A stretch of DNA of 42,039 bases from Lachnospiraceae bacterium (lineage in GTDB: Bacteria > Bacillota > Clostridia > Lachnospirales > Lachnospiraceae), in assembly GCA_017617395.1 (NCBI GenBank), contig JAFZWG010000089.1, forward strand, positions 1 to 42,039. Direction: 5' to 3'. The translations under genes were made by a program, and so were the position numbers. The notes below the pieces were generated by a model. It saw nothing but the letters and a program-made list of their open reading frames with translations, was not told where the DNA came from and did not search any database. Shown in pieces: positions 1-42,039 of the stretch. Each line of letters begins with the position of its first letter. Positions within the stretch are counted from its first letter, which is position 1.

Positions 1-236
1 CCTGCAATCCGCTACAGCAGGGGTGATGATGTGCCGAGGGGCGTCCGATTCGGAGCCGCCCGTAGTAAGTGATGTTGAAGTTTGGGTCTCGCGCAATGGG
101 AATTTGCGAACCGTGTCAGGGCAGGAATGCAGCAGCACTAAGTAAACCCTCTCATGTGCCGTGAGGAAGCCTGGATTGAGTTAACTGCTATGGTAACGTT
201 CGGAGAGGCGTTTCGAAGCACTTCGCACGGCTTTTT
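1..236 (+). ncRNA. ffs: Signal recognition particle RNA, large Gram-positive type, 5' end cut by window edge
   Basis: This is the RNA scaffold of the signal recognition particle, which binds Ffh and targets nascent membrane and secreted proteins. The Alu-domain segment CCTGCAATCCGCT...AGCAGGG lies at the very start. The domain IV core is at about 108-140: GTGTCAGG (113-120), a GGAA tetraloop (124-127), then AGCAGCACTAAG. The 3' arm, with GAGTTAACTGCTATGGTAACG (about 177-198), resembles the matching region of Bacillus scRNA. A GCACTTCGCACGGC segment is followed by a T-run at 232-236, which sets the likely 3' end. About 30-40 nt of the 5' end appear to be missing. An apparent ORF start at 154 lies inside this RNA and is not a real start codon. 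Confidence 0.9.
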
Positions 237-282
237 AAATGTTTGGGGCAGCATTATTGCGTTACGAGGAGAGGAGCCTATC

Positions 283-2043
283 ATGTTTTTGACAACGACG
301 TCGAAGGTCAATGCGGTTAAGAAATTGATCCGTGAGAAGAAGTACGACGAAGCGGTTGAAATTGCGGAGAAGATCGATCCCGACAAGGTTGCGTCGGTTT
401 ATGACCTGTCTTCCATTGCGGAAGCATACATGAAGAAGGGCCGTCTTGAGGAGGCAAAGCATCTCTATCTCGTGATGTACGAGCGCAACAAGTCCCACAA
501 GGTGATGACGGGTCTGATTGAGCTGAGCCTCAAACTAAAGGAGCCGAAGGACGCGGAGCGTTTCCTTCGCGAGTTCCGCCGTATGGAGCCGGACAATCCG
601 GAGCGTCTGGTATACCGCTACCGCGTGGACAGCATGCTCGGAAAGGATCCGGAGTACCTTGTTAAGAGCCTTGCGAAGCTCAAGAACGAGGAGTACACGG
701 ACGTCTGGGCTCTGGAGCTTGCAAAAGCGTATTACAAGTGCAACGACCGCGAAGCATGTGCGGCCGAATGCCATTCGATTATAAAGTATTTTCCGGATTC
801 GGAGGTGGCGAGAAAGGCGAATGTCCTGCTCGGAGCCTGCGAGATTGAGGACGAGGAGCCGGTAGAGACGGCGCCCGAGGAAGATGTTGACACGACCGAG
901 ATTGCCGAGTCGCTGCTGCAGGATGTCTCCGCGATGCTGGAGGAAAATGCTGCCGCAGAAGCAGTTGCCAACGAGGTTCTCGACGAGAAGGTGATCGCGA
1001 GCCAGACGCCGGCGCATCCCGTGCCGTACCTGCGCACGCTGGAGTTCCTTGTGCAGTGCAAGCCGGCCGCAGAGGATTTGTCGCAGTACGGTGACCTCGT
1101 GGAGGAAGAGCCTGCTGTCAGCAAGGAAACGGCGAAGATGATGGCCCTGAGTGAGGCATTTGTGTTGCCTGAGGCGTTGAAGGGTCAGATTGACAACGTA
1201 ATCTTTGAGACCGATGACGATGACGACGATATCGTGATCACGTGCGGCGAGGTTTTGGCGGAGACCGCTGAGGATGCTGCCGAAGCGGACGACGATGACG
1301 ATGATGAGGAAGAGACCGTGATCAGCGGATACTTCGACGAGGAGCCGGAGGAGGCTGAAGAGGAAGCGACGGACGAGGCGGAGGAGTCGGAAGAAGCCGA
1401 GGACGACGAAGAGTCCGAAGAAGACGACGAGGACGTTGAGGAAGCCGAGGAGGACGAGGAGTCCGACGAGGATGACGATACCGAGGACGCAGAAGAGGCG
1501 GACGAGGTTGACGAAGAAGAGTCTGAGGAGGCAGAAGATTCCGAAGAGGAAGAGGACGCCGACGCAGATGATGATACCGAAGATGACGACGTCGAAGACG
1601 AGGATGAGTCCGGGGTCGAAGCTGACGATGAGGAAGCGGAGGATGGCGAGGACGAAGCTGACGACGAAGATGTCGAGGATGAAGAGGACGCTGAGGTTGC
1701 AGAGGACGAGCCTGAAGAGGGCGAGTTGAACGAGGAGTACTTCGAGGACGAGGTCTCCGACGAGGACGAGGATGTCTCTGTTGACAACGGCGATCTGATG
1801 GATGAGACGCTCTCGAGCATGGCGGACAAGCTGGCGAGCCAGATTTTGTCGGCGACGGCGGAGGAGCAGATGCTTCGCGATGAGGCGCCGGTGGACGCGG
1901 CGGAAGAGCCCGCGGAGCGGCCCGAGGATACGAAGGTTATGGAGGGACTCTCCGACCGTGCGTTCCGCGAGGCGGTTAAGGATGACGATGAAGCTATCGA
2001 AAGAGCTTTGTACAGTTTGCTCGGCGACGACAGTCGCAAGTAA
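283..2043 (+). CDS. TPR-like protein with very long Asp/Glu-rich domain
   Basis: The 586-residue protein starts MFLTTTSKVNAVKK; GAGGAGAGGAG at 267-277 is the ribosome site. The longer frame from 154 is rejected because it overlaps SRP RNA. Residues 1-190 are helical with TPR-like repeats (pairs such as KKLIREKKYDEAVEIAEK and YMKKGRLEEAKHLYLVMYER). Residues about 309-505 are an extremely acidic low-complexity tract, mostly Asp and Glu with Ala and Ser. The last 80 residues become ordinary helical sequence again. There is no signal peptide or membrane segment, so it is probably cytoplasmic. It sits directly upstream of murA and metK, probably in one transcript. TPR domains bind protein partners; the acidic tract could bind basic proteins or metal ions, but I do not recognise a specific function. 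Confidence 0.85.
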   Translation: MFLTTTSKVNAVKKLIREKKYDEAVEIAEKIDPDKVASVYDLSSIAEAYMKKGRLEEAKHLYLVMYERNKSHKVMTGLIELSLKLKEPKDAERFLREFRRMEPDNPERLVYRYRVDSMLGKDPEYLVKSLAKLKNEEYTDVWALELAKAYYKCNDREACAAECHSIIKYFPDSEVARKANVLLGACEIEDEEPVETAPEEDVDTTEIAESLLQDVSAMLEENAAAEAVANEVLDEKVIASQTPAHPVPYLRTLEFLVQCKPAAEDLSQYGDLVEEEPAVSKETAKMMALSEAFVLPEALKGQIDNVIFETDDDDDDIVITCGEVLAETAEDAAEADDDDDDEEETVISGYFDEEPEEAEEEATDEAEESEEAEDDEESEEDDEDVEEAEEDEESDEDDDTEDAEEADEVDEEESEEAEDSEEEEDADADDDTEDDDVEDEDESGVEADDEEAEDGEDEADDEDVEDEEDAEVAEDEPEEGELNEEYFEDEVSDEDEDVSVDNGDLMDETLSSMADKLASQILSATAEEQMLRDEAPVDAAEEPAERPEDTKVMEGLSDRAFREAVKDDDEAIERALYSLLGDDSRK

Positions 2044-2097
2044 GCGAAGAATATATCTGGTTGGAGGACAGTCGGGCCTACGGTTCGTCTATTGTGT

Positions 2098-3366
2098 ATG
2101 AATCGCTATATTATCAACGGCGGGAAGGAACTGCATGGGGAAGTGACCATCGGGGGCGCGAAGAACGCGGCCCTGGGTATTATTGCCGGTGCGCTCCTGA
2201 CCGATGAGACGGTTACCATCGACAATCTGCCGAACGTGAGCGACATCAATGTGCTTCTCGAAGCCATTCGCAGCATCGGCGCGACGGTTGACCGTGTCAA
2301 CGATCATGAAGTGAAAATCTGCGGAGCCACGATTTCCTCGGAGGTTGTGGATTCGGAGTATATTCAGAAGATCCGTGCGTCGTACTACCTGCTCGGCGCT
2401 TTGATCGGCAAGCGCGGAAGCGCGACGGTGGCAATGCCGGGCGGCTGCGAGATCGGCGCAAGACCGATCGATCAGCACCTGAAGGGCTTCCGTGCGCTCG
2501 GTGTGCGCTGCGAGGAGAAGGACGGTTGCGTTGTCGCGAAGGTGCAGAATCTTCGCGGAAGCCACATTTTCCTCGACGTTGTGAGCGTCGGTGCGACCAT
2601 CAATATCATGCTTGCCGCAGTACTTGCGAGCGGCACGACCATTTTGGAAAATGCAGCCAAGGAGCCGCACATCGTTGATGTTGCGAACTTCCTTAACAGT
2701 ATGGGCGCGCGCATCAAGGGCGCCGGTACCGATATCATCCGTGTCTACGGCGTGGAGCGCCTGCACGGGACATACTATTCGATTATTCCCGACCAGATCG
2801 AGGCCGGCACGTTCATGTGCCTTGTAGCCGCGACGAAGGGCGATGTGACGATCAAGAACGTCATTCCGAAGCATCTGGAGTCCATCACTTCGAAGCTTCA
2901 GGAGATCGGCGTTACGGTCGATGAGTCGGACGAGGAAGTGCGCGTGATCGCGGATCCCGGAACGAGGGTGCATTCGACGCAGATCAAGACCCGCGTGTAC
3001 CCCGGCTTTCCGACGGATATGCAGCCGCAGATTACGGCGGTGCTGATGCTCGCCGAGGGTTACAGTGTCGTGAACGAGAGCATCTTCGAGAATCGTTTCC
3101 GCTATGTGGACGAGCTTCGGAAGATGGGCGCCGATATCTTCGTCAAGGCGGACCAGACATCCGCGCGGATTCACGGTGTTCGCTCCGTGAAGGGCGCCGA
3201 GATCATCGTTCCGGACCTTCGCGCCGGAGCGGCTCTTACGATCGCCGCGCTTGCCGCACAGGGCAAGACGACGATGCACTGCGTCGATTACATCGAGCGC
3301 GGCTACGAGGATTTTGACGGCAAGCTCCGCTCTTTGGGTGCGGACATTATCAAAGTATCGGACTAA
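2098..3366 (+). CDS. murA: UDP-N-acetylglucosamine 1-carboxyvinyltransferase (MurA)
   Basis: Catalyses the first committed step of peptidoglycan synthesis, transfer of enolpyruvate from PEP to UDP-GlcNAc, in the cytoplasm. The 422-residue length is usual for the family. The N-terminus [16 protein letters not shown] is followed by the GGAKNA substrate-binding lysine motif. The catalytic loop [10 protein letters not shown] contains C117, the family's PEP-adduct cysteine and fosfomycin target. ATG at 2098 was chosen because it matches the family N-terminus; an in-frame TTG at 2092 is the alternative. The only good Shine-Dalgarno (GGAGG 2063-2067) is about 30 nt upstream, unusually far, so initiation is uncertain. 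The gene is followed by metK after 49 bp. Low-GC Firmicutes often carry two MurA paralogs; which one this is cannot be told. Confidence 0.95.
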
Positions 3367-3415
3367 CGGTGTTGTGGTTTTGGGGCGGAGAATTTTCCGC
3401 CGGGAGGTGATAGAT

Positions 3416-4624
3416 TTGGAAAAGCGTTTGTTTACGTCGGAGTCGGTGACGGAAGGTCATCCCGATAAAATCTGCGACCAGATTTCGGACGCAGTATTGG
3501 ATGCGCTGATCGCGCAGGACCCGATGAGCCGTGTCGCATGCGAGACGGCAATTACGACCGGTCTGGTGCTCGTCATGGGCGAGATTTCGACCGACGGTTA
3601 TGTGGATATTCAGAAGACTGTGCGTGACACGATCCGCGAGATCGGTTACACGCGCGCCAAATACGGTTTCGACGCCGACACGTGCGGCGTCATTGTTGCG
3701 CTCGACGAGCAGTCGGCGGACATCGCTCTGGGTGTAAATACGGCGCTGGAGGCGAAGGAAGCGGGCGCTTCCGAGGGCACGCGCCAGGAGAACACCGAAG
3801 TCGGTGCCGGCGATCAGGGTATGATGTTCGGCTATGCGACGAATGAGACTCCGGAGCTGATGCCGTACCCGATCAGTCTTGCGCACAAGCTCACGAAGAA
3901 GCTCTCCGAGGTTCGCAAGAACGGAACGCTTCCGTATCTTCGTCCGGACGGCAAGTCCCAGGTTACGGTGGAGTACGACGAGAACGGCAAGCCCGTGCAT
4001 CTGCATGCGGTGGTGCTCTCGACGCAGCACGATCCCGATGTGACGCAGGAGCAGCTCCATGCGGACATTCGCAAGTTCGTTCTTGATCCGGTGCTTCCTG
4101 CGGATATGGTGGATGATGAGACGCTGTTCTACATCAACCCGACCGGCCGCTTCGTCATCGGCGGACCGAACGGTGACTCGGGCCTCACGGGACGCAAGAT
4201 CATCGTTGACACTTACGGCGGATATGCGCGCCACGGCGGCGGTGCATTTTCCGGCAAAGACTGCACGAAGGTGGACCGCTCCGCGAGCTATGCGGCCCGC
4301 TACGTTGCGAAGAACATCGTGGCTGCCGGCCTGGCCGACCGCTGCGAGATCCAGGTTTCCTACGCCATCGGCGTTGCGGAGCCGACCTCGGTTATGATCG
4401 ATACGTTCGGTACCGGTAAGATCTCCGATGCCGAGCTTACAAAGATTGCCCGCAAGGTCTTCGACCTTCGCCCGGGCGGCATCATCAAGATGCTCGACCT
4501 GCGCCGTCCGATCTACAAGCAGACGGCAGCGTACGGCCACTTCGGCCGCACGGACGTGGATCTCCCGTGGGAGAAGACGGACCGCGTGGAAGAGCTGAAA
4601 AAAATGGCTGAAGCATATAACTAG
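3416..4624 (+). CDS. metK: S-adenosylmethionine synthase (MetK), TTG start
   Basis: Makes S-adenosylmethionine from methionine and ATP in the cytoplasm. The 402-residue protein begins [18 protein letters not shown], the standard family start with the GHPDK ATP-binding motif. It continues with [12 protein letters not shown] and [16 protein letters not shown], the glycine-rich ATP/phosphate loops, and ends with the conserved GHFGR segment. The start is TTG at 3416, 8 nt after GGGAGG (3402-3407). No other in-frame start matches both the family N-terminus and the ribosome site: GTG at 3407 overlaps the SD. There is no SAM riboswitch in the 49-bp gap from murA, so it is probably co-transcribed with murA. 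Confidence 0.96.
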
Positions 4625-4716
4625 CGACGACAGAGAGGTTATTGACACATATCCTTGTTGATGATAATTCGCACCGGTTGTTATTGTCGAATTTGCATGA
4701 CAACCGAATGTCGTAA

Positions 4717-4734
4717 AAGAGTTTTAGATTAAAC
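4717..4734 (+). repeat. Short repeat copy 1 (AAGAGTTTTAGRTTAAAC)
   Basis: AAGAGTTTTAGATTAAAC lies in the 231-bp gap between metK and the first EPS glycosyltransferase. It matches a copy at 6859-6876 in 17 of 18 positions, also in a gap upstream of an EPS gene. The rest of this gap holds a possible weak promoter (TTGACA 4642-4647 with GATAAT 4663-4668, spacing only 15) and a GGTTGT/ACAACC inverted repeat (4676-4705). Function unknown. Confidence 0.5.
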
Positions 4735-4855
4735 AGTAAAACATGTTGCGGATGCAGTTACTCGTTGTTGCACACGATTGAGTACAGCCGGTATATGGCG
4801 GTGTTATGGGGCTCAAGTGTTGCGTTGAATAACAGGAGAATGTGGAGGACAACAA

Positions 4856-5827
4856 ATGGTTTCTGTTATCATTCCCGTGTATAATGTTGAAAAGTATCTG
4901 CCGCAATGCTTGGACAGTGTAGAAAATCAAACATATAAAGATTTGGAGATTATCTTAGTTGATGATGGCTCTCCTGACAACAGTGGTTATATTTGTGATC
5001 AATATGCGTCTAAGGATAGTAGGATAACTGTAATTCACAAGGAGAACGGCGGATTGTCTGATGCGCGAAACGCGGGGTTGGCAATAGCGCAGGGAGAGTA
5101 TGTGTATTTCCTTGACAGTGATGATTATTTACGGGAAGACGCTATTCAGAAGCTTGTAAGTCGCAGTAACGCAGAAAATGCGGATATTGTTTTTTTTGAC
5201 TGCGAAACAATCTATGAGGATTATGAGGATCCCGAATATAGAGAAGATTTTGCTCGGAATCATGAGTACAGTACAGACAATGGAGCAATAGTATTGAAAG
5301 CACAACAGGAACGCGGGGAGTATTGTCCTTGCGTTCCATTTCTGTTTTTTCGAAAGAGCTTTCTTGATTGTCAAAAACTGCGGTTTGAAAAAGGAATGGT
5401 ACATGAGGATGAGCTGTTCACTGCGGTAGCGTTTGTTCGAGCGAGACGGGTTGCGCAGGAGAAAAATCGGCTATATTTTCGACGGTTACGGGCAAATTCA
5501 ATAATGTCCGGGAAATCCTCGCAGCGGAGTTTTGCAGGCGTGGAACAATGCATTGATAAATTGTTGGTTGAGAGATCAAGCTATAAAGAGGAAGATATCG
5601 AAAGTGTAGCGTTGGGGAGTATTATAAGAGGTCTGGCTAATGGAGTTTTGTACAAATACTTTGGACTAAAGTCGGAAGAGAGAACGAAGGTCGATGTGTA
5701 TGTTAAGGCGGTGAGAAAGAGGCTTGCCTCTGTGAAATATCTTGGTAGCAGGAAGCTTGCACTGAAATTCCGGCATTTGCATACGTATGAGTTTTTTACA
5801 AAGCTGGTAAAAAACAATAGGCGTTGA
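4856..5827 (+). CDS. Glycosyltransferase family 2 (EPS)
   Basis: A GT-A fold glycosyltransferase of 323 residues that transfers a sugar from a nucleotide-sugar donor to a lipid-linked EPS repeat unit at the cytoplasmic membrane face. Residues 1-110 carry the family 2 hallmarks: VSVIIPVYNVEKYL, the nucleotide-binding VDDGSPD and the metal-binding DSDD in YFLDSDDYL. The C-terminal half is family-variable, so donor and acceptor cannot be predicted. GGAGG at 4844-4848 precedes the ATG by 7 nt. It shares its first 100 residues closely with the genes at 5839 and 17248, indicating paralogy. It is the first gene of the AT-richer EPS region and overlaps the region containing the next gene's ribosome site. 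Confidence 0.9.
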   Translation: MVSVIIPVYNVEKYLPQCLDSVENQTYKDLEIILVDDGSPDNSGYICDQYASKDSRITVIHKENGGLSDARNAGLAIAQGEYVYFLDSDDYLREDAIQKLVSRSNAENADIVFFDCETIYEDYEDPEYREDFARNHEYSTDNGAIVLKAQQERGEYCPCVPFLFFRKSFLDCQKLRFEKGMVHEDELFTAVAFVRARRVAQEKNRLYFRRLRANSIMSGKSSQRSFAGVEQCIDKLLVERSSYKEEDIESVALGSIIRGLANGVLYKYFGLKSEERTKVDVYVKAVRKRLASVKYLGSRKLALKFRHLHTYEFFTKLVKNNRR

Positions 5828-5838
5828 AGGAGGGGCTA

Positions 5839-6828
5839 ATGATTTCGGTTATCATTCCGGTATATAATGTTGAACAGTATATTCGGGAATGCCTAGACAG
5901 TGTAATTTCACAGAGTTATCGCGACTTGGAGATTATTCTTGTTGATGATGGGTCTCCGGATCATTCGGGTACAATCTGTGAAGAATATGCTTCAATAGAT
6001 GAGCGGATTACCGTTATTCATAAAGAAAACGGGGGACAATCCGATGCAAAAAATGTGGGATTCCTTGCAGCACATGGTGAATACATTTATTATTTGGATA
6101 GCGATGACTATATTGGTAAAGAAACGCTCGAACGTGCTGTAACTGTTGCCGAGAAAGAAAAAGCTGATATCGTGTTTTTTGGCGGCGTGGCGTTTTCTGA
6201 CGATCCGGATTTACAGCTTCCATCCGTTGGGATTGAACACACCTATTCTGTTTCGTCCGGTGCTGAAACTTTGATTCAAAGATGGTGCAGGAAAGAGTGG
6301 ATGCCTGGAGGGCCAGGACATTTATTTGCCGCCAGTTTTATAAAACGAGAAGAGCTCTCGTTTTATAAAGGCATTGTCTATGAGGATCACCTGTTTTCCT
6401 CGATTGCGTACGCACGGGCGGAAAGAGTAGCGCAGTGCAGGGAGGCAGTTTACTATTACCGAATCCATTCTGATTCGACGATGACATCAAAGCCCAAAGT
6501 ATATAATTTGAATTGTTTTCGGATTTGTGTCCAGGAGATTGCGGAAGAAAAGAAGCACTACCCAGAGGGAGCAAAACAGATAGAGGCATTAGACACAATG
6601 ATTCGCTACTCTGCGTATGCTTATATGAACTTATACGGGGAGCTTGATAAAGTCAGTCGACGGAGTGTTTCCAAGGAGATGACCGGAGCTATTCGAACTG
6701 AGCTGGCGCGGGTGAAAACAATTCCTTGCGGAAAGCAGAAAATTAAGTATGCTTTTCCGGGTTTGTGGGCTTTCGCATACAACACACGGAAGAAAATTCA
6801 AGGAAGACGGTGGCTGGTGCGGTTGTGA
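5839..6828 (+). CDS. Glycosyltransferase family 2 (EPS), paralog
   Basis: A second GT2 enzyme, 329 residues, with MISVIIPVYNVEQYI, VDDGSPDHSG and a DSDD metal site (YYLDSDDYI). It is strongly similar to the preceding gene over the N-terminal catalytic half and divergent afterwards, as expected for a tandem duplicate with changed acceptor specificity. The start is ATG 5839, after AAGGAGGGG that begins at the stop codon of the upstream gene. An in-frame TTG at 5824 is rejected because it lies before that ribosome site. A 97-bp gap with a repeated 18-mer follows before the next gene. Confidence 0.9.
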   Translation: MISVIIPVYNVEQYIRECLDSVISQSYRDLEIILVDDGSPDHSGTICEEYASIDERITVIHKENGGQSDAKNVGFLAAHGEYIYYLDSDDYIGKETLERAVTVAEKEKADIVFFGGVAFSDDPDLQLPSVGIEHTYSVSSGAETLIQRWCRKEWMPGGPGHLFAASFIKREELSFYKGIVYEDHLFSSIAYARAERVAQCREAVYYYRIHSDSTMTSKPKVYNLNCFRICVQEIAEEKKHYPEGAKQIEALDTMIRYSAYAYMNLYGELDKVSRRSVSKEMTGAIRTELARVKTIPCGKQKIKYAFPGLWAFAYNTRKKIQGRRWLVRL

Positions 6829-6858
6829 ATAAACGCTGACTTAAATATGATGACGGAG

Positions 6859-6876
6859 AAGAGTTTTAGGTTAAAC
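6859..6876 (+). repeat. Short repeat copy 2 (AAGAGTTTTAGRTTAAAC)
   Basis: AAGAGTTTTAGGTTAAAC, one mismatch from the copy at 4717-4734. It ends 49 bp before the start codon of the pyruvyl transferase-like gene; copy 1 ends 121 bp before its gene. Confidence 0.5.
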
Positions 6877-6925
6877 CAGCAGCGGGAGTAAAGGGACACA
6901 AAAGAAACCGACGAGAGGATTGCAA

Positions 6926-7978
6926 ATGATTGCCACGAACAAAATTCGGCACAAATTAGGGGCGGCGAAGCGAATAATAAAAAGACGAATGGCGTTGAGG
7001 CGTACTCTGTCCACAGTACCCAAGCAAGGGGGCAAGGTAGTGATTCTTGCAACACCTACCCACGGAAATCTTGGAGACCAAGCGATTGTGCTAGCTGAGA
7101 AACAAATGCTGCGAGGTGTCTACGGGGAGAACATATACGAAATTCCGAACGAGCAGTATCTCAGTTTCCCCACTCTTGTGGAACGTGTTATATCTCCGGA
7201 AGATATTGTTGTTATCGACGGGGGAGGGAATCTCGGGACTATATGGGACTACGAAGACGACAAGATAACAGATATAATAGAGCGCTTTCATGAGAATAGA
7301 ATTGTCGTTTTTCCGCAGACTTGTTTTTACGATGATGCGCTAACAGCGAAAAAGAAAATTGAACATAATCGGAGAGTATATGCCAAGGCTACTAGACTTA
7401 GTGTAATGTTGAGAGATGAGGAGTCCTATAGTTCGTTTAGTGAGTTCTTCCCCGAAACAAAAGCATACTTTGTGCCTGATATTGTACTGTCTCTTGTTCC
7501 GAAAACTGGAGTTGTAGAACGGAACGGAGCGCTGACTTGTTTCCGCAGTGATCGCGAGAAGGCAGCGGGAAGCGAGGCGTTAAAGAACAGAGCACAGACC
7601 GTTTTGCATAGTCTGGGAATGAATCAGAAAGAAATCTCAACTATAGTGAATTGTGAAGTAGGAGTTCAGAACAGAGAGCAGGAAGTCAATAAAAAACTCG
7701 TTGAATTTGCATCTGCGGAAATAGTGATAACAGACCGTCTTCATGCAATGCTATTCTGTGCGATTACAGGGACACCATGCGTTGCATTGGATAATATAAG
7801 CAGGAAAGTAAGCGGCTCGTATAGATGGATTAAAGACCTTCCTTACATTGCCCTCGTGACTGACATTGCGAAGATAGAAGATGCAGTGTCAAAAGTGTTG
7901 GGGGAAAAAGATACTGCGCGGAGATTCGTGTATCCCCAAAAGAGGGTCCTATCCATAATTAAAGAGGAACAAGTGTAA
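6926..7978 (+). CDS. Polysaccharide pyruvyl transferase family protein
   Basis: A 350-residue member of the polysaccharide pyruvyl transferase family (Pfam PF04230, related to EpsI/EpsO/CsaB), which adds ketal pyruvate from PEP to sugars of surface polymers. Visible signatures are ATPTHGNLGDQAIVLAE near the N-terminus (the family HGNxGDxAI motif), VVIDGGGNLG, and VITDRLHAMLF near the C-terminus. The start is ATG 6926, 6 nt after GAGAGG; an in-frame TTG at 6920 abuts the ribosome site. Its stop overlaps the flippase start by one base (TAATG), so the two are translationally coupled. The acidic modification probably affects charge of the EPS; the acceptor sugar is unknown. Confidence 0.85.
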   Translation: MIATNKIRHKLGAAKRIIKRRMALRRTLSTVPKQGGKVVILATPTHGNLGDQAIVLAEKQMLRGVYGENIYEIPNEQYLSFPTLVERVISPEDIVVIDGGGNLGTIWDYEDDKITDIIERFHENRIVVFPQTCFYDDALTAKKKIEHNRRVYAKATRLSVMLRDEESYSSFSEFFPETKAYFVPDIVLSLVPKTGVVERNGALTCFRSDREKAAGSEALKNRAQTVLHSLGMNQKEISTIVNCEVGVQNREQEVNKKLVEFASAEIVITDRLHAMLFCAITGTPCVALDNISRKVSGSYRWIKDLPYIALVTDIAKIEDAVSKVLGEKDTARRFVYPQKRVLSIIKEEQV

Positions 7979-9504
7979 TGTCTGAAAAGAAAAAGACAAT
8001 GATAAGTCTGGTTACAGCGGTGTTGGCAGTGGGTGTTTCCGTGCTGGCAAACTTCTTCCTCTCTCACTTTGTTGTGAAAGAAATGGGGGAGGAGGCGAAT
8101 GGCTTTGCGCAATTGGCGAACAACTTTGTTAGTTATGCGATGCTGTTTACAATTGCTTTGAATTCTATGGCAGGACGATTTATGTCTATTGCCTATTATC
8201 GGGGAGAAGTGGATAAATGTCGTAAGTATTATTCTTCGGTTGTTGTTGGCAATATAGCAATCATTGGCGTGTTGATCGTTCCCGCCATTGTTTGTGTAGT
8301 GAAGTTGAATAGAATAGTTAACATAGATACAGCAAATGTAGAACATGTTAAAGTTTTGTTTGCGTGTGTTTTTTTAAACTTTTTTGCGTCGTTGTGCGTG
8401 GGCTTTTTTTCTCTTGCCTTTTTTGTAAAGAATGCTCAATATTTGCAAAACACAATCAACATGGTGCGAGTCCTGCTGAATGCGATGGGACTTTTAGCCT
8501 TGTTTACACTCTTTGCACCCAAGATTTATTATATTAGTTTGATTGGGTTGGTTCTGACAGTTTTCTCAATACCGATGGTTTCCTTCTTCAAGAGAAAACT
8601 ACTCCCAAGTGTAAAGTTTAGTCCGAGAGACTTTGATTTTAAGTATATCGTAGAGTTAATCCTTTCCGGTATTTGGAATACTGTTACGCAGTGTGGAAAT
8701 CTGCTGATGACAGGGTTTGATCTGCTTTTATCCAACCTTTTGCTCAGCCCCGGAAGAATGGGTGTTTTAGCGGTTGCCAAAACGGTCCCTACGTTTATTA
8801 CGAGCTTGGGAGTAAGCGTGAACTCTACGTTTGCCCCGGATCTTACTATGTCTTATTCGCAAGGAGACAGAAATCAGATTCTAAACTCACTAAGGTATTC
8901 TGTTAAGTGTTCCAGTTTTGTCATGTCCATTCCGTTAATGATGTTGTGCATTTACGGGAGGAGTTTCTATACTCTATGGATGCCGACAATGAATGCAAAA
9001 GAACTATCTCTGTTGTCAACGTTGACTTGCGTTGCGTTTATTCCGCTTTCGGGGACACAGACTCTATATAACGTGTTTACTGTGACGAATAAACTAAAGG
9101 TCAATTCTATCAGTATTGTTGTGGGCGGAATTGTTAATATCATCTCGGTGTGTTTGCTCCTTCGACTTACATCACTTGACTTATACGCTGTGGCAGGAAT
9201 CAGTTCTTTGGTCAGCATTCTGAGAAACCTGATTATTACAGTGCCGTATAGCGCTTATGTGCTGGGGCTGAAGAAGCATGTTTTTTTCAAGGACGTTGGG
9301 ATTTCGGTGTTGTGTTGTGCTATAAGTGGTGTGATATGTTTTGCTTTCAGCAGAATTATCGTTCCGGACACATGGATTACACTGTTTGTATCTGCATTTG
9401 TGGCAGGCGTGGTTGTCGCCGTTGTTTTGTTTGTTGTATTGTTGAACAGTGAAGAGAAAAAGAAGGTTGCGAACAAGCTTAGGAGGAATCATGGACAAAG
9501 TTAA
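7978..9504 (+). CDS. Wzx-type polysaccharide flippase
   Basis: A 508-residue integral membrane protein with about 12-14 hydrophobic segments and no long soluble domain, of the MOP (MATE/Wzx) exporter superfamily. It should flip undecaprenyl-linked repeat units across the cytoplasmic membrane. The N-terminal helix pair (MISLVTAVLAVGVSVLANF, then FVSYAMLFTIALNSMAGRF) is typical of polysaccharide biosynthesis proteins. A conserved-looking central region contains NTVTQCGNLLMTGFDLLLSN. Its start overlaps the upstream stop by one base and its end overlaps the next start by 14 bases. It is the only flippase in the EPS region, so it is the likely exporter for the cluster. Confidence 0.88.
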   Translation: MSEKKKTMISLVTAVLAVGVSVLANFFLSHFVVKEMGEEANGFAQLANNFVSYAMLFTIALNSMAGRFMSIAYYRGEVDKCRKYYSSVVVGNIAIIGVLIVPAIVCVVKLNRIVNIDTANVEHVKVLFACVFLNFFASLCVGFFSLAFFVKNAQYLQNTINMVRVLLNAMGLLALFTLFAPKIYYISLIGLVLTVFSIPMVSFFKRKLLPSVKFSPRDFDFKYIVELILSGIWNTVTQCGNLLMTGFDLLLSNLLLSPGRMGVLAVAKTVPTFITSLGVSVNSTFAPDLTMSYSQGDRNQILNSLRYSVKCSSFVMSIPLMMLCIYGRSFYTLWMPTMNAKELSLLSTLTCVAFIPLSGTQTLYNVFTVTNKLKVNSISIVVGGIVNIISVCLLLRLTSLDLYAVAGISSLVSILRNLIITVPYSAYVLGLKKHVFFKDVGISVLCCAISGVICFAFSRIIVPDTWITLFVSAFVAGVVVAVVLFVVLLNSEEKKKVANKLRRNHGQS

Positions 9505-10594
9505 ACGTATTATTCTGTGTCCGATTACGACCTCAATATGTAACTTTCGATGCAGATACTGTTATCTATCACAACGTGATGAAGCATATCAGGGAAAGCA
9601 GGCAGTATTTCAGTACCCGCCTGAATATGTGGCAAAAGCACTTTCGAAAGAGCGTCTGGGAGGAACGTGCTACTTTAATCTGTGTGCAGATGGCGAGACG
9701 TTGCTGACGAAGAATATTGATCAATACATATTGGCTATTGTGCAGGAAGGCCATTATGTCGAAATTGTCAGCAATCTTTCTGTTACTCCGATGCTGAATA
9801 CAATACTTGGCTTTGACAGAGAGTTGCTGGATCGAATTACGTTTAAGTGCTCCTTTCACTACTTGCAATTAAAGGAACGGGGGCTGCTGGAGGCCTTTGC
9901 GACCAACGTGAAAAGCATCTGGGAGAGAGGGTGTTCAGCGAACATTGAAGTTACTCCAGACGATGAACTGATCCCGTACATTGATGAGCTCAAGTCATTT
10001 TCGGTGAAACACTTCGGCGCGCTTCCGCATTTAACAATTGCGAGAGATGATCGAACGGGACATGATTTTCTGACAAGGCTATCGCGGCAGGAATACATAG
10101 ACACTTGGTCAAGTTTTGACAGTAACTTCTGGCAGTTCAAGATGGAAACGTTCAATGTTAAGCGAGAGGAATACTGTTATGCGGGTGCATGGATGTTGAT
10201 CCTGAATCTAGAGACAGGAACGGCTCGGCAGTGTTATTATTCTCACTATGAGCAGAACATATTTGATGATTTGACAAAACCGATCAGATGGCGTCCAATC
10301 GGAAAATGTCTGGATACGCATTGCTATAACAGTCATGCACTTCTTACACTCGGGTGTATTCCTCATTTCACGAATGTTCGGTATGGTGATATTCGAGACC
10401 GTGAAAAACCAGATGGAAGTCACTGGATTCAGCCTAAGATGAAAGCTTTTCTCAATTCCAAATTGGAAGAGTCAAACGAGGAGCTTTCCGCCAGCGCTAA
10501 GGTGATGAACGCTGCAAAGATTACCGGATACCGGTGCGGTCTGTTGTTTCGAAAGGTAGGGCGAAAAATTTTCGGTGGAAATAAACGTAAATAG
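9491..10594 (+). CDS. Radical SAM protein in EPS cluster
   Basis: A 367-residue radical SAM enzyme. The 4Fe-4S cluster motif CNFRCRYC places cysteines at 17, 21 and 24 (CX3CX2C), followed by YL and a CADGE segment. The C-terminal half holds more cysteines (EEYCYAGAW, RQCYYS, CLDTHCYNSHALLTLGC), which may ligate an auxiliary cluster as in SPASM or Twitch proteins. The start is ATG 9491, 4 nt after AGGAGG (9481-9486), overlapping the flippase; a longer frame from 9449 is rejected. Substrate is unknown. In this context it could modify a sugar or activate a partner, but peptide modification cannot be excluded. A terminator follows. Confidence 0.85.
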   Translation: MDKVKRIILCPITTSICNFRCRYCYLSQRDEAYQGKQAVFQYPPEYVAKALSKERLGGTCYFNLCADGETLLTKNIDQYILAIVQEGHYVEIVSNLSVTPMLNTILGFDRELLDRITFKCSFHYLQLKERGLLEAFATNVKSIWERGCSANIEVTPDDELIPYIDELKSFSVKHFGALPHLTIARDDRTGHDFLTRLSRQEYIDTWSSFDSNFWQFKMETFNVKREEYCYAGAWMLILNLETGTARQCYYSHYEQNIFDDLTKPIRWRPIGKCLDTHCYNSHALLTLGCIPHFTNVRYGDIRDREKPDGSHWIQPKMKAFLNSKLEESNEELSASAKVMNAAKITGYRCGLLFRKVGRKIFGGNKRK

Positions 10595-10653
10595 AATGCT
10601 ATGGTTGTAAATAAGACTATCAGATCGGCTGTCTTACGGAGATGAGTTGTTAC

Positions 10654-10687
10654 AAAGAGTCCATATTATAACGATGGGCTCTTTTTT
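10654..10687 (+). terminator. Rho-independent terminator of first EPS operon
   Basis: An 11-bp stem with one G-U pair: AAAGAGTCCAT (10654-10664), a 9-nt loop, ATGGGCTCTTT (10674-10684), running into a T-tract to 10687. It separates the EPS genes from the beta-CASP gene. Confidence 0.88.
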
Positions 10688-10740
10688 GCTCGGATACCAG
10701 TCTTATTAGTTGTCATACTTGGATTCATTTCGATAAAAAA

Positions 10741-10769
10741 TTGCTAAATCCTATAGAATGCGGTACAAT
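10741..10769 (+). promoter_or_regulatory. Sigma-A type promoter of the beta-CASP gene
   Basis: TTGCTA (10741-10746), a 17-bp spacer and TACAAT (10764-10769), lying just after the EPS terminator and about 45 bp before the start codon. Confidence 0.65.
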
Positions 10770-10814
10770 AGAAAAAAGAAGTTTCGCTGCTTGGCGGGAC
10801 GGGAGGAAATCAGA

Positions 10815-12431
10815 ATGCGGATGCAATTCTTAGGCGCGGCGCGCGAGGTGACCGGTTCGTGCACGCTGCTGCATGCAAACGGACATAAGATTTTAGTGGA
10901 CTGCGGTATGGAGCAGGGGAAGGACATCTATGAAAACAGCGATCTTCCCTGCATGCCGGGCGACATTGACTGCGTGCTGCTTACGCACGCGCATATTGAC
11001 CACTCGGGCAAGCTTCCGCTTCTTGTGGCGGGGGGCTTCAAGGGCCCGATCTACACATCGATTCCCACGGCCAAGTTGTGCGGCATCATGCTGAAGGATT
11101 CGGCGCATATTCAGGAGGTGGAGACATCCTGGAAGTCCCGGAAGGCTATGCGTGCCGGCAAGGAGGCGTCGGCGCCTCTGTACACCATGGAAGATGCGAT
11201 GGCAGCCATCGAGCTTCTCAAGCCGCTGCCGTACCATGAGGCCGTTGAGGTTCTGGACGGCGTGAGCGTGAAGCTTCGCGATGCGGGACATCTGCTGGGG
11301 TCGGCGAGCATCGAGGTGATCGTGAACGAGGGCGGAAACGTTACGAAGGTTCTCTTTTCCGGAGATCTCGGAAACCGCAACCGTCCGTTGATCCGCGACC
11401 CCGAGATGCCGAACGAGGCGGTCGACTACGTTGTCATTGAGTCTACATACGGCACCCGTGAGCACGGACCGCGTGCGGACTATGCGGGACAGCTTGCGCA
11501 GCTGATCCAGACTACGTTTGATAAGGGCGGAAACGTGGTGATTCCCGCATTTGCCGTGGGCAGAACGCAGGAGATGCTCTACGTTATCCGCGAGATCAAG
11601 GAGAAGGGCCTTGTCACGGGACACGACAATTTCCCCGTTTGGGTCGACAGTCCGCTGGCCATCGAGGCGACAAATATTTACAGTCAGGATATGCTCTCGT
11701 ACTGCGACGAGGAGACCGCGGCACTGATCCGTGCCGGCGTGAATCCGATCCGTTTCCCCGGACTGGAGATCGCGCTTACCAGCGACCAGTCCAAGGCGAT
11801 CAACGAGGACCGCACGCCGAAGATCATCCTCTCCGCCAGCGGTATGTGCGAGGCCGGCCGTATCCGCCATCATTTGAAGCATAACCTCTGGCGTCCGGAG
11901 TCGACGATCCTCTTCGTGGGGTATCAGGCGGTAGGAACCCTCGGCCGTGCCGTTTTGGACGGCGCGACGTCGGTGAAGCTCTTCGGCGAGGAGATCAGTA
12001 TCCGCGCGAATATCGTGAAGATGGAGGGCATCAGCGGTCATGCCGACCGTCCGATCCTCCTCGACTGGCTTTCGGCGCTTCCCGAGAAGCCGAAGAAGGT
12101 CTTCGTCAACCACGGCGAGGAGAGCTCCTGCGAAGAATTTGCGGAGACGGTATGGAAAGAGCTCGGCTACGGCGCTGAGGCGCCCTATAACGGCGCTTTG
12201 TACGATCTGGTGACCAACACCCGCCTTGCGGACGGAAACCGCGTTAAATTGGCTGATTTGGCCCCTGCAGAGGCCAAGAAGCAGTCGTCTGCATCGGCAG
12301 TATTTGACCGGCTTGTTTTGGCCGGAAAGAAGCTGATGGCGGTCATCGAGCGAAACCGCGGATCGTCGAACAAAGACCTCGGCAAATTCGCGGACCAGGT
12401 GAACGCGCTGGCCGGGAAGTGGGATAAGTAG
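10815..12431 (+). CDS. MBL-fold, beta-CASP ribonuclease-like hydrolase
   Basis: A 538-residue metallo-beta-lactamase fold protein of the beta-CASP group (YSH1/CPSF73-like, COG1236), probably an RNA-processing nuclease in the cytoplasm. Motifs in order: LTHAHIDHSG (zinc HxHxDH), DAGHLLGSA, SGDLGNRNRP, IPAFAVGRTQE, SASGMCEAGRIRHH, GYQAVGTLGR, ISGHAD and FVNHGE (C-terminal RMMBL). The last 60 residues are a Lys/Ala-rich extension beyond the core. ATG 10815 is used, 8 nt after GGGAGG; ATG 10821 is an alternative and the longer frame from 10758 overlaps the promoter. It is GC-rich like core genes, yet lies inside the EPS locus with its own promoter, so it is probably functionally independent. Confidence 0.88.
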   Translation: MRMQFLGAAREVTGSCTLLHANGHKILVDCGMEQGKDIYENSDLPCMPGDIDCVLLTHAHIDHSGKLPLLVAGGFKGPIYTSIPTAKLCGIMLKDSAHIQEVETSWKSRKAMRAGKEASAPLYTMEDAMAAIELLKPLPYHEAVEVLDGVSVKLRDAGHLLGSASIEVIVNEGGNVTKVLFSGDLGNRNRPLIRDPEMPNEAVDYVVIESTYGTREHGPRADYAGQLAQLIQTTFDKGGNVVIPAFAVGRTQEMLYVIREIKEKGLVTGHDNFPVWVDSPLAIEATNIYSQDMLSYCDEETAALIRAGVNPIRFPGLEIALTSDQSKAINEDRTPKIILSASGMCEAGRIRHHLKHNLWRPESTILFVGYQAVGTLGRAVLDGATSVKLFGEEISIRANIVKMEGISGHADRPILLDWLSALPEKPKKVFVNHGEESSCEEFAETVWKELGYGAEAPYNGALYDLVTNTRLADGNRVKLADLAPAEAKKQSSASAVFDRLVLAGKKLMAVIERNRGSSNKDLGKFADQVNALAGKWDK

Positions 12432-12507
12432 TTGTGCGAATCAGACTTGATTCGACAGAGGAGAGCTTGTTTAGAGGAGAGCCTGCTTTCGCGGGCAATA
12501 TGAGAAG

Positions 12508-13869
12508 ATGAAAGACATCAACATACGGAAGAAAATTACTATACGTGAAGGTGCAGTAGCAGATTTTCTTGTTTTTGTTGCACTTTGTCTGTTTGTTTTA
12601 AGTCCGTTGATTCAGACTGTTCGGGAGATGATTTGGCCGAACAGAGGAAGTAAGTATTTCGGAAGGGTCAGTCTGTACCCGAATCTTGTCGGTAACATCA
12701 ATTACATTGTAGCGATCGTTGCTATTCTTTTTTGGTTGCTTCTCGTACGAAAAGTGATCCGAAGAGGACAGCAGGGGGAATGGCCTAAACTGTTCCTTCC
12801 CTTGCTGTTTTTTGGAATACTTGCGGTTTGGATGTATGTCAGTCAGGCAGTAAATGGGTTTACTGAAGAAGCCCTTGTAGGAGACACCTATCGCAGCGAA
12901 AGTCTGTTTACTTTTGTTGTATATCTATTGGGCTATTTTTTCCTTGCGACAATCCTGCGTTCGGATAAGCTTAGGCAGGCATTGTGCTATATTTTTCTTG
13001 GGTCGAACGGTATCATAGGTATAATGGTACTGGTTGATTATTTCTGGGTGAAGCTGGAAGTGTTTAGTCATAGCGAAGGCATGGCGGCAATCTTTCATCA
13101 ATTCAACCATTATGGTTACTATCTTGTTCTTGGAATTCTTGTTTCTGCCGTTTTGTTTATTGTTTCCGGCGGACGTCTTTGGTTGCGCGCGGTTTGTGTC
13201 GCCGTCTTTGTGCTTGACAATATCGTTTTGATTTTGAATAACACTTTTGGTTGTTATCTAGCGGTTATCGCTGCATTGCTTTTTTGTGCAGGCGTATTCG
13301 GAATTGCACGTAGAGACAAAGGAGAGTGTCTTCGCGCGGGGATAATTCTTGGTGCATTTATAGTGATTACTGTGGCTATGCATCTGACCGGGCATAGTGC
13401 CGCAGGGGACGTTGCAAAACTGGCAAATGATATTGAGAATATTTCCGCGGAGAATGAAAATGCAAAATATGCCGGGACAGGTCGGTGGACGTTGTGGAAG
13501 ACGTCGGTTGAAAGCATCAAGGAGCGACCGATTTTCGGCTGGGGCGTAGACGGTATCGCCGACAGACTTGATGCTGCAACAGAAGGGTTGAATAATAGGC
13601 CTCACAATGAATTTTTACAGTGGGCGGCATTTTTCGGGGTTCCGGCATTTCTTTTGTACTTTGCGGCTCTCTGTTTGGTTATGTTTGGAATGTTTCCACG
13701 GTTAAAAAAACTAGATGCCGTGAGCTTGACTTGTTTCATCACCTCGGCGGGATATATCGCGTCGTCGATGTTTGGCAACACGACGTACTATACGGCACCT
13801 TTTTTCTTCATTTTTCTCGGAATGACCTGCAGAGATCGGTATTATATAAACGAAGCGGACAAGAGTTGA
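12508..13869 (+). CDS. Wzy / O-antigen ligase-like polymerase
   Basis: A 453-residue protein with about 11 hydrophobic segments, of the O-antigen ligase/polymerase family (Wzy_C, PF04932), which joins lipid-linked repeat units outside the membrane. A large external loop holds the family signature: GTGRWTLWKTS then ERPIFGWG, followed by RPHNEFLQWAAFFGVPAF with the conserved His. The ribosome site is weak (GAGAAG); a small hairpin GCCTGC-TTTC-GCGGGC (12481-12496) lies just upstream and could affect initiation. The 76-bp gap from the nuclease gene also holds the inverted repeat CGAATCA/TGATTCG (12437-12454). It opens the second EPS segment and would be the polymerase for the cluster. Confidence 0.87.
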   Translation: MKDINIRKKITIREGAVADFLVFVALCLFVLSPLIQTVREMIWPNRGSKYFGRVSLYPNLVGNINYIVAIVAILFWLLLVRKVIRRGQQGEWPKLFLPLLFFGILAVWMYVSQAVNGFTEEALVGDTYRSESLFTFVVYLLGYFFLATILRSDKLRQALCYIFLGSNGIIGIMVLVDYFWVKLEVFSHSEGMAAIFHQFNHYGYYLVLGILVSAVLFIVSGGRLWLRAVCVAVFVLDNIVLILNNTFGCYLAVIAALLFCAGVFGIARRDKGECLRAGIILGAFIVITVAMHLTGHSAAGDVAKLANDIENISAENENAKYAGTGRWTLWKTSVESIKERPIFGWGVDGIADRLDAATEGLNNRPHNEFLQWAAFFGVPAFLLYFAALCLVMFGMFPRLKKLDAVSLTCFITSAGYIASSMFGNTTYYTAPFFFIFLGMTCRDRYYINEADKS

Positions 13870-13887
13870 TGAAAGGAAGTCAATGGC

Positions 13888-16005
13888 ATGATTAAGAAAA
13901 ACCAAACATACCTTAATCGAATCAACGCCATGCTGGATTTCCTGCTGGTGTTCCTTTCCTATCTCTTCTCTGCATGGTTTCGATTGAGGGTTCTCAATGG
14001 CTCTTGGGAAAACAAGGGATTGAGTCGTCCGATGATTATTGCATCGCTGTTCTACGCGGCGGGCTTGATTATCATGCTTGGGTTCTTCGGCTTTTATCGT
14101 ACGACTCGTGTGAAGAAGCTTTCGTGGAAGCTTCGGACAATCTTTGTCGCCACAACGATGTCGATTTTCGTTGTTACCGCCTTCATCTTTGTCTTTAAGG
14201 TTGAGGATGTTTCGCGTGGTATCATTGCAATTTTCTATGCGCTGACTATTGTCTTGCTCGGGCTAAAGCAAATTCTCGTGCGGATGGTTTTAAACCAGAT
14301 TCGCAGTTCCGGATATAACATCAAGCACGAGATTCTGGTTGGTAGCGGAAGACTGGCGAAACAATATCGCGAGGACCTGAACAACGAACCGGAACTTGGA
14401 ATTCAGATCGACAAATGCATAGAAGCAGATGGTAATCTGGGAGAGTTGCTTAACAGTTCGGTTATCGATGAAGTTGTAATTGCTCTTGAACCGGAGCAGT
14501 ACGGAAGCATTACGAAGATTATAGCGGAATGTGAAAAAAGCGGTGTTAAATACTTCGTCATCCCCTTTTACAACGATATGATTCCTGCCCACCCGGTGTT
14601 TGAGAGTATCGGAAGAACAAAGCTTGTAAATATGCGTGCCAACAAGCTTGAGTCCCTCGGTTGGGCAGGGCTGAAGAGAGGGTTTGATATCCTGATCAGC
14701 GCGTTGGGAATACTGATTCTCAGCCCGTTGCTTATACTGATCGCAATCGGTGTTAAACTGTCAAGTCCGGGGCCGATTTTGTTTCGACAGGAACGTGTCG
14801 GTTATAACCGGAAGCATTTTCAGATGTTGAAATTTCGCTCTATGGTTGTAAATTCCACGTCGGATACTGCATGGAGTAAACAGGGCGATAATCGGCGTAC
14901 GAGGTTTGGATCTTTCATAAGAAAGACAAGCTTAGATGAATTACCGCAGCTGATTAATGTCCTGAAGGGGGATATGAGCCTTGTCGGGCCAAGGCCGGAG
15001 TTGCCGTATTTCGTTGAAAAATTCAAGGAAGAAATCCCGCTGTATATGGTCAAACATCAGGTGCGGCCGGGTATCACCGGTTGGGCACAGATTAACGGCT
15101 ATCGTGGCGATACCAGTATTCGTAAGCGGATTGAGTATGATTTATGGTACATCGAGAATTGGAGTCTGTTTTTGGATCTGAAGATCTTTTTCATGACGGT
15201 TCCATGGGGAATGATTAACAATGAGAAGAAAGCAGACTATACAGAGAAAGACGTCAAGATTATCGTAGCGAGCCATAAAGCATACTGGATGCCTTCGGAT
15301 CAGATGTATGTGCCTCTCCATGTCGGAGCTGAGGGGTCGGAGAGTATTGGCTTTTTGCCGGACAATACCGGCGAAAACATCAGCGTGAAGAATCCTAACT
15401 ATTGCGAGTTGACTGGGCTGTATTGGGCCTGGAAGAACATGGATTGTGAGTATTTGGGGCTCGCCCATTACCGCAGGCATTTTTCTAAGAAAAGCGGTAA
15501 CGGCGAACGCCGTGATGTTCTTCGAATTGAACAAGCGAGCGAATTGCTTGACGGCGTGGATATTTTGCTTCCGAAGGAGCGGAGATATTTCATAGAGACA
15601 AACTATAAACAGTACGTTCATGCGCATCATGAGATTGATCTTGTGGAGACACGTCGTATTATCGAAGAACACTGTCCGGAGTATATTCCCGCCTACGATG
15701 CAGTCATGAAGAAGACGCATGGCCATAGATTCAACATGTTCATCATGAAGAAGAATTTGGCTGATTTGTACTGCGAGTGGTTGTTTGATGTTTTGTTTGA
15801 GTTGGAGAAGCGTCTGGATATCAGCGGGTATAGTGATTACGATAAGCGCCTTTTCGGTTTCGTCTCGGAAAGACTTATGGATGTCTGGCTCACGAAAAAC
15901 GAGTATACGTATAAGGACATTCCCTACATTTACCTCGAAAAGATTAATTGGTTTTCAAAAGGAGTCCGCTTTGTCATGCGAAAGATAAAACCCCGGAAGC
16001 AGTGA
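13888..16005 (+). CDS. Fusion: initiating undecaprenyl-phosphate sugar phosphotransferase + DUF4422 glycosyltransferase
   Basis: A 705-residue two-domain protein. Residues 1-450 are a WcaJ/WbaP-type polyprenyl-phosphate sugar-1-phosphate transferase, which loads the first sugar onto undecaprenyl phosphate. It has four N-terminal membrane helices, a CoA-binding-like soluble part, then the bacterial sugar transferase domain: KRGFDILISALGILILSPLL, KFRSM (near residue 314), the catalytic pair D350-E351 in SLDELPQ, SLVGPRPELP and RPGITGWAQINGYRG. Residues from about 455 are a DUF4422 domain (PF14393, predicted glycosyltransferase): KIIVASHKAYWMP, LTGLYWAWKN and YLGLAHYRRHFS. Normally these are separate genes. 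The frame is continuous with no obvious junction error. The fusion could pass the first sugar directly to the second transferase. Confidence 0.9.
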   Translation: MIKKNQTYLNRINAMLDFLLVFLSYLFSAWFRLRVLNGSWENKGLSRPMIIASLFYAAGLIIMLGFFGFYRTTRVKKLSWKLRTIFVATTMSIFVVTAFIFVFKVEDVSRGIIAIFYALTIVLLGLKQILVRMVLNQIRSSGYNIKHEILVGSGRLAKQYREDLNNEPELGIQIDKCIEADGNLGELLNSSVIDEVVIALEPEQYGSITKIIAECEKSGVKYFVIPFYNDMIPAHPVFESIGRTKLVNMRANKLESLGWAGLKRGFDILISALGILILSPLLILIAIGVKLSSPGPILFRQERVGYNRKHFQMLKFRSMVVNSTSDTAWSKQGDNRRTRFGSFIRKTSLDELPQLINVLKGDMSLVGPRPELPYFVEKFKEEIPLYMVKHQVRPGITGWAQINGYRGDTSIRKRIEYDLWYIENWSLFLDLKIFFMTVPWGMINNEKKADYTEKDVKIIVASHKAYWMPSDQMYVPLHVGAEGSESIGFLPDNTGENISVKNPNYCELTGLYWAWKNMDCEYLGLAHYRRHFSKKSGNGERRDVLRIEQASELLDGVDILLPKERRYFIETNYKQYVHAHHEIDLVETRRIIEEHCPEYIPAYDAVMKKTHGHRFNMFIMKKNLADLYCEWLFDVLFELEKRLDISGYSDYDKRLFGFVSERLMDVWLTKNEYTYKDIPYIYLEKINWFSKGVRFVMRKIKPRKQ

Positions 16006-16025
16006 AGCAACAACGAGGTGGAAGA

Positions 16026-17183
16026 ATGAAAGAAAACAAATACTACGATTTCGGATACAACAAATTTGGTCCCTTTTTGTTCGGCTTCGCCCGGTGGTTA
16101 AAGAGAGAGCTTTTGAGTAGCGGTTATGAGAAAGTTTTTTTCTTTTCCCGAGACGGCTATATGATGCAGAAGGCATTTGATCTGCTGAATGACACAGGCA
16201 TCAAGTCGGAATATGTTTACACATCCAGAAAGAGTTTGCGCCAACCATTGCTATATAATTGCACGGACTTTGAGGAGTCGCTGGCATATCTTTCCCGCGA
16301 GCGGTATATCAGTTATGGTAAATTACTGGAATACTACGGGTTTGATGAGGCAGAACAGGAGGATATCGCAAAAGCGGAGGGGTTTCGTCTGGATGAAGCT
16401 AAGCTATACGATGAGATAAAGGGGGACGAATTAGCTCGACACTTGTATAAAAGCCGCGAGGCAATTATCAGAGAGCGCTCACAGGAACAGGACAGGCTTC
16501 TTCTGCAATATACGGAACAGAAGGGAATGCGCCAGCGATTTGCAATCGTCGATGTCGGGTGGCATGGAAATATGCAACGGTACCTTGAGCTCTTTATGCA
16601 GAGACATGGTTTGGGGAACGAGTTCGAAGGGTATTATCTGGGGATTCTTCCGGACGCAAAACTGGCGACCGGAGTCCATGGCTACGTGTACGAACCGGAA
16701 CGCCCGAAAATGTACAAGAAGATGTTATGCTTTTTCGGTGTTTGCGAGAAACTTCTTCAGGGGTTTGAGGGATCTACCGTTGGATATGTGAGTGAAGGCG
16801 AAGATGTCTTGCCGAAGCTTATGTCATATGAGTACGAGGGTGATCCGCAGGTGGTGGAGGCCATTGAGTCATGGCAGAAGGGTGCGCTTACATACGTGCA
16901 AGAGGCTGTAGCGCATGACATTGATCTCCCGGATGAGAGCCTTTGTAATCCGCTTCTTCGTTTTGGTAGAAAACCATCTTTGGCTGATACGAAGTTGTTT
17001 TCTTTTTTCTACAATACGGATGGATCAAAAGCGTATTATACATCACAGAAGCCGTTGTATAGATATCGCCCCAAGGAGTTGATTCGTGCGCTTTCAGACA
17101 GTCCGTGGAAGACCGGGTTCATGAAGTCGGCGTTCAAAGTTCCGCTGCCGTACTACACAGTGTACAGGCTGATGAAGAAGTGA
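16026..17183 (+). CDS. EPS-cluster protein resembling the C-terminal part of COG5610 HAD-like proteins
   Basis: A 385-residue soluble protein. The segment YEKVFFFSRDGYMMQKAFDLL followed by EYVYTSRKSLRQP resembles the C-terminal module of COG5610 proteins (predicted HAD-superfamily hydrolases of capsule and EPS loci), but the catalytic HAD module itself is absent. A second block, FAIVDVGWHGNMQRYL, also fits that module. The HAD part appears as a separate gene at 18269, two genes downstream. ATG 16026 is chosen after GAGGTGGAAG; the longer frame from 15948 overlaps the upstream gene. Role in EPS synthesis is unknown; glycan modification or transfer is plausible. Confidence 0.7.
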   Translation: MKENKYYDFGYNKFGPFLFGFARWLKRELLSSGYEKVFFFSRDGYMMQKAFDLLNDTGIKSEYVYTSRKSLRQPLLYNCTDFEESLAYLSRERYISYGKLLEYYGFDEAEQEDIAKAEGFRLDEAKLYDEIKGDELARHLYKSREAIIRERSQEQDRLLLQYTEQKGMRQRFAIVDVGWHGNMQRYLELFMQRHGLGNEFEGYYLGILPDAKLATGVHGYVYEPERPKMYKKMLCFFGVCEKLLQGFEGSTVGYVSEGEDVLPKLMSYEYEGDPQVVEAIESWQKGALTYVQEAVAHDIDLPDESLCNPLLRFGRKPSLADTKLFSFFYNTDGSKAYYTSQKPLYRYRPKELIRALSDSPWKTGFMKSAFKVPLPYYTVYRLMKK

Positions 17184-17247
17184 TGGCGCGAAACTGTTAT
17201 GTTGCAAGAAAGGGAAGGAGTTCGGGGAGTTCCTCGATTGGAAGCAG

Positions 17248-18249
17248 ATGAAGAGAGTCAGCGTGGTGATTCCCGTTTATAATGTTGAGAAGTATCTGCA
17301 TGAGTGTGTAGATAGCGTTCTTTCTCAAACATATGGAGAGCTGGAAATCATTTTAGTCGATGACGGGTCGCCTGATGGGAGTGGTTCTATTTGCGATGAA
17401 TATGCCGCAAGAGACAGCCGCGTTTCAGTGATCCACAAGGAAAACGGAGGGCTCTCCGATGCACGAAATGCCGGCTTAGAGGTTGTCACGGGAGAGTATG
17501 TGTGGTTTGTTGACGGTGATGACAGCTTGACATCTGATGCAGTGGAAAAAGTTCTACAGCGGGCGGAGGCAACAAAAGCGGATATCGTCTATTTAGATGC
17601 GATCAACTTCAACGAGGAAGGATTCGCCCCGAGTTTCTCTGAATCGCTTGTGCATCGGGGTCAGTACGAACCGACATCGGGATCGAAAATGATGATTCAG
17701 ATGTTTGAGCAGAACGATTATATTTGCTCCGCATGTACCCATTTTTATCGTGCAGCTTTTCTTTTTGAGAACAGGCTTAGGTTTGTGAAAGGGTTACTGT
17801 TTGAGGATTTAATGTTTAACGGAGCGACGTTCTTAAAGGCGCGTACGGTTAGCGGCGTAAATGAACCGCTTTACTGCCGGAGATTACATGCTGATTCGAT
17901 TTTGACAAGCAGCGGCTCTGTCAGAAAGGTGCAATCGTATAAATATATTGTCACTCGGTTCCTTGAGATGTATCAGGAGGACAAAGCTGATACGGAAGAA
18001 AAAGCTGCGCTTTCATATTTGATTTCGCTTGCGGCAAATATGTGTTTGATTCGTTATGCTGATGTTCCGAAAGCCGATGAGAAGATCGCGCGCGAGGAAG
18101 TAAAAGCCGTAAAAGAGTTGCTTCGACCGTATGATTATTTCGGAAGCCGAAAAGTGAAGGTAAAGATGCAGGGCATTACTGTTTTCAGAGCTTATAGAAG
18201 AACGAAAGACAAATTGGTAAGAAGGATAAATGCCCGAAAGGCTAAGTAG
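17248..18249 (+). CDS. Glycosyltransferase family 2 (EPS), third paralog
   Basis: A 333-residue GT2 enzyme with VSVVIPVYNVEKYL, VDDGSPDGSG and a DGDD metal site (WFVDGDDSL) in place of the DSDD of its two paralogs. The N-terminal 100 residues are close to the genes at 4856 and 5839, including the IHKENGGLSDARNAGL segment, while the C-terminal half differs. It ends with a basic tail. The ribosome site is poor (GGAAG a few bases before ATG). It lies between the two COG5610-like pieces, in the same direction. Confidence 0.9.
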   Translation: MKRVSVVIPVYNVEKYLHECVDSVLSQTYGELEIILVDDGSPDGSGSICDEYAARDSRVSVIHKENGGLSDARNAGLEVVTGEYVWFVDGDDSLTSDAVEKVLQRAEATKADIVYLDAINFNEEGFAPSFSESLVHRGQYEPTSGSKMMIQMFEQNDYICSACTHFYRAAFLFENRLRFVKGLLFEDLMFNGATFLKARTVSGVNEPLYCRRLHADSILTSSGSVRKVQSYKYIVTRFLEMYQEDKADTEEKAALSYLISLAANMCLIRYADVPKADEKIAREEVKAVKELLRPYDYFGSRKVKVKMQGITVFRAYRRTKDKLVRRINARKAK

Positions 18250-18268
18250 CAACGGAAGGAGGCTTCCG

Positions 18269-18940
18269 ATGAACTGGATAAAACGCGCCGGAAAATATAT
18301 CCTGAACTCGCTTATCGGTTGCAAGTGTCCGAGTAGCGAGACAATAGAAAAAACGAACGAATATCTATCTTTTGACATTTTTGACACACTGATAGTGCGT
18401 GATTTGGCGGAACCGAAGGAGGTGTTTCGAAAGATAGAGCAACTTCAGCAAATCCCGGGATTCTATAAAAAGCGGATTGCTGCGGAACAGAAGGCAAGAG
18501 AGAAGGCGCAAGGGGAGGTTACAATTGAGGACATATATCAATGCTATCCCGAGATTCAGCCGGATCAGGTTTCTGAGTATTGTCGAAGAGAATTGGACAT
18601 GGAACTGCAGGTGTGTCACCCGAATCCTCGCATGATTTCATTTTACCGGGAGTGCGTCGCGAGAAAGAAAGTAGTTCTTGTCAGTGACATGTATTTTCAA
18701 ACAAATCATATTAAGGAGATTCTTAACCGGTGCGGAATTTACGGCTATGAAAGAATCTTTGTTTCTTGTGAGATAGGAGAAACAAAGCGTAGCGGAAAGC
18801 TATATGAAGCGGTGTTGCGGGAACTCGGTGTTTCCAAGGGCAATATGATGCATATCGGCAATGATTTCATGTCCGATTATGTTGGGGCAAGAAAAGCCGG
18901 AATAAAAACTGTCAAAGTTCGAACCATTGCCGGAAAGTAA
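18269..18940 (+). CDS. HAD-superfamily hydrolase (COG5610 N-terminal-like)
   Basis: A 223-residue HAD phosphatase-like protein. Motif I is FDIFDTLIVRD (D36), motif II VLVSDMYF, motif III KRSGKLY, and motif IV MMHIGNDFMSDYVGARKAGI with the metal-binding GND and SD. AAGGAGG at 18256-18262 precedes ATG 18269; the longer frame from 18230 overlaps the upstream gene. The length covers only a HAD domain with cap, whereas COG5610 proteins also carry a C-terminal module, here found at 16026. The substrate is unknown, perhaps a sugar phosphate or lipid-linked intermediate. It is the last gene of the EPS region. Confidence 0.82.
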   Translation: MNWIKRAGKYILNSLIGCKCPSSETIEKTNEYLSFDIFDTLIVRDLAEPKEVFRKIEQLQQIPGFYKKRIAAEQKAREKAQGEVTIEDIYQCYPEIQPDQVSEYCRRELDMELQVCHPNPRMISFYRECVARKKVVLVSDMYFQTNHIKEILNRCGIYGYERIFVSCEIGETKRSGKLYEAVLRELGVSKGNMMHIGNDFMSDYVGARKAGIKTVKVRTIAGK

Positions 18941-19004
18941 GCCATTGTTTTGGATGCCTCGAGCAAGAATGTGTTGAAAAGTGTTTATGAGAGAGTTAAA
19001 GAGA

Positions 19005-19041
19005 AAAAATCCTTTGCAACGTTTAGCTGCAAAGGATTTTT
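19005..19041. terminator. Bidirectional terminator between EPS and lipoprotein genes
   Basis: A perfect 14-bp inverted repeat, AAAAATCCTTTGCA (19005-19018) and TGCAAAGGATTTTT (19028-19041) with a 9-nt loop. It has A- and T-runs at its ends, so it can stop both the rightward EPS transcript and the leftward lipoprotein transcript. Confidence 0.9.
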
Positions 19042-19078
19042 AGTATTTGTTTGGATCATACTCAAAAAACCAAAGAGA

Positions 19079-20200
19079 TCATTCCCTCTTCATTATCATC
19101 TCCAGCTTATCAATGTAATAAGTCATGGTGTCGCGATCGCGGTTGTAGGAGATGCGGTCACGGTTCTTGGTGCCCTCGAAGTCGAGGACGGTGCCGTTGC
19201 TGGTGTAAGGGCAGTACTCTTCTTCAAGGCCGGCGAATGCTTCGTTGTAGGCGCCTTCCATAGTGCGGATGAGCCGATTACCGAAGGACATGATGTCGGT
19301 GTTTTCCTGACGAAGATAGGCATTCACAGAGCGCTCGTCGGCCATTGTCAGGACACAGACCATTTGTGTCATGCTACTTTTGTTGGAAGCTGCTTTGTGG
19401 AGTGAATCAAAGAAACTCGACATATCAACATTTATGGAGAAGAGAAGCTCTTTTTCGTTTAAGAAGGAGCAGCGGGCAGAAAACTTGAAACTGCCGGAGA
19501 AACCGTATTGCTTCAAGAAGTTGCTGAGGCGGAGGTAATAGTCGCGGCCCAACTCGTCATTTGCCTCCATGAAATTGTCCACAAGGATTTCCATGGTCAT
19601 ATTGTATGTGCCGGACCAGACACCCTTGATGTCATTAAGCAATTCAACACGATGAAGGTATTCCGCATCTTTCTCCACGCCAAAGGCACTAAGCTTTGCA
19701 AACATTTCCTCGGAAAGGTTGCCCGCGGTCCAGTTGATCTTGCCGCTGTCATCCAGGACGCCGATGATGGAACCATATTTGCAGGAGGTCTGATAAAGTT
19801 CGGACTGTAGCGGGTGGTTGGCGCGGGAAAGGCCTGCGCTTTGGATCCAACTCTGCCAGATGCGGCGTTGGAAGCCTGCGTCGGTGGTCTCGAAGCCTGT
19901 AGCAAGATGGTCGTCCTCAAAGCGGATTGTGAAGCGAGTGCCGGCCGGAAGGGTACCTGCAGAATCCTTGGTGCCTGCAATGGTATTGTCTGCGGATTCA
20001 AAGAGGCGCGTTATGGTTTCAAAATCTTCCTGCTCCGGACTCTTAGGGATTTCCGTCGGCGTCGGAGTTGGAGTGGATGTCGCAGTAGGCTTGGCCGTGT
20101 TCTCAGAGGGGTTGCTCTTGCCGGAGTTGCCGTCGCACGCGCAAATGGCAAAGAGAGATAGAAAGACTAAAAGGACTGCAAGCAGGCGTTTCACGTTCAT
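19079..20200 (-). CDS. Putative lipoprotein, paralog A
   Basis: A 373-residue predicted lipoprotein with signal MNVKRLLAVLLVFLSLF and a lipobox ending at C22 (ICAC). A Thr/Pro linker (TPTPTPTE) connects to a roughly 320-residue extracellular domain that I do not recognise. Start ATG at 20200 follows an AGGAGG-type ribosome site; an upstream in-frame ATG at 20221 lies before that site and is rejected. It is clearly homologous along its whole length to the next gene upstream (20231-21358), for example the shared block TTDAGFQRRIW. The two are 30 bp apart and presumably co-transcribed. No catalytic motif is visible, so a binding or sensing role at the cell surface is possible. Confidence 0.85.
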   Translation of the reverse strand: MNVKRLLAVLLVFLSLFAICACDGNSGKSNPSENTAKPTATSTPTPTPTEIPKSPEQEDFETITRLFESADNTIAGTKDSAGTLPAGTRFTIRFEDDHLATGFETTDAGFQRRIWQSWIQSAGLSRANHPLQSELYQTSCKYGSIIGVLDDSGKINWTAGNLSEEMFAKLSAFGVEKDAEYLHRVELLNDIKGVWSGTYNMTMEILVDNFMEANDELGRDYYLRLSNFLKQYGFSGSFKFSARCSFLNEKELLFSINVDMSSFFDSLHKAASNKSSMTQMVCVLTMADERSVNAYLRQENTDIMSFGNRLIRTMEGAYNEAFAGLEEEYCPYTSNGTVLDFEGTKNRDRISYNRDRDTMTYYIDKLEMIMKRE

Positions 20201-20230
20201 AAGATGCTCCTCCTGTTTCATTAAAAAACA

Positions 20231-21358
20231 CTACTGTTTCTTCAGTATTATCTCCCAATTCTTGTAGCGGTAGGTCATGGTTTTGTCTTCGCTGTTGTAA
20301 CGCAGGTCGATGGCGTTTCGGCTGCCTTCCAAGTGCAGCACCTTGTTGCTGTAAGTGTACGTGCAGGTCTCTTCGATATTGTCGTTATATGCATTTCTGT
20401 AGAGGGTCTCGTGTTCGCTGATGATTCTTGTGCCGAACGTCATGACATCCTCTTTCGCCGATCTCAGCATGGAATTCAGACTGTCTTCATCGAGAGCGAG
20501 TGCCGCGTAAAGAAACTGTGTCATGCTTTCTTCGGTGGCGGCGGCCTTGTGCATGGCGTTATAGAAGCTGGACAGATCGGCCTTCAGAGTAAATTTCAGT
20601 TCTTTTTCGCTGAGGATGGAACAGTGCGCCTTGAAATAGAAATCGCCGGTGAAACCGTACTGTTTCATGAAAGACACAAAATTGAGATAACGATCCGGGC
20701 TGAGGTTGCCTTTGTCAGCCATGTAAACGGCAATCAGGGATTCCATGGACAGAGCGTACACCCCGTCCCATTCTCCGACAAGTTCCTTGGACAACGTGAC
20801 GCGCTCCAGATAGCTTGGAGCTTTCTCTACGCCGATGGCTGCCAGCGATGCGAACAGTTCGTCGCTTAAATTGTCCGCTGTCCAGGAGATTTTCCCGTCA
20901 TCGTTCAGAACGCCGGTGATGGCGCCGTATTTGCAGCCGGAGCGATAGGCCTCGGACTGCAGCGGGCAGCTGACGCGCTCCATGCCGGCGCTGCGAACCC
21001 AGTTTTCCCAGATTCTGCGCTGGAAGCCTGCGTCTGTTGTCTCAAAGCCTGTGACCAGCAAGTTGTCGCTGAAGCGGATCAAAAACCGCGTGCCTTTGGG
21101 AAGCGGGCCGTCGGAGTCCTTTGTGCCGGCGATTGCCTGGTCCGCAGCCTCGAAGAGGCGCGCAATCGCCTCAAAATCCTGCTCCTCCGGGCTCTTCGGA
21201 CTTTCCGTGGGCGTCGGACTCGGAGTGGCTGTCGAGGCAGGCGTAGCGGTAGCTGTGGCCGCATCGCCTGCGGGCTTGTCCTTGCCGGATCTGCCGCACG
21301 CACAAAATGCAAAAAGAGAAAAGATGAGAAGAGTGGCAAGCAAACGTTTTGTGTTCAT
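20231..21358 (-). CDS. Putative lipoprotein, paralog B
   Basis: A 375-residue predicted lipoprotein with signal MNTKRLLATLLIFSLFAF and lipobox Cys at 21, then a Thr/Pro/Ser linker (ATPSPTPTE) and a domain homologous to the downstream gene. Shared landmarks include PKSPEEQDFE, AGTKDSDGPLPKGTRF, TTDAGFQRRIW and LKQYGF/MKQYGF. AAAAGGAGA precedes the ATG by 7 nt. The pair looks like a tandem duplication. I do not recognise the domain. The gap upstream holds a phased 10-bp repeat. Confidence 0.85.
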   Translation of the reverse strand: MNTKRLLATLLIFSLFAFCACGRSGKDKPAGDAATATATPASTATPSPTPTESPKSPEEQDFEAIARLFEAADQAIAGTKDSDGPLPKGTRFLIRFSDNLLVTGFETTDAGFQRRIWENWVRSAGMERVSCPLQSEAYRSGCKYGAITGVLNDDGKISWTADNLSDELFASLAAIGVEKAPSYLERVTLSKELVGEWDGVYALSMESLIAVYMADKGNLSPDRYLNFVSFMKQYGFTGDFYFKAHCSILSEKELKFTLKADLSSFYNAMHKAAATEESMTQFLYAALALDEDSLNSMLRSAKEDVMTFGTRIISEHETLYRNAYNDNIEETCTYTYSNKVLHLEGSRNAIDLRYNSEDKTMTYRYKNWEIILKKQ

Positions 21359-21442
21359 GCGGGTCTCCTTTTGTGTTGAAGACGAGAGTGGGTCACGTTG
21401 TTCCTTGACACTGCTTCACTGTATTTACTTGTCTGCGCATAT

Positions 21443-21476
21443 ATCGAGAACGATCGAAAACTATCGGAAATTATCG
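21443..21476. repeat. Four 10-bp-phased ATCG units with A-tracts
   Basis: ATCG recurs at 21443, 21453, 21463 and 21473, each exactly 10 bp apart, and the first three are followed by A-rich bases (AGAA, AAAA, GAAA; consensus ATCGRAAA). The block runs across the 3' end of the YbhN-like gene into the 112-bp space before the lipoprotein pair. It could be a tandem operator or an intrinsically curved upstream promoter element. Confidence 0.55.
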
Positions 21477-22766
21477 TACTTTCTTGCCGCGCATCTTCTG
21501 CACCAGATAGATCAGCAGCACGGTGATGCCGCACAGAATGATGCATGCGTAAAATGAGATCGACCGGCTCAAAAGCGTGAGCTCCGTGGCGACGAAGTCG
21601 CTGGAGGGGTCGACGTAGCCGGTGAGGCCGTCGGAGAGCATCATGTCCATGACGCCCATGCCGCCCGGGATCGGGACATAGGCTGCACCGAGGATGGTGT
21701 AGCTCTGGATTGCGAAGATGTCGACGGCGTTGCGGCATTTGCCGCCCATGGCGAGGTAGGCGAAGACCGTTACGGAGATCTGCGAAGCTCGCTGAAGGAC
21801 GTTGAAGAGGAGAGCCTTTACGAGCATGCTCTTCTTGCCGGCCGTCATTTCCGCGCAGAGGCGGTAGTTGTTAAGCGACTCCTGAAGGCGGGCGGCGCGA
21901 CGCTCCGGGTTGCGGACGAGGTGGAGCTTCGCCGCGAGCGGGAGAAGCTTGACCGCGATCTTGCACAGCAGCTGGCCGCGCTGGATCAGGAGGACGAACA
22001 TGAAGGCGAGGCCGAACTGTACGGCGACGCCGATGATGATCATGATTCGTGCGGGGACGCTGAACGTCAGATACAGCAGCGGGCGGAACGCGAAGCAGAA
22101 GACGCCGAGGACGATGATCGAGAGCGCATACAGCGCAAGGCACACGAGGATCGTTACGGTCGTGACGCTGCCGGAGATGCCGCCGGAGTGCATCATGATG
22201 TAGGCGGAGGCGGGCTGGCCGCCGGTCGCCGAGGGCGTGATCGCCGAGAAATAGATGTCCGTCGCGGCGTATGTGTAGTTCGCGAACAGACTGCGGCGAT
22301 ACCCAAGGCCCCGCAATATCGTGCGGAACGCCAGCGCCTCGAAGAGGATGAAGCCGAGCATTGCCACGAAGGCGCAAGCGAGCCATCCCTTGTTGGAGTC
22401 GGCGAGTCGCTTCATAAAGAAGCGGAACGAAAAATGCTTATTTTGCGACACGACCGCCCAGATACTGAGGATGGCGATGCCGAACGATAAGATGATCCAA
22501 AGTATGGTTTTTTTGGTCGAGCCGGTTTTCGGCGGTGTTGCCACCGGGCAGGACATGCCTGCGTCCTGGGCTGCTTCGTCGGTGCCGATGACGGTCGGTT
22601 CGCCCTCCGTCAGGACGCCGCGCGGCTCCAGCACGCCCTCAAAGCTTTCCTCGGCTTCGGCGTCAGCATCGCCGAAGCCCGCGATGCGAGCCAGTTTCGC
22701 CAGACGCTTCCGGTACAGCTTCGAGCCGGTGTCGGCGGTTGATTTTTTGCGTGAACGTTTCTTCAT
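21471..22766 (-). CDS. YbhN/UPF0104 (lysylphosphatidylglycerol synthase TM-region family) membrane protein
   Basis: A 431-residue membrane protein. Residues 1-85 are charged and cytoplasmic; the rest holds about 8 hydrophobic segments of the UPF0104/YbhN family, related to the flippase domain of MprF. Family-like landmarks are SAITPSATGGQPASAY, the region around LRNPE/VRNPE, and YVPIPGGMGVMD near the C-terminus. There is no catalytic synthase domain, so it resembles stand-alone YbhN-like lipid transport or membrane proteins rather than MprF. A separate start with AGGGAAA precedes the ATG. It lies 94 bp downstream of prfC on the same strand. Confidence 0.85.
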   Translation of the reverse strand: MKKRSRKKSTADTGSKLYRKRLAKLARIAGFGDADAEAEESFEGVLEPRGVLTEGEPTVIGTDEAAQDAGMSCPVATPPKTGSTKKTILWIILSFGIAILSIWAVVSQNKHFSFRFFMKRLADSNKGWLACAFVAMLGFILFEALAFRTILRGLGYRRSLFANYTYAATDIYFSAITPSATGGQPASAYIMMHSGGISGSVTTVTILVCLALYALSIIVLGVFCFAFRPLLYLTFSVPARIMIIIGVAVQFGLAFMFVLLIQRGQLLCKIAVKLLPLAAKLHLVRNPERRAARLQESLNNYRLCAEMTAGKKSMLVKALLFNVLQRASQISVTVFAYLAMGGKCRNAVDIFAIQSYTILGAAYVPIPGGMGVMDMMLSDGLTGYVDPSSDFVATELTLLSRSISFYACIILCGITVLLIYLVQKMRGKKVR

Positions 22767-22860
22767 TTTCCCTGTGATTCCTAAATCTTCGAAATATACG
22801 CTTTGCTACACGCGCGGACTCCCCCTGTGCCGCGCCGCTTTACGGGGTCGGACCCGGAAC

Positions 22861-24453
22861 TTACTCTACCTTGAACTCCGCGAGCTTGAGGCCCTTGTTG
22901 CGCTCTAAAACCATGCCGACCGACCACGCGTTGATGAACAGCAACAGCGGGTTGTCGTGCAGGTCTTTGATGCGCTTCATGTCGCTCGTGCCGACAATCT
23001 TGTCGACCGGGCACTCCTCCGGATTCTCCACCCAGCGGATGTGCTCGTACGGCAGCGGATCGAGCTTGATCTCGACGTTGTATTCACTCTTTAAGCGGAA
23101 CATGAGGACATCGAACTGCAGCGTGCCGACCACGCCGACGATGATCTCCTCCATGCCCGTGTTGAACTCCTGGAAGATCTGGATGGCGCCCTCCTGTGCG
23201 ATCTGCGTGACGCCCTTCATAAACTGCTTTCTTTTCATCGTGTCGACCTGGCGGACACGCGCAAAATGCTCCGGCGCAAACGTCGGGATGCCTTCGTAGC
23301 GGAACTTCTCGCCCGAGGTGCACAGCGTGTCACCGATGGCGAAGATACCGGGGTCAAACAGACCGATGATGTCGCCCGCGTACGCTTCCTCGACGATGTG
23401 GCGCTCATCCGCCATCATCTGCGTCGACTGCGAGAGCTTGACCTTGCGCCCGCCCTGCACGTGGTTGACCTCCATGCCCGGCACGTAGCGGCCCGAGCAG
23501 ATCCGGAGAAACGCGATGCGGTCGCGGTGCGCCTTGTTCATGTTGGCCTGGATCTTGAACACAAATCCAGAAAAATCCTCCCTGAACGGGTCGATCACGC
23601 CCCGGTCCGACTGTCTCGGCAGCGGCGACGAGGTCATCTTTAGGAAGTGCTTCAAGAATGTCTCGACACCGAAGTTCGTGAGTGCGCTTCCGAAGAAGAC
23701 GGGCGACAGCTCGCCGGCGTTCACAAGCTCCTGATCGAACTCGGCGTTGGCGCCGTCCAGAAGCTCGACGTCCTCCAAAAGCTTGTCGTGGAACTCCCAG
23801 CCGATGCGTTCCTTGAGGGCCGGGTCGTCGACGCTCATGTACTCGGTTGCGACCTCCTTCTGGCCGTTCATCGCGGCCGTGAAGAGTGCCACCTCGCGCG
23901 TCTCGCGGTCATACACGCCCTTGAAGCCCTTGCCGGAGCCGATGGGCCAGTTGATCGGGCACGTCGCGATGCCGAGGACATTTTCGATGTCGCTCATGAG
24001 CTCGTAGGGATCATTGGCCTCGCGGTCCATCTTGTTGATGAACGTGAAAATCGGGATGTGGCGCATGACGCAAACCTTGAAGAGCTTGATCGTCTGGCGC
24101 TCCACACCCTTGCTCGCATCGATGACCATCACGGCGGAGTCCGCCGCCATCAGCGTGCGGTACGTATCCTCCGAGAAATCCTCGTGTCCCGGTGTATCCA
24201 AAATGTTGATGCAATAGTTGTCGTAGTTAAACTGAAGCACGGACGAGGTCACGCTGATGCCTCGCTCCTTCTCGATCTCCATCCAGTCCGACACCGCGTG
24301 CCGCGCCGCCTTGCGCCCCTTCACGGAGCCCGCCAGGTTGATCGCGCCGCCGTAGAGCAAAAACTTCTCCGTGAGAGTCGTCTTACCGGCATCCGGGTGC
24401 GAGATGATGGCAAATGTTCTGCGCTTCTTTATCTGTTCGTTCCAGTCCGCCAT
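22861..24453 (-). CDS. prfC: Peptide chain release factor 3
   Basis: A 530-residue translational GTPase that recycles RF1 and RF2 from the ribosome after termination. G-motifs are SHPDAGKTT (G1, Walker A), RGISVTSSV (G2), DTPGHEDFSEDTYR (G3) and NKMDRE (G4). The length and the C-terminal block QFDVLMFRLKSEYNVE match RF3 rather than EF-G. A promoter is visible upstream at 24560-24588, divergent from the 67-aa membrane protein gene. This is a housekeeping gene with GC-rich codon use. Confidence 0.96.
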   Translation of the reverse strand: MADWNEQIKKRRTFAIISHPDAGKTTLTEKFLLYGGAINLAGSVKGRKAARHAVSDWMEIEKERGISVTSSVLQFNYDNYCINILDTPGHEDFSEDTYRTLMAADSAVMVIDASKGVERQTIKLFKVCVMRHIPIFTFINKMDREANDPYELMSDIENVLGIATCPINWPIGSGKGFKGVYDRETREVALFTAAMNGQKEVATEYMSVDDPALKERIGWEFHDKLLEDVELLDGANAEFDQELVNAGELSPVFFGSALTNFGVETFLKHFLKMTSSPLPRQSDRGVIDPFREDFSGFVFKIQANMNKAHRDRIAFLRICSGRYVPGMEVNHVQGGRKVKLSQSTQMMADERHIVEEAYAGDIIGLFDPGIFAIGDTLCTSGEKFRYEGIPTFAPEHFARVRQVDTMKRKQFMKGVTQIAQEGAIQIFQEFNTGMEEIIVGVVGTLQFDVLMFRLKSEYNVEIKLDPLPYEHIRWVENPEECPVDKIVGTSDMKRIKDLHDNPLLLFINAWSVGMVLERNKGLKLAEFKVE

Positions 24454-24559
24454 TTTCCGTCCTATCCTGTCTGTTGTTTTATGGTTGTTTTCCTGGTTGT
24501 TTTATGCCTGTTTGCGCGCCAAACGCCGCCCCATCGGCGATTTGGTCACATACCAATTC

Positions 24560-24588
24560 AGTATACTATATCTTTCGGGGGAATGCAA
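24560..24588 (-). promoter_or_regulatory. Promoter of prfC
   Basis: Read on the minus strand: TTGCAT (24588-24583), 17-bp spacer, TATACT (24565-24560). It is about 107 bp before the prfC start and lies back to back with the repeat-bearing promoter at 24607-24673. Confidence 0.6.
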
Positions 24589-24606
24589 GGATTTACCGAT
24601 TTCGGG

Positions 24607-24673
24607 TCGTTCATCAGGAAAAGGTGTCGTTCATCAAGATGGAATTGCATTTTTCGGGGGAATTTCCTATAAT
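24607..24673 (+). promoter_or_regulatory. Twin direct-repeat promoter, copy 1 (LytTR-like)
   Basis: Two copies of TCGTTCATCA at 24607-24616 and 24627-24636, period 20. The -35 TTGCAT (24645-24650) starts 18 bp after the second copy starts; a 17-bp spacer leads to TATAAT (24668-24673). The same arrangement recurs at 31787 and 36776. Confidence 0.75.
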
Positions 24674-24697
24674 GAAAATGGCGGAAAGGAGGCCATC

Positions 24698-24901
24698 ATG
24701 AAAAAGTACAAAGTGTGGGCGAATGTGTTGTATGTTCTGGCGGCGGTGATCTTCGTAGGGATCGCGGTCTTTGTGGGTTACGCACTCCAACACCCGGAGG
24801 GGACGTGGCCTTACGGGCTGCATGTGCTGATCGGAGGGATTGCGCTGCTCGTCGTGTGCATTGTCGTCGGGGTTGTGCTGGATGTCAAGGCGCACAAGTG
24901 A
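24698..24901 (+). CDS. Small two-helix membrane protein (67 aa)
   Basis: A 67-residue protein with two hydrophobic helices (about 7-29 and 41-62) joined by a short loop with HPEGTWPYG, and a basic C-terminal DVKAHK. The sequence shows no signal cleavage site, so it probably stays in the membrane. AAAGGAGG (24685-24692) precedes ATG 24698. Its promoter carries the same paired repeats as the RHS and bacteriocin operons, and a strong bidirectional terminator follows, so it is a single-gene transcript. No family recognised. Possible roles are immunity, a signalling helper or a stress-response peptide; these are guesses from context only. Confidence 0.78.
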   Translation: MKKYKVWANVLYVLAAVIFVGIAVFVGYALQHPEGTWPYGLHVLIGGIALLVVCIVVGVVLDVKAHK

Positions 24902-24936
24902 AGAGTCAAACATACAAAAACGGAAAAGAAGTAAAT

Positions 24937-24978
24937 AAGCCGGGATAAAGACGTGGAAACGATACTTTATCCCGGCTT
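24937..24978. terminator. Bidirectional terminator between 67-aa gene and STT3-like gene
   Basis: A perfect 14-bp inverted repeat, AAGCCGGGATAAAG (24937-24950) and CTTTATCCCGGCTT (24965-24978), with a 14-nt loop, placed between two convergent genes. T-runs are short. Confidence 0.8.
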
Positions 24979-25001
24979 GTTCATACTGAATACGGCGTGG
25001 T

Positions 25002-27743
25002 TTATTTGCCGAGGTCCCACACGGAGACTTCGTGCCACTCGGGCGTGCCGCCGTCTGCGGGCAGCTCGAGGGTGCTTCGGTAGAAAAGGTTGTCGCCGCG
25101 GGTCATGAAGCCGCGGATCAGGACGGTGTTGGCGGCCTGGGAGCTGCACACAAGGCAGCGGTACACGTTCGGGCTGTCCTCGCGAAGGAGGATTGTGTAT
25201 GCCGCGCGCGGAGCGCGGAAGCCCGGGATCGCGGGATCCAGGGAGTAGGACTCGGAGTCGATGTCGGTGCGAAGCACCGCAGTGTCGTTCGAGTCTGCAC
25301 TGCTTTGGTCGGCCGGGTCGTACGTCGTGACGCGGAACTCTGCTGAGAGCACGCGGTCGGAGCCGTCGACAAATTCTGCCGTCAGCCGCCCGTCCGCATC
25401 GCGGGTGACGCGGACCTTGCTGTCCGAGTCGTCCATCGGGATCGTGACGGTTGTGGCGGGCAAAATCTTCGTCGCAGTCATGTTTTTCCAGATGCCCGGA
25501 AGCGCGGGGTCGCCGTTAAAGTCCCAAAGTCCGTACGTCGCGATCGCGCCGGTCTTGCGGAGCATGTCGTCGGAGAGGACGAGGTAGATCGGACGCGGGT
25601 TGTCGGGGTGCGTGAGCGCGAGGACGTTGTCGGCCAGCTCGGCGCCAATGCCGTAGCCGTCGGTCATCAGGGCGCGCGCCTCCTCGCGGGAGAGCGCGGC
25701 GATCTGCTTGAGAATCGTGGTCGCGTAGCCGTAAGGGTTGTCCAGATGGTCCGGCAGCGCGAGCGCGGGATCGGACGGTTTGTCGGCTTCGCCCGCCGGG
25801 CCGTAGGCGTCGCGCAGCAGGTGCGTGGCGTCGAGACCGCCGGTCGCCAGCATTCGGAAGAGTCCCTTTGCCTGCGACTCATCGGTGCTCATCAGCGCCT
25901 GCCCGAGCCAGTAATTCCACTCGCTGTTAAAGTTGCCGCCGTCGCCGAGCGTGAGGCGCTCCGCGGCGTATTCGTAGAAGTAACCGTAGTCCCACCACGA
26001 CGCGATGACGGCGTCCTCGTCGGTGTTCTCGCGGATGCACGCGCACATGTCCGCAAGCGTGTCGGTGCCGTCCGGCACGGCGCAGTACGCGAAGCCGAAT
26101 GCGGCCATGCACGGCGACAACACCAAGGAAAATGCAAACAGATTGATGATGGCAGCCCGCTTAAACTTCCACAGCAGCAGGCCGATGACCAGCGCCGCTG
26201 CAGCGGCGCCGCACGCCGCCGGCGTTCCGAACTCCGGCCGGATTGCGAACGCACACGTGATGACCGCCACGGCGATCAGGGCGATATAGATGGCGGTGCG
26301 AGGAGTTTGTTTCGTTGCGGTGTCGGTCGGCTCGGAGGTGCTTTCGCCGGGGGCTGCCTCATTGTCAGTTTCGTCCGAACCGTGTCCGAGCCGTGCCGAC
26401 AGGCGGCCGATGCCGAGGCCGCAGAAGAGGCCGATCGGCAGCACGGGGATGGTCAAAAAGCGCGAGCCGGTGCTCATGATGACAAGGCCGCAGAACAGCC
26501 ACACGAAGAGGAAGGCGGTCGTCAGGATGAGGTCGGTTGGATTTTCCGAAGGGGAGGGTTCGCTGTCGGCGGTGGCGTCGCGGCGCACGAAGGCGGCGCG
26601 CAGGCACAGGCCAACGAGAAGTCCGACGACGGCAGCGGCGAAGAGGATCACCGTCCAGCCGCCGAGCGCGTTGACGATGCCGTCCGCGTACGCGGCAAAT
26701 CCATCCAGAACGCGCCCAAGCATACCTTTGCTGTATTCGTTCGAGAGCACCGGCGTCGGCTGCAGCTCGCCGACAAATCGCGCGGCGCTCGGGAAGACGC
26801 GGTCGCCGTTGCCGAGCGACCCGCTTGCGTCGTTGAGGATGCCCGCGAGGTCCGTGAAAAGCTCGCGGTCGCGGATGATGAGGCTTAAGAGAAGCTGCGC
26901 CGCAAGGCCGATGCCCAGGCCGCGCAGGGCGGGAAGGAAGTCGAACGGGCGGTCGGGGTTCATTTTCCGAAGGCGCTGTACGAACCAGGCCACACCGCAC
27001 GCGAAGATCGCGCAAACGGCCGCTGCGACGCCAACGCAGAAGTATGCGTAGTAGGCGCGCCAGAAGGTGCCGAGGGCGCAGAGGGCGAGGCCTGAGCCGA
27101 GGCCGGCGAGGATCTGGTGACGGAGGTCGCGCGTGAGCAGGCACTCCGCGAACAGCAGCAGAAAGACGCACGGCAGCAGGGACAGGCCGAGGTCGGTGTC
27201 ATAGAAGCCGGCGTGCGTGTGTGCGGCGAACGGTGCCGCGACGGCGACCAGAAGACCCGCGACCAGGCCGCCGAAGCGGTTGGTGCGGCGTCGCACGAAG
27301 ATGTATGCGGGAATTGCGGTGAGCGAGGTGACGATCGGCGCGAGCCAGAAAATGACGCCGTACGGCGTGACGCCGGGCACCCACGAGATCAGGCGGTAAA
27401 CCGTGGCGCCGAGGATCGGGAGGCCCATGACGACGTCGCCCTCTTCGCCGGTTGCATTTGCCGAGATGTACGGGTCCGCGCCGCGGTCATGCCGCAGCGT
27501 GTACGCGCCGAAGCCCTCCTCCGCCAGCTCCTCCGTGAGCCGGCAGTACAGGTAGGAGTCCATCTCGCTTAAGTACGGCAGCCCCTCCTCCGTGCGGTAC
27601 TCGTCGGCCGCCGCCTGCCCCTGCATGGTGAAGACCGGCAGCGACATCGAGTGCAGCAGGATCGACAAAAACACCGCCAGCACGCACGGTGCCGCGCTGC
27701 CGCGAAGAATCTTTTTGAGCTTTTCGGTTCCTTCCGGTTTCAT
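25002..27743 (-). CDS. STT3/AglB-like oligosaccharyltransferase
   Basis: A 913-residue polytopic membrane protein of the STT3 family, the catalytic subunit that transfers a lipid-linked glycan to Asn in N-glycosylation (known as PglB in Campylobacter and AglB in archaea). Family landmarks are present in order: an acidic EMDSYLYCR motif (D62) in the first external loop, a FYDTDLG motif (D182, D184), VGELQPT (E326; compare the SVSE-QPT of eukaryotic and archaeal STT3), and the sequon-binding WWDYG at 583-587. About 13 hydrophobic segments precede a roughly 330-residue C-terminal external domain. GGGGAGAA precedes the ATG. It is a single gene, convergent with the 67-aa gene. The glycan donor is unknown; the nearby Wzx/Wzy locus or a separate pathway could supply it. 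Confidence 0.82.
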   Translation of the reverse strand: MKPEGTEKLKKILRGSAAPCVLAVFLSILLHSMSLPVFTMQGQAAADEYRTEEGLPYLSEMDSYLYCRLTEELAEEGFGAYTLRHDRGADPYISANATGEEGDVVMGLPILGATVYRLISWVPGVTPYGVIFWLAPIVTSLTAIPAYIFVRRRTNRFGGLVAGLLVAVAAPFAAHTHAGFYDTDLGLSLLPCVFLLLFAECLLTRDLRHQILAGLGSGLALCALGTFWRAYYAYFCVGVAAAVCAIFACGVAWFVQRLRKMNPDRPFDFLPALRGLGIGLAAQLLLSLIIRDRELFTDLAGILNDASGSLGNGDRVFPSAARFVGELQPTPVLSNEYSKGMLGRVLDGFAAYADGIVNALGGWTVILFAAAVVGLLVGLCLRAAFVRRDATADSEPSPSENPTDLILTTAFLFVWLFCGLVIMSTGSRFLTIPVLPIGLFCGLGIGRLSARLGHGSDETDNEAAPGESTSEPTDTATKQTPRTAIYIALIAVAVITCAFAIRPEFGTPAACGAAAAALVIGLLLWKFKRAAIINLFAFSLVLSPCMAAFGFAYCAVPDGTDTLADMCACIRENTDEDAVIASWWDYGYFYEYAAERLTLGDGGNFNSEWNYWLGQALMSTDESQAKGLFRMLATGGLDATHLLRDAYGPAGEADKPSDPALALPDHLDNPYGYATTILKQIAALSREEARALMTDGYGIGAELADNVLALTHPDNPRPIYLVLSDDMLRKTGAIATYGLWDFNGDPALPGIWKNMTATKILPATTVTIPMDDSDSKVRVTRDADGRLTAEFVDGSDRVLSAEFRVTTYDPADQSSADSNDTAVLRTDIDSESYSLDPAIPGFRAPRAAYTILLREDSPNVYRCLVCSSQAANTVLIRGFMTRGDNLFYRSTLELPADGGTPEWHEVSVWDLGK

Positions 27744-27783
27744 GACATTCTCCCCTTATGCTTTTCGATGCGGTTTCCACCGG

Positions 27784-27804
27784 GAGCGGCTATAGAAGCC
27801 GCTC
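27784..27804 (-). promoter_or_regulatory. Hairpin in the 5' leader of the STT3-like gene
   Basis: GAGCGGC (27784-27790) and GCCGCTC (27798-27804) form a 7-bp stem in the transcribed leader between the promoter and the start codon. Function unknown. Confidence 0.45.
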
Positions 27805-27825
27805 TTGGGGAACTTTTTTAACGAA

Positions 27826-27855
27826 ATTATATCAATTTGTTCCCCAAAACTCAAG
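27826..27855 (-). promoter_or_regulatory. Promoter of the STT3-like gene
   Basis: Read on the minus strand: TTGAGT (27855-27850), 18-bp spacer, TATAAT (27831-27826), about 83 bp before the start codon. Confidence 0.6.
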
Positions 27856-27890
27856 CAGGTGACAATGGGACAGTTCTTTTGTCACCTGCT
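27856..27890. repeat. Palindromic repeat, GGGACAGTTCTTTTGTCA type
   Basis: An 11-bp inverted repeat GCAGGTGACAA (27856-27866) and TTGTCACCTGC (27880-27890) whose loop includes GGGACAGTTCTT, shared with the larger palindrome at 40658-40706. It sits at the -35 side of the STT3 promoter. Confidence 0.65.
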
Positions 27891-27912
27891 CCTGCGTTAA
27901 TCGAGCGGCGGA

Positions 27913-28069
27913 GGCAGATGGTGGCGGCGGGCACGCTTCTTCGCAACCCTGACATATCCGAAACCGCAGAAACTTTTTCGAGCGAGCATTTTCCTGCGAG
28001 CGAGAAAAACGTCTTCTGCGCGTTTCGGAGTATTCCGGGAGTGAAGCGTGCCCGCCGTCCCCCCTGCCA
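27913..28069. repeat. Long imperfect inverted repeat (about 155 nt) in the 670-bp gene-free gap
   Basis: The gap 27744-28413 between the STT3-like and MATE genes has no convincing gene. Its core is a long hairpin. The outer arms share a perfect 14-bp stem, GGCGGGCACGCTTC (27926-27939) with GAAGCGTGCCCGCC (28043-28056), extended outward by GGCAG/CTGCC. Inner arms TCCGAAAC-CGCAGAA (27957-27971) pair with TTCTGCG-C-GTTTCGGA (28014-28029). No terminal target-site duplication is evident. It could be a MITE-like element or a structured RNA. Confidence 0.6.
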
Positions 28070-28229
28070 GTTCGAAGCCGAAGGATAAGATATGACATCA
28101 TTTTCGGGACGGAAAGAGTAGAATGGTGCATTTGTTTTTGCGGTGAGATGGGGCATAATCGTGGCGTGGGGTGCCGCGAGGCGGTTTATTAACTTTGCTG
28201 ACATCCTCTGCGTGTATAAAAGAGTGACC

Positions 28230-28250
28230 GGAACCCGTGATGCGGGTTCC
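28230..28250. repeat. Perfect 8-bp palindrome upstream of MATE gene
   Basis: GGAACCCG-TGATG-CGGGTTCC lies about 70 bp upstream of a possible -10 (TACAAT 28321-28326) for the MATE gene. It may be a hairpin or an operator; no T-run follows. Confidence 0.45.
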
Positions 28251-28413
28251 AGTTGCATTTTATGGGGGTTTTTACGGGATTTTTATTGAGAAATCCATCG
28301 ATTCTGCGGTGGAGTTCGTGTACAATAGACAGGAGTGCGAGGAGAAAGGGGGCGACGTGTCGCGGGCGCGCGTGTGTACGCGGGCGCGGGGACGTCGGTT
28401 AGGTTTCAAATAC

Positions 28414-29898
28414 ATGAAACTGTTTCAAAAAGATCCGGCATTTTACAAGAAAGTTATTGTTTTGGCTCTGCCCATTGCGCTGCAGAGCCTTGTTGCGGTC
28501 GGCGTGAACATGCTCGACACGATCATGGTCGGCAGCATCGGCAACGCGTACATCCCGACGCTCGGGGAGAAGGCGGCCGAGGCGATCAGCGAGCAGTCGC
28601 TGACGGCGGTGTCGCAGGCGAACACATTCATCGGAATTTATCACATTTTCTGCATGGGACTCGGAATGGGCGCATCGGTTCTGGTGTCGCGCTACTGGGG
28701 CATGAAGCAGAAGGGCGATGACGAGGGAGGCAAGGCGACGACGGCCCTCAAGCAGACCGTGTGCCTGATGCTCCGGCTGACACTGTTGCTGGCGTCGCTG
28801 TTCGCAATTGCGACGTTCGTGATGCCCGAGACCATTATGAAAATGTACGCGAAGACCGCGACGACTCCGGAGGAGGAGATCGCCATCGCCAATGTGCTTT
28901 CGCGCGGCGCGGATTATCTGCGGTACTCGGTAGTCACGTATTTCTTCCTGGGCACGTCGCTCACGGTGACCATCGTGCTGCGAAGCGTCGGGCAGGCGCT
29001 TCTGCCGCTGCTGGTTTCCATCGGCGCGTTGTTCGTCAACCTGGTTGCCAATTATGCATTTATCTTCGGCCATTTCGGCGCGCCCCGCATGGAGGTTGAG
29101 GGCGCGGCGCTCGGCACGCTGATCGCCCGCATCTTCGAGGCGGTGATGATCGTCGGCTACCTTCTGGTGGTTGACAAGCGCATCCGCTTCCGCGTGAAGA
29201 ACCTCTTCATGAAGACGGGCTCGCTTATCAAAGAATACATCCGCATCAGCATTCCCGTGCTGATCAGCGACGGCATTCTGGCGCTCGGCAACAACTCCGT
29301 CATGATGGTCATCGGCCGTCTCGGGCAGGAGTTTACGTCGGCAAATGCCATCACAGCCGTGACGCAGCAGATGAGCACGGTCGGCATCCAGGGCGTGTGC
29401 CAGGCGGGCGCGATCGTGACCGGCCAGACGCTCGGCCAGGGCGACCGCAAGAAGACGATGAGGCAGGGCTGGATGTTCTTCGGGCTCGGGCTGGCGCTCG
29501 GATTGCTGGCTGCATTTATCGTCCTCATCATCCAGACGCCCGTCATCAACGGCTACGATGTCGGCAGCTACACGAAGGAGCTGGCGCACCAGCTGATGAC
29601 CGCCATCAGTATCATTCTGATTTTCCAGGCGACGAACAGCATCATGACCAAGGGCGTGCTCCGCGGCGGCGGCGACACGAAGATGCTGATGCTCATGGAC
29701 AACGTGTTCCTGTGGGCGATCGCACTGCCGCTCGGCTGCATCGCGGGATTTGTCTTGAAGCTTGACGCATTCTGGGTTTACATTTTCTTAAAGTCCGACC
29801 AGATCGTGAAGGCTGTCTGGTGTTACTTCCGCTTAAAGAGCGAAAAATGGATCAAAAAGATTTCGACCGGTGAGCCGCAGGCGGAGCCGGAAAAATAG
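28414..29898 (+). CDS. MATE-family multidrug/sodium antiporter
   Basis: A 494-residue transporter with about 12 hydrophobic segments, typical of MATE proteins that export cationic compounds using a sodium or proton gradient. Landmarks are ALPIALQSLVAVGVNMLDTIMVG at the N-terminus, then GMGASVLVSRYWG and ITAVTQQMSTVGIQGVCQAGAIVTGQ in the second half. ATG 28414 fits the family N-terminus (MKLFQKDPAFYKK) but has a weak ribosome site. An in-frame GTG at 28357 has a stronger SD (GGAGAAAGGGGG) and would add 19 arginine-rich residues, so the start is uncertain. It is followed after 21 bp by the arabinofuranosidase, suggesting an operon, though substrates are probably unrelated. Confidence 0.9.
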   Translation: MKLFQKDPAFYKKVIVLALPIALQSLVAVGVNMLDTIMVGSIGNAYIPTLGEKAAEAISEQSLTAVSQANTFIGIYHIFCMGLGMGASVLVSRYWGMKQKGDDEGGKATTALKQTVCLMLRLTLLLASLFAIATFVMPETIMKMYAKTATTPEEEIAIANVLSRGADYLRYSVVTYFFLGTSLTVTIVLRSVGQALLPLLVSIGALFVNLVANYAFIFGHFGAPRMEVEGAALGTLIARIFEAVMIVGYLLVVDKRIRFRVKNLFMKTGSLIKEYIRISIPVLISDGILALGNNSVMMVIGRLGQEFTSANAITAVTQQMSTVGIQGVCQAGAIVTGQTLGQGDRKKTMRQGWMFFGLGLALGLLAAFIVLIIQTPVINGYDVGSYTKELAHQLMTAISIILIFQATNSIMTKGVLRGGGDTKMLMLMDNVFLWAIALPLGCIAGFVLKLDAFWVYIFLKSDQIVKAVWCYFRLKSEKWIKKISTGEPQAEPEK

Positions 29899-29919
29899 GA
29901 GAAGCTGGAGGGGTATTTT

Positions 29920-31650
29920 ATGGCTAAAAAGGCTAAAATTTCGGTGCATCCGTCGTTTGAGATCGGCGAGATTTCCGACGAGCTGTTCTCGGCGTTTCTG
30001 GAGCCGATCGGCACGATGGTGAACGGCACGATGTACAATCCGAAGCATCCGACGGCGGACGAGCAGGGCTTCCGCACCGACGTCATCAACGCGCTGAAGG
30101 CGACGGGGCTTCCCGCGGTTCGCCTTCCGGGCGGAAACTTTGTTTCGGCATGGCAGTGGAAGGACTCGATCGGCCCGAAGTCGGAGCGCAAGGTGCATCT
30201 CGACCCGGCGTGGTACCAGGTGATCCCGAACGATGTCGGTCACGATGAGTATCTGCAGTGGGCGGAGAAGATCGGCGCCAGATCCCTGTACACGGTCAAC
30301 ATGGGCACCGGCCGCACGCAGGACGCGATGGACTGCGTGGAGTATACGAATTTTCCGGGCGGAACGTACTGGTCCGACCTGCGTATCAAGAACGGTCACG
30401 AGAAGCCGTACGGCGTGAAGACGTGGTATCTCGGCAACGAGATGGATGGCCCGTGGCAGCTTGGCTCCTGGGACAAGGACCCGCGCGCTTACGGCGTCAT
30501 GGTCAACGAGACCTCGAAGGCGATGAAGTGGATCGACGCGTCCATCAAGACGGGCGTGTGCGGGTCCTCCGCGCCGTTTATGGAGCATTTTCCGGATTGG
30601 GATGAGGCGGCTCTGGACGTGTGCTACGACACGGTCGACTACCTCTCGATCCATCATTATCACAGCGCGCCTCCCGGAGACATCAAGGCTTTGCTCGGCG
30701 GCGCCCTGTACTATGAGGATTTCATCAACACCGAGGTTGCGATGTGCGACTACGTGCAGTCCAAGCATCGCTCGCCGAAGAAAATGATGATCTCCTTCGA
30801 CGAGTACGGCGGCATGATCCGCCCGAACTCGCCGCTGCATCCAGGCTGGGGCCGCTACAACATGGCGCGCTCGCACTACCGCTTCAACCCGGACCGGCCG
30901 TATCTCTTCCATGACCCGGACAAGATGCCGGATCGCCGCTTCCCGGGCGGGGACCTTGTGCAAATGCTCTCGATGGCTTCCATCCAGCTTGCGCTTCTTC
31001 GCCACGCGGACCGTGTGAAGATCGGCTGCATGACCGGCGGCCTCGGTGCTCTGTGTGCTTCGAACCGCGACAACGTATGGCGCTCGGCGTCGCATTACGC
31101 GTTTCTGCAAATGCTCGCTTACGCGAAGGGCACCTCGATGCAGGTTGCGGTCGACAGCGAGACGTACGACATGCCCGGCTACGCGATCGACGACACCTCG
31201 CAGTACGTGGGCAAGACCGGCGTTCCGTACGTGGACGCGGCTTGCGCCTGGGACAAGAAGGCGGGCCGTCTCGCGGTGTTTGTGATCAACCGCAACGAGG
31301 CCGAGGACTACGCGCTCTCGTTGGACGTCACCGGTTTCTCCGGCGTTGCCGCTTCGCCGACCGTCGCAAAGGTTGCGGAGGTTGTGGAGCCCGCATGGCC
31401 GTTCGGCGCCGCTCCCGCAAAGGGCAAGGATGCCAAGGCATCTTCCGCCGCGAAGGCTGAGTCTTTCGCCAAGCTCTCGGGCTTTTCGTCATGCACCATG
31501 TATGAAATCTCGGGCGACCCCGAGGCCCAGAGCGAGTTCGGCAACGACGAGATCTTCGCTCCTTCCGTCAACAAGCGCGCGAAGCTCGCGGACGGTATCG
31601 TCACCGCCCACATCAAGCCGCTGTCGCTCAACCTGATCGTGCTGGAGTAA
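29920..31650 (+). CDS. GH51 alpha-L-arabinofuranosidase
   Basis: A 576-residue glycoside hydrolase of family 51 that releases arabinofuranose from arabinoxylan or arabinan oligosaccharides. The acid/base glutamate is E174 in LGNEMDGPW and the nucleophile is E295 in SFDEYGGM; RLPGGNF and HHYHSAP are further active-site segments. There is no signal peptide, so it acts on imported oligosaccharides in the cytoplasm, as is usual for GH51. An Ala/Lys-rich low-complexity stretch near residues 490-520 interrupts the C-terminal beta domain and makes the protein longer than the roughly 500 residues typical of the family. GGAGAAGCTGGAGGGG provides the ribosome site. A terminator follows. Confidence 0.92.
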   Translation: MAKKAKISVHPSFEIGEISDELFSAFLEPIGTMVNGTMYNPKHPTADEQGFRTDVINALKATGLPAVRLPGGNFVSAWQWKDSIGPKSERKVHLDPAWYQVIPNDVGHDEYLQWAEKIGARSLYTVNMGTGRTQDAMDCVEYTNFPGGTYWSDLRIKNGHEKPYGVKTWYLGNEMDGPWQLGSWDKDPRAYGVMVNETSKAMKWIDASIKTGVCGSSAPFMEHFPDWDEAALDVCYDTVDYLSIHHYHSAPPGDIKALLGGALYYEDFINTEVAMCDYVQSKHRSPKKMMISFDEYGGMIRPNSPLHPGWGRYNMARSHYRFNPDRPYLFHDPDKMPDRRFPGGDLVQMLSMASIQLALLRHADRVKIGCMTGGLGALCASNRDNVWRSASHYAFLQMLAYAKGTSMQVAVDSETYDMPGYAIDDTSQYVGKTGVPYVDAACAWDKKAGRLAVFVINRNEAEDYALSLDVTGFSGVAASPTVAKVAEVVEPAWPFGAAPAKGKDAKASSAAKAESFAKLSGFSSCTMYEISGDPEAQSEFGNDEIFAPSVNKRAKLADGIVTAHIKPLSLNLIVLE

Positions 31651-31670
31651 ACAACACAATGCACATGAAA

Positions 31671-31707
31671 CCTCCGTGTATCCCGAACCGGTACACGGAG
31701 GCTTTTT
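31671..31707 (+). terminator. Rho-independent terminator after arabinofuranosidase
   Basis: A perfect 10-bp stem CCTCCGTGTA (31671-31680) and TACACGGAGG (31692-31701) followed by CTTTTT. Confidence 0.92.
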
Positions 31708-31786
31708 GATTTGTGAAAATGCAGTTTTTCTTGCTTTGGCGGCGGGCATTTTCCGCTTTTTCATCGCTTCGCCCCCCGAAAGAGTG

Positions 31787-31853
31787 TCGTTCATCCCAAA
31801 AAAGTGTCGTTCATCCAAATCCGATTGCTTCGGGCAGAGAGCGCGCGTAAAAT
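31787..31853 (+). promoter_or_regulatory. Twin direct-repeat promoter, copy 2 (LytTR-like), RHS operon
   Basis: TCGTTCATC at 31787-31795 and 31807-31815 (period 20). -35 TTGCTT (31825-31830) starts 18 bp after the second copy starts; 17-bp spacer; -10 TAAAAT (31848-31853). Geometry is identical to the site at 24607. Confidence 0.75.
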
Positions 31854-31894
31854 AAAAGGACAGAAGTATAACTATAACATGGGGGGTATTCTGT

Positions 31895-34800
31895 ATGCGA
31901 AAAATAGTCTCAATGATCCTCGCACCTGCGATGATCGTTTCGCTTTTGGTGAACGTAAACATCGCGCAGGCAGGCAAGGGCGGAAAGAAGCAGGGAACGA
32001 ATCCCTACGGCGAAAATGCCGTTCTGTTTGCGGAGCAGATTTCCGTGAACGGAACGAAACTGACCGCTCCGTCGGAGGCAGTGTCCGGAGAGGTTGCAAA
32101 GAACAACCTTCTGGAACTTCTTCCCGCGGAAACCGAACGGAAAGACCGTCTTTCCCTGTCCGGATCGCAGTTGTCCGTAGACACGGCGACCTATGTGACC
32201 GGCCCGGTTTCCCTGTCGGGCTCTAGGATCACCATTAACAAACCGGTTGTCGCCACCGGAGACATCTCGGTTTCCGCTTCGGATGTGACCATCGCGGAAG
32301 GCGCCGCCCTGGTTTCCCTGAACGGTTCCGTCAACCTCTATTGCACGAATCATACCGTAAACGGTCCCGTTTGGGCAGCAAACAAGCTGTTCATTACCGG
32401 CAGCAAAACAACCGTAAACGAGGGCGCCTTCGCAAAGACCATCGAAATCTATACCGGCACCTACACCACCGACGGCACCGTAAAGGAGTCCGTCCGGAAA
32501 GGGCAGCGCAACAAGACCGCCGGGCTTACCCTCTACGGGATGGACGATAAGAACATGCTCTTTGCCAATGCCAACTTCGACTACGCAACCATGGATGTGT
32601 ACGGCCGGAAGAACGGGGAGAATTCCTTCACTCTCCTTCAGGCAAACATCATGGACGAGGATTTCGAAGTCCCTTCGTCCTGGAGCGTCTATACCGACTT
32701 TGCGGCAGTCCTGAAAAATGAATTCGGGTTCTACTTTAAGACGGAACCGCTCTCCATCGCGATCGAAGAGAACACCTGGTTCTCCTCCTACGGTGTCGAC
32801 ACGGATGAAGACAGCGTTCCCGATGCCTTTGAGCTCTGGCTTGCCGGGACCGATCCGAACACATCCGACACGTTCCCGAACCCCGAGTTCTATGTGTACC
32901 TTGCCGGAGAAGAGGAAACCACCTGTTATGACCGCCTTCTTCGCAGGGATGTCTCCGTCACAAAAAAAGCGTTTACCAAGACATTTATCTACGGAGATAC
33001 GGACTATCCGGGTCGTGCAACGGGAGCGGATGTGTGCTATACTGACGGTACAACCAAACGGATCCGCTATGAGTATGAAAACGATCGACTGAAAACCCTT
33101 CACGTCGGAAATAACGCATATACCATTCTGGAAAGCGAGAACAGTGTCCGTTACCTTGTCAACAGTACCTGCATTAAGCAGGCTTCCCAAACGGGAAATG
33201 AATGTACATACAATTATTTCGACACGATGCAGGCGGTGACTGGTTTTGATTCCGAGGGCAATCTTGTCTCGTTTTATAACGGTTCGTTGTATGAGATGAC
33301 CTACGATGATCTGCTTTTGCTGGTGGAACTTGCAAAGAACGGTGCTTCGTATGAGTCCTACACATATGATGATTACGGAAATTGTCTGACCATCGATGCT
33401 TCGGGTTACTCCATTCACTATACGCTCGATTATCCGCTCTATCAGGCGGACTATACCTTCGGGGCACAGAACAGCATTCAAAAGACCCAGAAGGTTAATT
33501 GTGCGGATGGCGACTATGGTTACGGGGAGGCGGTTCTCCTCACGGACGGTACGAACGGCGCGAACATACCACAGTCGCTCGTCGGGGAAATGATCTCGTT
33601 TGATTCCGATACGAAAACGTTACAGTATCGTATCGGGGAAGAGATATATACCGTAAAATTCAACGCAAGAGGCTACGTGGCGAAGGACACCGTAACCAAA
33701 GAAGGAAGCTCGGACACTACCGTGAACGAGTACTCCTATGATGCCTATGGAAATCTTCAGACCGTAAAGACAACAAAGAACGGACAGACAACCGTACAGC
33801 GGTATTCCTACAGCAGCGCGTGGTCCGATGAGCTGACTTCCTTCGATGGAAGATCTATCACCTACGGTACCTTCGGAAAGCCTGCGGAGTACTATAACGG
33901 TATGTCCTTTACCTGGGCGGCAGGAAAGCTTGCCACGGTGCGAAACGGAGACACTTCTGCATCTTACCTTTATGACTATCAGGGACTCCGTGAGGAGAAG
34001 ATCGTTAATGGGGCAACAACGAGATACATCTACGAAGGCCATGACCTGATCGCCGAACTATCCGCAGATCCGATCTATTTTACGTATGACGGAACCTTCC
34101 ATCTTGTAGGCTTTGAGTGGAACGGAGCGGCGTATTACTACCGGTACGATATCTTCGGTGATGTTGTCGGTATCGTAAATGCAGCCGGAGAAACCCTCTG
34201 CACCTACACATACGACCTCTGGGGCGCTATTACCGGAATCACCGGCGATCAGGCCCTTGCAGACAGAAACCCCATCCGTTATCGTGGATATTACTACGAC
34301 AATGAGACCGGCTTCTACTACCTGGAGACAAGATACTATGATCCGCAAGTGAAGCGGTTCCTGTCCTACGATGAGATGGAAAGCTTCTTCTACGGCGCTG
34401 AGGAGGACATGGAGAGCCTGTTTGTGTACTGCGGAAATAACCCGGTGGCATATTCGGATTATGACGGCCGGTATCTGGCGAAAAACACCGTGCTTTCCAT
34501 AGATCAATTCTGGGACGAAGCGAAAGACTTCATCATACCGGATATTGATAAGTTCTGGAGAGACAAAGGCAACGGTACATATTCGGTCTCGGCACTTGGC
34601 AGGATCTCCGATTCAACGGATTTTGTACAAAGATGGAGCGAGATGCCCAACAACCAGGACTTTGTCGTTATTAATTCGCATGGGGAGCCGTATGATATAA
34701 ACGGATCGACGAAGTCCAACGGAAAATGGGTAGGATACACAATCCTTTACATAAAAGCTGTCAGAGAAAAACTGGATAAGAGCAAGCACATGAAAGCAAT

Positions 34801-35134
34801 TATTCTGCTTGGGTGCAATTGCGGGCATTATGATCACAGAGATTACAACAAATATAATATCGCAAACATTGCGAGAATCTTTGCCGATACATTTAACACC
34901 ACAGTGTTTGCTTCTGACGGGAATGTAAGATTGCACACGAATGAGTCAAAGCCATTAACGCCTAAAGAAGTGGCTGATCCTTGGACAAAATATGTGAACA
35001 GCGGAAGAACGACGAACAAAGGATGGCTAGCATATGTAAAAAAGAGTCTCAGCAATCATTATACCGGATTGATTGAACTCGGGCATAAGAACGGATGGAA
35101 GATCAGCGAGATGTTACGGTACTACGGTTATTAA
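31895..35134 (+). CDS. Secreted RHS-repeat protein with C-terminal caspase-like candidate toxin domain
   Basis: A 1079-residue polymorphic-toxin-like protein. A Sec signal peptide (MRKIVSMILAPAMIVSLLVNVNIAQA) is followed by a Ser/Thr/Val-rich beta region (about 60-200), then a calcium-loop segment DTDEDSVPDAFE. RHS/YD-type repeats run from about residue 370 to 800, ending in the RHS core signature YDNETGFYYLETRYYDPQVKRFLS and YCGNNPVAYSDYDG (to about 857). The last 220 residues are a distinct domain. VVINSHGEP (H929) and IILLGCNCGHYD (C974), each after a hydrophobic strand, match the His-Gly and Cys dyad layout of clan CD (caspase/CHAT-like) peptidases. The ribosome site GGGGGG lies 8 nt before ATG 31895. 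Two small membrane proteins follow in the same direction and may be immunity proteins. Confidence 0.85.
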   Translation: MRKIVSMILAPAMIVSLLVNVNIAQAGKGGKKQGTNPYGENAVLFAEQISVNGTKLTAPSEAVSGEVAKNNLLELLPAETERKDRLSLSGSQLSVDTATYVTGPVSLSGSRITINKPVVATGDISVSASDVTIAEGAALVSLNGSVNLYCTNHTVNGPVWAANKLFITGSKTTVNEGAFAKTIEIYTGTYTTDGTVKESVRKGQRNKTAGLTLYGMDDKNMLFANANFDYATMDVYGRKNGENSFTLLQANIMDEDFEVPSSWSVYTDFAAVLKNEFGFYFKTEPLSIAIEENTWFSSYGVDTDEDSVPDAFELWLAGTDPNTSDTFPNPEFYVYLAGEEETTCYDRLLRRDVSVTKKAFTKTFIYGDTDYPGRATGADVCYTDGTTKRIRYEYENDRLKTLHVGNNAYTILESENSVRYLVNSTCIKQASQTGNECTYNYFDTMQAVTGFDSEGNLVSFYNGSLYEMTYDDLLLLVELAKNGASYESYTYDDYGNCLTIDASGYSIHYTLDYPLYQADYTFGAQNSIQKTQKVNCADGDYGYGEAVLLTDGTNGANIPQSLVGEMISFDSDTKTLQYRIGEEIYTVKFNARGYVAKDTVTKEGSSDTTVNEYSYDAYGNLQTVKTTKNGQTTVQRYSYSSAWSDELTSFDGRSITYGTFGKPAEYYNGMSFTWAAGKLATVRNGDTSASYLYDYQGLREEKIVNGATTRYIYEGHDLIAELSADPIYFTYDGTFHLVGFEWNGAAYYYRYDIFGDVVGIVNAAGETLCTYTYDLWGAITGITGDQALADRNPIRYRGYYYDNETGFYYLETRYYDPQVKRFLSYDEMESFFYGAEEDMESLFVYCGNNPVAYSDYDGRYLAKNTVLSIDQFWDEAKDFIIPDIDKFWRDKGNGTYSVSALGRISDSTDFVQRWSEMPNNQDFVVINSHGEPYDINGSTKSNGKWVGYTILYIKAVREKLDKSKHMKAIILLGCNCGHYDHRDYNKYNIANIARIFADTFNTTVFASDGNVRLHTNESKPLTPKEVADPWTKYVNSGRTTNKGWLAYVKKSLSNHYTGLIELGHKNGWKISEMLRYYGY

Positions 35135-35145
35135 GGAGCAGGAAC

Positions 35146-35637
35146 ATGACTGTTAAAAAGAAAATTTTATTGGTGAGCGGAATCGTGGTAGCGCTGTTGC
35201 TTGTTGCAATCGGCCTGTGCTACCTGATCCCGGGGTATTTAACTCCGATGAGCAAGTATCGGAAAATGACGAAATTATTAAAACCGTACGTTACGAAGGA
35301 GATAACTCATGATTCCGGATTCAGTGAGACAAAAGATCTGTGGGTTCTTTCGATGACGGTTGATGAATACGAGGAATTGCGGGAAAAACTGCTCGCAGAG
35401 GGAAGTGAACTCATCAAGGATGAGGATCTCTTATACTTTGTGAATTATGCGGAGGAAAAGACGGAAGGCGACGAGACGGAATATGTAGCCTACAACGGCG
35501 CCGAAGAAGTCTTTCTGGATATGTTCGACAACAGCATTTCCGTAAGCGTGCTGGTTATGTTTCATGAGGGCAGAGTTCACGCGGAATTCACGGGCTATGT
35601 GAATATTAATCACGCACCCTTTGCAGCGATTGAGTAG
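35146..35637 (+). CDS. Small membrane-anchored protein, candidate immunity protein A
   Basis: A 163-residue protein with one N-terminal membrane helix (about 6-27) and a 130-residue domain probably outside the cell, containing LKPYVTKEI, MTVDEYEELREKLLAEG and EEVFLDMFDNSISVSVLV. It starts 11 bp after the RHS stop with AAGGAGCAGG as ribosome site. It is homologous along its length to the next gene and of identical length. No family recognised. Position directly behind an RHS toxin and predicted surface location suggest immunity against the secreted effector, but this is inference. Confidence 0.75.
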   Translation: MTVKKKILLVSGIVVALLLVAIGLCYLIPGYLTPMSKYRKMTKLLKPYVTKEITHDSGFSETKDLWVLSMTVDEYEELREKLLAEGSELIKDEDLLYFVNYAEEKTEGDETEYVAYNGAEEVFLDMFDNSISVSVLVMFHEGRVHAEFTGYVNINHAPFAAIE

Positions 35638-35666
35638 CAAGAGAATCAGAAAGAAGGGGGCAACAG

Positions 35667-36158
35667 ATGAATAAAAAGAAAGTAGTACTGATCATTGCAG
35701 GCGTTATCCTGTTGCTGGCGGCACTTGCGGGGTGGTGTTACTGGACCGCAGGACACAAGATTCCGATGCGGGAGTATCAGAAGATAACAGAACGGTTTAA
35801 GCCTTATATCGTGGAAGAAATCGAGAAAAGCGCTGAGTTCGGGGAGGCACACGTAAGAGCAAAGCTGGAAATGACTACGGAGGAATACGAAGGTCTGCGA
35901 AAGCAGTTGCTTGCAGAAGGCTGGGGCCTATACGAAGGAGATGTCCACGGAGAGCTGCAGTTCCTTACGGAGTATGAAGACGGAGATCGGACGGAATCCT
36001 GGATGTACAGAACCCACGCAGATGTCTTTCTGGATGTATTTGACAACAATATTTTCGTCGATATGATCGCGTTATACCACAAGGACAAGGTATATATCGA
36101 GTATTATGACGGAGTCGGGATTAACCATACGCCGTTTCAAAAAGTGGAGTGCAAATGA
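35667..36158 (+). CDS. Small membrane-anchored protein, candidate immunity protein B (paralog of A)
   Basis: A 163-residue paralog of the upstream gene. It has an N-terminal helix (MNKKKVVLIIAGVILLLAAL) and the matching blocks FKPYIVEEIE, MTTEEYEGLRKQLLAEG and ADVFLDVFDNNIFVDMIAL. AAGAAGGGGG precedes the ATG. Shared ending VGINHTPF versus VNINHAPF confirms duplication. Duplicated immunity genes behind a polymorphic toxin are common and can protect against related toxin variants. Only a weak hairpin (CACCG/CGGTG near 36170-36195) follows. Confidence 0.75.
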   Translation: MNKKKVVLIIAGVILLLAALAGWCYWTAGHKIPMREYQKITERFKPYIVEEIEKSAEFGEAHVRAKLEMTTEEYEGLRKQLLAEGWGLYEGDVHGELQFLTEYEDGDRTESWMYRTHADVFLDVFDNNIFVDMIALYHKDKVYIEYYDGVGINHTPFQKVECK

Positions 36159-36209
36159 CAAAGGAACCACCGGAGCCGATTTGCGGTGCCTCGTTTTGAC
36201 ATTGGTGTA

Positions 36210-36641
36210 TCAGGCGGTGGGGTCTGCCTTGCGGCAGTCCTCACAGAGGCCGTAGAGCACGGTGCGGAGAGGGTCGAGCCGGAAGCCGTGCGCGTCGAAG
36301 AGGTGCGAGCGGATCGAGGCGAGCTCGTCGCAGTGCAGGTGGATCAGGGTGCCGCAGCGCTCGCATTTGCAGTGGAAACACGAGTCCGCGCCTTCGCGCG
36401 CGGCCTCGCCGATGTACTCGAAGCAGGCGGGACTGTTGGCGTCAATGATGTATTTGTTGAGAAGGCCCTCCGCGACGAGGTTCTCGAGCTGCCGGTAGAC
36501 GGTCGACTGGCTGATCGGGATGCCCTGTTGCCGGAAGTACGCGCATACGTCCGCCGCGGTTGTGTGGTCGCCGGGCGCGCTCGCAAGATACTCGAGCAGG
36601 ATGTCGCGCTGTTTCGTGCGGTATTTGGAACGGGTGTTCAT
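36210..36641 (-). CDS. Fur-family metalloregulator (Fur/Zur-like)
   Basis: A 143-residue winged-helix repressor that senses metal and binds operator DNA. The recognition helix region is ISQSTVYRQLENLVAEGLL. Zinc-binding cysteine pairs are C93-C96 (CKCERC) and C133-C136 (CEDC). The metal-sensing region has C88, H90, H101 and H103, with Cys where classical Fur has one of the His, a layout common in clostridial Fur/Zur relatives. GAGGAGA precedes the ATG and a consensus promoter lies at 36708-36736. It is transcribed away from the bacteriocin operon. Which metal it senses cannot be told. Confidence 0.9.
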   Translation of the reverse strand: MNTRSKYRTKQRDILLEYLASAPGDHTTAADVCAYFRQQGIPISQSTVYRQLENLVAEGLLNKYIIDANSPACFEYIGEAAREGADSCFHCKCERCGTLIHLHCDELASIRSHLFDAHGFRLDPLRTVLYGLCEDCRKADPTA

Positions 36642-36707
36642 CGTGGATACGTCTCCTCTCGTCAGATGCGGTTCGGGCGAAAAATCCTTGTCCCGAAAAC
36701 GCTACTG

Positions 36708-36736
36708 ATTATAGTCCCGCCCCGGAAAAATGTCAA
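36708..36736 (-). promoter_or_regulatory. Consensus promoter of the Fur-family gene
   Basis: Read on the minus strand: TTGACA (36736-36731), 17-bp spacer, TATAAT (36713-36708). It is a perfect match to the housekeeping consensus. Confidence 0.85.
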
Positions 36737-36775
36737 GAAAAATGAGAATCGTTCCCGATTTGACGAAAAAAGGTG

Positions 36776-36843
36776 TCGTTCATCAAAAAAAAGTGTCGTT
36801 CATCAAAACACAGTTGATTTTTTATCGGAAAACAACGAATAAT
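36776..36843 (+). promoter_or_regulatory. Twin direct-repeat promoter, copy 3 (LytTR-like), bacteriocin operon
   Basis: TCGTTCATC at 36776-36784 and 36796-36804 (period 20). -35 TTGATT (36814-36819) starts 18 bp after the second copy starts; -10 AATAAT (36838-36843) with an 18-bp spacer. Same geometry as the sites at 24607 and 31787. Confidence 0.75.
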
Positions 36844-36930
36844 GTATTTGGACATGGTCATTCTTTGCGTTTCCGATTGCTGAAATGTAGCGGGGTGACC
36901 GGTCAAATAAAACAAAAGGAGAAAAAACTG

Positions 36931-37401
36931 ATGAAGAAGGTAGTTTGTGTGGTAGCGAGTGTTTTTGCAGCACTGATGCTGTCCATACTCGTAAACGAAG
37001 CGTATGCCTACACGTATGAGGACACCATTGAAACTCAGGGTGCCGGGACTCGCAAATACGAGTGGGAATGGTCCTGGGACATTAACTATGGTGAAACCTG
37101 GTGCCCCATCGGAACGTTCGTAATCGGCTTCGAAACGGACTGGATCAATGAGTACTATTCGTGGTCTCGTGCGGAGTGGCCGGGAAATCCCGTGTATACA
37201 AAGGCCGGGGTAAAGAACGCGGGTCAGTCCTGGACGTATGCATCCTGGAAAGGTAATTGGAGCTGGTCCAAAGAGGAAATCAGAGCAAAGAAAGATACGG
37301 CTTATTTCCGTGTCATGGTCGGAACAAATTACGGTGAAGGCTATGAATGGCACAATTTCCTTTTCTTAACGAATCTAGACAGGTATTCGAATTACAAGTA
37401 A
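36931..37401 (+). CDS. Secreted Trp-rich protein, candidate lactococcin-972-like bacteriocin
   Basis: A 156-residue preprotein with a Sec signal peptide cleaved after A26 (NEAYA-YTYED), giving a mature protein of about 130 residues with 12 tryptophans and many Tyr, Ser and Gly. The pattern YSWSRAEWPG...AGQSWTYASWKG...AYFRV recalls the Tyr/Trp-rich mature region of lactococcin 972 (Sec-exported, targets lipid II), but identity is low and it is longer. AAAAGGAG precedes ATG 36931; an upstream frame from 36730 runs through the promoter and is rejected. Its downstream neighbours are the permease and ABC ATPase characteristic of that bacteriocin group. Alternatively it is another secreted protein of that operon. 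Confidence 0.55.
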   Translation: MKKVVCVVASVFAALMLSILVNEAYAYTYEDTIETQGAGTRKYEWEWSWDINYGETWCPIGTFVIGFETDWINEYYSWSRAEWPGNPVYTKAGVKNAGQSWTYASWKGNWSWSKEEIRAKKDTAYFRVMVGTNYGEGYEWHNFLFLTNLDRYSNYK

Positions 37402-37417
37402 TTCGCAGCAGCCCTTG

Positions 37418-37466
37418 ATATGCTTTTGCAGCAGGATGGAAAAGCCTGTTGCAAAAGCATATTTAT
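37418..37466 (+). terminator. Strong hairpin between bacteriocin gene and downstream genes (possible leaky terminator)
   Basis: An 18-bp stem with one G-U pair: arms 37418-37435 and 37445-37462, 9-nt loop, followed by TTATTG instead of a full T-run. Placement after the structural gene suggests partial termination that favours precursor mRNA. Confidence 0.7.
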
Positions 37467-37521
37467 TGATAATTTGAAAGAAATACATGGCGGTCAGCCA
37501 TATCATTCGGAGAGCGTATCA

Positions 37522-38043
37522 ATGGAAACAAAAAAGACTTCAAGGTGGTTTCGCAGGATTGCAATTCTGGCGATCGTTGCAGTGGTACTGGGGCTTGTTT
37601 ATCTGGGGGTTCATTTTATTTGTTCCAGAGTTGTGATGGGGCCTTTTCTGGAAGGGGAGAAGAAAGACAGCTGGTATGTCACTTCCGACGACACGTATCT
37701 TGTCTCCGCGCGGGGATTCGGGTTGATGGAATTTTACGGCGAAATCCATGTTGAGCGCGCGGCAAACCGCAGAGTTGTAATCGGAAGCGGAGAAGAGCCG
37801 AAGCCTACCTGCGGATTGATCGTGTGGCGAGGAGTGGGGTTTGTAGATTTCGGGCTGATGATCACGACGGTTCCCGAGGGAAAGAGAATCGTTTATTATC
37901 TGATCACGATTGACGAGAACGGCAAGTATGTTCCGGACGGAACGGTAACGGGGGAGAGCGAAGAATTCGTCAAGACATTTATCGAAGAAAATCAGGATGA
38001 AATTCAGGGAATGCTGCAAAAATATCATTCGATAGGGGGTTGA
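37522..38043 (+). CDS. Membrane-anchored protein of bacteriocin operon
   Basis: A 173-residue protein with one N-terminal helix (about 13-33, AILAIVAVVLGLVYLGVHF) after a basic METKKTSRWFRR segment, then a beta-rich domain outside the cell. No family recognised. GGAG at 37509-37512 gives the ribosome site; the longer frame from 37420 starts within the hairpin and is rejected. Its stop lies at the start of the permease gene (overlap TTGA if the TTG at 38040 is used). By position it could be an immunity protein, a processing helper or a second secreted factor. Confidence 0.7.
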   Translation: METKKTSRWFRRIAILAIVAVVLGLVYLGVHFICSRVVMGPFLEGEKKDSWYVTSDDTYLVSARGFGLMEFYGEIHVERAANRRVVIGSGEEPKPTCGLIVWRGVGFVDFGLMITTVPEGKRIVYYLITIDENGKYVPDGTVTGESEEFVKTFIEENQDEIQGMLQKYHSIGG

Positions 38044-38048
38044 TTCTT

Positions 38049-40010
38049 TTGCGGGCAGCCAAGTATATCGTTTTACTGCTGGGCATATGCGTGATCATGG
38101 TGTTCTGCGGGGAAGAAAACCAGGAGTTCGCGTACGGCTTTTTGGAGGAGAACCCGTTCTTCTTCGTTGACGCGAAAAATAAAGAGATGTATTCGGATTC
38201 GTTCGGAAAAACTCTGACGGAGCTGTCGGAGGAGTATCAGGTCGGTCTGTTTGCGCAGGATACTGCGGTCGGCAAAGACCGGTTGGACGAGGTCAGCGTG
38301 TATCTGAATACGATCCAGTTAAACCGGCTGAAGAAAGACGGCCAGTATCTTGAAGGCGAATGCAAATCGCTGTTCTCGGATCCGGTGAGAGTCCTCGTGT
38401 ATGACTTTTGCGAGTTTGCGGCGCGGGAAGGGAACATGCCGGACCGCGTCTATGTAATCGGATCGCTCGAGGACGCACAGGCAATCCGGGAGAGGCTGGT
38501 CAGGGACTATAATGTCTCCGAGGTCGAATCCGGTGAGGCATACGTAGAGACGGACGTGATCATTTTCCTCTGGGCCATCACCGGGATCGCGTTTTTGTTT
38601 TTGACTGCGGTGGACACCATCGCCGCCAGAAAGAGGGGCCTGATCCGTGCGGTGATCGGCGTCGACAGACGTCGGCAAATGATCGAAGGTGTGATCGGCG
38701 ATGCCCTGGGCCTGTCGATTGCTTTTTTGCTTGTTTATAAGATTCTGGGGCACTGGTACGTCTACGGCAGCCTGAAGATCCATGTGATATGCCTCGCGGT
38801 GCTGTTGCTGGGCAGTCTCGTTATCCAGGTGGTCTTCTCAAGGTCCGATGTTCGCCGGGCGCTTCGCCAGGTCCAGATCGACCGGGACGTGCTGGGAATT
38901 CTGTGTGTCGTCAAAGTCGTGATCACGGTTTTGAGCCTGTTGATAATCGCAGGGCTGGTAAACGAGATCCACAAGACGAAGGGTGTTCGGGACACGCTCG
39001 ATAAGCTCGGGAAGCTCAAGGATTATCACTTTGTCAGCGTCTTCTGCCTGGACGAAAATCCCGAGGAGGAACGGAATTATCAGGAGCGGCTCGCGAAACT
39101 GATTTCCGGGAAGCAGGCGGATTACAGACCGATCTATCTCTCGGAGAGAGGCTACGGCGCGTCGGACGACGATGAGCTTAAGATGGTTGAGGTCAGCTAC
39201 TATGCGCGTGACCTCTTGGATTTGACAAAGCAGTATCACGAGGCGGACCACAGCTCCGACTACATCGTTTTGATTCCGGCGGGATTTGCGGACGACGAGG
39301 AAGCCGGCGAGCTTTTGGAGGACATGCTTCGGGACGCCTGCGGCGGCGAATCGTTTGAAAAAGTGGTTTACGATGAGTCGACGGAGGTTGTCTGTACGAC
39401 CGGCGGGGAAGGGCGTCTCACGTTGACGTCGTGCAAAAATCCCGTCGTTCTGCTGCGCAACCATCCGGACACCGGAGCCTCGATTGCGCGGGTTATGCAG
39501 GATATCAACGAAGGGGCAATGAAAGTTATGTTCTGCCTTCCCACAGAGGCGGACATCGAAGAAGTACAGCGGTTGGGCAGCGACAGATATCTGGTGGCAA
39601 CCGGTGAGGTTCACGCCCTCGTGGAAGAGCAGGTGCACCGACAGGAGGTGTTCGTTCTTTCGGAGAGCATCCTGTGCGCGTTGGTTCTTCTGTACAACTT
39701 TATGCTTTCGCTGAGACTTACCCGGATCGATTATCTGGTGAACCGAAGAAAAAATACGATCGGGATGATTCTCGGAAGATCGTTGTTCGAGCGGTATCGG
39801 GGAACCATGGTGAGATACGCCGTCACAACGCTGGTCTCGCTGGCGGTGATCACGGTTCTTTGTCTGAAGCTTCGCTTTGCCGGCCTTGGTTGGGTGCTGG
39901 CATGCGGAGGAATTCTCTGCATCTTCGACGTTGCGGTGTATCTGATCTGCATGCGGCGGATGGAGAGAAAGAATACCAAGTCGGTTATTACAGGGGGCAT
40001 ATATGCTTGA
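38049..40010 (+). CDS. Bacteriocin-associated integral membrane protein (putative ABC permease/immunity)
   Basis: A large membrane protein of about 650 residues with an N-terminal helix, an external domain, four clustered helices, a second external domain and three C-terminal helices. This layout is that of the bacteriocin-associated integral membrane proteins (bact_immun_7tm group, FtsX/MacB-like) found with lactococcin-972-type bacteriocins. FtsX-like blocks AARKRGLIRAVIGVDRRRQMIEG and NRRKNTIGMILGRS appear in both halves. The start is probably TTG 38049, 9 nt after GGGGG; an in-frame TTG at 38040 is too close to that site. It overlaps the ABC ATPase gene by 8 bp. Its role is export or self-immunity together with the ATPase. 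Confidence 0.75.
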   Translation: MRAAKYIVLLLGICVIMVFCGEENQEFAYGFLEENPFFFVDAKNKEMYSDSFGKTLTELSEEYQVGLFAQDTAVGKDRLDEVSVYLNTIQLNRLKKDGQYLEGECKSLFSDPVRVLVYDFCEFAAREGNMPDRVYVIGSLEDAQAIRERLVRDYNVSEVESGEAYVETDVIIFLWAITGIAFLFLTAVDTIAARKRGLIRAVIGVDRRRQMIEGVIGDALGLSIAFLLVYKILGHWYVYGSLKIHVICLAVLLLGSLVIQVVFSRSDVRRALRQVQIDRDVLGILCVVKVVITVLSLLIIAGLVNEIHKTKGVRDTLDKLGKLKDYHFVSVFCLDENPEEERNYQERLAKLISGKQADYRPIYLSERGYGASDDDELKMVEVSYYARDLLDLTKQYHEADHSSDYIVLIPAGFADDEEAGELLEDMLRDACGGESFEKVVYDESTEVVCTTGGEGRLTLTSCKNPVVLLRNHPDTGASIARVMQDINEGAMKVMFCLPTEADIEEVQRLGSDRYLVATGEVHALVEEQVHRQEVFVLSESILCALVLLYNFMLSLRLTRIDYLVNRRKNTIGMILGRSLFERYRGTMVRYAVTTLVSLAVITVLCLKLRFAGLGWVLACGGILCIFDVAVYLICMRRMERKNTKSVITGGIYA

Positions 40011-40635
40011 GATCAAAGGGCTGACAAAGAAGTATGAAAACCGGGTGCTGTTCCGGGATTTCAATCTGACGGTGGAAGACGGAGAGTTCGTTGTCATCGT
40101 CGGGGAGAGCGGCGCCGGCAAGACGACACTTTTGAACATGATCGGCGGGCTGGAGGAAGCGACCGGCGGGACGATTGAATTTAACGGAAAACCGATCACG
40201 GGGAAAATGAACGACCGTGAATTTTACGGCAAGACGGTTGGATTTTTGTTTCAGAGCTTCGGTTTGCTGGAGGAGGAGACCGTGTATCGGAATCTGACTC
40301 TGGTTCCTGCGCGAAACCGAAGCACGATCAGTATCGAGGACGCAATGCAGCGGACCGGAATCGCTGATCTTAAGGATCAAAAAGTGTTTCGCCTCTCGGG
40401 CGGTGAGCAGCAGCGTGTTGCTCTGTGCCGCCTGATTATCAAGCAAAATGATTTGATCCTGGCGGATGAGCCGACCGGCAACCTCGACCCGGAGAATGCT
40501 AAAAAGGTGATGAGCATCCTCCGCGAAATCTGCGCCTTGGGAAAAACGGTCATTGTTGTCACGCACGATGTGCGTCTGATTCAAGAGGGAGATCGGGTTG
40601 TCAGGGTATCGCGATACGAGGAAGTCGCCGAGTGA
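40003..40635 (+). CDS. ABC transporter ATP-binding protein, lactococcin-972 group-like
   Basis: A 210-residue MacB/LolD-type ATPase. It has Walker A GESGAGKTT, a Q-loop FQSFGL, signature LSGGEQQR, Walker B LILADEPTG and H-loop VTHD. The compact length and pairing with the upstream permease match the putative bacteriocin export ATPases of the lactococcin-972 group. The start overlaps the permease stop by 8 bp, so the two are translationally coupled. It powers either toxin removal (immunity) or export. Confidence 0.88.
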   Translation: MLEIKGLTKKYENRVLFRDFNLTVEDGEFVVIVGESGAGKTTLLNMIGGLEEATGGTIEFNGKPITGKMNDREFYGKTVGFLFQSFGLLEEETVYRNLTLVPARNRSTISIEDAMQRTGIADLKDQKVFRLSGGEQQRVALCRLIIKQNDLILADEPTGNLDPENAKKVMSILREICALGKTVIVVTHDVRLIQEGDRVVRVSRYEEVAE

Positions 40636-40657
40636 CAACCGGGGAACGTGAGCAGTG

Positions 40658-40706
40658 GTGACAGGGGGACAGTTCTTTGGTGACAAAAGAACTGTCCCCC
40701 TGTCAC
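40658..40706. repeat. Perfect 21-bp palindrome, GGGGGACAGTTCTTT type
   Basis: Two 21-bp arms (40658-40678 and 40686-40706) with a 7-nt loop. The arms share GGGACAGTTCTTT with the repeat at 27856-27890. It lies between the bacteriocin operon and transketolase; it may act as a terminator in both directions. Repeats with this core are common in Clostridia. Confidence 0.85.
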
Positions 40707-40713
40707 ATTCGGC

Positions 40714-40742
40714 TTGCATTGCGCGGGGGGTTATGGTATTAT
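40714..40742 (+). promoter_or_regulatory. Promoter of transketolase gene
   Basis: TTGCAT (40714-40719), 17-bp spacer, TATTAT (40737-40742) with an upstream TGG extension, about 107 bp before the start codon. Confidence 0.6.
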
Positions 40743-40848
40743 TTCTTCGGGTATGCGCCTGTGCCTGCGGGCGCCGCGACCCCTGCCGCGCTGCCGCTCG
40801 GAAGAAGGGCGGGATGCAGGGAGAATTTTCCTCGGAGGAATCTAAGAT

Positions 40849-42039
40849 ATGAGCAAATCGATCGATACAATGTCTGTCAACGCCATCCGCGTGCTTGCGG
40901 CTGACGCGATCCAGAAGGCGAAGTCCGGTCATCCGGGTCTTCCGCTCGGCTCGGCTGCTGTTGCGTACGAGCTGTGGGCAAAGCATATGAAGCACAATCC
41001 GGCCAATCCCGATTGGGCGAACCGCGACCGGTTCATCCTTTCCGGCGGCCATGGTTCGACGCTTCTGTACTCCCTTCTTCACCTGTTCGGCTACGGCCTG
41101 ACGAAGGAGGATATGATGCAGTTCCGTCAGGACGGCTCCCTGACCCCGGGTCATCCGGAGTATCGCCACACCAAGGGTGTTGAGGCGACGACGGGACCTC
41201 TCGGCGCAGGTATGGGTATGGCTGTCGGTATGGCGATGGCTGAGGCTCACCTCGCTGCGAAGTTCAACAAGCCCGGCTATCCGGTTGTTGATCATTTTAC
41301 GTATGTTCTCGGCGGCGACGGCTGCATGATGGAGGGTGTTTCCTACGAGGCAATGTCCCTTGCCGGCACGCTCGGCCTTTCCAAGCTGATCGTATTCTAC
41401 GACAGCAACAAGATCAGTATCGAGGGCAACACGGACATTGCATTTACCGAGGATGTTCAGGCGAGATTCCGCGCGATGGGATTCCAGACGCTTGTTGTTG
41501 AGGACGGCAACAACCTCGAGGAGATCGCTGCTGCGATCGAGGCTGCCAAGGCTGAGACGACGAAGCCTTCCATGATCACCGTGAAGACGCAGATCGGTTA
41601 CGGCTGCCCGGCAAAGCAGGGCAAGGCGTCCGCACACGGCGAGCCTCTCGGTGAGGAAAATGTTGCAGCCATGAAGGAGTTCCTCGGATGGCCTTCGCAG
41701 GAAGCATTTTTCGTGCCTGAGGAAGTTTATGACAACTACAAGGCCCTTGCGGCAGAGCACGCAAAGGATGAGGAGGCTTGGAACAAGCTCTTCGCAGACT
41801 ACTGCGCAAAATTCCCGGAGATGAAGAAGGCTTGGGACGACGAGTTCAACATGGACATCGCAAAGCCGCTCATCGACGATGCCGAGTATTGGGCTTATGA
41901 GGAGAAGGCAGACGCTACGAGAAACCTCGGCGGCTGGGCTCTCAACAAGCTTAAGAATAAGGTTCCGAACCTGATCGGCGGTTCCGCTGACCTCGCTCCG
42001 TCCAACAAGACGGCGATGAAGGAGATCGCGGACTTCAGC
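40849..42039 (+). CDS. tkt: Transketolase, 3' end cut by window edge
   Basis: The first 397 residues of a full-length-type transketolase, the thiamine-diphosphate enzyme that moves two-carbon units in the pentose phosphate pathway. Landmarks are KSGHPGLPLG, RFILSGGHGS, TTGPLGAG, and the cofactor-binding GDGCMMEGVSYEA followed by LIVFYDSNKISIEG. The second half (the pyrimidine-binding and C-terminal domains) begins near GGSADLAPSN and continues outside the window. GGAGG (40834-40838) lies 10 nt before ATG 40849. Codon use is that of a highly expressed housekeeping gene. Confidence 0.95.
   Translation, partial: MSKSIDTMSVNAIRVLAADAIQKAKSGHPGLPLGSAAVAYELWAKHMKHNPANPDWANRDRFILSGGHGSTLLYSLLHLFGYGLTKEDMMQFRQDGSLTPGHPEYRHTKGVEATTGPLGAGMGMAVGMAMAEAHLAAKFNKPGYPVVDHFTYVLGGDGCMMEGVSYEAMSLAGTLGLSKLIVFYDSNKISIEGNTDIAFTEDVQARFRAMGFQTLVVEDGNNLEEIAAAIEAAKAETTKPSMITVKTQIGYGCPAKQGKASAHGEPLGEENVAAMKEFLGWPSQEAFFVPEEVYDNYKALAAEHAKDEEAWNKLFADYCAKFPEMKKAWDDEFNMDIAKPLIDDAEYWAYEEKADATRNLGGWALNKLKNKVPNLIGGSADLAPSNKTAMKEIADFS

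Follow-up and report, generated by a model that had tools for sequence, protein, structure and literature searches.

Twin direct repeats mark a predicted peptide-responsive LytTR regulon joining bacteriocin-like and RHS genes in a Lachnospiraceae genus

Three promoters in a 42,039-nucleotide stretch of Lachnospiraceae DNA, the whole of which we call the window, are preceded by twin direct repeats. With good confidence we read these repeats as sites of a regulon governed by a LytTR regulator and an AgrC-like kinase, in which a self-made inducer peptide, probably a short tryptophan-containing one (the Trp peptide), would close a positive loop. The sites, their spacing, the regulator and its co-occurrence with the sites are plain in the sequence itself.

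Within the window, TCGTTCATC occurs six times, at 24607/24627, 31787/31807 and 36776/36796, with no further exact copy, and the period is 20 bp in all three pairs, exactly as the initial annotation had reported. A scan allowing up to three mismatches finds the paired pattern three times, every one exact; 100 dinucleotide shuffles of the window contain it 0.02 times on average and once at most. Set in the LytTR register, each repeat becomes a half-site GTCGTTCAT with an N11 gap between the two, and the -35 element follows the second half-site after exactly 10 bp; the seven of nine positions said to fit the LytTR half-site consensus, as quoted in that annotation, are reproduced in this register. 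Its promoter geometry also holds at each site, with a -35 starting 18 bp after the start of the second repeat and a -10 following after 17, 17 and 18 bp. Among the sites of the genus, the conserved block extends beyond the motif first described, to TGTCGTTCATC plus an A-rich spacer. The sites and promoters of the window are:

24606..24634, plus strand: twin LytTR-type site 1, GTCGTTCAT-N11-GTCGTTCAT, exact match
24645..24673, plus strand: site 1 promoter, -35 TTGCAT (24645), 17 bp, -10 TATAAT
31786..31814, plus strand: twin LytTR-type site 2, exact match
31825..31853, plus strand: site 2 promoter, -35 TTGCTT (31825), 17 bp, -10 TAAAAT
36775..36803, plus strand: twin LytTR-type site 3, exact match
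36814..36843, plus strand: site 3 promoter, -35 TTGATT (36814), 18 bp, -10 AATAAT

Back to back with site 3 stands a perfect (12/12) sigma-70-like promoter on the minus strand (36708-36736), which faces a FUR-family gene at 36210-36641.

The following genes lie behind the three sites:

24698..24901, plus strand: 67-aa small hydrophobic membrane protein; no Pfam family over cut-off
31895..35134, plus strand: 1079-aa RHS protein; Rhs_assc_core (TIGR03696) 58.6 bits, cut-off 32.5
35095..35637, plus strand: 180-aa ORF overlapping the RHS gene end; no Pfam family over cut-off
36931..37401, plus strand: 156-aa bacteriocin-like protein; mediterrocin family NF052268 37.9 bits, curated cut-off 40, E 1.6e-9
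37420..38043, plus strand: 207-aa ORF between the bacteriocin-like gene and the membrane protein; no family over cut-off
38040..40010, plus strand: 656-aa membrane protein resembling bacteriocin-associated seven-TM/DUF1430 proteins, sub-threshold (TIGR01654 39.2 bits, cut-off 189.35; DUF1430 18.3 bits, cut-off 28.2)
40003..40635, plus strand: 210-aa ABC transporter ATPase, end of the bacteriocin-like unit; ABC_tran 2.5e-36

Two of these genes had looked like antagonism systems to the initial annotation. The RHS protein clears its family cut-off; the bacteriocin-like protein misses its own and appears to be a near relative only of the mediterrocin (lactococcin 972-type) family. Both begin, by eye, with a signal-peptide-like start. 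The RHS protein falls just below the cut-off for Pfam RHS_repeat (21.4 against 22 bits), and beyond residue ~845 its identity to one orthologue drops to 22-45%, against up to 87% in the core, which would suit exchangeable effector ends; this C-terminus matches no Pfam family over cut-off, and the 180-aa ORF behind it would sit in the position of an immunity gene. By resemblance the 67-aa protein may be immunity-like; by eye it is similar to an ORF of 80 aa that a twin site precedes in another genome of the genus (L081 in G007). The same genome encodes orthologues of the RHS protein (55% identical) and the bacteriocin-like protein (76% identical) on two contigs, each behind its own twin site, so that control seems to travel with the gene. 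Each protein is represented in three of the 22 genus genomes. For the RHS protein the third is the site-negative G017, whose relative is 35% identical over residues 612-1051 and has no site; the bacteriocin-like protein has a partial relative in G002, with about 34 kb between it and the closest site on that contig. The stretch of the RHS gene at 31895-32500 and a papain-like C92 protein encoded elsewhere in the genome (L015 7610-8965) have repetitive N-terminal-half stretches that look alike by eye, perhaps a shared surface module.

The genome from which the window comes (2.34 Mb in 97 contigs, 85.2% complete) carries nine twin sites, seven exact and two with one mismatch. No two-mismatch site was found, the three matches with three mismatches all lack the A-rich spacer and the reversed pattern has no match in this genome, so the motif's distribution is not a random one. 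Beyond the RHS unit and the regulator cluster, the units behind the sites are:

window 36931-40635, plus strand: Lcn972/mediterrocin-like, with ABC ATPase (2.5e-36)
window 24698, and contig C33: small hydrophobic proteins
contig C71: InlB-repeat protein
contig C82: permuted papain-like C92 protein
contig C53: 136-aa protein

The initial annotation had placed the regulator outside the window and proposed a search for LytTR regulator and kinase genes. Both are found on contig C31 of the same genome, in support of the LytTR-type regulon that the annotation proposed; two twin sites flank the regulator gene there, and the order, on the minus strand, is kinase, site, peptide, regulator, site, double-glycine-leader (GG) peptide, C39 ABC exporter and HlyD-like protein. 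The 241-aa response regulator has a LytTR domain (PF04397, 63.5 bits, cut-off 22.6, 2.1e-17) and a receiver domain (PF00072, 54.2 bits, cut-off 30.2, 1.9e-14), and the 429-aa kinase has a GHKL ATPase domain over its cut-off (HATPase_c_5, 80.8 bits, 7.7e-23). The regulator motif LIRAHKS fits the FhRhHRS given in the excerpt of PMC4227749, save for the first F and a change of R to K. An AF2 model of the regulator has a mean pLDDT of 86.8; by sequence, 34 PDB chains match, most over the receiver and one (3d6w) over the LytTR part, with AgrA and ComE absent among the 34. Two LytTR genes were found in this 85.2% complete genome, and the 3.3-kb locus of the second holds no paired GTT repeat by the rule applied. 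Between kinase and regulator lies a 25-aa Trp-rich ORF, MNDDIILRDYDFWEWLCKILGIPNN. The 64-aa GG peptide, assigned by its leader pattern (EMMEVNGG), reaches only 13.8 bits with TIGR03949 (cut-off 21.5) and matches no Pfam family, and the C39 peptidase exporter scores 695.9 bits with TIGR01193 (cut-off 523.85). Upstream of the kinase, on the minus strand (L013, 7707-10145), is a gene for a large protein with a transglutaminase-like match (PF01841, 23.8 bits, cut-off 23).

How widely is this arrangement shared? We searched 195 genomes with at most one mismatch, 22 of the window's genus, its own included, and 173 outside it. Twin sites occur in 13 of the 22 and in none of the 173; the reversed pattern is absent from the 22 and matches once among the 173 (G144). 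Orthologues of the regulator (67-100% identity) are present in 11 of the 13 site-positive genomes and in none of the nine site-negative ones (Fisher p 2e-4), and those of the kinase in 12 of 13 and none of nine (p 2e-5), counting a contig-end fragment in G021 and a gene split in two frames in G002. Wherever the regulator orthologue is present (11/11 genomes), a site lies between kinase and regulator. Of the other two site-positive genomes, G021 has only the kinase fragment and G019 has a single site with neither orthologue; this orphan site (L056, C35:51498-51526) has TTG at +18, followed by a 98-aa ORF.

The promoter architecture is equally regular. From 57 listed sites with up to two mismatches, those with two sought in the fetched stretches, we dropped L066 (overlapping register, two mismatches) and L084 (contig end); the remaining 55 are not independent, since several are near-identical orthologues from sister genomes (L017/L067, L060/L083). 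In 53 of the 55, TTG begins precisely 18 bp downstream of the start of the second repeat, the exceptions being L078 (+19) and L080. Compared with TTGACA, the -35 matches at five letters in 13 sites, four in 16, three in 25 and two in one, and is never perfect; a -10 with five or six of six letters, scored at whichever of six spacings suited it best, follows in 43 of 55 (shuffles: mean 2.8, maximum 9), the best spacing being 17 in 31 sites and 18 in 16. The motif is thereby tied to promoters, as the proposed regulon implied, and the combination of a weak -35, a good -10 and an activator site at fixed distance would fit activation from just upstream. In the set of LytTR repeats described in the excerpt of PMC6193735, 12 bp is the usual separation, 11 and 13 being minority forms, and the repeats strongly favour a position 10 bp upstream of the -35; against that set, the genus sites combine the minority spacing (N11) with the preferred distance.

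The first element behind the 55 sites is a short Trp peptide in 11, a GG-leader peptide in 12 and the regulator directly in one. Behind most of the remaining 31, inspection by eye shows either small hydrophobic proteins or ORFs that begin like a signal peptide; at L070 the contig runs out, and neither kind of ORF follows L078, L080 or L086. The L086 promoter (minus strand of G002 C5, site at 7042) is similar to the one in front of the RHS gene and is followed, by eye, by an apparent transposase on the other strand, so its unit is apparently interrupted.

From this arrangement we infer DNA binding and activation by the regulator, the Trp peptide as signal, and density dependence. A peptide outside the cell would act on the AgrC-like GHKL kinase, which would lead to phosphorylation of the 241-aa LytTR regulator; the phosphorylated regulator would bind the two direct repeats and recruit RNA polymerase to the weak -35 10 bp downstream. 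Because the regulator's own transcription unit opens with the same site, the loop should be positive. The regulon would comprise the Trp peptide, the GG peptide with its C39 exporter, the Lcn972-like bacteriocin unit, the RHS protein and the immunity-like membrane protein, so that bacteriocin-like and RHS proteins may be expressed jointly with immunity-like ones. The inducer would most likely be self-made, with the leaderless Trp peptide between kinase and regulator as the favoured candidate.

In 11 genus clusters the Trp ORF spans 24-36 aa with a ribosome-site-like leader, and its core reads [E/D]-[Y/C]-D-[F/L]-W-x-W-[L/F]-x-x-[I/L]-[L/F], the conserved form being YDFWEWLCxILGI. Pairwise differences among the clusters, from pairs that are not independent, number 184, 100 and 367 at the three codon positions, and codon changes are synonymous in 181 of 437 cases in the ORF's own frame as against 80 of 456 and 54 of 451 in the other two. 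This bias indicates that the ORF is very probably translated and under coding selection. The Trp codons might instead belong to an attenuator leader peptide, or the ORF to a type I toxin; the conserved residues around the tryptophans and the place beside the kinase make us disfavour both. Searches of NCBIfam with four peptides and of Pfam with two gave nothing over cut-off, the one sub-threshold match being to a viral membrane anchor (14.4 against 20.5 bits), and five plasmid records matching a composite of the peptides were set aside as chance (all below 60% identity, two with E-values of 5 and 7). The peptide lacks a leader, and no exporter for it was identified. Its divergence follows that of the kinase sensor half as a trend only (r 0.40, p 0.065; 0.03 for the kinase half, 0.11 for the regulator), in a comparison of 10 sequences with G002 left out.

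The same association reappears at a distance. Of five distant kinase homologues with flanks from other genera, three have a twin repeat directly behind the kinase in the N11/N10 geometry, exact in G266 and with two mismatches in G052 and G211; G395 has one half-site there by eye, and G350 no clear pair. Kinase matches occur in 47 of 397 family genomes, and among 28 distant loci (30 less two of the window's genus) six have a lenient LytTR twin repeat behind the kinase (shuffles: mean 0.1, maximum 2, 0/300 as high). Short Trp ORFs were noticed behind the kinases of G266, G211, G395, G350, G239, G273, G022, G272, G028, G206 and G363. A fixed rule, which misses those of G266 and G395 (found by eye, or beyond the distance limit), finds them behind nine of the 28, against a shuffle mean of 1.2 and a maximum of 4 in 300, and behind 26 of 512 other stops. 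These 512 end open frames of at least 200 codons, real or not, mostly of the window's genus, and include its kinases, so composition-matched controls were added in the form of the shuffles and of 50 other stops within the same 28 loci, of which one has such an ORF. The fixed rule finds no short Trp ORF behind the other 19 of the 28 kinases, and the short ORF in G052 lacks Trp. Relatives of the motif include IWEWILSIL, DWLKWILGI and DWSWLWKLFG.

The exact twin pattern is present in no stretch of viral contigs and in 10 stretches of Genome_contigs (own genome possibly excluded), nine of them in three Lachnospiraceae MAGs; the tenth, labelled 'Elioraea' (L046), we attribute to chance (GC 69.6%, no A-rich spacer, no TTG at +18). 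Among the 397 family genomes, six from outside the genus match once each with at most two mismatches, and since two genomes match when the pattern is read backwards, isolated distant matches may be chance and only kinase-adjacent ones were counted. At one locus in another genus (L151, G420 C36:32249-32290), a two-mismatch twin site lies, by eye, directly behind the end of an apparent LytTR gene. At another (L189, G103), an exact twin repeat, ATCGTTCAG-N11-ATCGTTCAG, follows the kinase stop, and then, by eye, a GG-leader peptide; the geometry is unchanged and the half-site different.

Is the Trp peptide the signal, or does the regulon answer to something else? The GG peptide, exported via the C39 transporter, might be the pheromone of the same LytTR regulon, leaving the Trp peptide as a co-regulated effector or membrane peptide. 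That is the classical route of the Com, Blp and Pln systems, with ComC, BlpC and PlnA as their peptides, and the GG peptides adjoin the C39 exporter in the window's own genome and follow 12 of the 55 sites, enough to keep this reading in serious view as a minority one. These peptides are, however, long (51-74 aa) and diverse and are sometimes encoded in series (L063), more in the manner of bacteriocins, whereas the Trp ORF sits between the kinase and regulator genes in 10 of 11 clusters (at a separate site in G001), and some distant kinases also have short Trp ORFs behind them. We favour the Trp peptide over the GG peptide as the probable pheromone, a clear though not overwhelming preference.

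A kinase that senses envelope stress, a diet or host compound, or rival bacteriocins would make the regulon a competition response rather than a quorum-sensing system, a reading that suits a regulon rich in antagonism-like and secreted proteins and does without the density dependence that we only infer. We consider this rather unlikely: the kinase is AgrC-like, its sensor half diverges far more than its kinase half (0.42 against 0.19 among 10 genus members), and peptide genes stand under the same site as the regulator. That some DNA-binding protein other than the C31 regulator binds the repeats seems very improbable. Binding by the regulator is itself a prediction, and G019 has a site and no regulator orthologue, but the 11/13 versus 0/9 co-occurrence, the sites flanking the regulator gene and the LytTR-typical geometry all point to the regulator. 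Chance or an ordinary dispersed repeat can be dismissed on the own-genome scan, the shuffle expectation of 0.02 in the window, the reversed controls in the genus and beyond it, and the fixed -35 distance across the genus sites.

The streptococcal ComDE and BlpRH and the lactobacillar Pln systems of bacteriocin quorum sensing pair kinases and regulators of the GHKL and LytTR families with a GG peptide exported via a C39 transporter. The regulon described here resembles them in its kinase and regulator, in a weak -35 preceded by twin direct repeats, in autoregulation, and in GG peptides with a C39 exporter and bacteriocin-like and immunity-like genes; on C31, the GHKL kinase, LytTR regulator, GG peptide and C39 exporter share one cluster, and all 11 genomes with a regulator orthologue have a predicted binding site at that gene's own unit. 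It differs in its Lachnospiraceae host, in the N11 gap (a minority form in the set of the PMC6193735 excerpt), in the extra leaderless Trp peptide between kinase and regulator, and in the RHS and Lcn972-like genes of the regulon. With Agr it shares a LytTR regulator and an AgrC-like kinase (NF046015, 43.6 bits, far below the cut-off of 500), but none of the 13 site-positive genomes, some of them incomplete, has an AgrB match at E <= 0.001. AgrB matches in the genus come from site-negative G015 (over cut-off; L198, L200) and G014 (below it), as if Agr and the Trp system were swapped, a pattern for which the counts are much too low to be informative (p 0.41). HdrRM and BrsRM, in the excerpt of PMC6193735, have LytTR direct repeats near the -35, positive feedback and bacteriocin control in common with our regulon; unlike those systems, whose regulators lack a receiver domain, the C31 regulator has one and a partner kinase, as in a two-component system. 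The mediterrocin cluster of Mediterraneibacter gnavus likewise encodes DUF1430 seven-TM and ABC proteins, together with an unspecified transcription regulator, and the excerpt of PMC12345188 leaves its regulation for further study; the window's bacteriocin-like protein lies below the family cut-off and its membrane protein is sub-threshold for DUF1430. A LytTR, peptide-regulated bacteriocin regulon is thus of a known kind, and what is new is the N11 spacing, the RHS and Lcn972-like genes in the regulon, the lack of AgrB and a conserved leaderless Trp peptide without a Pfam or NCBIfam family.

Lachnospiraceae are major bacteria of the gut and the rumen. Among the rumen papers found, those on signalling deal, judging by title and abstract beginning, with AI-2, acyl-homoserine lactones or chemical signalling in general; by the same measure, none of the open-licence papers found presents a leaderless Trp peptide with an AgrC-like kinase in this family, and the short hydrophobic peptides that do occur among them go with Rgg regulators, a different receptor type. 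It is conceivable, if somewhat short of probable, that leaderless Trp-motif peptides of about 15-36 residues behind AgrC-like kinases form an undescribed signal class across many Lachnospiraceae genera, one without AgrB or a double-glycine leader, which here would switch on a LytTR regulon joining bacteriocin-like and RHS genes. The fixed signature GTCGTTCAT-N11-GTCGTTCAT-N10-TTG makes the regulon readable even in incomplete genomes and marks the secreted proteins downstream of it as candidates for antagonism and immunity. It also leads to a peptide small enough to synthesize and to try directly as an inducer.
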